DNA of 36,451 nt. Source: Cyclobacteriaceae bacterium (GTDB lineage Bacteria > Bacteroidota > Bacteroidia > Cytophagales > Cyclobacteriaceae). The DNA lies in assembly GCA_947458475.1 (NCBI GenBank), contig CANGZP010000016.1:1-36451 (forward strand), given 5' to 3'. Positions within the stretch are counted from its first letter, which is position 1, and each line of letters opens with the position of its first letter. Shown here one piece after another: positions 1-36,451 of this stretch. The translations under genes were made by a program, and so were the position numbers. The notes under the pieces are model-generated. The model searched no databases and was not told where the DNA came from. It saw only the letters and a program-made list of their open reading frames with translations.

Positions 1-2
1 CT

Positions 3-1373
3 GAAGATGCAATAGGCTTCGGGGCAGATCCCAATACCCATGTTTCGGTAATCTCGCTGGGCCATCCGGGCACACTTCCCAAACTCAATATGCGAGCAGT
101 TGAATTTGCTGTTCGGATGGGTTTGGCCTGTCAGTGCACGATCAACCGACACTCAAGTTTTGATCGGAAGAATTATTTTTATCCAGACCTACCCAAGGGC
201 TACCAAATCACGCAGGACAAGGAACCGATTTGCCTAGGGGGCATGGTGCCGATCCTTTTGGAGGATGGAACTGAACTAGCTGTTCAGCTGAATCGTATTC
301 ATTTGGAAGAGGATGCAGGGAAATTAATTCATGCGCCGCAAAAGGAGGCGAGTTGGGTGGATTTCAATCGAGCAGGAACGGCTTTGATTGAAATTGTGAC
401 CGAGCCTTGCCTTCGATCTTCAGAAGAGGCAGTTACTTTTTTGAATGAAATAAGGAAGCTGGTGATGTATTTGGGGATTTGTGATGGGTCGATGGAAGAA
501 GGATCCCTGCGCTGCGATGCCAATGTATCGGTAAGACTTCGTGGAACGGAAACTCTTGGAAAGAAAGTGGAAGTCAAAAACATGAACTCTTTCCGCAATT
601 TGGGTCGTGCCATTGATTACGAATACGAGCGTCAAGTAGCTTTGCTCGAAGCGGGAACTGCCATTATTTCTGAGACTCGGACCTTTGATGCAGATGGGGG
701 TTATACTAGCAGTATGCGAACCAAGGAGGAACTGAACGATTACCGGTATTTTCCGGACCCTGACTTGCCCCCAGTTTTGCTTACTGAAGAATGGATCGGA
801 TCGGTAAGTGCGGACTTACCTGCCTTGCCAAATGCCTTGTATCGAAAATTTAGGGAGACCTATGGATTGCCGAGATACGATGCGGCCTTGCTCACAGAAA
901 GTAAGGAGATGGCTCTCTATTTTGATGCGCTTTGCAGCAAGACTAACCACTACAAAGCAGCTTCCAACTGGATGATGGGACCTATGAAATCTCATGCAAA
1001 TGAGACGGGTACTTCTTTCGCTGATTTCCCGTTGAACGTAGAGGTAATTGCCCAACTTATCGAATTGGTAGAGGAGGGGCAAGTTTCATTTTCGGTTGCA
1101 GCCCAAAAAATTTATCCTGAACTTATCCTTAATCTAGGAGTTACACCCTTGGAAATCGCGCAGCGGCTCAACCTGATCCAAAAAAGTGATTCAAGCTATC
1201 TCATCCCAATGGCAAAGGAGGTGCTTCTTGAAAATCCAGAAAAGTTAAAAGAGTATAAGTCTGGAAAAAAAGGACTTTTGGGATTGTTTATGGGTGAATT
1301 AATGAAAAAATCAGGGGGGAATGCAGACCCAAAAGTTGCTTCCCGTATTTTCAGTGAATTATTAGCGAATTAA
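3..1373 (+). CDS. gatB: GatB, Asp-tRNA(Asn)/Glu-tRNA(Gln) amidotransferase subunit B (5' truncated by window edge)
   Basis: This subunit activates the misacylated Glu-tRNA(Gln) or Asp-tRNA(Asn) by phosphorylation and passes ammonia from GatA to it, in the cytoplasmic GatCAB complex. The reading frame is open from base 3, so about 30 N-terminal residues lie outside the window; the first ATG at 90 is internal. Family signatures are clear: SLGHPGTLP near the edge, SLRCDANVSVR in the middle, and SSMRTKEELNDYRYFPDPDL, the hallmark of the catalytic domain. The C-terminus (roughly the last 150 residues) is the helical plus YqeY-like tRNA-binding tail, ending in KVASRIFSELL. About 456 codons are present against a usual 475-490, so the rest is complete. 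The next gene starts 3 bases after the stop. GatA and GatC are not in the window, which is common when the subunits are dispersed. Confidence 0.97.
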   Translation, partial: EDAIGFGADPNTHVSVISLGHPGTLPKLNMRAVEFAVRMGLACQCTINRHSSFDRKNYFYPDLPKGYQITQDKEPICLGGMVPILLEDGTELAVQLNRIHLEEDAGKLIHAPQKEASWVDFNRAGTALIEIVTEPCLRSSEEAVTFLNEIRKLVMYLGICDGSMEEGSLRCDANVSVRLRGTETLGKKVEVKNMNSFRNLGRAIDYEYERQVALLEAGTAIISETRTFDADGGYTSSMRTKEELNDYRYFPDPDLPPVLLTEEWIGSVSADLPALPNALYRKFRETYGLPRYDAALLTESKEMALYFDALCSKTNHYKAASNWMMGPMKSHANETGTSFADFPLNVEVIAQLIELVEEGQVSFSVAAQKIYPELILNLGVTPLEIAQRLNLIQKSDSSYLIPMAKEVLLENPEKLKEYKSGKKGLLGLFMGELMKKSGGNADPKVASRIFSELLAN

Positions 1374-1376
1374 ACT

Positions 1377-2489
1377 ATGAAAAAATCTATGTTCGGAATT
1401 TTATTGAGTGCCACCCTGGCCTTGTTTTCCTGCGGAAAAGCAGATTCTGCAGGAGGCAAAGTGGTGATTACAGGCAACCTACAAAATGCTCCAAATGGAG
1501 TTGTGGTACTTTCCCAATATACAGACAGTAGACCGAAGGTATTGGATACCTTGGAAATCAAGTCTAATGGAGACTTTACCTACGAATTTGATTCTATTGG
1601 TACTCCAACTTTTTATGAATTGAACCTATATGGGCAGCGCGTAGTCAAACTGGCGCTTTTCAAAGAAAATGTGGATGTAAAGTTCAATTTTTCGGACCCA
1701 AATAGCCTTCAAATCGAAGGTTCCCAGGATAGCAAAGAAATGCTGAAGCTGGAAAAGCTTATGGAAGGATACCAAGCTCAAGTCAATCAGCTCAATGAAC
1801 GCTACTACGAGGCGATGAGCAAAAACGATGCGGAGGTAATTCGACAAGTCCAACTAGATGCCATGGCCTTGGAATCACAACAAGTAGTAGGTGTGAAAGA
1901 GATGATCGAAAGCATGGGCAATTCTTTTGCTTCTTTGGCTGCAATTGGTCTTCTAAATCCACAAAATGATTTCCCATTTATTGATGCTTTGATCACCAAG
2001 TTGAACGAGAATTACCCAGGTACCATTGCAATTATGCAAATGAAGCAACAGCTGGATGAATTGAGAGCACTGGCGGTGGGGCAGGTTGCTCCTGATATTG
2101 TTCTTCCTGATCCAAGTGGAAAGACAACTAAGTTATCCGATTTGAGAGGTAAGTATGTGCTGATTGATTTTTGGGCGGCTTGGTGCAAGCCTTGTCGACA
2201 GGAAAATCCGAATGTTGTGCGCCTGTATTCCCAATACAATGCAAAAGGATTCGAGGTCTTTGGAGTTTCCTTGGATCGTAGCCGTGAGGATTGGGTCAAA
2301 GCGATTGCAGACGACAAATTGACTTGGACACAGGTTTCAGATTTGCTTTATTTCAACTCTGCTGCTGCAGAGCTGTATCAAATTCAAGCCATACCTGCTA
2401 CTTATTTGATTGATCCAGATGGAAAAATCATTGCCAAGGATTTGAGAGGCCCAAGCCTGGAAGCCAAGTTGGCAGAACTCTTCGATTGA
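1377..2489 (+). CDS. TlpA-like thioredoxin lipoprotein with DUF4369-type N-terminal domain
   Basis: Likely a periplasm-facing, membrane-anchored thiol-disulfide oxidoreductase. Residues 1-19 form a lipoprotein signal with lipobox LFSC. Residues about 25-115 resemble the DUF4369 beta domain (GNLQNAPNGVVVLSQYTD), followed by a helical, charged linker at about 120-210. Residues about 235-370 form an AhpC/TlpA thioredoxin fold with the redox motif WCKPC, cysteines at 270 and 273, and a cis-proline region AIPATYLID. This DUF4369 plus TlpA arrangement is typical of Bacteroidota. It begins 3 bases after gatB with no obvious promoter between, so co-transcription is likely although no functional link to GatB is known. 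A candidate terminator follows. The substrate cannot be told from sequence. Confidence 0.9.
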   Translation: MKKSMFGILLSATLALFSCGKADSAGGKVVITGNLQNAPNGVVVLSQYTDSRPKVLDTLEIKSNGDFTYEFDSIGTPTFYELNLYGQRVVKLALFKENVDVKFNFSDPNSLQIEGSQDSKEMLKLEKLMEGYQAQVNQLNERYYEAMSKNDAEVIRQVQLDAMALESQQVVGVKEMIESMGNSFASLAAIGLLNPQNDFPFIDALITKLNENYPGTIAIMQMKQQLDELRALAVGQVAPDIVLPDPSGKTTKLSDLRGKYVLIDFWAAWCKPCRQENPNVVRLYSQYNAKGFEVFGVSLDRSREDWVKAIADDKLTWTQVSDLLYFNSAAAELYQIQAIPATYLIDPDGKIIAKDLRGPSLEAKLAELFD

Positions 2490-2510
2490 GGAAGTTTAAA
2501 TAGTAGTAAT

Positions 2511-2586
2511 AAAGCCTTCTTTTCGAAACGGTTCCATGCGGGTTAAAACCTAAAGGGACTGGTTTAGGATGGAAGGCTTTCTGTTT
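2511..2586 (+). terminator. Long-loop candidate terminator after the thioredoxin gene
   Basis: AAAGCCTTC (2511-2519) is perfectly complementary to GAAGGCTTT (2572-2580), followed by CTGTTTTT. The 52-base loop holds a second short pairing, AAACC (2546-2550) with GGTTT (2561-2565). The arms and T tract fit a rho-independent terminator, but the long, partly structured loop is unusual, so a structured 3' UTR element is an alternative. Confidence 0.5.
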
Positions 2587-3001
2587 TTATGGCAATTCAA
2601 AAAAGTGAAAGAAGGAAAAAATCACTATGTAGTCCTTCTCTTAAAAATAGATTCATTTAAAAAAGAAATGTTAAAAGTTTTATCACCCGTTATAAAACTA
2701 ATAAAAATATTTAAAAACTAAAATATTTTTAAATTAAAATTAAAATAAAAAATTGTATTTAAACAAGATTTAAAATTATCCTTGTCTCAATTTTTAAAAT
2801 CATTTTTGTCTATATCTTCTAAAAGACAATTACATGACTGTATTCGGGTCGATTTAATTCTTGGAAGAATCCAATGAAAAAAAAATATTTTTTTTTGGCG
2901 TATGCTGTATTTTTTTTCAATGTCAGCTATTCACTCGTTTTTTTACCTGCTTGGTAGTTGGTCAATCCTACATTTTTAGTCAAGTTCTTCTGAGAAAATT
3001 T
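2587..3001. other. AT-rich gene-free stretch
   Basis: I find no convincing gene here. Bases about 2640-2790 are almost entirely A and T, with a perfect 10-bp inverted repeat AAAAATATTT (2703-2712) / AAATATTTTT (2721-2730). A 27-codon reading frame at 2874-2957 begins MKKKYFFLAYAVFFF and looks like a bare secretion signal, ending at a stop straight after it. It could be a leader peptide, a remnant of a lost secreted protein, or chance. Homopolymer runs (nine A, then nine T after TA) surround its start. Confidence 0.55.
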
Positions 3002-3009
3002 TACCTTTG
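3002..3009 (+). promoter_or_regulatory. Candidate -7 box for the glycosyltransferase operon
   Basis: TACCTTTG matches the Bacteroidota -7 consensus TAnnTTTG exactly and lies 20 bases before the ATG at 3030, which would give a very short leader. No TTTG -33 box is visible at the usual distance, so the assignment is tentative. Confidence 0.4.
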
Positions 3010-3029
3010 TAGCTCATCCAATTCTTTAA

Positions 3030-4181
3030 ATGCCAAAGCTTCTCCTTCTTTCCACCGAGCCCGTTACTTTTAAACTTTTACTCTCTGGTCAGCCTAAATT
3101 AATGAAGGAGGAAGGCTGGGAGCTGCTTCTCGTAAGCGCAGATGGGCGAGAAGTGCAATCCATTTGTCGCGCCGAAGGGGTGCGGCATGAGGTCATTCCC
3201 TTTGTGAAAGGGGTCAACTATGTGGAGGACTTTATTTCTTTTTGGCTTCTTTTCCAATTGATTCGAAAGGAGAAACCGGATGTAATCCATAGTTACGACG
3301 CTAAAATAGGTTTTCTGGGCATGCTTGCAGCCAAGTTGGCGGGCATTACGCATCGAATTCACAGCATCACTGAGATGCCTGTACATACCAAAGACCCCCA
3401 AAAGGGATTTACTTTCAAGGAGAAATGGACTTTTTCGAATGCCACAAGCCTTTGGGTCAACTCCACTGGAATGCTTTCTTTTTTTACCAGCAATTCCGGA
3501 ATTGATGCTTCCAAATTTAAGTTACTTGGCAGTGGTTCAACTTTAGGAGTGGATTTGGAAAAATTCAATCGACAGGTACTCAAAGAAAATCACTTAGTAG
3601 CAGCGACCATGCGCATTCTACCTGGAGAGAATGATTTTATCATTTTGGCTATTGGAGCCTTGACCAAAGGAAAGGGAGTTGAAGACCTTGTCGCTGCTTT
3701 TTTAAAATCTAAGATTGTATCTAGATCCAAATTGGTGCTTATTGGCACTTTTGAACCAGAGGAGGAATCCCTTAGTCAGGAAACTATCCAAACGATTCGG
3801 GAACATCCGCGTGTCGTACAAATCGATTGGACAGACCATGTAGAACACCACCTAGCCTTGGCAGATGTGCTGGTTCAGCCTTCTCATGAGGAAGGGTTTT
3901 CAAATGTTCTTTTGGAGGCCGCAGCCATGCAAGTACCGATTATTTGTTCCAACTGCATTGGGAATACTTCTTTTATTAAGCAGCAAAAGACGGGCTTGGT
4001 ATTTCCAGTGGGAGAGGTAACGGTTTTAAAAGAAGCGATGGAGTTTGCTTTTGTGAAGCGGGATACGTTAGCAAGCTATTCTGATGCACTCTTTGAAGAA
4101 GTCAAAGATAAATTTGACCGAAAAGTAATGCGCAAGTTACAGGCAGCTGCTTACCGTCAATTGCTAAATAATCAAGATTAA
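3030..4181 (+). CDS. GT4-family (GT-B fold) glycosyltransferase
   Basis: Probably transfers a sugar from a nucleotide-sugar donor to a growing polysaccharide or lipid-linked glycan on the cytoplasmic side of the inner membrane. The N-terminal half carries the acceptor-side Rossmann domain (KPDVIHSYDAKIGFLGMLAA at about 90-110, a common GT4 pattern). The C-terminal half has the donor domain: ILAIGALTKGKGVEDLVAAF, then HEEGFSNVLLEAAA, which contains the retaining-GT EX7E motif with glutamates at about 288 and 296. Length 383 is normal. There is no signal peptide or clear membrane segment. It opens a run of three same-strand genes: an epimerase follows after 45 bases and RmlB directly after that, so this looks like a small surface-glycan operon. 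Donor and acceptor cannot be predicted. Confidence 0.88.
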   Translation: MPKLLLLSTEPVTFKLLLSGQPKLMKEEGWELLLVSADGREVQSICRAEGVRHEVIPFVKGVNYVEDFISFWLLFQLIRKEKPDVIHSYDAKIGFLGMLAAKLAGITHRIHSITEMPVHTKDPQKGFTFKEKWTFSNATSLWVNSTGMLSFFTSNSGIDASKFKLLGSGSTLGVDLEKFNRQVLKENHLVAATMRILPGENDFIILAIGALTKGKGVEDLVAAFLKSKIVSRSKLVLIGTFEPEEESLSQETIQTIREHPRVVQIDWTDHVEHHLALADVLVQPSHEEGFSNVLLEAAAMQVPIICSNCIGNTSFIKQQKTGLVFPVGEVTVLKEAMEFAFVKRDTLASYSDALFEEVKDKFDRKVMRKLQAAAYRQLLNNQD

Positions 4182-4226
4182 AAACGCCATGGTACTTTTT
4201 TTTAAGCTAAACCTGTTTTGTCATCC

Positions 4227-5279
4227 ATGAAATACCTAGTCACAGGAGCAGCTGGTTTTATTGGATTCCATGTGGTCCAACACTTACTCCAGAGAGGAGA
4301 GGAGGTAGTCGGCTTGGATAGCATCAATTCCTACTACAGCCTTGAACTTAAGTTTGCCAGATTGGCAGAATCGGGGATTGCTCGAGATAAGATTGCAACT
4401 GGTGTTCTGGTCCCTTCTCTCAAACAAACAAACTATCGCTTTATTCAGCAGGATTTGGTGGAAAAGGAGTCTTTGCTTCGCCTATTTGAAGCAGAGAAAT
4501 TTGACGTAGTTATTCATCTGGCAGCACAGGCAGGTGTTCGGAATTCACTTCTTCATCCCGAAGATTACCTGCATAGCAACTTCACTGGATTTTTACACCT
4601 CTTGGAAGCTTGCCGATTTAATCCAGTGAAGCACTTCGTATTTGCTTCTTCCAGTTCGGTCTATGGTAGCAATGCCAAGATGCCATTCGCTACCTCAGAT
4701 GCAGTGGATCATCCGATTTCACTGTATGCTGCCTCCAAAAAGTCAAATGAACTGATGGCACATAGCTACAGCCACCTTTTTGGAATTCCAACTACAGGAC
4801 TTCGATTCTTTACGGTTTATGGCCCTTGGGGAAGACCGGATATGGCTTATTTTCTTTTTGCCGATGCGATTCGCAAAGGAGAGCCCATCCAAGTATTTAA
4901 TCAGGGTCAAATGAAGCGGGATTTCACTTACATCGATGATATCGTGTCTGGTGTAATTCGCGTGGCAGACCGGCCAGCTACTTCCAACCCCAACTATGAT
5001 CGGGAGCGCCCCGATCCTTCGAGCTCTACGGCTCCCTACAAACTCTACAATATCGGGAACTCGTCTCCCGTGTCTTTGCTAGAATTTATAGAAGCCATCG
5101 AAAAAGGGCTTGGAAAAAAGGCAAAGATGGAGTTTCTTCCCATGCAGCCGGGAGATGTGGTCGAAACACATGCCGACATCAGTGAGTTAGTACAAGATAT
5201 GGGCTACGAGCCCAAAACTTCAGTGGCCCAAGGGGTGGCTGAATTCACCAACTGGTATATGAACTTTTATCAATCTTAA
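4227..5279 (+). CDS. NAD-dependent sugar-nucleotide epimerase, UDP-glucuronate 4-epimerase type
   Basis: An extended short-chain dehydrogenase/reductase. From the ATG at 4227 the NAD-binding glycine motif GAAGFIG is at residues 7-13, and the catalytic pair YAASK is at Tyr167/Lys171, with SSSSVYG upstream. VVGLDSINSYYSLELKFARL near residue 30 is typical of the CapI/LspL-type UDP-glucuronate 4-epimerases, which interconvert UDP-glucuronate and UDP-galacturonate. Substrate choice is inferred from this likeness only. A TTG at 4218 would add three residues, but the ATG places the glycine motif at the normal distance from the start. The gene sits between a glycosyltransferase and RmlB and ends one base before the RmlB start, implying an operon. 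Confidence 0.85.
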   Translation: MKYLVTGAAGFIGFHVVQHLLQRGEEVVGLDSINSYYSLELKFARLAESGIARDKIATGVLVPSLKQTNYRFIQQDLVEKESLLRLFEAEKFDVVIHLAAQAGVRNSLLHPEDYLHSNFTGFLHLLEACRFNPVKHFVFASSSSVYGSNAKMPFATSDAVDHPISLYAASKKSNELMAHSYSHLFGIPTTGLRFFTVYGPWGRPDMAYFLFADAIRKGEPIQVFNQGQMKRDFTYIDDIVSGVIRVADRPATSNPNYDRERPDPSSSTAPYKLYNIGNSSPVSLLEFIEAIEKGLGKKAKMEFLPMQPGDVVETHADISELVQDMGYEPKTSVAQGVAEFTNWYMNFYQS

Positions 5280-5280
5280 T

Positions 5281-6336
5281 ATGTCAAAATCAATTTTAAT
5301 TACCGGAGGAGCCGGATTTATTGGATCTCATGTAGTCAAACTTTTTGTGGCTAACTACCCGCAGTACCGAATCGTCAACCTAGATGCCTTGACCTATGCG
5401 GGCAACTTGGAAAATCTGGTTGAGGTGGAGGGTGCATCCAACTACTTTTTTGAAAAAGCAGATATCCAAGATGAGCCGGTTTTGGAAGCCATTTTTGCGA
5501 AGCATGGAATTACCGATGTCATTCATCTGGCGGCTGAATCTCATGTGGACCGATCTATTTCAGATCCCTTGGCGTTTGTACGAACCAATGTTTTTGGAAC
5601 GGTAAACCTGTTGAATGTTGCCAAGAACGCCTGGGCTGGAGCCTTGGATCAGCATTTGTTCTACCATGTCTCTACGGATGAAGTATATGGTTCTTTGCAT
5701 GATGGAGGATTTTTCCTGGAGACGACAGCCTACGATCCCCAGTCACCCTATTCTGCATCCAAAGCAGCTTCAGATCACTTTGTAAGGGCCTATGCAAATA
5801 CCTACAAAATGAAAACGGTGGTATCCAACTGTTCCAACAACTATGGTCCCAACCATTTTCCGGAGAAGCTGATTCCGCTTTGCATTCACAACATCAAGAA
5901 CAACAAGCCCCTGCCTGTCTATGGAAAAGGAGAGAATGTGCGTGATTGGTTGTTTGTGAAGGATCATGCACGTGCCATTGATGTGGTATTCCATAAGGGA
6001 AAGCCTGGAGAGACCTACAACATTGGTGGTTTTAATGAGTGGAAGAATATAGACATCGTTCGCTTGTTGTGCCAAAAGATGGACGGCAAGCTTGGCCGTG
6101 AGGCAGGCACTTCGGAGAAGTTGATCACTTTTGTGCAGGATCGTGCTGGGCATGATTTGCGCTATGCAATCGATGCTACAAAGATCCAGCAGGAGTTAGG
6201 CTGGGAACCTAGTTTGCAGTTTGAAGAAGGAATAGAACTGACGATTGACTGGTATTTGGAAAATGAGGCCTGGTTGAATCGAGTGACCTCAGGAGCTTAC
6301 CAGACCTATTACCAAGATCTGTACGGAAGCAAATAA
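5281..6336 (+). CDS. rfbB: dTDP-glucose 4,6-dehydratase (RmlB)
   Basis: Converts dTDP-glucose to dTDP-4-keto-6-deoxyglucose, the entry step to dTDP-rhamnose and other deoxysugars. Family features are complete: GGAGFIGSHV at the N-terminus for NAD, the catalytic Thr132-Asp133-Glu134 in STDEVYG, and YSASK with Tyr157 and Lys161. SNCSNNYGPNHFPEKLIPL and the RDWLFVKDHARAI segment are strongly RmlB-specific. Length 351 matches the family. It starts one base after the epimerase stop. The usual partners RmlA, RmlC and RmlD are not in the window, so the deoxysugar must be completed by genes elsewhere. A strong hairpin terminator lies about 150 bases downstream. Confidence 0.96.
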   Translation: MSKSILITGGAGFIGSHVVKLFVANYPQYRIVNLDALTYAGNLENLVEVEGASNYFFEKADIQDEPVLEAIFAKHGITDVIHLAAESHVDRSISDPLAFVRTNVFGTVNLLNVAKNAWAGALDQHLFYHVSTDEVYGSLHDGGFFLETTAYDPQSPYSASKAASDHFVRAYANTYKMKTVVSNCSNNYGPNHFPEKLIPLCIHNIKNNKPLPVYGKGENVRDWLFVKDHARAIDVVFHKGKPGETYNIGGFNEWKNIDIVRLLCQKMDGKLGREAGTSEKLITFVQDRAGHDLRYAIDATKIQQELGWEPSLQFEEGIELTIDWYLENEAWLNRVTSGAYQTYYQDLYGSK

Positions 6337-6486
6337 TTGGATTATCCGCAACCAAAGCTGTACTTGAAAATTAGTAGTAAATGTTGCGGAAATCGTTGAC
6401 AGCTAACCGTCCACAGTCCACAGCCCATTTTCTGAACCAACAAATTTTCTTTAGTTACTGGTGCTAGAAAAGACCTATATATAAAT

Positions 6487-6514
6487 AAAAAAAGCCCTAA
6501 AAAGGGCTTTTTTT
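6487..6514. terminator. Bidirectional terminator between rfbB and the serA fusion
   Basis: AGCCCT (6493-6498) and AGGGCT (6503-6508) pair around an AAAA loop, flanked by A and T runs that lengthen the stem and supply a T tract on both strands. It lies between two convergent genes and can end both transcripts. Confidence 0.9.
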
Positions 6515-6525
6515 ATGTGGTGCAA

Positions 6526-8418
6526 TTAGTATAGAGTTCTGAAGCGAATGGTGCCTGGAATATTCTTCAGGGCTTCAATTGCATCCGGATCGTATACTTT
6601 GTCGATGTCTGTGATCACATAACCGATCTTTTCATTGGTTTTGAGGTATTGGCCTACAATGTTGATCTGGTAGTTGGCCAGTACGAGGTTGATTTTTGCC
6701 AATACACCCGGCTCATTCTGGTGCAAGTGAATCAGTCGATGCGCATCTTTCAAGAAGGGTAGCTGGATATTGGGGAAGTTGACCGAGTTGTAGGTGTTTC
6801 CTGTATTGACATATTCCATGATTTTGCCAGGCACAAATCGGGCAATATTTTCTTGTGCTTCTAGGGTGCTGCCTCCAATATGTGGGGTGAGGATGGTATT
6901 TGGCAATCCTTTGAGTTCCGATTCGAAGCCTTCCTTGTTATTTTTCGGTTCTTCCGGAAATACGTCAACGGCACAGCCTCCGATATGTCCGGAAAGAATA
7001 GCCGCTCTCAATGCAGGAATGTCGACCACATGTCCACGGCTCAGGTTGAGTAGAAGGGCTCCCGGCTTCATTTTTGAGATTTTTTCCTGATCGATGAGGC
7101 AGCTATTGTCTTTTCTACCATCCACGTGTAGGGTGATGACATCGCAGGTTGCCAATAACTCATCCAGGGAGTTCATCTTGGTGGCATTTCCAAGTGCTAG
7201 TTTTTCAATGACATCGTAATAGAAGACATTCATGCCTAGGTTTTCAGCGAGGACAGAGAGCTGAGCGCCAATGTTCCCGTAACCTATAATTCCTAGTTTT
7301 TTACCGCGAATTTCAAAAGAGCCTGTCGCTGATTTGTCCCAAACTCCTTGGTGCATGCCGAGGGATTTGTCTTGGAACCGGCGCATCAAGAAAATGATTT
7401 GCGCGATCGCCATTTCTACAACAGATCGGGTATTCGAAAAAGGTGCATTGAAAACTGCAACCCCTCTTTTTTGGCATTCTTCTAGGTCAATCTGATTGGT
7501 CCCGATACAAAAAGCGCCGATTGCCAAGAGGCGGTTCGCATTTTCAAGCACCTTTTTGGTGACGGTAGTTTTGGAGCGAATGCCAAGGATTGAGATTGTT
7601 CGAATCTTTTCACAGAGCTCTTCCTCACTCATGGCACCCGAAGCCACTTCCACTTGATAGCCTTCCTCTTTTAAGAGTTCAAGCGCAATGGGATGGACAT
7701 TCTCAAGCAGGAGTACCTTAATTCTACTTTTCGGGTAAGAAAATTTCGTATTGAGTTTATTGATGTAGAGGATCTCATCAAAGCTTGGTGCGATGTGATC
7801 TGCCTGGCTGGTTACTTTTGGGCGGCTTACATTTTCGGTAAAGGCATAAAATTTATTGGCCAAGCCAGATGCCTTAATTTCGTAGTCGGTGTACCCATCA
7901 CCAATGACATAGATATCACCTTCCAAGTTGATGTCACGGATGGTTTCCGATTTGCCATTATTTTTGGAAAGGGGATTTTCTCGATTGAAATCAATGATTT
8001 TTCCGCTTTCATCGTAAATCAAATCATTGGCAAAGACATTCTCCTGCTTAATTCCATATTCGGTTACGATGGGGATGATGAAATCTTTGAAGCCATTGGA
8101 GATGATGAACACATCTGCTGCATTGTCCTTCAACCAATCCTTGTTGCGCTCAAAGGATTTGGAAACTTTTTGCTTTAAAATGAAGATCAATTCTGTGATC
8201 TGACTTTTATTGGCTTGAAGGATATCGAGTCGTTGTTCCAGACTTTCTCTAAAAGTAAGGCTGCCATCCATGCCTTTGTCTGTGATATCCTTGATGGCTT
8301 GTAGTTTCTCCTTTTGCTGAGGATCTCCCGAAAGGCTAATTTCTCCCAAGATATCTAATGCCTCTACTCGGGTAAAGGTACTGTCAAAATCAATGATGAA
8401 TTTTTTGGTTTTTGGCAT
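6526..8418 (-). CDS. serA: HAD phosphatase-phosphoglycerate dehydrogenase fusion (SerB-like + SerA with ACT domain)
   Basis: A 630-residue two-enzyme protein. Residues 1-225 are a HAD phosphatase resembling phosphoserine phosphatase: nucleophile/acid pair Asp10/Asp12 in DFDST, ISNG at 106-109, Lys156 in GKSET, and GDGYTD at 173-178. Residues 232-545 are D-3-phosphoglycerate dehydrogenase: NAD motif GYGNIG at 379-384 and catalytic Arg461, Glu490 and His513, with spacing identical to the E. coli residues Arg240, Glu269 and His292. Residues about 560-630 are an ACT domain, the usual serine-binding feedback site. The protein would thus catalyse step 1 and, if the phosphatase acts on phosphoserine, step 3 of serine synthesis. 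The middle enzyme SerC is not in the window. Monocistronic, followed by a shared terminator. The phosphatase substrate is inferred. Confidence 0.93.
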   Translation of the reverse strand: MPKTKKFIIDFDSTFTRVEALDILGEISLSGDPQQKEKLQAIKDITDKGMDGSLTFRESLEQRLDILQANKSQITELIFILKQKVSKSFERNKDWLKDNAADVFIISNGFKDFIIPIVTEYGIKQENVFANDLIYDESGKIIDFNRENPLSKNNGKSETIRDINLEGDIYVIGDGYTDYEIKASGLANKFYAFTENVSRPKVTSQADHIAPSFDEILYINKLNTKFSYPKSRIKVLLLENVHPIALELLKEEGYQVEVASGAMSEEELCEKIRTISILGIRSKTTVTKKVLENANRLLAIGAFCIGTNQIDLEECQKRGVAVFNAPFSNTRSVVEMAIAQIIFLMRRFQDKSLGMHQGVWDKSATGSFEIRGKKLGIIGYGNIGAQLSVLAENLGMNVFYYDVIEKLALGNATKMNSLDELLATCDVITLHVDGRKDNSCLIDQEKISKMKPGALLLNLSRGHVVDIPALRAAILSGHIGGCAVDVFPEEPKNNKEGFESELKGLPNTILTPHIGGSTLEAQENIARFVPGKIMEYVNTGNTYNSVNFPNIQLPFLKDAHRLIHLHQNEPGVLAKINLVLANYQINIVGQYLKTNEKIGYVITDIDKVYDPDAIEALKNIPGTIRFRTLY

Positions 8419-8737
8419 GGAGCAGCGAGAATTGTAAGCAGTAAAATTAATGGATTGTCAAAAAATGCCGGCGTTTTTTTCTGTATTTGTTACAAATCTT
8501 TTTTGTTTTTGAGTTCCTGGAAATTCAAGGCTACCCTAAGCCAAACAAGCGATAGACTTGATTGGTTTAATTATCGTCTTTTTCAGATAGTAAGAATAGT
8601 CTGCCTGCAAATTACTTTTGAAGCACCGACTTTTCACCTATTTTTGAATCTCCGGTTGTTGTAAGAAAGAAAGTTGCGCTGAAAGGCGCTTAATTGGAGC
8701 AACCCCTAGTTTTACTTGTGAACTATCCATTCGAACG
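8419..8737. other. Divergent intergenic region between the serA fusion and the DUF4920 gene
   Basis: This 319-bp region must carry promoters for two divergent genes, but no perfect TTTG/TAnnTTTG pair is visible on either strand. Bases 8673-8703 hold two mutually exclusive hairpins: GCGC (8676-8679) with GCGC (8686-8689), or GTTGC (8673-8677) with GCAAC (8699-8703). A 69-codon frame at 8455-8664 starts with TTG and has no recognisable content, so I do not call it a gene. Confidence 0.5.
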
Positions 8738-9253
8738 ATGAAAATGAACACTAAAATTTTAATGCTTGCGCTTGTGGCAGGCCTTGCTGCTTGCCAAAAA
8801 ACGGGTATTGTGTCTCAAAAAACTACCTACGAATTGGTAGGCGAAGCCAAGTCGGTTCCTGGAAACTATGGTGATGTGGTGAAAGAAGCGGGTGTAGTCA
8901 CACCGGCCATTCTTCTTCAAAAAGTGGAAACCTCTGGAACCTTTACAGGAAAGGTTTCTGGACAAATTAAGGAAGTATGTACGAGCAAAGGCTGTTGGTT
9001 TGCCATGGAGCTGCCCAATGGGGCTAGCATGCGCGTTACTTTTAAAGATTACGGATTTTTTATCCCCACCAACTCGCAGGGATTTCCCATTACGATTGAA
9101 GGGGTTGCTACCTTGACCGAAACCGACGTGAAAACCTTACGGCACTATGCTGAAGATCAAGGGAAATCCAAGGAAGAAGTAGAAGCGATTACTGCTCCCA
9201 AAAAAGAAATCACCTTTGAAGCTTCAGGAGCCTTGATTAAAGCCAAATCCTGA
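8738..9253 (+). CDS. DUF4920-family lipoprotein
   Basis: A 171-residue predicted lipoprotein. The first 19 residues form a signal with lipobox LAAC. The mature part carries VCTSKGCWFAMELPNG and MRVTFKDYGFFIP, which I recognise as the DUF4920 pattern (a small beta domain with a conserved cysteine pair, common in Bacteroidota). The C-terminal part contains a charged helix EDQGKSKEEVEAI. Function is unknown for the family; the Cys-x-x-x-x-Cys-Trp arrangement could bind metal or be redox-active, but this is a guess. Its stop overlaps the next start by one base (TGATG), suggesting translational coupling with the 67-residue protein that follows. Confidence 0.8.
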   Translation: MKMNTKILMLALVAGLAACQKTGIVSQKTTYELVGEAKSVPGNYGDVVKEAGVVTPAILLQKVETSGTFTGKVSGQIKEVCTSKGCWFAMELPNGASMRVTFKDYGFFIPTNSQGFPITIEGVATLTETDVKTLRHYAEDQGKSKEEVEAITAPKKEITFEASGALIKAKS

Positions 9254-9456
9254 TGCCACTCGCCTTAGACAACTTACGAGTAGGACGGATTTACCTATTG
9301 GTCAACCAGGGTGAGGTTCGTAAAATCGAGGTAATGGCCTGGATATCGGGAGAGAATTTTCGAATTAAAGATTTAGATACCCTGGAGTATTATACTTTGC
9401 ATGAGTTGTTGCAATGGGGCAAGGGAAAGGATTACGATTTGGAGGAATTGCGCTAA
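9253..9456 (+). CDS. Small uncharacterised protein translationally coupled to the DUF4920 gene
   Basis: A 67-residue soluble protein with no signal peptide, membrane segment or motif I recognise. The middle (GEVRKIEVMAWISGENFRIK) reads like a compact strand-rich fold. Its ATG overlaps the TGA of the DUF4920 gene by one base, which argues for a real gene read by reinitiation. Codon use looks like the neighbours'. Function unknown; a chance frame is less likely given the overlap and coding-like composition. Confidence 0.65.
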   Translation: MPLALDNLRVGRIYLLVNQGEVRKIEVMAWISGENFRIKDLDTLEYYTLHELLQWGKGKDYDLEELR

Positions 9457-9579
9457 AGGCCGAAGTTTAATTTTTTTGGATTTTTTTAGTTAAAAATAGG
9501 TTCAATGAGCCTGTTGCGTAACAAAGGTCACAGCAGGAGACCTCCTGTTCAGCTAGATTTACGTACTTATTTTTCAATT

Positions 9580-9951
9580 ATGTCAAAAAGTTTAGCTGCC
9601 GCCATCGCACAGGCAAAATGTCCAAAATGCAGACAAGGGAATATGTTTCCAGTCTCAGCCTTTAGTTACCGAAAGTTATCTGTTATGCATTCGCGTTGCG
9701 AAGTTTGTGATGCGAATTTGATTCCTGAGCCGGGATTCTATGATGGAGCAATGTACATTAGCTATGCCTTTTCGGTTGCTTTGGTGATTACCTCCTTAGT
9801 TGCAATTAATGTATTGGTTGCTGACCCCAAACTTTGGATGTATTTGACAACGGTAGTGGTCCTCACAATTTTTTTGATGCCTGCTATGCTTCGGTATTCC
9901 AAGACTTTGTATCAATACGGAGTGGGAAAATTGAAGTATCGGGGCTTTTGA
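9580..9951 (+). CDS. DUF983-family membrane protein
   Basis: From the ATG at 9580 the product is 123 residues, starting MSKSLAAAIAQAKCPKCRQG. Two CxxC pairs (CPKC and CEVC) near the N-terminus suggest a zinc-ribbon-like domain, followed by PEPGFYDGAMYISYAFSVAL and two strongly hydrophobic membrane segments at roughly 60-82 and 90-110. This matches DUF983, a family of unknown function. The frame is open to an ATG at 9505, but the extra 25 residues are basic, family-atypical, and overlap a palindrome at 9534-9547 (CAGGAG-AC-CTCCTG), so I prefer the later start. It lies 123 bases after the small gene and may have its own promoter. Confidence 0.82.
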   Translation: MSKSLAAAIAQAKCPKCRQGNMFPVSAFSYRKLSVMHSRCEVCDANLIPEPGFYDGAMYISYAFSVALVITSLVAINVLVADPKLWMYLTTVVVLTIFLMPAMLRYSKTLYQYGVGKLKYRGF

Positions 9952-10016
9952 GTACTTAACTAGGATTTCTTGCAAGGGTCTTAATTTTTTGTATCTTTTT
10001 GCTTTGAAAAAATGGG

Positions 10017-10412
10017 ATGAAGAAATTTTTGAAGAAGCTGTTGATTTATGGAATGGGGTATTTTTACCTCTTTGCAGGGATCAACCATTTTGTGACTCCT
10101 GATTTTTACCTTGCGCTTATTCCTCCTTTTTTTTCCAAGCCAGAGTTGATCAACATCCTATCGGGTATTGCTGAGATTTTATTGGGCTTGGGGGTGTTGT
10201 ACTTTCCTACCCGAAGGCGTGCTGCTTGGGGTATTTTTGTAATGCTGATTTGTTTCATTCCTTCTCATGTGTATTTCATTCAGGTAGGTTCCTGCATTGA
10301 AGGAGGACTTTGTGTTCCAGAATGGCTGGGTTGGATTCGCCTTTTACTTTTTCATCCCATCCTGCTTTATTGGGCATTTTGGGTAAGTAAAATTGATAGT
10401 TTAGAGAATTGA
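10017..10412 (+). CDS. DoxX-like four-helix membrane protein
   Basis: A 131-residue inner-membrane protein with about four hydrophobic segments (roughly 8-24, 42-62, 68-86, 102-122). MGYFYLFAGINHFVTPDFYL and the following GIAEILLGLGVLYFP resemble DoxX/MauE-type membrane proteins. HFVTPDFY with the later proline-rich turn is typical of the Bacteroidota DoxX-like group. Substrate or partner unknown. It lies 65 bases after the DUF983 gene on the same strand. Upstream, TATCTTTTTG near 9992 partly resembles a -7 box, so it may be transcribed separately. Confidence 0.75.
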   Translation: MKKFLKKLLIYGMGYFYLFAGINHFVTPDFYLALIPPFFSKPELINILSGIAEILLGLGVLYFPTRRRAAWGIFVMLICFIPSHVYFIQVGSCIEGGLCVPEWLGWIRLLLFHPILLYWAFWVSKIDSLEN

Positions 10413-10556
10413 TTTCTTTTATTTAGAAGCAGATAACATTACTTTTTTGGCTGCCCTAATCCACTGATTTTCTTCAATCTAGTGCGTACTTTTTTCGAAT
10501 AAGGATTGATTTGTTTACGCTTATTTACTTTTTGTTACTATTACTAACAAAAATGA

Positions 10557-10587
10557 TTGAAAAGCAAACTTTTGATTGTTATCTTTC
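10557..10587 (+). promoter_or_regulatory. Candidate promoter of the TetR-ABC-HlyD-TolC operon
   Basis: TTG at 10557-10559 and TATCTTTC at 10580-10587 are separated by 20 bases, close to the Bacteroidota -33/-7 pattern; the last base of the -7 box is C instead of G. The box ends 27 bases before the ATG of the regulator gene. An operator for the regulator would be expected around here, but I see no clear palindrome. Confidence 0.4.
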
Positions 10588-10614
10588 GTTATGGCTTGAG
10601 TTTGGATAGCACAA

Positions 10615-11286
10615 ATGGAATCGATTTTAAAAAAAATACGGGTAGAGGTAAACAGTAAGCTGTTTCTGAAAGATCCCTTTAGTTCTGAATTGGGAGTGCT
10701 GATTGTTCAGGAAGGGTCCCAGTTAATTCAAGAATTGGGCATGGAACACTTCACTTTTAAAAAATTGGGAGGGAAGATAGGAAGTACAGAGGCTGCAATT
10801 TACCGCTACTTTGAAAACAAACACAAGTTGCTTTTATATCTCAGTGCCTGGTATTGGGCCTGGCTGGAACATAATTTAGTTTTTGTCACTGCCAACCAAG
10901 CTGATCCTGTAGCGCGCTTGTCAATTGCTATACGCCTCCTTGTAGAGGGTCCCATTTATAAACAAAATGATTTTCTGGATCCGGAAATTTTAAGAAGTAT
11001 TGTCATCAATGAATCCATCAAAGGATTCTTAACCAAGGAGGTAGATCTGGAACATGAGTCTGGAATTTTCTCTCAGGTTTACAAGTTTGGAGACCGAATT
11101 TCTTCCATTATCACGGAGCTGAACCCGGATTATTTGTATCCAAAAACCCTAGTATCCACTATACTTGAGTCTAGTCTATTGCAGACCTTCAATTCCCAGC
11201 ATTTACCGGGGATGCTAGATGCGGGTCCAGATAGCAAGGACCGCTTTCAATTCTTTTATCAACTCGTGACTAAAGCCATTCAGTGA
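10615..11286 (+). CDS. TetR-family transcriptional regulator
   Basis: A 223-residue DNA-binding protein. The helix-turn-helix is at about 35-80: QELGMEHFTFKKLGGKIGST then EAAIYRYFENKHKLLLYLS, the TetR signature including the AxYRYFxxK turn. The remaining residues are a helical ligand domain without diagnostic features. It is the first gene of a four-gene operon and its stop overlaps the ABC start by one base (TGATG), so it probably controls its own exporter, most often as a repressor relieved by an exported compound. The N-terminal extension of about 30 residues before the HTH is slightly longer than usual. Confidence 0.88.
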   Translation: MESILKKIRVEVNSKLFLKDPFSSELGVLIVQEGSQLIQELGMEHFTFKKLGGKIGSTEAAIYRYFENKHKLLLYLSAWYWAWLEHNLVFVTANQADPVARLSIAIRLLVEGPIYKQNDFLDPEILRSIVINESIKGFLTKEVDLEHESGIFSQVYKFGDRISSIITELNPDYLYPKTLVSTILESSLLQTFNSQHLPGMLDAGPDSKDRFQFFYQLVTKAIQ

Positions 11287-12983
11287 TGCAGATCGAACAA
11301 GGATTAACACCGATCAAACGGTTTTTCAATATCCTCAAAGAGGAGAAAAATCAAGTATATGCCATTTACTTCTATGCGGTTTTAAATGGATTGATTACGC
11401 TGTCCCTGCCTTTGGGGATTCAGGCTATTCTCAACTTTATTCTTGGAGGCAGGATTACGACTTCTTGGATTATTTTAGTGATTATTGTGGCTGTTGGGGT
11501 GATTTTTGGAGGATTTCTACAGATCTCTCAACTTCAGATTATGGAGAAGTTCCAGCAACGAATTTTTTCCAAATCTGGACTTTCTATCGCCTATCGTTTG
11601 CCACGAATAAAAACTGAAATCCTTCATGGTAAATATGCGCCTGAGATTGTCAATCGCTTTTTTGATACGGTGAGCTTGCAAAAAGGGATGGCGAAGATTT
11701 TGATTGATTTCTCTGCTGCCCTTCTTCAAGTGATTTTCGGGCTCTTATTGCTTTCCTTTTACCATCCCGCTTTCATTGTTTTCGGCTTAGGTTTATTTGG
11801 GATTTTGGCGCTGATCTTTTATTACACTGCTCCAAAAGGAATGGAAACTGCCATTAAAGAATCGTCTTATAAATACCAAACTGCCTATTGGTTGGAAGAA
11901 GTTGGGAGAACCTTGAATTCATTTAAGCTTGTTGGAACCACCCATCTGCCCATTTTGAGAGCAGACAAGCTGATTCAAAAATACGTTCAGTTTAGATCGC
12001 AGCACTTTAATGTTTTGATTTTCCAATACAAGGTGATGGTTGCATTTAAGGTGCTCATTGTAACAAGCTTATTGCTCGCAGGAAGCTTACTCCTAATCAA
12101 TGACCAAATCTCCATTGGACAATTTGTGGCTGCTGAGGTGATCATTATTTTGGTGGTCAATTCGGTAGAGAAACTCATTCTATCCTTGGAAACGGTGTAT
12201 GATACTTTAGTTTCGATAGATAAGCTAGGGCAAATCATGGATTTAGATTTGGAACATCATGAGCCTCATGAAAAAGTAGTGGATCCTACTTCTGAAGGCA
12301 TCAAGTTTAGCATGGAGGATGTGGTTTTTCAACCTGCAGATGCACACCAGCCACTATTGTCTGGTGTGACTTTTAACATTGCGCAGGGTAAAAAAGTCGT
12401 GGTGACAGGAAAGAGTGGAAGCGGGAAAAGTGCCATGATGGCTTTGTTTTCTGGACTGTATGAAGAGTATCAAGGAAAAGTCCTCGTCAATGACTTGTCT
12501 TTGGAATACATCAACTTGGAAAAATTCCGCGGAATGGTTGGTGATTTTCTTGAGCTGCAGCAAATTTTTCATGGCACGATTCTCGAAAACATCTGTATGG
12601 GTAGAGACCATACCCAAGAGCAATTGGAATCCCTCATTACCCTTGTTGGATTGAAAGACTTTATCTACCAGGCACCTATGGGATTGGAAACAGTTCTTCA
12701 ACCAGAGGGTAAGGGTTTATCAAAAACCATTGCGCATCAGATTTTGCTTGCTAGGGGATTTGTAGGGAAGCCGAAGGCATTGATTATGGAGAATATCCTA
12801 AACTATGTGGATCCTTTGGTAAAAGCCAGGGTAATCGACTATGTAATGAAAGGGCCTTGGACATTACTTATTATTTCAGATGAACCAAAGGTGCAGCAGA
12901 TGGCTGACGAGGTGATCGTTATGGATCAAGGCAAGCTTGCTTTTCAAGGAAAATTTGAAGACTACCTCACTTTCAAAAACTAA
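11286..12983 (+). CDS. ABC exporter half-transporter with degenerate ATPase domain
   Basis: A fused membrane-plus-ATPase protein of type I exporter layout. Residues about 1-310 are the six-helix transmembrane domain; about 340-565 are the nucleotide-binding domain. Walker A is intact (GKSGSGKS, about 375-382) and the D-loop Asp (about 509) is kept. The other motifs are altered: the signature LSGGQ reads LSKTI, the Walker B DE pair reads EN (about 502-503), the H-loop His is Asp (about 532), the Q-loop Gln aligns with Glu, and the A-loop aromatic with Pro. The region LSKTI to YVD aligns to the canonical stretch without a gap, so these are substitutions rather than an error. An upstream GTG at 11283 is possible, but the ATG at 11286 overlaps the regulator stop. 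Operon with HlyD and TolC genes implies export across both membranes; energy source uncertain. Confidence 0.88.
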   Translation: MQIEQGLTPIKRFFNILKEEKNQVYAIYFYAVLNGLITLSLPLGIQAILNFILGGRITTSWIILVIIVAVGVIFGGFLQISQLQIMEKFQQRIFSKSGLSIAYRLPRIKTEILHGKYAPEIVNRFFDTVSLQKGMAKILIDFSAALLQVIFGLLLLSFYHPAFIVFGLGLFGILALIFYYTAPKGMETAIKESSYKYQTAYWLEEVGRTLNSFKLVGTTHLPILRADKLIQKYVQFRSQHFNVLIFQYKVMVAFKVLIVTSLLLAGSLLLINDQISIGQFVAAEVIIILVVNSVEKLILSLETVYDTLVSIDKLGQIMDLDLEHHEPHEKVVDPTSEGIKFSMEDVVFQPADAHQPLLSGVTFNIAQGKKVVVTGKSGSGKSAMMALFSGLYEEYQGKVLVNDLSLEYINLEKFRGMVGDFLELQQIFHGTILENICMGRDHTQEQLESLITLVGLKDFIYQAPMGLETVLQPEGKGLSKTIAHQILLARGFVGKPKALIMENILNYVDPLVKARVIDYVMKGPWTLLIISDEPKVQQMADEVIVMDQGKLAFQGKFEDYLTFKN

Positions 12984-12989
12984 TTGGCT

Positions 12990-14345
12990 ATGTTGAATAT
13001 TTCAAAAAATACCATCAAAGACTCAAGTCCTTTTCTTGGTGCCAAAAGCTTGGAAATCACGCTCCCAAAAAAGGAGAGCAAGAAGCGCTTGAAAATTTTA
13101 ATATGGGTGATCATTGCTTTTTTTCTGATGCTATTCTTGCCATGGACACAAAATATTCGTTCCAAGGGCTTGGTAACGGCGCTACGACCAGACCAGCGTC
13201 CGCAGACCATACATTCTATCATTGCAGGTAGAATTGAAAAATGGTATGTGGCTGAAGGCGACTATGTAGCAGCAGGGGATACTATCTTGCGTATTTCAGA
13301 AGTAAAGGACGAGTATTTTGATCCCTTGTTGCTCCCTCGAACACAGCAGCAGGTGGATGCAAAAACCCAAGCTGCACAGTCCTATGGGGAGAAAGTAGGA
13401 GCTCTTGAAAACCAAATTTCCGCACTCGAGCAAAACAACATCCTCAAGTTGCAGCAAGCCAGAAATTATTTGAAGATAGCAGAACTAAAGGTGCAGTCTG
13501 ACAGCATGGAATTGGTGCAGGCGAAGGTCAATTACGATATCGGAAAGTTTCAATTGGATCGTGCTGAACAAATGCTAAAAGAGGGTTTGATTTCTGTTAC
13601 TTCATTGGAAGGAAGGAGACTCAAATTCCAGGAGGTTCAAGCGAAGTTGATCGGTTCTGAAAACAAATTTTTGAGTAGCAAAAACGAGTTTATCACTGCC
13701 CGTATCGATTTGAGTGCGATAGATAACGAATTTAAAGACAAGGTTGCCAAGGCCAATTCTGACAAATTCACGGCTTTATCCTCTCAATTTGATGCGGAAG
13801 CCACGGTAACCAAATTGGAGAATCAGTACTCTAATTACGAAAGAAGGGCACAATACCGGTATATCCTAGCACCGCAAAACGGATACATCGCCAAAGCCAT
13901 TCAGGTAGGAATCGGTGAAACCATCAAGGAAGGGGCTGAAATAGTAAATATTGTGCCTGCAGATGCTGAATTGGCAGTTGAAATGTATGTACAGCCAGTG
14001 GACTTGCCCTTGGTTCAACCAGGAAATAAGGTTCGATTCATTTTTGATGGTTGGCCCGCAATTGTCTTTTCGGGATGGCCTCAGCTTTCCAACGGAACCT
14101 TTGGCGGGGTAGTCATTGCGATTGACCAATTTGCTGGCCCAACGAATCAATACCGCGTATTGGTTACCGAGGATCCAGAGGAAGAGGGCTGGCCAGATTT
14201 ATTGCGGATGGGCTCCGGCGCTGAAGGTATCGCCTTATTTAATGATGTGCCTGTATGGTACGAAATCTGGCGACAGCTCAATGGCTTCCCTGCTGATTAC
14301 TATTCTCAAGAGGAAAAAGACAAAACTGCTTCTGCTAAGAAATGA
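12990..14345 (+). CDS. HlyD-family periplasmic adaptor (membrane fusion protein)
   Basis: Links the inner-membrane ABC protein to the outer-membrane TolC channel. Using the ATG at 12990 (a TTG at 12984 would add two residues), there is one membrane segment at about 32-50 (ILIWVIIAFFLMLFLPW). The first lipoyl half-motif is IAGRIEKWYVAEGDYVAAGD, then a long coiled-coil hairpin at about 110-270 rich in Glu, Gln, Lys and Ala. The second lipoyl half follows (YILAPQNGYIAKAIQVGIGE), then a beta-barrel region. The C-terminus is a charged tail EEKDKTASAKK. Length 451 is normal for HlyD. It follows the ABC gene by 6 bases and overlaps the TolC start by 4 bases (ATGA), a tightly coupled operon. Confidence 0.92.
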   Translation: MLNISKNTIKDSSPFLGAKSLEITLPKKESKKRLKILIWVIIAFFLMLFLPWTQNIRSKGLVTALRPDQRPQTIHSIIAGRIEKWYVAEGDYVAAGDTILRISEVKDEYFDPLLLPRTQQQVDAKTQAAQSYGEKVGALENQISALEQNNILKLQQARNYLKIAELKVQSDSMELVQAKVNYDIGKFQLDRAEQMLKEGLISVTSLEGRRLKFQEVQAKLIGSENKFLSSKNEFITARIDLSAIDNEFKDKVAKANSDKFTALSSQFDAEATVTKLENQYSNYERRAQYRYILAPQNGYIAKAIQVGIGETIKEGAEIVNIVPADAELAVEMYVQPVDLPLVQPGNKVRFIFDGWPAIVFSGWPQLSNGTFGGVVIAIDQFAGPTNQYRVLVTEDPEEEGWPDLLRMGSGAEGIALFNDVPVWYEIWRQLNGFPADYYSQEEKDKTASAKK

Positions 14346-15736
14346 AAAAAGTAGCACTACTCTTTCTCTGGCTGTTTTCTTCAGTTTCACTTTTGGCACA
14401 AGAAATCCAAAGGTTAAGCTTTGAAGATTACATGCTATGGGTTCAAGATTACCATCCCATTGCCATCCAAGCGGATCTCAACCTACGCTTAGGTCAAATG
14501 GAGGTGCGCAAAGCACGTGGAGGATTTGACCCCATGCTGTATGGCAACCTAGATAAAAAAGAATTTAAGCAGTCCACTTACTTCGAAAAGCGAGAGGCAG
14601 GTGTACTTGTGCCTACTTGGATGGGAGTGGAGCTGATGGGTAATTTTGAGCAAAACTCGGGGGCTTTCCTTAATTCGGAAAGTGCCGTACCCACCAGCGG
14701 CCTGCTATCTGCAGGTGCTGCTGTGAATTTGGGACAAGGATTGCTTTTGGATGATCGGAGAGCTACGCTTCAAAAGGCGCAACTCTATGCCCAAGCTACA
14801 GAAGTGGAGCGCCTCAATTTTAGAAATGAACTGAACCTCCAAGCAACCGCAGCCTATTGGAAGTGGGCGGCAGCTTACGAGAATAAATTGGTGCTTGAAG
14901 AAGGAGTGAAGTTGGCAAAAATTCGATTTGATGGAATTAAACGCAGTTACGAACTAGGTGATCAAGCTGCGATTGATACCGTTGAGGCACTTTCCCAATT
15001 GCTGAATAGAGAATACCGATTGCAGCTTGCTGAGAATACGTTTTTCGAAAATACGCAAGTGTTGAATACCTTTTTATGGAATGAATCAGGAGAACCGATG
15101 CTTCTTGAATCAGGAGTGTTTCCTCAAGCGTTGTCCCAATTTCTAAATGCTGCCCCTGATGCAGAGGATTTGCGGACTTTGGTGGCTAGGCATCCAGAAC
15201 TGTTGCTCACAGATTTTGATTTAGCGAGCTTGAAGGTCGAAAAGCGATTGCAAACGCAGGAATTGCTTCCTGTAGTCAAGCTGAAGTATAACTTTCTAAC
15301 CGAGGAGTTGGCAGATGCCAATCCTTCTCCACTTTTTGAGAACAACTACAAATGGGGACTAACGGTCTATACACCTTTGTTTTTACGAAAGACGAGAGGG
15401 GAACTAGGAAGCACCAAGGCGAAATTAGAAATCAAGCAGACTGGGAGAAATTTGAAGGAGCAGCAGCTCAGAACAAAGTTGGAGACAGAACTCAACTCTT
15501 GGAATCTGTTGAATCAACAAGTGCGTACCCTTGGGGAAAATGTGAAGAGTTTGGAAGCGCTACTATCCGGTGAAACCCGTCGTTTTGAGATTGGAGAAAG
15601 CAGTTTGTTTTTGGTTAATGCGCGCGAGGTAGCAGTTTTTGACGCGAGAGTAACCTTGAATGAGCTTTCTTCTAGACTTCAAATTGCCTATGCCAAGGCT
15701 AGATTTGCGGCTGGGGTTGGCTTTGCCGAAAACTAA
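14342..15736 (+). CDS. TolC-family outer-membrane channel protein
   Basis: Residues 1-19 are a signal peptide ending SLLAQ. The mature protein has the two-repeat helical layout of outer-membrane efflux proteins: long amphipathic helices at about 125-215 and 355-460, separated by beta segments. Patterns such as LRLGQMEVRKARGGFDPML near the N-terminus, GVKLAKIRFDGIKRSYELGD and the second-repeat GETRRFEIGESSLFLVNARE are typical TolC-family signatures. Length 464 is usual. It completes the TetR-ABC-HlyD-TolC set. The stop overlaps the end of the convergent uxaB gene by 4 bases with no terminator visible, so the two transcripts probably run into each other. Confidence 0.92.
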   Translation: MKKVALLFLWLFSSVSLLAQEIQRLSFEDYMLWVQDYHPIAIQADLNLRLGQMEVRKARGGFDPMLYGNLDKKEFKQSTYFEKREAGVLVPTWMGVELMGNFEQNSGAFLNSESAVPTSGLLSAGAAVNLGQGLLLDDRRATLQKAQLYAQATEVERLNFRNELNLQATAAYWKWAAAYENKLVLEEGVKLAKIRFDGIKRSYELGDQAAIDTVEALSQLLNREYRLQLAENTFFENTQVLNTFLWNESGEPMLLESGVFPQALSQFLNAAPDAEDLRTLVARHPELLLTDFDLASLKVEKRLQTQELLPVVKLKYNFLTEELADANPSPLFENNYKWGLTVYTPLFLRKTRGELGSTKAKLEIKQTGRNLKEQQLRTKLETELNSWNLLNQQVRTLGENVKSLEALLSGETRRFEIGESSLFLVNAREVAVFDARVTLNELSSRLQIAYAKARFAAGVGFAEN

Positions 15737-17037
15737 GAGTTCCCGTTTAGCTTGGAATAGGCAAGTTCCAAACTGATTCGATCTTCGACCCCAAACAATT
15801 CCTGACTTGCTTGAATGACTTGGTCTAATTCAGATGCATCACTGGCTTGAAGGTGCTTGAAGTATCGTTTGTTTTCTTCCGAGTCTCGCATCTGATCTGG
15901 GAATCGCAAGTGGCTACTAAGCAATGCCACCAAGCCCACAGCGATTCGAGGAGGTAGTGTTCCCTTTTTTTCTAAAAAATAAGCGCAAATCGGTAACAGT
16001 CGACTTTTGAACTTGGCTATGGACTGCAATGAAATGTCATTCAGTGCATGCGCCATGAATGGATTTTTAAACCGCTCGAAGATGGCAGCCTTATATGCTC
16101 GTAGGGCATCCAAGGGTTGGTCCAAAAACGGAAATAGCTCCTCTTCAGCCAAGCAATTGAGTTCCTGAAGTCGACCAGGATCCTGCACATATTCCTGTAC
16201 GGTTTGGATGTGTTGCAACCTACCTAACGCTGCCATAACGGTATGCAACCCATTTAGAATGCTGATTTTACGCTTGGTGTAGGGGAGGAGTGAGTTGGTG
16301 AGTACTACCCTTTTACACTTTTTGAAAGGCAATTTTTTCAGATCTAGGTCACTTCCTTCAATTCCCCAAAAAAGATAGGGCTCTACCTGAACGGTATATG
16401 GAGCGGCTTTTTCCGCAAGCTGATTTGGAAAACCAGGCACAATTCGATCCACCAAGGTATTGTGAAAGCGACAGTTGAGGTTGAGCCAATTCAGAAATTC
16501 AGCATCCAAATTCCAGGCCAATGCATGCTGCTGAATCAAACTTTTCAAGAAGTCCCCATTGTTTGGGATGAGTTCGCAGGGGAGAAGGATTGTTTCTAAT
16601 TCTGGAGCCTGTTCAAACCGTGTGTAAAGCCATTGAGTAATCCTTCCTGGAAATGAGTTGGCAATTTGATCTTTGGCACCTTCTTGACTCCAAACCAATC
16701 CCGCCTCAGTGACATTGGAAATGAGGTATTTCAGTTCTGGTGAACGAGCAAATGAAAAGAACTTTTCAGAGTCATGGGGTAAGTTAAGCCCATCCTTAAT
16801 GCAGGCAATGGATTGAAATTCTTCGATGGTTTGGCCTTGATCCCTACCCGCTACATACACTTCGTAGGCATAGCCTTGTGCACGCAATCCCTCAAGGGTA
16901 CTGCTATCGGTGCTTTGAACTAGGCAAACCTGTAAGGATTCTCCTTGCCGGTTTAGTTCTTCGATCAGCGGCTGGATAAATCCACGAAGGAAATTTCCTG
17001 TGCCAAATTGAAGAACCTGTATCGATGGGTCATTCAT
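15733..17037 (-). CDS. uxaB: Tagaturonate reductase (altronate oxidoreductase), mannitol dehydrogenase family
   Basis: Reduces D-tagaturonate to D-altronate with NADH, the second step of galacturonate breakdown. The N-terminus has the NAD motif LQFGTGNFLRGF at 9-20. The family's catalytic pattern K-x4-N-x2-H is met by Lys257, Asn262 and His265 (KRKISILNGLHT), the same spacing as in the mannitol dehydrogenase of Pseudomonas. ISNVTEAGL and LPCELIPNNGDFLK are typical UxaB segments. Length 434 is shorter than the E. coli enzyme of about 480 but normal for this lineage. The neighbouring altronate dehydratase, KDG kinase and KDPG aldolase support tagaturonate rather than fructuronate as substrate; a UxuB-type role is the alternative. 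It is divergent from the small DUF1330 gene, only 40 bases away. Confidence 0.9.
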   Translation of the reverse strand: MNDPSIQVLQFGTGNFLRGFIQPLIEELNRQGESLQVCLVQSTDSSTLEGLRAQGYAYEVYVAGRDQGQTIEEFQSIACIKDGLNLPHDSEKFFSFARSPELKYLISNVTEAGLVWSQEGAKDQIANSFPGRITQWLYTRFEQAPELETILLPCELIPNNGDFLKSLIQQHALAWNLDAEFLNWLNLNCRFHNTLVDRIVPGFPNQLAEKAAPYTVQVEPYLFWGIEGSDLDLKKLPFKKCKRVVLTNSLLPYTKRKISILNGLHTVMAALGRLQHIQTVQEYVQDPGRLQELNCLAEEELFPFLDQPLDALRAYKAAIFERFKNPFMAHALNDISLQSIAKFKSRLLPICAYFLEKKGTLPPRIAVGLVALLSSHLRFPDQMRDSEENKRYFKHLQASDASELDQVIQASQELFGVEDRISLELAYSKLNGNS

Positions 17038-17077
17038 ATTTTGTTAGTTTGACTTCGAAAATTAAATCTTAAAGTTT

Positions 17078-17362
17078 ATGGCCGCATACATGCTTGTTGA
17101 GGTAACTATTCATTCACCCTTATTGTATGAAGGATACAAAGAAAAAACCCCTGCTACTATCGAAGCTTTTGAAGGAAGGTTTGTGCTGAGAGGCATGCCA
17201 GTAGTGGCTTTGGAAGGGAGCTGGGATCACGATCGCTTGGTTTTATTGGAGTTTCCTAATCGGGAAAAAGCCTTGGCTTGGTATCATTCTGAAGCCTATC
17301 AAGAAGCAAAGCAAATTCGGGATCAGGCATCTACCGCTCGCTTTTTGTTGATTGGAGAATAA
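17078..17362 (+). CDS. DUF1330-family protein
   Basis: A 94-residue ferredoxin-like small protein. VLLEFPNREKALAWYHSEAY and QIRDQASTARFLLIGE are characteristic of DUF1330 (dimeric alpha/beta-barrel superfamily), a family of unknown activity. It is complete and in the usual size range. It sits between the minus-strand uxaB and uxaA genes on the opposite strand, breaking what might otherwise be a uxaAB operon. There is no obvious metabolic reason for it here, but the placement may be of interest. Confidence 0.85.
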   Translation: MAAYMLVEVTIHSPLLYEGYKEKTPATIEAFEGRFVLRGMPVVALEGSWDHDRLVLLEFPNREKALAWYHSEAYQEAKQIRDQASTARFLLIGE

Positions 17363-17406
17363 GCTAGTGTCCGTTTGCTTGAGGATCGAGCTTAGATGAA
17401 TGGTCA

Positions 17407-19035
17407 TTAAAGTGAAACTCCTCTTTTCCAAGGAATAAAATCAAAGTTTCGTTTTTCCTCTGCCTTGGTTTGAATTTGACCACTCGCTACTGCCACGACT
17501 AGTTCCAATAGCCTTTCTCCAGCAGTAGCTGGGGTTTCTTCCCCAGAAATGATCGTGCCTGCATCGAAGTCGATGATATCGGGCATTTTGAGGGCTAGTT
17601 TTGTATTGGATGCTACCTTGATTACGGGGCAGATGGGATTCCCTGTGGGCGTACCCAGCCCCGTCGTGAAAAGAATGAGGTTGGCTCCGGTTCCCGCAAG
17701 GGCAGTGGTGCTCTCTACATCATTTCCAGGAGTACAAAGAAGATTGAGTCCTGGGTTTGCAATGTATTCTGGGTAGTCCAAAACATCCGAAATAGGTGCG
17801 GTGCCTCCTTTTTTGGCGGCACCACAGGACTTAATCGCATCTGTGAGCAAGCCATCTTTGATGTTGCCAGGACTCGGGTTTTTATCGAATCCGCTTCCAA
17901 CCCGTTTGGCGGAAGCATTGTAGGTTTCCATGAGATGAACAAATTTTGCGGCCAGCTCTGGACGAGTACATCTGTTGATTAGGTCTTGCTCTGCTCCACA
18001 CAATTCTGGAAACTCGGATAGGATGGCTGTACCTCCCAAAGCAACGACTACATCCGACACATGTCCAAGCGTTGGATTGGCGGAAATGCCCGAAAACCCA
18101 TCCGATCCACCGCACTCCAAGCCGACCACCAGTTTACTGAGGGGGGCAGGTTCTCGGAAACACTGGTTTGCTAGCTTCAATCCATCTACTGTTTCTTTTA
18201 CGGCCTTCGAAAGTAAGGCATGGGTCGTTCCCTCTTGCTGCTGCTCACAGATCATTACGGGTTTTTGGCAATTCAGAGCGGCAAGTTTTTCTTGAAGTAA
18301 GCCTACTTGGGCATTTTGACATCCCAGACTCAGTACGGTGGCACCAGCTACATTGGGGTGGTGAATGTATCCTGCAAGCAGACTACAAAGTGCCGAAGCA
18401 TCGTCTCGAGTGCCCCCACAGCCCATGCTATGGGTTAGGAATCGGATGCCATCTACTTGTGGGAAAAGTCTATTGCGTTCGATCTCCAAGGTAGCGCTTG
18501 TATCTGCTAGTGCTGTTCCACTTTTATCACCAGCGATTAGGGCCTTGATTTGCAGTTCGTAGGGATTGGGCTGCGCAAAGCCGAGCGCATTTTCAAAAGC
18601 TTCTTGAAGCAATTTGATGTTGGTGTTTTCACAAAATACGAGAGGTAGTACCAACCAATAATTGGCGGTACCCACCTGTCCATCAGCACGCTTGAATCCT
18701 AAGAAGGTCCGAGAAGGCCAACTTCCAGTGTCAACTTTTGCTCTTGGGGCAATTTTAGCAGTGAGTTGATAGCTATTGGTTTTGTGTCGAATGTTTTCAA
18801 CCGTAAGCGCTGCACCTTGTTTTATCTCTTGGGTGACTTCGGCCACGACCGTGCCATACATGTAAATATCATCTCCTGGTTGAAAGTCTTGAAGGGCAAA
18901 TTTGTGCTTTGCGGGAATCAATTGACATATTTCTAGGGAGTATTGCTCGAGCTGTACTTGCTCCCCAATCGATAAGTCGCAAAGGGCTACGCCAACATTA
19001 TCCAAAGAATCTAATAGGAGTGCCGTGTTATTCAT
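17407..19035 (-). CDS. uxaA: Altronate dehydratase
   Basis: Dehydrates D-altronate to 2-keto-3-deoxygluconate. Residues about 1-95 form the SAF domain (LPAxKHKFAL-like IPAKHKFALQDFQPGDDIYM). The rest is the UxaA catalytic domain with FLGFKRADGQVGTANYWLVL at about 111-130, the THSMGCGGT motif at 201-209, and C-terminal AGTGANLILFTTGLGTPTGN with NPICPVIKVASNT, all strongly family-specific. At 542 residues it is somewhat longer than E. coli UxaA (495) but contains both domains intact. The first codon lies 49 bases from kdgK, transcribed the opposite way, so the two pathway branches share one short control region. Confidence 0.94.
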   Translation of the reverse strand: MNNTALLLDSLDNVGVALCDLSIGEQVQLEQYSLEICQLIPAKHKFALQDFQPGDDIYMYGTVVAEVTQEIKQGAALTVENIRHKTNSYQLTAKIAPRAKVDTGSWPSRTFLGFKRADGQVGTANYWLVLPLVFCENTNIKLLQEAFENALGFAQPNPYELQIKALIAGDKSGTALADTSATLEIERNRLFPQVDGIRFLTHSMGCGGTRDDASALCSLLAGYIHHPNVAGATVLSLGCQNAQVGLLQEKLAALNCQKPVMICEQQQEGTTHALLSKAVKETVDGLKLANQCFREPAPLSKLVVGLECGGSDGFSGISANPTLGHVSDVVVALGGTAILSEFPELCGAEQDLINRCTRPELAAKFVHLMETYNASAKRVGSGFDKNPSPGNIKDGLLTDAIKSCGAAKKGGTAPISDVLDYPEYIANPGLNLLCTPGNDVESTTALAGTGANLILFTTGLGTPTGNPICPVIKVASNTKLALKMPDIIDFDAGTIISGEETPATAGERLLELVVAVASGQIQTKAEEKRNFDFIPWKRGVSL

Positions 19036-19084
19036 CGTAATAATTCCTTATTTTGGTCAAATTAGATAAAAATTTTATTCTTCT
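19036..19084. promoter_or_regulatory. Divergent control region uxaA/kdgK
   Basis: A 49-bp AT-rich gap that must hold the start signals of the divergent uxaA gene and the kdgK-kdgA-TRAP operon. It contains an AT-only palindrome ATAAAA-A-TTTTAT at 19066-19078, a weak candidate operator. No perfect TAnnTTTG box was found; ATTTGACC on the minus strand is the closest partial match. Confidence 0.4.
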
Positions 19085-20077
19085 ATGAAGAAAATTGTGA
19101 CCATTGGTGAAGTAATGCTTCGCCTCAGTCCCCCTGGAAATCAACGATTCTTCCAAGCCAATCACCTGGAACTTGAATTTGGCGGATCAGAGGCCAATGT
19201 GGCTGCAGCACTCGCATATTGGGGAATGGATGTAAGTCATTTGACTGCTTTTCCAGATCACGAACTTGGTTGGGCTGCTGCAGGCAAGCTTCGGAAATAT
19301 GGGATTGATACACAATTCATAGCTTTTCTGCCTGGAAGGATGGGAATCTATTTTTTGGAACAGGGGGCAATGCAACGGAGTTCCCAAGTCATTTACGACC
19401 GTAAAGATTCTGCCTTTTCGAAGTATAACGGAGAGGGGATGGACTGGGATCTACTCTTAAATGGAGTGGATTGTGTGCATTGGTCTGGAATCAGCCCTGC
19501 GCTTTCACAGGAAGTTGCACATTTGACCTTGGCTCTGTTGGAGCAGGCCAATGCTCGAAAAATCCTAGTTTGTGGGGATTTGAATTACCGAAGCAACTTG
19601 TGGAACTATGGAAAAGCGCCGCATGAGGTCATGCCCAAGTTGATGGAACTCACGCAGGTGATGATTGCGGGTACACGTGATTTCAAGCAATGCCTTAATC
19701 AAGATTTTGGAAGCTTTCTAGAAGTAAAGCGCAAGGTTTTTGATCGCTTTCCCAAATTGGACTACCTCGTGAAGACCGATCGTGAGTCTTACAGTTCCTC
19801 AGCAAATAGCCTGGCTGCAGGTCTTCATACGCGTAAAAAAGCATTTTCGTCTCGAACGTACGAGTTGACTCATATTGTAGATCGCGTGGGCTCTGGTGAT
19901 GCCTTTGCGGCAGGATTAATTTATGGCTTGCTTCACCTCAAACCGAAGGAAGCCATTGAGTTTGCCATGGCGGCAGGCGCATTGAAGCACAGTGTTCCAG
20001 GGGATGTATTGACCTGTACGCTACAAGAAGTTCAAGAGTTAGTGGCAGGTGAAGGCAATGGAAAAATAAAACGATGA
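19085..20077 (+). CDS. kdgK: 2-keto-3-deoxygluconate kinase (PfkB family)
   Basis: Phosphorylates KDG to KDPG with ATP. PfkB features are present: N-terminal glycine-rich ELEFGGSEANVAAALAYWG, the DLNYR motif (CGDLNYRSNLW) and the C-terminal signature DRVGSGDAFAAGLIYG with catalytic base Asp272. The order of neighbours (altronate dehydratase divergent, KDPG aldolase overlapping downstream) specifies KDG kinase rather than another PfkB sugar kinase. Length 330 is normal. The stop overlaps the next start by 3 bases (ATGA). Confidence 0.92.
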   Translation: MKKIVTIGEVMLRLSPPGNQRFFQANHLELEFGGSEANVAAALAYWGMDVSHLTAFPDHELGWAAAGKLRKYGIDTQFIAFLPGRMGIYFLEQGAMQRSSQVIYDRKDSAFSKYNGEGMDWDLLLNGVDCVHWSGISPALSQEVAHLTLALLEQANARKILVCGDLNYRSNLWNYGKAPHEVMPKLMELTQVMIAGTRDFKQCLNQDFGSFLEVKRKVFDRFPKLDYLVKTDRESYSSSANSLAAGLHTRKKAFSSRTYELTHIVDRVGSGDAFAAGLIYGLLHLKPKEAIEFAMAAGALKHSVPGDVLTCTLQEVQELVAGEGNGKIKR

Positions 20078-20742
20078 TGCGGAATCCAAGTCCATTTATT
20101 CAGCGCATGCATGCAGGAGGAATGATGCCCATCTTTTTCCATCCTGACGAGAAGGTATGTTTGGAGTTGGTAAGGGCCGCTTATGAAGGCGGTGTTCGGG
20201 TGATCGAGATGGTAAATCGAGGAAAAGAAGCCAAGGCTATTTTTCCAAAGGTGAAGGAGCTTGTTGGCCAACTTCCGGGGATGTATCTCGGTGTAGGCAC
20301 CATCTACCATCCTGTAGAGGCTGAACTGTTTTTGGATATGGGTGCAGAATTTATTGTGGCACCTGTGATGAATCCTGCCTTAGGCGAGTATTGTGCTGGG
20401 GTTGGTGTTCCTTGGATACCCGGTTGCGGAACAGTTTCGGAGGTGTTTTTTGCGCAGGAGCTTGGAGCGGAGCTGGTGAAGATGTATCCTGCCAACTTGT
20501 TGACTCCTGCATTTATTACGGCGGTACATGCCGTGATGCCTACCATAGAGCTTATACCTACTGGGGGAGTAGAACCCACGCTGCCCAGTATCAAAAGTTG
20601 GTTTGATGCGGGCGCTCTTTGTGTAGGAATGGGTTCCCAATTATTTCGAAAAGAAGACATTGCTGCTGGCAACTATTCCAAAATCGCTGAGACCATAGCC
20701 CAGGTGATGGCTCAAATCGCTTCACTTCGAAATCCAGCCTAA
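20074..20742 (+). CDS. kdgA: KDPG aldolase (2-dehydro-3-deoxy-phosphogluconate aldolase)
   Basis: Cleaves KDPG to pyruvate and glyceraldehyde-3-phosphate. The Schiff-base lysine is Lys136 in ELVKMYPAN, and the phosphate-binding region LIPTGGVEPTLPSIKSWFDA lies C-terminal; GAEFIVAPVMNP is also typical. Length 222 fits the bacterial KDPG/KHG aldolase family. Two ATG codons, 20074 and 20077, overlap the kdgK stop and cannot be told apart. The stop overlaps the start of the TRAP binding protein by one base (TAATG), so the operon continues directly into transport genes. Named eda in E. coli. Confidence 0.93.
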   Translation: MMRNPSPFIQRMHAGGMMPIFFHPDEKVCLELVRAAYEGGVRVIEMVNRGKEAKAIFPKVKELVGQLPGMYLGVGTIYHPVEAELFLDMGAEFIVAPVMNPALGEYCAGVGVPWIPGCGTVSEVFFAQELGAELVKMYPANLLTPAFITAVHAVMPTIELIPTGGVEPTLPSIKSWFDAGALCVGMGSQLFRKEDIAAGNYSKIAETIAQVMAQIASLRNPA

Positions 20743-21731
20743 TGCTAATGACCCGAAGAATTGCTTTTTTTTCCCTTGCCTTGGTACTAGCTCTTGGGGG
20801 CTGTCAATTGGATACTGGCGTAAAAATCATCAAGATGGGGCATGCCCAGGTGGTATCGCATCCTGTCCACCAGGCGATGATATTTCTTGGAAAGCGTCTG
20901 GAAGAAAAATCAGGGGGAAAAATAAAAGTAAAGGTATACCCCAACCAACAGTTGGGCACCGAACGCGAGCTTCTCGAGTTGTTACAAATTGGAAGTGTGG
21001 GGATGACCAAGGTTTCTGCCGCTTCTTTGGAGGCTTTTTCTCCGGAGATAAGTGTTTTGGGCTTGCCTTATTTGTTTCGAGATGATGCCCATATCACACA
21101 AGTATTGGAAGGAAAGATCGGCAAAGAATTGCTCTTGAGTACCGAAAAGTATTGGTTGCGTGGTTTGTGTTTTTATGATGCAGGAAAGCGCAGTTTTTAC
21201 AGTAAAACCAAACCCATAGCCACACCAGCAGATTTGGCGGGACTGAAAGTTCGTGTTCAAGAATCCAAAATGGCAATCAACATGGTTCGTGGCATGGGAG
21301 GTTCGCCCACCCCAGTATCCTATGGAGAGCTCTACACTGCTTTGCAGCAAGGGATTGTGGATGCCGCAGAGAACAATCCTCCCAGTTTTTACAATTCTAG
21401 GCATTACGAGGTTTGCAAGTATTACTCCATCGACGAGCATACAGCGATTCCCGATGTGGTCTTGGTGAGCACCAAGGTCTGGAGTGAACTGAGCCCTGAA
21501 GAACAGGTTTGGTTGCAGGAAGCGGCAGACGAATCTGCAGCTTACCAAACCAAACTTTGGAAGGAGGCGGTAGAAGAAGCACTTCGTGAGGTACAAAAAG
21601 CGGGGGTAGAGATTAGCTATCCCTCCAAAGAACCTTTCTTAGAAAAAGTTGCTGCGGTGTATGCGCAAGTATTTCAAGAACAGAAAAAGTTGGAAGCATT
21701 GGTTCAACGAATTCAACAGACGAATAAATGA
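20742..21731 (+). CDS. TRAP transporter solute-binding protein (DctP family), predicted lipoprotein
   Basis: Captures a carboxylated substrate in the periplasm for the DctQM permease. The N-terminus is a lipoprotein signal with lipobox LGGC at about residue 21; TRAP binding proteins are usually soluble in Proteobacteria, but lipid anchoring is common for extracytoplasmic proteins in this phylum. Family marks are GKIKVKVYPNQQLGTERELL and LAGLKVRVQES, whose arginine is the residue that salt-bridges the substrate carboxylate in DctP/SiaP proteins. A second ATG at 20748 is possible. Context with uxaA, kdgK and kdgA suggests a hexuronate such as galacturonate, glucuronate or tagaturonate; this is inference from neighbours. 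Confidence 0.92.
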   Translation: MLMTRRIAFFSLALVLALGGCQLDTGVKIIKMGHAQVVSHPVHQAMIFLGKRLEEKSGGKIKVKVYPNQQLGTERELLELLQIGSVGMTKVSAASLEAFSPEISVLGLPYLFRDDAHITQVLEGKIGKELLLSTEKYWLRGLCFYDAGKRSFYSKTKPIATPADLAGLKVRVQESKMAINMVRGMGGSPTPVSYGELYTALQQGIVDAAENNPPSFYNSRHYEVCKYYSIDEHTAIPDVVLVSTKVWSELSPEEQVWLQEAADESAAYQTKLWKEAVEEALREVQKAGVEISYPSKEPFLEKVAAVYAQVFQEQKKLEALVQRIQQTNK

Positions 21732-22201
21732 AATTGAAATTAACACTAGATCGATCCCTTCAAGTTATCCTTGCGATTTTGATGGGAATGATGGTCCTGA
21801 ATGTGACCTGGCAGGTTTTTTCTCGTTATGTATTGGGTGACCCGAGTTCATTTACCGATGAATTGGCTCGGTACAGCATGATTTGGTTAGGACTTTTGGG
21901 AGCTGCCTATGTATCTGGTAAGCAGGGTCATTTGGCTATTGATGTATTGGTAGAAAAGATGAAGGGTAAAAACCTTTTTTATTTGCAGCTATTCATCCAT
22001 GGCATGGTTATTTTTTTCGGAGCTGTAATTATGGTAGGCGGCGGTACTAATCTGGTATACATTTCTCAGTTGCTGCAGCAAAAATCAGCCACCCTTCAAG
22101 TGCCCTTGTCTTTGGTGTATGCCATGGTGCCTATTTCTGGAGTTTTAGTGGTGTATTACCATAGTTTTCATGTGGTTCAACTGATTAAAAGCCAAGATTA
22201 A
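21728..22201 (+). CDS. TRAP transporter small permease (DctQ family)
   Basis: A 157-residue four-helix membrane subunit that pairs with DctM. VILAILMGMMVLNVTWQVFS, RYVLGDPSSFTDELARYSMI and GAAYVSGKQGHLAIDVLVEK are typical DctQ segments (the WQVFxRY and FTDELARY motifs). The start overlaps the binding-protein stop by 4 bases (ATGA) and the stop lies 2 bases before the DctM start, so the three genes are one translationally coupled unit. Confidence 0.93.
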   Translation: MKLKLTLDRSLQVILAILMGMMVLNVTWQVFSRYVLGDPSSFTDELARYSMIWLGLLGAAYVSGKQGHLAIDVLVEKMKGKNLFYLQLFIHGMVIFFGAVIMVGGGTNLVYISQLLQQKSATLQVPLSLVYAMVPISGVLVVYYHSFHVVQLIKSQD

Positions 22202-22203
22202 CC

Positions 22204-23502
22204 ATGGAAGGGATTGCTATTTTAATTTTGGTTTTAAGTTTTGTATCGCTCTTGCTTCTGGGTGTTCCAGTAGCTTGGAGCTTGGGGCTTTCTAGCTTTT
22301 TCACGCTGCTTGTATCTGTGTCAGCCCTGCCTGCTGCTACCACGATAGCACAGCGAATGGCCACGGGCTTGGATAGTTTCTCCCTGTTAGCCATTCCATT
22401 CTTTGTATTGGCCGGCGAGATCATGAATAAAGGGGGGATTGCGAATCGTCTCATTGATTTTGCAAAAGGGCTTACGGGTAAACTCCCAGGTGGTCTTTTG
22501 TATGTCAATATCATTGCAGCCATGCTTTTTGGAGCGATTGCTGGTTCGGCCGCTGCTGCCGCTTCAGCTTTGGGTAGTATTTTGGGGAAGCGGATGGATG
22601 ATGAAGGGTATCCGAAAACTCTGGGCGTGGCGGTCAATATCACCTCATCTACGACGGGATTGATTATTCCACCTTCCAATGTATTGATCATTTATTCTTT
22701 GGCTAGCGGTGGAGTTTCCATTGCAGCACTTTTTGTGGCGGGATACCTACCTGGAATTCTTTTGGGTGTTTCCTTAATGATTTGCGCAGCCATTTTTATC
22801 AAGAAGAATAAGCTCCCCTTTGCGGAAGCAGTAAGTTTTGGCTATTTGGCCAATGCTTTTTGGAGAGCGGTGCCAAGTCTTTTTCTTCTTTTCTTGGTGA
22901 TTGGAGGGATTGTTGCTGGGGTTTTTACTGCTACTGAAGCCTCTGCAATCGCTGTTGTGTATACCTTATTGCTTTCCTTGGTTTACCGGGAACTGAAGTT
23001 ATCCGAGCTTCCAGGTATTCTAGTTCGTTCTTCAGAAACTACCGCTGTGGTGTTGTTATTGATCGGCACCTCGATGAGTATGTCTTGGGTGATGTCAGCT
23101 GAAGATATTCCCCAGTTGATCAGCGAGTTTATGCTCACATTAAGTGATAATAAGTGGGTGATTTTAATTGTCATCAACATCATCTTACTGTTTGTCGGCA
23201 CCTTTATGGACATCACCCCTGCGGTTTTGATTTTCACCCCCATATTTTTACCCGTAGTCACCAAAGTGGGAGTTGATCCTGTTCATTTTGGGATGATCAT
23301 GGTGGTGAATCTGTGCATTGGTTTGTGTACACCTCCGGTAGGTTCTCTCTTGTTTGTGGGGGTATCTATTGCTAAAATTTCCTTGACTCAAGTCCTTCGG
23401 CCTTTGTTGCCTTTCTTTTTGGCAATGATTATTGCTTTGGCTTTAATTACGCTGTTTCCAGAGATCACCTTGTTTTTACCACGGATTTTTGATCTGATTT
23501 AA
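22204..23502 (+). CDS. TRAP transporter large permease (DctM family)
   Basis: A 432-residue, very hydrophobic inner-membrane protein with about 12 membrane segments that moves substrate with a Na+ gradient. Hallmarks are GGLLYVNIIAAMLFGAIAGS with the following SAAAAASALGSI and TTGLIIPPSNVLIIYSLASG in the first half, and NIILLFVGTFMDITPAVLIF and NLCIGLCTPPVGSLLF in the second, giving the internal-repeat layout of the family. Length is normal. It ends the operon; no hairpin terminator is apparent in the 44 bases before the next gene. Confidence 0.95.
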   Translation: MEGIAILILVLSFVSLLLLGVPVAWSLGLSSFFTLLVSVSALPAATTIAQRMATGLDSFSLLAIPFFVLAGEIMNKGGIANRLIDFAKGLTGKLPGGLLYVNIIAAMLFGAIAGSAAAAASALGSILGKRMDDEGYPKTLGVAVNITSSTTGLIIPPSNVLIIYSLASGGVSIAALFVAGYLPGILLGVSLMICAAIFIKKNKLPFAEAVSFGYLANAFWRAVPSLFLLFLVIGGIVAGVFTATEASAIAVVYTLLLSLVYRELKLSELPGILVRSSETTAVVLLLIGTSMSMSWVMSAEDIPQLISEFMLTLSDNKWVILIVINIILLFVGTFMDITPAVLIFTPIFLPVVTKVGVDPVHFGMIMVVNLCIGLCTPPVGSLLFVGVSIAKISLTQVLRPLLPFFLAMIIALALITLFPEITLFLPRIFDLI

Positions 23503-23546
23503 ATAATTCAATTAATCAGTATTTGGAATAGGTTTAGATTCGAAAG

Positions 23547-24149
23547 ATGAAAAAAGAAGTGGTGCTTGTATTTCAAAAGAATGCCATCTTGGGAAAGGTG
23601 AAAACTCGCTTGGCTTCTGGGATGGGTGAACCCCGTGCCTTGGAGATTTATAGGCACTTGATTCAGTCGACCTATTCCGTCTTGGAGGATGTGGCAGCGC
23701 CTGTTTGGACCTATTTTTCAGACTTTATCCCAGAAACAGTCAATCCCCCTATAGCAAAGAGCTTTGTGCAAGAGGGGCAAGACCTGGGGGAGCGGATGGC
23801 TCATGCATTTGCGAAGTGCTTTGAATCGGGGATGGAAAAAGTGGTGTTGATTGGGACGGATTGTCCTACGCTCCACAGCCAACACCTCAATGAAGCATTT
23901 GAAGCATTAACTCATTCCGACTTGGTACTGGGTCCTGCCACCGATGGAGGCTATTATTTGATAGGCATGAAATGCAGAGAGGACTACTTATTTGAGGGAA
24001 TTGAATGGAGTACTGCTGAAGTATTGGCACAAACCCTTGCTGTGGCAAAAGCGCATGGTTTACATTTCACTTTGTTAGATGAATTAAGTGACATCGACAC
24101 CCAAGAAGATTGGGAAAGTTTTACTAGTCAAATTGAGATAACTAGTTAA
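23547..24149 (+). CDS. DUF2064/TIGR04282-family glycosyltransferase-like protein
   Basis: A 200-residue GT-A-like protein. KNAILGKVKTRLASGMGEPR near the N-terminus, GQDLGERMAHAFAKCFESG, GTDCPTL (metal/nucleotide Asp) and LGPATDGGYYLIGMK are the family's conserved blocks. TIGR04282 members include proteins linked to arsenosugar synthesis, but no arsenic genes are near, so I do not assign a substrate. It follows the TRAP genes by 44 bases on the same strand and may be read through from them or from its own promoter. Confidence 0.82.
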   Translation: MKKEVVLVFQKNAILGKVKTRLASGMGEPRALEIYRHLIQSTYSVLEDVAAPVWTYFSDFIPETVNPPIAKSFVQEGQDLGERMAHAFAKCFESGMEKVVLIGTDCPTLHSQHLNEAFEALTHSDLVLGPATDGGYYLIGMKCREDYLFEGIEWSTAEVLAQTLAVAKAHGLHFTLLDELSDIDTQEDWESFTSQIEITS

Positions 24150-24211
24150 CCGAAACTCAAGTGATTTGATATCGCAACTTTAAAACATAAAATTCTTCTA
24201 TTCAATTTCCC

Positions 24212-24835
24212 ATGGACCAGTCGCGAAACATTAACTTTAAGCGGATTATCCTGCTCGTTTTATTATGGATGCCTGTTTCACTCGGATATGCACAAGCAAC
24301 CAAAGAAACCGCCTCTTTTGAAATAGTGGTTCTTGGGTTAAAAATCGGGAACCTGACAGCCCAAAAAACTGCTGGGGCCGATTCGGTACGCTATTCGGTA
24401 GATAGTCGTGTGAAATTTTGGTTTTTTGGGGATGTGGACCTCCAGTTTTTGACGCGTTCGCATTTCAAAGGAGGGAAGATTCTAAAAACCTATTCGGAAT
24501 CTAAGACCAATCGAGGCAATTTTGATTCGAAGGTCAATTGGACAGGAACACAGTACCAAGTGGATGCCAAGTCCTATAAATATGCGAACAGAGCACCTCT
24601 AAAAGGGCCAGTGACCTGGTGTAGCTCTAAACTATTTTTTCATGAGCCCAGTGGTAATGAGGTGTTTTTATCAGAGGTATATGGTGTTTCTTCTCCGATT
24701 AAGAAAATTAGTCCAGGCGTCTACGAAATTGAGGTAGAAGGGAATACCAACCAATACCATTACAAGGCTGGAAAGCTGGAAAAAATAGTCGTTGAAAGCC
24801 CAATCAAGGACTATAAAGTAATGCGGGTCAAGTAG
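24212..24835 (+). CDS. Secreted beta-rich protein, DUF6134-like
   Basis: A 207-residue exported protein. Residues 10-30 are a signal peptide (IILLVLLWMPVSLGYA, then QA). The mature part alternates short strands (FEIVVLGLKIGNLTAQKT, YSVDSRVKFWFFGDVDLQF) and ends NQYHYKAGKLEKIVVESPI. It resembles DUF6134/DUF3108-type periplasmic beta proteins that may handle lipids or polysaccharide, but I rate this as a memory-based likeness. Convergent with gap: 10 bases separate the stops and form most of the near-palindrome GTAAAACCGGTTTAC. Confidence 0.6.
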   Translation: MDQSRNINFKRIILLVLLWMPVSLGYAQATKETASFEIVVLGLKIGNLTAQKTAGADSVRYSVDSRVKFWFFGDVDLQFLTRSHFKGGKILKTYSESKTNRGNFDSKVNWTGTQYQVDAKSYKYANRAPLKGPVTWCSSKLFFHEPSGNEVFLSEVYGVSSPIKKISPGVYEIEVEGNTNQYHYKAGKLEKIVVESPIKDYKVMRVK

Positions 24836-24845
24836 TAAAACCGGT

Positions 24846-25859
24846 TTACCTGCTACTAATTTTTTTTGCCAAGTCCACCAGTCGATTGGCATAGCCTGAT
24901 TCGTTATCGTACCAAGCGACTACTTTAATTAGATTGCCTTTGGTTGAGGTCAAGGCTTCATCAAGAATGGCAGAATGGGTATTGCCCAAAATATCCATGG
25001 ATACGATGGGATCACCCTCTACTTGCAGGTATCCATTTAATTCGTTTGCTGCTGCCTTTTTGAATGCTTCATTCACTTGAGCGGCAGTAACTTCTTGAGA
25101 AACAGCCACTATCAAGTCAGTCAATGAGCCGTCTGGAACGGGTACGCGCATGGCGGAAGCTTCTATTTTTGAAGCAAGAGCAGGAAGTACTCGGTCCAAG
25201 GCTTTACCCGCATTGGTGGAGGTGGGGATGATGGAATAGGCTGCTGCTCGGGCTCTTCGTAGATCCTTATGCGGGGCATCGTGTAGGTTTTGATCGTTGG
25301 TGTAGGAGTGCACTGTCGAAGCAAAGCCATTCAGAATCCCGAAATTTTCATCCAGAACTTTTACCAGCGGTGCAAGGCAGTTTGTGGTGCAGGAGGCATT
25401 TGAAACGATGGTTTCTTCTCCTGAAAGCACTGCATCATTGACTCCGAGAACCACCATGGGGATGGATGCCTCTTGGGAGGGCGCGGAAATAATTACTTTT
25501 TTTGCACCAGCAATCAGGTGTTTTTCTGCATCTTTTTTCAAGGTAAACCGGCCAGTACACTCAAAAACTAGGTCAATAGCGAGTTTTTTCCAAGGGAGAT
25601 TTTCCGGATTTGATTCAGAGAAGAGCGCGATTTCTTGGTCGTCGACATTCAGAATCCCGGGAGAGTGGCTGATGTCGGCATCAAATTTTCCATGTACCGA
25701 ATCGTACTTTAGCAAGTGCGCGATGGCAGCAGGATCAGCTAAATCGTTGATGGCTACCAAATTGAACTCTGGATTTTTAAGGAGAAGCTTGGCGGTGTAG
25801 CGACCAATTCTTCCAAATCCATTGATGGCTACGCGAAGGGCTGGAACAGTTGCGGACAT
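24846..25859 (-). CDS. gap: Type I glyceraldehyde-3-phosphate dehydrogenase
   Basis: Oxidises glyceraldehyde-3-phosphate to 1,3-bisphosphoglycerate in the cytoplasm. The NAD motif NGFGRIGR is at 13-20, the active-site block SNASCTTNCLAPL has Cys157, and His184 lies in STVHSYTNDQ. The C-terminal WYDNESGYANRLVDL is invariant in the family. Length 337 is standard. It stands alone, convergent with the DUF6134-like gene and divergent from the tRNA genes. Cofactor preference cannot be settled: Asp39 in INDLAD follows the NAD-type pattern. Confidence 0.97.
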   Translation of the reverse strand: MSATVPALRVAINGFGRIGRYTAKLLLKNPEFNLVAINDLADPAAIAHLLKYDSVHGKFDADISHSPGILNVDDQEIALFSESNPENLPWKKLAIDLVFECTGRFTLKKDAEKHLIAGAKKVIISAPSQEASIPMVVLGVNDAVLSGEETIVSNASCTTNCLAPLVKVLDENFGILNGFASTVHSYTNDQNLHDAPHKDLRRARAAAYSIIPTSTNAGKALDRVLPALASKIEASAMRVPVPDGSLTDLIVAVSQEVTAAQVNEAFKKAAANELNGYLQVEGDPIVSMDILGNTHSAILDEALTSTKGNLIKVVAWYDNESGYANRLVDLAKKISSR

Positions 25860-25970
25860 GAGTTTAATTTGAAGTGAATTTACAGAAAATGTCGTTCTAC
25901 AGGTAAAGTAAATTTTTACTGCTTTGGTTCAGAAGATTAGGTAAGGATTGAAAAGAAATTTTCTAGCCAC

Positions 25971-26002
25971 TTTGGGATTATTAGCTGAACTGGCTATATT
26001 TG
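25971..26002 (+). promoter_or_regulatory. Promoter of the tRNA-Glu pair
   Basis: TTTG (25971-25974) and TATATTTG (25995-26002) are exact matches to the Bacteroidota -33 and -7 boxes with a 20-base spacer. The -7 box ends 38 bases before the first tRNA, leaving a short leader that would be trimmed. Confidence 0.8.
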
Positions 26003-26040
26003 CACATCCTTTGAAAAAGCCACTTTTTTGTGGATCAAAT

Positions 26041-26112
26041 GGTCCGTTCGTCTAGGGGTTAGGACGTATCCCTTTCACGGATAAAACACGGGTTCGATTC
26101 CCGTACGGACTA
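26041..26112 (+). tRNA. tRNA-Glu (anticodon UUC), copy 1
   Basis: A full cloverleaf folds: acceptor GGTCCGT with ACGGACT plus discriminator A, anticodon stem TATCC/GGATA with loop CTTTCAC (anticodon TTC), and T arm ACGGG-TTCGATT-CCCGT. The 72 bases lack an encoded CCA end. An identical copy lies 46 bases downstream. Confidence 0.97.
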
Positions 26113-26113
26113 C

Positions 26114-26138
26114 AAAAGTGCAATTTAAGAGCACTTTT
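26114..26138 (+). other. Spacer hairpin between the two tRNA-Glu genes
   Basis: AAAAGTGC (26114-26121) pairs perfectly with GCACTTTT (26131-26138) around a 9-base loop. No clean T tract follows at once (CACATTTGGTTTTTT comes after), so it may help RNase processing of the dicistronic precursor or act as a weak terminator. Confidence 0.45.
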
Positions 26139-26158
26139 CACATTTGGTTTTTTCTTAA

Positions 26159-26230
26159 GGTCCGTTCGTCTAGGGGTTAGGACGTATCCCTTTCACGGAT
26201 AAAACACGGGTTCGATTCCCGTACGGACTA
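26159..26230 (+). tRNA. tRNA-Glu (anticodon UUC), copy 2
   Basis: Base-for-base identical to the copy at 26041-26112, including the trailing CA after the discriminator. The 46-base spacer differs from other flanks. It has no own promoter boxes, so both are probably cut from one transcript made from the promoter at 25971. Confidence 0.97.
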
Positions 26231-26282
26231 CAGGTTTTCACCCTAATCTGTAAGATTTATTTTTAAATTTTAGGAGTGAGTT

Positions 26283-26316
26283 AAAAAATCCCAGCCAAAA
26301 GGTTGGGATTTTTTTG
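26283..26316 (+). terminator. Terminator of the tRNA-Glu transcript
   Basis: AAAAAATCCCAGCC pairs with GGTTGGGATTTTTT (one G-T wobble) around an AAAA loop, with a T tract continuing to TTTTTTTG. It lies 52 bases after the second tRNA. Confidence 0.9.
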
Positions 26317-26393
26317 TTGTTCCATATTTCTTGGAATGGTTCGGTTGTTAGTTCCTTTTTTTATATTTTCAAGCAGTTAATTCACATGAACCC

Positions 26394-29300
26394 ATGCCCA
26401 AAATCAATCCTGTTCTTCAAATTCTAGGGACCTTTTCGATCCTATTCCTTACGGTAATCTCAGCTTGCAAAGAGAAAGAACCTGTTGACCTACGAATCAC
26501 CACACTAACCAAAGAAGAGATCGCCATCCAAGCTGAAGCGGCGAGAAATTCCGTCACCCCAGTTCTCGCTGAGGGCTTGAAAATGGAGGTTTGGGGAGTA
26601 GACTCCTTGGTCAAAGACCCAATTGCCATCCATGTGGCTGATGATGGATCGATCTACTACAGCCGTTCACCAAGAAGAAACAACGCCGAATTTGATATCA
26701 GAGGGCATCAGGATTGGGAAATCCGTTCCATTGCTTTGCAAACTATTGAAGACAAGCGCAACTTCCTTCGGACGGAACTTTCGCCAGAGCGATCTGCTCA
26801 AAACGAATGGCTTTCCGACTTGAATGGAGATGGCTCGCATGATTGGAAAGACATGTTGGAAGAACGGAATGAGGTGTTCCAACTCAAAGATACTGATGGA
26901 GACGGGATGGCCGATTGGGGTCAAAAGCAGGTATATGACTTTCATGAGGAGGTGACCGATGTGGCTGGGGGTGTGATGAAAACAGAAGATGCGCTCTATG
27001 TGGCAGCAGGTCCTGACATGTGGCGCCTCATGGATACCAATGGAGATGGCCTTATGGATGAGAAAAAATCACTTTCTCATGGCTATGGAATCCACATTGG
27101 TTTTGGTGCACATGGCATGTCAGGAGTAGAAATGGGGCCTGATGGCAGAATTTATTGGGGCATTGGAGACATTGGTTTTAATGGAAAAGGGGACGATGGC
27201 ACGGAATACAACCATTCCAACAATGGGGTCATTGCTCGATCCAACCCGGATGGAAGTGATTTCGAAATTTTTGCAGGAGGACTTCGGAATACCCACGAGT
27301 TTGTGTTTGATCAGCATAACAATTTGATCTCTGTAGACAATGACGGGGACCATGCGGGTGAAAAAGAGCGCTTGGTATACATTACACGTGGTTCGGATTC
27401 CGGCTGGCGGATCAACTGGCAGTTTGGGAAGTACCGCGATCCAAACAACAATACCTACAAGGTGTGGATGGATGAAAAGTTGTTTCTACCGCGCTGGGAG
27501 GGACAGGCTACCTTCATTACGCCACCCTTGATGAACTACGTCAGTGGTCCTACAGGAATGGCCTTCAATCCAGGTGCTGGTCTAGGTGAGCGTTGGAAGG
27601 ATCACTTTTTTGTAGTGGAGTTTGTTGGGAATGCAGCTGGTTCTGGTTTGCATGCCTTCCAATTGCAACCCAAAGGAGCGGCCTTTGAACTTACCAAAAC
27701 TGAAAAAATAGTAGGGAATTTTTTACCTACAGGAATTGATTTTGCTCCCGATGGCTCGATGTTTATGGCGGATTGGGTGAATGGTTGGAATGATAAAGGG
27801 TATGGGCGGATTTGGAAATTGACCGATGAGACAGCCAAAGGCTGGGCCTTGCAAAAGCAAACCGAAGCTGAAATTAAGGCAGATTATAAAAAATTATCCG
27901 AAGCTGACTTGAAGTCAAAGTTGTACTTCGAAGACCTTCGCATCCGAAGAAAAGCTCAATTTGAATTGGTCAAGCGTGGCAAAAAAGGAGCTGACCAGTT
28001 TAATCTAGTTATTCAAGATAAGAGCAACCAACTGGCTCGAATCCATGGAATCTTAGGATTGAGCCAATTGGCTAGGTTAGACGATAGAAGCTATGCCAAG
28101 CCACTTGTGGCTTTATTGAAAGACGCTGATCCTGAAATCCGCGCTCAAGCTGCCAAATGGTTGGGAGACATTCGCTACAAAGAAGCAAGCAAGGAATTGA
28201 TTGCGAATCTGACCCATGAAAATGCACGCGTTCGATTTTTTAGCGCCGAAGCCTTGGGCAGAGCGAAGGATGCAACTGCAATTCAGCCTTTGATTCAATT
28301 GCTGGCAGCAAATAATGATGAAGATGCTTTTCTGCGTCACGGGGCCTCGTATGCATTATCTCAAATCGGCCAAGTTGCCCCATTGGCAGCGCTATCCACT
28401 CATCCTTCCAAGGCGGTTCGCATGGGAGCAGTTATTGCATTGAGACGCTTGGCATCCCCTGAGCTAGCCAAGTTCTTGGCAGATGCAGAAGAGGATATCG
28501 TCACGGAAGCTGCCCGAGCCATTCACGATGATTTATCCGTGCCTGCAGCGATGCCAAAGTTAGCAGCGCTATTGGCAACTACTCCTTTCAGCAACGAACC
28601 CTTGATTCGACGTGTGATCAGTGCGAATCAGCGTCTAGGCAAGGAGGAGAACCTAAACTATGTGCTTGGTTACTTGGCCAAGCCAGGAGTTTCGGAAGCA
28701 TTGAAAAAAGAATCTTTAGCCACGCTAGGTACTTGGGCTAGCCCTTCGGTTTTGGACCGTGTGGATGGAAGGTATCGTGGAGAAGTAACTCGTGATCCGG
28801 CACTTGTCAAGCAAAAAGTGGCAGCTACCTTAGAGCTTCAAGCAAAGAGTTCGGCAGTTGAATTGAGACGTGAATCCATCAAAGCCATGGGAAAACTGGG
28901 GATGGTGGAGATGGCAGATTTCTTGTTTGGAAAATTGAAAACCGATCCTTCACAAGAAGTCAAAGTGGAAGCCTTAAATTCTTTGGTGGCGATGAATGCA
29001 TCGAATCTAAGCGATGCCATTGCCTACGCAATGCGCGATGTTTCCGAAGGGGTGCGCGTAGCAGGTCTAGGGTTGATCGCACAGACTTCCCTTCCCAATG
29101 ACCAAAAAGTACCGCTTCTGATGGATATTTTGAAGAAAAGAACCTTAGCAGAGCAGCAAACGGCCTTACTTACGCTAGGAAGCCTAGAAGGAAGCAAAGA
29201 TTTTAAGGAATGGAGTACCATTTTGGAAGACTTTAAGTTGGGTAAATTGCCAGAGGGTACTTGGATTGAGCTAGAGGAATCAATACTTGCTACAGGTTCT

Positions 29301-29807
29301 GCCAATTTAAAAACTCAGTACGAGTCCTTGCTTGATCAAAAAGCAGGTGGTGAAGCTTGGAAAAAATATGTGGGTGCCCTTGCACCTGGAAATATAGAAA
29401 AAGGGAGAAATATCTTCTTCCAAAATCAAACGGCTCAGTGTATTCGCTGCCATGCCTATGATGATATGGGCGGAAATGCGGGTCCTGCATTGGATAACAT
29501 TGGAAAGACCCTTTCCAAGGAAGATTTGTTGATTGCACTGGTAGAGCCAAGCAAACGACTGGCTCCGGGTTATGGATCGGTGACACTGACTCTTGTAGCT
29601 GGTACGAAAGTCACTGGATTACTTCTAGAAGACAACAAGGACAGCATGCGTGTGAAGGTGGGTACCGAAGTGAAGGAATTTGCCAAGAAAGACATCGCTT
29701 CTTCGGCTCTGGGAGCATCCAGTATGCCTCCGATGGGCACCTTATTGTCGAAGCGTGAAATCCGTGATCTCGTGAGTTACCTATCCACACTTACCAAGTC
29801 GGAATGA
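26394..29807 (+). CDS. Multi-domain lipoprotein: beta-propeller dehydrogenase-like, HEAT repeats, C-terminal cytochrome c
   Basis: An 1137-residue predicted periplasmic or surface lipoprotein of the PVC-type heme-binding class (resembling TIGR02604 plus TIGR02603). Residues 1-25 are a signal with lipobox ISAC. Residues about 45-480 form a propeller with ligand-like acidic repeats DLNGDGSHDW, DTDGDGMADWG and DTNGDGLMDE that look like calcium-binding loops. Residues about 520-960 are HEAT-like helical repeats (KPLVALLKDADPEIRAQAAK, ARVRFFSAEALGRAK, QEVKVEALNSLVA). Residues about 990-1137 are a class I cytochrome c with heme-attachment CIRCH (Cys1016, Cys1019, His1020) and a likely Met ligand in SSMPPMGTLL. 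It probably oxidises a sugar or alcohol and hands electrons to the heme; substrate unknown. The stop overlaps a PIG-L gene by 4 bases. Confidence 0.9.
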   Translation: MPKINPVLQILGTFSILFLTVISACKEKEPVDLRITTLTKEEIAIQAEAARNSVTPVLAEGLKMEVWGVDSLVKDPIAIHVADDGSIYYSRSPRRNNAEFDIRGHQDWEIRSIALQTIEDKRNFLRTELSPERSAQNEWLSDLNGDGSHDWKDMLEERNEVFQLKDTDGDGMADWGQKQVYDFHEEVTDVAGGVMKTEDALYVAAGPDMWRLMDTNGDGLMDEKKSLSHGYGIHIGFGAHGMSGVEMGPDGRIYWGIGDIGFNGKGDDGTEYNHSNNGVIARSNPDGSDFEIFAGGLRNTHEFVFDQHNNLISVDNDGDHAGEKERLVYITRGSDSGWRINWQFGKYRDPNNNTYKVWMDEKLFLPRWEGQATFITPPLMNYVSGPTGMAFNPGAGLGERWKDHFFVVEFVGNAAGSGLHAFQLQPKGAAFELTKTEKIVGNFLPTGIDFAPDGSMFMADWVNGWNDKGYGRIWKLTDETAKGWALQKQTEAEIKADYKKLSEADLKSKLYFEDLRIRRKAQFELVKRGKKGADQFNLVIQDKSNQLARIHGILGLSQLARLDDRSYAKPLVALLKDADPEIRAQAAKWLGDIRYKEASKELIANLTHENARVRFFSAEALGRAKDATAIQPLIQLLAANNDEDAFLRHGASYALSQIGQVAPLAALSTHPSKAVRMGAVIALRRLASPELAKFLADAEEDIVTEAARAIHDDLSVPAAMPKLAALLATTPFSNEPLIRRVISANQRLGKEENLNYVLGYLAKPGVSEALKKESLATLGTWASPSVLDRVDGRYRGEVTRDPALVKQKVAATLELQAKSSAVELRRESIKAMGKLGMVEMADFLFGKLKTDPSQEVKVEALNSLVAMNASNLSDAIAYAMRDVSEGVRVAGLGLIAQTSLPNDQKVPLLMDILKKRTLAEQQTALLTLGSLEGSKDFKEWSTILEDFKLGKLPEGTWIELEESILATGSANLKTQYESLLDQKAGGEAWKKYVGALAPGNIEKGRNIFFQNQTAQCIRCHAYDDMGGNAGPALDNIGKTLSKEDLLIALVEPSKRLAPGYGSVTLTLVAGTKVTGLLLEDNKDSMRVKVGTEVKEFAKKDIASSALGASSMPPMGTLLSKREIRDLVSYLSTLTKSE

Positions 29808-30658
29808 AAAAACTAGGCATAAGAATCTTGCTTGGTTTAGTGTGCTTGCTTCTGCTTTCCCCATTTCTATTGATTGGTTGGGGAAGGGGAATGTTGCATG
29901 ATTCTGAAGTGCCCCAGCAGGAGGAATTGATCCCTACGGCACCCAACCAAAAGGTATTGGCTATCTTTCCTCATCCTGACGATGAGGTGACTGTAGCAGG
30001 TACGGTCATGGGTCTGAAGGCAGCAGGCCACAAAGTTACCCTGGTCTGTTTGACAAGAGGGGAGAAGGGTAATGCTGCTCAAATTCCATCGGAGGAGGAG
30101 TTGGCACGACTGCGTACTGCAGAGATGCAGCAAAGTGCCAAAACCTTGGGTGTAGATGAATTGATCCAGCTAGATTATGCCGATGGGGGTATCGAAGACC
30201 TAGGAATGGATAGCTTGAAGTCGGTGGTCTATGCCTTAATTCAGGCCCAGAATCCTGATGTCTTACTTTCTTATGATTCCAAGGTGGGACTTTATGGACA
30301 TTCGGATCACATGCTCACAGGAAAGGCAGTAGAGGAGGTTTTTCTTGGATTCCGAGGTACTGCAAATTTCGCACCTAAGCAGTTGTTTCAGGTCACTTTG
30401 AGTAAAAAACAGATCGAAGTAGCGCTAAAGTTATCGGCAGGTTTTCAAAAAAATTATCCAAAGGACCCTGAAAAAGGTCTGCCTGAACCGGATTTTTCCA
30501 TTGGAACGCAAGCTTATTTTTCGCGAACCTTACAAGTGATGCAGGCCCACCAAACTCAGAAAAAAGTGCTTCAGGATCTAATGCCTTACCACGATCGGGT
30601 TCCTCAATGGATTTACTCTCGAATTTTTGATCGAGAGTATTTTAGAGAGGTGCGTTGA
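29804..30658 (+). CDS. PIG-L/LmbE-family deacetylase, membrane-anchored
   Basis: A zinc-dependent hydrolase that usually removes N-acetyl groups from N-acetylglucosamine-type substrates. The N-terminal 25 residues are hydrophobic (ILLGLVCLLLLSPFLLIGWG), anchoring it outside the cytoplasm or serving as an uncleaved signal. The catalytic AIFPHPDDEVTVAGTVMGL block has the metal-binding His-Pro-Asp-Asp, and YGHSDHMLTG supplies the third metal ligand. Length 284 is normal. It overlaps the cytochrome lipoprotein gene by 4 bases (ATGA), so the two are probably co-expressed and may act on the same extracytoplasmic glycan. The stop lies 10 bases from the convergent trpS. Confidence 0.9.
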   Translation: MKKLGIRILLGLVCLLLLSPFLLIGWGRGMLHDSEVPQQEELIPTAPNQKVLAIFPHPDDEVTVAGTVMGLKAAGHKVTLVCLTRGEKGNAAQIPSEEELARLRTAEMQQSAKTLGVDELIQLDYADGGIEDLGMDSLKSVVYALIQAQNPDVLLSYDSKVGLYGHSDHMLTGKAVEEVFLGFRGTANFAPKQLFQVTLSKKQIEVALKLSAGFQKNYPKDPEKGLPEPDFSIGTQAYFSRTLQVMQAHQTQKKVLQDLMPYHDRVPQWIYSRIFDREYFREVR

Positions 30659-30668
30659 AACACTTGAT

Positions 30669-31646
30669 TTAAAGGAATCCTAATTTTTCTCGAACACGAT
30701 TCAGAAGGGGAAGGGCTACTCGACGCGCTTTCTCCTCGCCTGCGATCAATCGTGTTTCGATTTCCTCGGGATGGTTCATGAAAAAGTCAAAACGCGCTCG
30801 TTCAGCCGCAAATTTGGTCAGAAGGAGATCCAGTAGTTCTTTTTTGGCATGTCCATAGCCAAAGTTACCTGCAAGGTACTGAGCCCTCAATGCTTGCGTT
30901 TGTGCCGGAGAGGCCATTAAGCTATACAATTTGAATACGGTACAGGTATCTGGGTCTTTGGGTTCTTCCAAAGGAGTGCTGTCCGTGATGATGGCATTTA
31001 CATTTTTCTTGAGCTCCTTCTCAGGCAAGAAAATATCCAAGATGTTTTGGTAAGATTTGCTCATTTTCTGGCCATCTGTACCTGGAATAGTCATGACATC
31101 TTCAGCGATTCGTGCCTCTGGAAGCGTAAGGATTTCTTCTTCAAGGGTATGATTGAAGGTACTCGCTAGGTCTCGAGCCATTTCCAAGTGTTGGAGCTGG
31201 TCTTTTCCAACGGGAACCAAGTTGGCAGAATACAATAAAATATCCGCGGCCATGAGTACGGGGTAGGTAAATAAGCCTGCATTTACATCTGCCAAACGAG
31301 AGGATTTGTCCTTGAAGCTATGTGCATTGGCAAGCATGGGGAAGGGTGCAAAGCAATTGAGGTACCAGCTCAGTTCAGCCACTTCAGGGATTCTGGATTG
31401 GCGGTAAAAAACAGTCTTTTCAATGTCTAGTCCAAAGGCCAACCAGGCAGCAGCTACTGCCAGTGTGTTTTGTTTGCGTATGGCTCCATCCTTTTGACTG
31501 GTAAGCGAATGAAAATCTGCAATGAAGATGAATGATTCCTCCTTGCTGTTTTGCTCAATCAATTGAATAGCAGGAACTATTGCTCCTAAAATATTTCCTA
31601 AGTGGGGTCTTCCCGAACTCTGAATCCCTGTTAAAACTCTTGCCAT
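30669..31646 (-). CDS. trpS: Tryptophanyl-tRNA synthetase
   Basis: Charges tRNA-Trp in the cytoplasm. Class I signatures are clear: the HIGH-type sequence PHLGN at 14-18, and KMSKS at 194-198 in DGQKMSKSYQN. HSLTSQKDGAIRKQN and NAGLFTYPVLMAADILLYSA are typical TrpRS stretches. Length 325 matches bacterial TrpS. It is transcribed alone, convergent with the PIG-L gene and divergent from the DUF1573 gene with 70 bases between ATG codons. No leader with tryptophan codons or T-box is evident in that gap. Confidence 0.97.
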   Translation of the reverse strand: MARVLTGIQSSGRPHLGNILGAIVPAIQLIEQNSKEESFIFIADFHSLTSQKDGAIRKQNTLAVAAAWLAFGLDIEKTVFYRQSRIPEVAELSWYLNCFAPFPMLANAHSFKDKSSRLADVNAGLFTYPVLMAADILLYSANLVPVGKDQLQHLEMARDLASTFNHTLEEEILTLPEARIAEDVMTIPGTDGQKMSKSYQNILDIFLPEKELKKNVNAIITDSTPLEEPKDPDTCTVFKLYSLMASPAQTQALRAQYLAGNFGYGHAKKELLDLLLTKFAAERARFDFFMNHPEEIETRLIAGEEKARRVALPLLNRVREKLGFL

Positions 31647-31716
31647 TGGGTCAATTTTGATGCAAATTAACTAAATCAGGCTACATAACTGCCATATTTT
31701 TTTGTTACTTGCAGGC

Positions 31717-32799
31717 ATGATTCGGCTGTTTTTATTTCTTTTTTCAGGGCTTTTGTTTGGATTGCAAGGCTATGCACAGCAGCAAGGTCCATCCAAATTA
31801 GTATGGAAAGTTAACCGGATTGATTTGGGTACAATTCTACAAGAGCAGGGATTTCAATCTGTTGCGTTTGACTATACGCTAAGCCAAGGAGGAGCTTTTG
31901 CTATTCAAGAAGTATTGACGGATTGTGGCTGTACCACTACCAATTTTTCAAAGGATTCCATTGTTCTAGGTCAGTCTGGCAAAGTTTTAGTTGATTTTGA
32001 TCCTAGTTCTGCCGCGGGTTTCTTCTCCAAACTGGTACTTGTGAGGGGTAACAAAGGACAGGTGCAGGACTCACTTTTTATTGAAGGGATTGCAATACCT
32101 TATCCTTCCAACTTGGAGCGAAATTATCCTGTGAAATTGGGGGATTTGGGATTTCGCATGAAGAAGGTAAACATGGGGGATGTATTTGATAATGAACCCA
32201 AAGTGAAGTTTTTGGAGTTTTTCAATTACGGATCAAAGCCTTTGGAAAAAAAGTACATACAGGTAAAGTCTCCTGATTTTATCCAGGTGGATCAAGTCCA
32301 AGAATTGGTAAGACCTCAGGAAAGAGGCTTGTTGAAAATTAGCTATGCTGCCAGTATGCGTTCGGAACTCGGAGCTGTAGCTGATCAAATTCAAGTTAAA
32401 TGGGGCGCAGCGGAACCTATTGAGCTGCCCATCATTGCTGACTTGTTTGATTATTTTGCACCGATCTCAAAAAGTGACTTGGATATCGTACCACAGCTTT
32501 ACCTCGCCCAAAAAGTAATCGACCTTGGACAAATAGCATCGAGTGCCGTCCGTCGCCAAACTGTCGTACTCTCCAATTTGGGAAAGCAGGATTTGGAAAT
32601 CCGGAAAATCCAGCAAAACTGTGCTTGTTTGATTATTGAATACCCAAAAAATATGCTTTTGCCAGGAGAAAAAATGGAATTTAACCTAGTATTCGATCCT
32701 ATTGGACGGAAAGGGATCGATCAGCGAAATGTTTATATTTTCACAAATGATCCCGTGAATCCCGTGCAGTTGCTCGTTTTGAAAAGCCGTATAAACTAA
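31717..32799 (+). CDS. DUF1573-repeat secreted protein
   Basis: A 360-residue exported protein of Ig-like beta domains. The ATG at 31717 gives a clean signal peptide (LFLFLFSGLLFGLQGYA, cut before QQQ); a TTG at 31702 would lengthen it. DUF1573 features occur at least twice: VLTDCGCTTTNFSKDS with VDFDPSSAAGFFSKLV in the first repeat, and NCACLIIEYPKNMLLPGEKM with VYIFTNDPVNPVQLLVL in the last. A middle domain without cysteines lies at about 150-250. Such proteins are common in Bacteroidota and have no known activity; the CxC pairs might bind metal or form a disulfide. Single gene, no operon partner visible. Confidence 0.82.
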   Translation: MIRLFLFLFSGLLFGLQGYAQQQGPSKLVWKVNRIDLGTILQEQGFQSVAFDYTLSQGGAFAIQEVLTDCGCTTTNFSKDSIVLGQSGKVLVDFDPSSAAGFFSKLVLVRGNKGQVQDSLFIEGIAIPYPSNLERNYPVKLGDLGFRMKKVNMGDVFDNEPKVKFLEFFNYGSKPLEKKYIQVKSPDFIQVDQVQELVRPQERGLLKISYAASMRSELGAVADQIQVKWGAAEPIELPIIADLFDYFAPISKSDLDIVPQLYLAQKVIDLGQIASSAVRRQTVVLSNLGKQDLEIRKIQQNCACLIIEYPKNMLLPGEKMEFNLVFDPIGRKGIDQRNVYIFTNDPVNPVQLLVLKSRIN

Positions 32800-32884
32800 T
32801 TGATCGTTTGAATCTTAACGATTCATGTAGGTAAACAACTACTTCAATAAATTAATTTAAACTATTGATTTACAATATAATAAG

Positions 32885-33775
32885 ATGATAATTTTTACTT
32901 CTAAGTTGTCTAGAATTTCACTTGCTATAGGCTTGTTTTTCATCCTTATTTCCGTGTTTTCCTCAGAGACTTTGGCTCAGGACATTCCCTACGCGGGGGA
33001 GCGGATTGTGGTAGTTGCAGATGGGAACGAACATGGAAAAGGGGATTGGGCAGCGACGCCATTGAGCTTGGCTGTGCTCGCAGCAAAGGAACTCCAAGAT
33101 CAGGTGATGGTCTATGCCTTCAGTAGCCATACCTGGGGTTCCAACAAAACCCATTTGGGTGCAGATGCCCAGATGCGCGAAAGCGCTTTTTTGGGTGCCA
33201 AGCAGTTTGGATTCAAAAAAACCAAGTTTATCGAAGCGGTCAATGCGCCCAACTATGCCATCATTGAAATTACTGTTCAGGTAAATAAGAGTTCAGCCAA
33301 AAACCCTTTAGTTATTCTGGCTGCTGGTCCAATGGATATTATCGGAACTGCCTTAGGCGAGGCTGATTCTACGAAACTCAAGCACGTTCGCATCATTTCT
33401 CATTCAATCTGGGACCAACAGCATTCGGATAGCCCTGAGGAAGGGGAAGAACACAAAGGTTGGACTTGGGATAAACTTCAAGAAAGTTATGCCGGAAAAG
33501 GATTGAAATTAATCTCTTTGCCTGAAGCGGGAGAAGCAAATTTCAAGGCGCCAATAAGTGCCTATTCTTGGTTAACTAATTCTCCGGAAAAGGAGCCGAA
33601 ACCTTTTGATAAGGGATCTTGGCAATGGCTATCCAGTCGTATGGAAGCTGCTAAAAGTGGAGAAGAAGTCAATCCCTCGGATGTACGATTGATCCTTTAT
33701 TTACTCACAGGCAAATCGAATACAGGAATACAGGACTTAAGAGAGATGCTTGAGAATCCGATCAAATGGGACTAA
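32885..33775 (+). CDS. Secreted protein resembling the nucleoside-hydrolase fold
   Basis: A 296-residue exported protein. Residues about 10-31 are a signal peptide ending TLAQ. The mature N-terminus VVVADGNEHGKGDWAATP resembles the metal-binding start DxDxGxDD of nucleoside-hydrolase-like proteins, with the acidic ligands partly replaced by Asn and His. NPLVILAAGPMDIIGTAL resembles their GPLTNLA segment. A later HVRIISHSIWDQQHSD may supply more active-site residues, then an acidic insertion SPEEGEEHKGW. I do not recognise a closer family; nucleoside hydrolase activity itself is not claimed. Upstream is a small inverted repeat ATCGTT/AACGAT (32803-32808, 32817-32822). A very strong terminator starts at its stop codon. 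Confidence 0.6.
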   Translation: MIIFTSKLSRISLAIGLFFILISVFSSETLAQDIPYAGERIVVVADGNEHGKGDWAATPLSLAVLAAKELQDQVMVYAFSSHTWGSNKTHLGADAQMRESAFLGAKQFGFKKTKFIEAVNAPNYAIIEITVQVNKSSAKNPLVILAAGPMDIIGTALGEADSTKLKHVRIISHSIWDQQHSDSPEEGEEHKGWTWDKLQESYAGKGLKLISLPEAGEANFKAPISAYSWLTNSPEKEPKPFDKGSWQWLSSRMEAAKSGEEVNPSDVRLILYLLTGKSNTGIQDLREMLENPIKWD

Positions 33776-33814
33776 AAAATAAGAGCTCCGAAATTATTCG
33801 GAGCTCTTATTTTT
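33775..33814. terminator. Strong bidirectional terminator
   Basis: A perfect 18-bp inverted repeat: arms 33775-33792 and 33797-33814, with loop ATTA. The core is GAGCTCCGAA/TTCGGAGCTC, flanked by A and T runs on both sides. It lies between convergent genes and overlaps the last base of the upstream stop codon. Confidence 0.96.
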
Positions 33815-33838
33815 AATAGTTGCTGGCAGGCTATTGCC

Positions 33839-35044
33839 TTATTTGAATGCTGCAATACCCGTAATCTCGTTTCCTAATATTAATAGGTGAATGTCATGGG
33901 TGCCCTCATAGGTAAGCACAGACTCCAGATTCATCATGTGACGCATAATTGGGTATTCACCTGTGATGCCCATACCTCCATGTATCTGACGGGCCTCACG
34001 TGCGATATTCAGTGCCATTTCCACGTTATTGCGCTTGGCCATCGAGATGTGAACGGTCTTGGCAGTGCCTTCATTCATCATTTTGCCTACTTTCCATGCC
34101 AGTAATTGGGCCTTGGTTATTTCAGTGAGCATTTCTGCTAATTTTTTCTGGGTCAACTGAAATCCAGCAATGGGCTTTCCGAACTGGATTCGCTCGGCAG
34201 CATATTTCCGTGTAGATTCATAGCAATCCATGGCAGCACCGATAGCTCCCCAGGCAATGCCGAAACGCGCAGAGTCTAAACACATCATGGGAGCACCTAA
34301 ACCAGATTTACCAGGCAGGAGGTTTTCTTTGGGAACCTTTACATTGTCAAATACTAGCTCTCCTGTGCATGATGCACGAAGCGACCATTTGTTGTGCGTT
34401 TCTGGGGTGGTAAAACCTTCCATGCCACGCTCCACGATCAGGCCATGAATTCGGCCTTCCTCATTTTTGGCCCACACTACAGCAATATCTGCTTTGGGAG
34501 AGTTGGAGATCCACATTTTGGCTCCATTGAGCAGGTAGTGGTCACCCATATCTTTGAAATTGGTAGTCATACCGCTTGGGTTGGACCCGTGGTCTGGCTC
34601 GGTAAGTCCGAAGCAGCCGAGCAATTCGCCTGACGCCAAACGAGGCAAGTATTTTTTACGCTGCTCTTCCGAACCAAACTTGTAGATCGGGTACATCACC
34701 AAAGATCCTTGCACGGAGGCGGTGGAACGCATGCCTGAATCGCCACGCTCAATTTCTTGCATGATCAGGCCATAGGAGATGTAGTCCAAACCGCCGCAAC
34801 CGTATTCGATGGGGAGTTGAGGACCAAAAGCACCTACTTCACCAAATTTTTTAACGATTTCATACGGAAAATGTGCCTTCTGAGCCCAATCTTCGATGTA
34901 TGGAGATATTTCTTTTTTGACAAAATCACGGATGGATGAGCGGATCAACTTTTGTTCTTCGGTCAACAAGTCGTCCAGATCTAGAAAATCTACCCCCTCA
35001 AACTGATCTTGTTTTAGCGATTTGTGGATGGCTTGGGTCTCCAT
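33839..35044 (-). CDS. gcdH: Glutaryl-CoA dehydrogenase (acyl-CoA dehydrogenase family)
   Basis: FAD enzyme that oxidises and decarboxylates glutaryl-CoA to crotonyl-CoA. The sequence follows the human enzyme closely in memory: SVQGSLVMYPIYKFGSEEQR, GELLGCFGLTEPDHGSNPSG, SLRASCTGELVFDNVKVP and, at the end, the catalytic glutamate Glu380 in TYEGTHDIHLLILG. These distinguish it from general short-chain dehydrogenases. Length 401 is normal for bacterial forms. No signal peptide. It ends next to a bidirectional terminator and starts 118 bases from the divergent tryptophan dioxygenase gene. Its electron-transfer partner (ETF) is not in the window. Role in lysine or tryptophan breakdown is inferred. 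Confidence 0.93.
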   Translation of the reverse strand: METQAIHKSLKQDQFEGVDFLDLDDLLTEEQKLIRSSIRDFVKKEISPYIEDWAQKAHFPYEIVKKFGEVGAFGPQLPIEYGCGGLDYISYGLIMQEIERGDSGMRSTASVQGSLVMYPIYKFGSEEQRKKYLPRLASGELLGCFGLTEPDHGSNPSGMTTNFKDMGDHYLLNGAKMWISNSPKADIAVVWAKNEEGRIHGLIVERGMEGFTTPETHNKWSLRASCTGELVFDNVKVPKENLLPGKSGLGAPMMCLDSARFGIAWGAIGAAMDCYESTRKYAAERIQFGKPIAGFQLTQKKLAEMLTEITKAQLLAWKVGKMMNEGTAKTVHISMAKRNNVEMALNIAREARQIHGGMGITGEYPIMRHMMNLESVLTYEGTHDIHLLILGNEITGIAAFK

Positions 35045-35162
35045 AGTATATTTGGTTTATTAGTGGGAATCGACCACATTTGTCGGTGATTTTGTGCGTC
35101 AATTCTGCTGTGAAATTAAGCAGAAAGGTGCTGAAAAAACTACCTTTTTTTAAAAAATACCT

Positions 35163-36134
35163 ATGAGCGACACCCAAATAGACCCAAAGATTTTAGAAAA
35201 GATCGAACTGCTGCAAGAAAAGTTTAAAGCCTCAGGCCAGGACATGATTTCTTACTTAGAAGGCTTGTTGTATGCAGATTATTTGACCTACTGGGAGTAC
35301 ATCAATTTGGATACCTTACTCTCTCTGCAGCAACCCAAAACAAGCTTTAAAGACGAGAAGATCTTCATTATTTACCATCAGATTACTGAGCTTTATTTCA
35401 AGCTTATTGTTTCAGAATTGGAACAAATTGCAGACGAGAAACCCCTTTCTGAAGAATTTTTTAAAGCTAGACTGGAGCGTGTTTTAATGTACTTTGACCA
35501 CCTGATCAGCTCCTTCGCCATGATGTGGAAGGGGATGGAGAAAGAACAGTTTCTCAAGTTTCGAATGTCTCTTTTGCCTTCCTCAGGGTTTCAAAGTGCC
35601 CAGTTTCGGGAGATCGAACTGATGGCTACAGATGCTTGGAATCTGGTGACTGTAGCCAAGCGTGGCCAATTTGGATCAACCTCTACAGCTGCCGAGCTCT
35701 TTGAAAACTTGTATTGGCAGCAAGGCGCCATCGAGTTGGCTACCGGTCAAAAAACATTGACGTTGAAAAGTTTTGAAGCCAAATACGGCAAGCATCTGGT
35801 GGAGTTGATTCAAGAATATGGTGAGAAAAATATTTGGAGAAAATATTTAGAACAGGCAGATCCGTCTGCCGAACTCAAGGATTTGATGCGCCAATTTGAT
35901 TTAAAAGCCAATGTTTTTTGGCCTTTGGCACATTACAAGTCAGCCGTTCGTTACCTGCAGCGCGATCCTGTGGATATTGCTGCTACAGGGGGAACCAACT
36001 GGCAGAAATACTTGCCTCCGCGCTTTCAGAAAGTGATCTTTTTCCCAGAGATGTGGAGCCATGAGGAGCAAGAAGAATGGGGCAAGGGTTGGGTCGTGAA
36101 GGAGATTTTTGGAGAAGAGATCCAAAAGGGGTAA
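35163..36134 (+). CDS. kynA: Tryptophan 2,3-dioxygenase
   Basis: Heme enzyme that opens the indole ring of tryptophan to N-formylkynurenine, first step of the kynurenine pathway. Conserved blocks are YLTYWEYINLDTLLSLQQP, FIIYHQITELYFKLIVSELE (distal His and substrate contacts), and FRMSLLPSSGFQSAQFREIE, which holds the substrate-binding arginine. In the C-terminal part the likely heme-ligand histidine is in WPLAHYKSAVRYLQR, followed by IAATGGTNWQKYLP. Length 323 is near the usual size of bacterial forms, slightly longer. Other kynurenine genes are absent from the window. A hairpin terminator follows about 20 bases after the stop. Confidence 0.93.
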   Translation: MSDTQIDPKILEKIELLQEKFKASGQDMISYLEGLLYADYLTYWEYINLDTLLSLQQPKTSFKDEKIFIIYHQITELYFKLIVSELEQIADEKPLSEEFFKARLERVLMYFDHLISSFAMMWKGMEKEQFLKFRMSLLPSSGFQSAQFREIELMATDAWNLVTVAKRGQFGSTSTAAELFENLYWQQGAIELATGQKTLTLKSFEAKYGKHLVELIQEYGEKNIWRKYLEQADPSAELKDLMRQFDLKANVFWPLAHYKSAVRYLQRDPVDIAATGGTNWQKYLPPRFQKVIFFPEMWSHEEQEEWGKGWVVKEIFGEEIQKG

Positions 36135-36154
36135 CTTAATGTATTGCTGAGTTG

Positions 36155-36186
36155 CCCATGAAACTTGTTTATGGGTTATTTTTTAG
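36155..36186 (+). terminator. Terminator after the tryptophan dioxygenase gene
   Basis: CCCAT (36155-36159) and ATGGG (36171-36175) pair, extended by AAA/TTT around a CTTG loop with one bulged G, followed by TTATTTTTTAG. It fits a rho-independent terminator of moderate strength. Confidence 0.65.
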
Positions 36187-36210
36187 TCTAAACCGTTAAC
36201 ATCCTTCCTT

Positions 36211-36451
36211 ATGAAACGCATGCTCTTGTTCCAATTTTGCTGTTTTGTACTCTTCAATTTCTTTTTGCAAGATCTCAACGCACAGCAATCCAAGTTTTCA
36301 CGGATGGCCTTTGGTTCCTGCAATCGTCAAGATGCTCCGCAGCCGCTATGGAAGCCAATCTTGGCAGATAGGCCAGATCTTTGGGTTTGGATGGGGGACA
36401 ATATCTATGGGGATTCCCCTGTGATGGACACCCTCCGTGCCAAGTATGCGA
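36211..36451 (+). CDS. PhoD-like alkaline phosphatase family protein (3' end outside window)
   Basis: A truncated gene running off the window edge; 80 codons are visible. Residues 1-24 are a signal peptide ([17 protein letters not shown] up to LNAQ). The mature start [19 protein letters not shown] and the following [16 protein letters not shown] match the PhoD-like metallophosphatase opening: FGSCN, then the metal-binding GDNIYGD. These enzymes hydrolyse phosphodiesters or phosphomonoesters outside the cytoplasm. The ATG at 36211 is the only reasonable start. Spacing from the preceding terminator suggests an independent transcript. Confidence 0.85.

Follow-up and report, generated by a model that had tools for sequence, protein, structure and literature searches.

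A family of HlyD/TolC-linked ABC-exporter-like proteins without the catalytic residues of the ATPase domain

The DNA analysed here, referred to as the window, is a stretch of 36,451 nucleotides from a Cyclobacteriaceae bacterium (contig CANGZP010000016.1). It carries an intact TetR-ABC-HlyD-TolC operon, in which the frames of the TetR, HlyD and TolC neighbours of the ABC gene are all open. The following features are found at the locus.

10534..10548, no strand assigned: candidate TetR operator GTTACTATTACTAAC, sitting within a longer palindrome (10529-10553)
10615..11286, + strand: TetR-family regulator, 223 aa (Pfam TetR_N, 1.9e-6)
11286..12983, + strand: half-size ABC-exporter-like protein, 565 aa from ATG (Pfam ABC_membrane and ABC_tran; type IV exporter fold by AlphaFold2)
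11700..11759, + strand: TM3 stretch with Gln149 (column counts)
12117..12182, + strand: TM6 stretch GQFVAAE...VEK with membrane Glu285 (column counts)
12408..12431, + strand: Walker A GKSGSGKS, residues 376-383, intact
12717..12731, + strand: signature position, LSKTI (479-483) by alignment, canonical LSGGQ
12783..12794, + strand: Walker B position, IMEN (501-504) with E503 and N504, canonical ..DE
12879..12881, + strand: H-loop position, Asp533 by alignment, canonical His
12990..14345, + strand: HlyD-family periplasmic adaptor, 451 aa from ATG 12990 or 453 aa from TTG 12984 (Pfam HlyD_3, 1.3e-11)
14342..15736, + strand: TolC-family outer-membrane factor, 464 aa (Pfam OEP, 6.7e-36)

The TetR stop and the ABC start overlap as TGATG, and the TolC start overlaps the HlyD stop. 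The ABC frame is open from either GTG 11283 (566 aa) or ATG 11286 (565 aa) to the stop ending at 12983; the start at 11286 given in a preliminary description of the locus fits the ATG, and residues are numbered here from GTG 11283. The pattern GTTA-N3..9-TAAC has a single match in the whole window, namely the candidate operator. A match about 750-800 bases upstream of the ABC start can be found in 20/36 related loci, two of which (L063 and L064) have a longer spacer, and is absent there in 16/36. The adaptor matches the NCBIfam models type_I_hlyD (6.8e-21) and EmrA/EmrK family (1.3e-15), both under the NCBI cut-offs.

The ABC protein combines a transmembrane domain (TMD, about residues 10-330) with a degenerate nucleotide-binding domain (NBD, about 340-566), and is matched by Pfam ABC_membrane (1e-9) and ABC_tran (9.4e-16). 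Its AlphaFold2 model (pLDDT 77.0), in which the NBD fold is modelled with high confidence, is of the type IV exporter fold. The best 50 structural matches listed are ABC exporters or their NBDs (Z 27.6-29.6), the best being 6quz_C (TM287/288; Z 29.6, rmsd 2.9, 424 aligned), and HlyB (8dck_A) aligns over 439 residues with 21% identity (Z 28.3, rmsd 3.8). SbmA chains are absent among these best 50 matches listed, which says nothing either way.

As described in the preliminary account, and confirmed here by aligning the protein to canonical exporters from this genome, the NBD keeps Walker A and the D-loop Asp and is altered at the signature, Walker B, H-loop, Q-loop and A-loop, where Glu424 replaces the Q-loop Gln and Pro the A-loop Tyr. 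At Walker B both acids are altered and not the Glu alone. Thus, LSGGQ, the Walker B Asp-Glu, the H-loop His and the Q-loop Gln of canonical NBDs are all missing from a protein that has retained the TMD fold fused to an NBD and Walker A. A misalignment of motifs was rejected, since Walker A to H-loop aligns nearly gap-free with the canonical paralogues. The Q-loop change by itself says little, because the Gln is also missing in the 20 relatives outside the non-catalytic clade defined below and is present in 13/112 degenerate relatives. Simple pattern matching was applied to the 12 other ABC proteins found in the genome. Eleven have a Walker B DE, and the remaining one has DD along with a further DE string; 11 carry an H-loop-like His and 10 a signature resembling LSGGQ.

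The preliminary description had supposed a lineage-wide subfamily rather than a single mutant, and a tabulation of motifs across homologues bears this out. In 112/166 aligned rows (window included) the NBD is present and the catalytic set is missing, 31 rows have no NBD, and another 20 retain DE at Walker B, the H-loop His too being present in 15 of them; the other three are canonical paralogues from the same genome, added for comparison. The window copy is therefore no isolated exception, and the reading of it as an isolated mutant was rejected on these counts. Regarding the expectation of conserved non-canonical residues, it is the missing catalytic set that is common to the subfamily, whereas EN, LSKTI and Asp are not conserved as such; ED stands at Walker B in 51/112 degenerate rows. 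Several groups were dropped before counting: 22 loci that were duplicates or were replaced by longer-flank versions, a split ORF (L071), a contig-end fragment (L245), a 271-aa partial copy (L246), the canonical orthologues L157-L186, hits weaker than 1e-30 (e.g., L075), and the short-flank NBD-less loci L187-L226, 18 of whose 40 genomes are represented by longer-flank loci. Frames of NBD-less length occupy 77 places in the genome-match tables (1 + 24 + 52), of which 31 were examined with their neighbours; one of the 24 in the second table has a stop inside the match, and the short frames G484, G583, G588 and G716, resembling cut or partial full-length copies, are excluded from the 77. Broken copies also occur, L071 being split and L275 and L276 lying beside an IS3 transposase. 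Stops are listed in matches of 10/97 genomes, most of them where the match overruns the frame end.

HlyD and TolC genes lie downstream in 100/100 degenerate and 31/31 NBD-less loci with enough flank (rows with less than 3.3 kb downstream being omitted, i.e., 11/111 degenerate relatives and 1/5 with DE and no His), so that the pump genes are kept without the ATPase. A TetR gene comes first in 72/99 degenerate operons. Decay, judged unlikely in the preliminary description, is indeed not seen in the operon, whereas the NBD is eroded across the family. The NBD-less homologues share 40-43% identity with the window TMD. Seven intact sphingomonad relatives have an NBD-like region without P-loop, Walker B acids or His; the Walker A P-loop is also gone from the NBD-less relatives and from some others. 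The N-terminal extensions of relatives of 690-832 aa gave no Pfam match in the four scanned. Family members carry the name "ABC transporter ATP-binding protein" in some annotated records and "ABC transporter transmembrane domain-containing protein" in others; in neither case is the lost ATPase remarked upon.

Motif loss, NBD absence and operon conservation are accompanied by faster evolution of the NBD. Across 28 sequences of the window family, NBD dN is 2.4-3.1 times TMD dN; in a control with 30 sequences of a canonical paralogue from the same genus the ratio is 1.05-1.63. Among ABC transporters generally, it is the NBDs that are conserved (PMC7756269). NBD dN/dS is 0.05 in the closest pairs of the window family, and selection on this domain is relaxed but purifying. 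Likewise, the NBD-less genes are under purifying selection, with dN/dS of 0.04-0.10 in the eight closest pairs and a median of 0.16 (36 usable of 465 pairs). NBD identity lies under TMD identity at close range outside the non-catalytic clade as well (0.71-0.80), so some of the relaxation is older than the motif loss. The second cytoplasmic loop, ICL2, docks on the NBD, and in the NBD-less group its conservation is 0.64 of the group TMD mean, versus 0.83-0.92. This drop is not unique, since TM4 in the same group is as poorly conserved (0.63).

In the TMD tree (126 rows after thinning of near-copies), all degenerate and NBD-less Bacteroidota rows but L113 fall into a single clade (SH-aLRT 100), hereafter the non-catalytic clade. 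Nested within it, the NBD-less rows form a clade of their own (SH-aLRT 100). The 20 rows outside comprise 19 with Walker B DE together with L113 (DS); L239, which has an aligned DE and a broken P-loop, falls inside and is included in the groups of 63 and 72 rows referred to below. The nesting is likely on the tree, while a topology that unites the full-length degenerate rows to the exclusion of the NBD-less ones is not quite rejected by the AU test (p 0.067). The Walker A K[ST] is found in 20/20 rows outside the non-catalytic clade, in 60/63 inside, and in 0/9 of the full-length kin closest to the NBD-less rows. It would appear that erosion of the NBD in the family went in steps, with the catalytic residues going first, next the Walker A Ser/Thr, and last, in one clade, the whole domain. 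Loss of catalysis in Bacteroidota and in sphingomonads may have had one origin or two, the support being 68 in the 100-row tree used for this purpose.

Regarding the membrane residues, Glu88, Glu285 and Glu296 are strongly conserved in Bacteroidota, and Glu285 and Glu296 are mostly common to the relatives outside the non-catalytic clade. Glu285 is present in 71/72 degenerate, 7/7 sphingomonad and 31/31 NBD-less rows, and also in 19/20 relatives outside the clade, and thus does not represent a new proton path. Twelve TMD columns separate degenerate rows from the 20 outside relatives, and Gln149 alone among them is common to the sphingomonads (71/72 degenerate, 7/7 sphingomonad, 23/31 NBD-less and 0/20 outside rows). 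As a new membrane residue explaining ion coupling, Gln149 carries little weight, the screen being post hoc and the groups being clades.

Several known systems share part of this architecture. The proton-driven SbmA has been proposed to descend from an ABC exporter with a lost NBD, and the SbmA/BacA (SLiPT) peptide transporters to originate from a YddA-like ABC exporter (PMC13316013). The likeness lies in a type IV ABC-exporter TMD, which in the window family would likewise work without ATP, in the loss of the NBD by an ABC ancestor, and perhaps in membrane glutamates, some of which also occur in NBD-bearing relatives. In contrast, SbmA is an importer with extra TM0 helices, whereas the window family belongs to HlyD/TolC export operons and includes living intermediates with degenerate NBDs, the domain being present in the window protein and missing in 31 relatives. 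The SbmA_BacA model of Pfam matches neither the window protein (E <= 0.001) nor any of four NBD-less relatives that were scanned with E <= 0.01. With type I secretion (HlyB-HlyD-TolC) the family shares the gene set, the adaptor, TolC and the exporter fold; HlyB powers secretion by ATP hydrolysis, whereas the window protein, judged from its residues, probably does not hydrolyse ATP, and a TetR gene heads most degenerate operons. A TetR gene at the operon head is common for drug efflux. EmrAB-TolC also joins a secondary transporter to an HlyD-type adaptor and TolC, and the window adaptor resembles EmrA/EmrK below cut-off, but its inner-membrane part is an MFS protein instead of an ABC-derived TMD. 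In heterodimeric exporters such as TM287/288, TAP and MRP1, one nucleotide site lacks the Walker B Glu and, in many cases, also the H-loop His (PMC7756269); these keep one working site, whereas with the window protein both sites would be non-canonical in a homodimer or in any heterodimer.

Taken together, we consider it moderately likely that the window protein is the inner-membrane part of a TetR-controlled tripartite HlyD/TolC pump whose transport is independent of ATP hydrolysis and probably ion-driven, as in SbmA. The absence of ATP hydrolysis, the ion coupling and the homodimer are inferred, and the TetR regulator suggests a small-molecule substrate. According to this proposal, a type-I-secretion-like ABC exporter would have lost its NBD catalytic residues in the lineage while TMD, HlyD and TolC were retained, and the NBD would then have been deleted in one clade. 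The TMD homodimer would act as an alternating-access secondary transporter driven by a proton or other ion gradient and would hand the substrate to HlyD/TolC. The window NBD probably still binds ATP and may serve as a structural brace or as an ATP-sensing regulatory domain. The gated or ion-coupled conduit offered as one option in the preliminary description gains strongly, because relatives without any NBD keep the same operon.

On the other side, the intact Walker A and the purifying selection indicate that the window NBD does something, possibly with ATP, and leave room for ATP binding without turnover in the window member. It can be hypothesized that all Walker-A-bearing NBDs, the window's included, bind ATP. 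The TMD would then be driven or gated as ATP is bound and released, or as substitute residues hydrolyse it very slowly, and only the NBD-less and P-loop-less branches would be ATP-free. The K[ST] kept in 60/63 intermediate rows, the low NBD dN/dS and the confidently modelled NBD fold favor this, ATP retained at degenerate sites is elsewhere regarded as a brace (PMC7756269), and ED at Walker B is a charge-conserving swap with which slow hydrolysis could be conceived. We nonetheless regard it as unlikely, as the signature, both Walker B acids and the H-loop are all altered in the window protein, ATP release without hydrolysis yields no net energy, and the NBD-less relatives keep the operon. Somewhat more doubtful still is a passive role without pumping, in which the TMD anchors or plugs the HlyD-TolC conduit, acts as its sensor or forms a channel: the strong TMD conservation, the strict linkage to HlyD and TolC and the absence of a direct sign of ion coupling would fit, but the model of the window protein has the type IV exporter fold, every branch conserves membrane charges, and TetR control with dedicated HlyD and TolC suggests inducible export.

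An ATPase supplied from elsewhere is less credible. Heterodimeric exporters in which a single site is degenerate are common (PMC7756269), other ABC exporters exist in the window's own genome, and at the degenerate locus L143 another full ABC exporter gene (586 aa) lies about 1.9 kb away on the opposite strand. However, no second ABC gene was found in a search of the window, which tells against the competent canonical partner that the preliminary description had allowed for, and a second NBD ORF occurs near 2/100 degenerate loci (L143 and L147), adjacent in neither. Both composite sites would moreover be damaged by a subunit degenerate in Walker B/H-loop and signature, and the NBD-less relatives could not take part at all, which makes a canonical half-transporter partner very improbable. 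That the family is still ATP-driven, with its NBD-less members relying in trans on a separate ABC ATPase, seems even harder to sustain. Many importers do use separate NBD subunits, and at the NBD-less locus L077 an ABC ATPase of 282 aa is encoded 1.3 kb beyond TolC. Nevertheless, any NBD ORF (1e-3) is present in just 3/31 NBD-less stretches: those of L264 and L265 are ABC-F-type with two ABC_tran domains and more than 1 kb upstream, and that of L077 lies beyond another gene; ICL2 conservation is also lower in this group. As for the decay of a dispensable pump, the NBD evolves faster and some copies are broken, but the rows used are open frames, dN/dS is far below 1 for TMD and NBD, and HlyD and TolC are retained in every degenerate and NBD-less locus checked; the pseudogene reading was rejected on these grounds and has next to no probability.

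Beyond the ion-driven pump favored for the window protein, we tentatively propose a tripartite exporter class in Bacteroidota and Sphingomonadales (Pseudomonadota), in which an ABC exporter may have turned into an ion-driven secondary transporter, the steps being preserved in living species and HlyD/TolC retained throughout. The steps would be loss of the catalytic residues, loss of the Mg-binding Ser/Thr of Walker A, and erasure of the P-loop or deletion of the NBD. No description of ATPase-less HlyD/TolC ABC exporters was found in the open-access PMC texts as far as available, nor anything on the window family in the accessible part of PMC4026382. A sphingomonad HlyB-HlyD-OMP pump has been described as an ABC-type pump (PMC9505733), and a review names ABC, RND or MFS transporters as the drivers of tripartite pumps (PMC8277102).

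The NBD-less homologues are natural deletion controls, with which the role of the NBD beyond ATP hydrolysis becomes directly testable. If confirmed, the family would show in living species the passage from an ATP-driven pump to a secondary transporter that for SbmA has been proposed from the end state. It is a widespread family in which the ATP engine has worn out, and in many species has been deleted, while the remainder of the pump persists, probably running on another energy source.

The ABC-exporter-like protein of the window is encoded in a tight four-gene operon:

10615-11286, TetR gene, its stop overlapped by the start of the ABC gene
11286-12983 (+), ABC-exporter-like gene, ATG at 11286
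12990-14345, HlyD gene, ATG at 12990
14342-15736, TolC gene

The palindrome GTTACTATTACTAAC (10534-10548), a likely TetR operator, lies about 80 bases upstream of the TetR start. The window has no second match of this type; of 36 related loci, 20 have one at a comparable offset. In the alignment, the protein retains a canonical Walker A (GKSGSGKS) and D-loop Asp but has EN at the end of Walker B, LSKTI as its signature, and Glu, Pro and Asp at the Q-loop, A-loop and H-loop positions, respectively, in line with the preliminary description. The genome of which the window forms contig C16 measures 2.77 Mb and is 79% complete. By pattern matching, 11 of the 12 other ABC proteins found in it have Walker B DE, the remaining one has DD, and 11 have the H-loop His.

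Relatives at E <= 1e-60 were found in 97 of 395 genomes of the phylum. In a single scan of named genomes, the closest loci are in MAGs labelled Spirosoma fluviale (95% identity), Cyclobacteriaceae (90%) and Algoriphagus (81-88%), followed by Algoriphagus isolates. The alignment comprises 165 loci and the window, three of the loci being canonical paralogues included for comparison. A nucleotide-binding domain (NBD) without the catalytic set, here called degenerate, is present in 112 rows, the window among them; 51 of these have ED and 27 have EN at Walker B, and 111 carry another residue in place of the H-loop His. In 31 NBD-less rows the reading frame ends directly after TM6. By frame length alone, such versions occur in 24/151 genomes of one family and 50/150 of another (52 places). 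Walker B DE is retained in 20 rows, 15 of them also with the H-loop His, and these are not fully canonical either, since none of the 20 has LSGGQ. No complete canonical motif set occurs among the 162 relatives aligned, which excludes the case, raised in the preliminary description, of canonical homologues with the window copy as an exception; on these sequences, the window protein belongs to a family and is not a single mutant. The Q-loop Gln is also missing in relatives outside the non-catalytic clade, and its change is therefore no mark of lost catalysis.

Among loci with enough flanking sequence, HlyD and TolC genes lie downstream on the same strand in 100/100 degenerate and 31/31 NBD-less loci, frequently with start/stop overlaps. 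Relatives with both DE and His have HlyD in 15/15 and TolC in 14/15; those with DE and no His have both in only 2/4. In L099 and L111, two loci of the latter motif type, no HlyD gene adjoins the family gene, which in L099 has large unidentified ORFs beside it. No NBD gene lies within any of the 31 NBD-less operons. An NBD ORF of any kind occurs in three of the 31 stretches: two such ORFs, located over 1 kb upstream, encode ABC-F-type proteins, and the third (L077) encodes a 282-aa ABC ATPase past TolC and one further gene. A same-strand upstream TetR gene is found in 72/99 degenerate loci, a divergent one in 10/31 NBD-less loci and an upstream one in 0/14 relatives with DE and His, counts made with the window TetR as query, which distant TetRs may escape.

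Some family members (690-832 aa) carry N-terminal extensions of roughly 110-260 residues (loci L085-L088, L097, L098, L101-L110, L113, L148, L154, L227-L229, L231, L232, L237, L238), with no Pfam match in the four scanned (L148, L104, L097, L109). In L071, a close homologue from a MAG, the protein is split at about residue 264 into a transmembrane-domain (TMD) ORF (5980-6771) and a TM6-NBD ORF (6762-7679), either by assembly error or in reality. L143 has a second full ABC exporter gene (10643-12403, 586 aa) about 1.9 kb from the degenerate gene, on the opposite strand.

Elsewhere in the window are found:

6526-8418 (-), single ORF with HAD phosphatase (SerB-like), 2-hydroxyacid dehydrogenase (SerA-like) and ACT domain, possibly a fused serine-biosynthesis enzyme
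15733-19035 (-) and 20742-23502 (+), mannitol-dehydrogenase-family and altronate/galactarate-dehydratase-type enzymes close to a TRAP transporter (DctP, DctM), a gene content that suggests uronate uptake and use
26394-29807 (+), gene for a 1137-aa protein that combines DUF7133 and HEAT repeats with a cytochrome c domain; a PIG-L deacetylase gene comes next

In the TMD-only tree, all degenerate and NBD-less Bacteroidota rows except L113 group with L239, which has an aligned DE and a broken P-loop, in a single clade of 103 rows (SH-aLRT 100). The NBD-less rows form a single clade (31 rows, SH-aLRT 100) amid degenerate full-length rows, a nesting that is likely rather than proven, because an AU test of the degenerate rows united apart from them gives p 0.067. 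Walker A K[ST] is kept in 20/20 rows outside the non-catalytic clade (19 with DE, and L113) and in 60/63 intermediate rows inside it; the nine full-length rows nearest the NBD-less clade all lack it (GKN, GKH, GKE or GKD), and a Persicobacter member has GKN as well. This gradation fits a loss of catalytic residues, then of the Mg-ligand, then of the whole domain.

A plasmid search yielded Bacteroidota members in Persicobacter, Aureibacter (P-loop lost too) and Riemerella, and relatives in 15 Sphingomonadales records. Nine sphingomonad loci were examined: seven are intact, all without P-loop, Walker B acids and H-loop His, and two plasmid copies (L275 and L276, about 4001-5700) are interrupted at an IS3-family transposase gene. 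Pfam missed ABC_tran in two of three sphingomonad proteins and gave E 0.013 in the third; adaptor and TolC genes come next in the five loci with annotated neighbours. Bacteroidota and Sphingomonadales may share a single loss of catalysis or may have lost it separately (tree support 68). On the Riemerella anatipestifer plasmid (L267, 1754-4198) the member adjoins a fused MurF/alanine racemase gene, labelled vanT by an automatic tool (34% identity) and probably a cell-wall rather than a resistance gene.

The AlphaFold2 model of the window protein (30 sequences; pLDDT 77.0, pTM 0.69) is most confident in the NBD. All 50 structural matches listed are ABC exporters or their NBDs, including TM287/288 (6quz_C; Z 29.6, rmsd 2.9, 424 residues) and HlyB (8dck_A; Z 28.3, rmsd 3.8, 439 residues), and the predicted NBD fold is thus kept despite the motif loss. 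The ratio of NBD to TMD dN is 2.4-3.1 in 28 Algoriphagus-type sequences, against 1.05-1.63 for a canonical exporter of that genus (30 orthologues). The closest pairs (n=9) give dN/dS of 0.051 for the NBD and 0.018 for the TMD, values at larger distances being rough since dS is near saturation in most pairs. The NBD is relaxed, yet not free of constraint. The NBD-less genes are likewise constrained (median dN/dS 0.16; 36 usable of 465 pairs). Conservation of ICL2, the loop that docks on the NBD in exporters, is 0.64 of the TMD mean in the NBD-less group vs 0.83-0.92 in the three other groups; TM4 is equally low there (0.63), and also in the nearest full-length group (0.65).

Since some relatives keep this operon type yet do without an NBD, a protein of the window's type should be able to work without hydrolysing ATP. 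With its Walker A intact, the window's member could possibly use ATP binding as a switch. Pairing with a canonical partner would make it an ordinary heterodimer subunit, but none was found within the window, and such a pair would have neither composite site intact, given the protein's own signature and Walker B.

A precedent for an exporter TMD operating without an NBD, as in the NBD-less relatives, is SbmA, described in PMC13316013 as a transporter that couples an exporter TMD to the proton gradient and is proposed to derive by NBD loss from a YddA-like ancestor; YddA already has some of its glutamates. In the present family, Glu285 (TM6) occurs in 71/72 degenerate, 31/31 NBD-less and 7/7 sphingomonad rows and in 19/20 rows outside the clade, is absent in the three canonical paralogues, and may be a pre-existing ion or substrate site. 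Gln149 (TM3), found by a post hoc screen, tracks the loss of catalysis (71/72 degenerate, 23/31 NBD-less, 7/7 sphingomonad, 0/20 outside the clade). We therefore favour, with energy source and substrate both inferred, a tripartite pump in which the TMD protein would be powered by an ion gradient and would efflux a small molecule, as TetR control points to.
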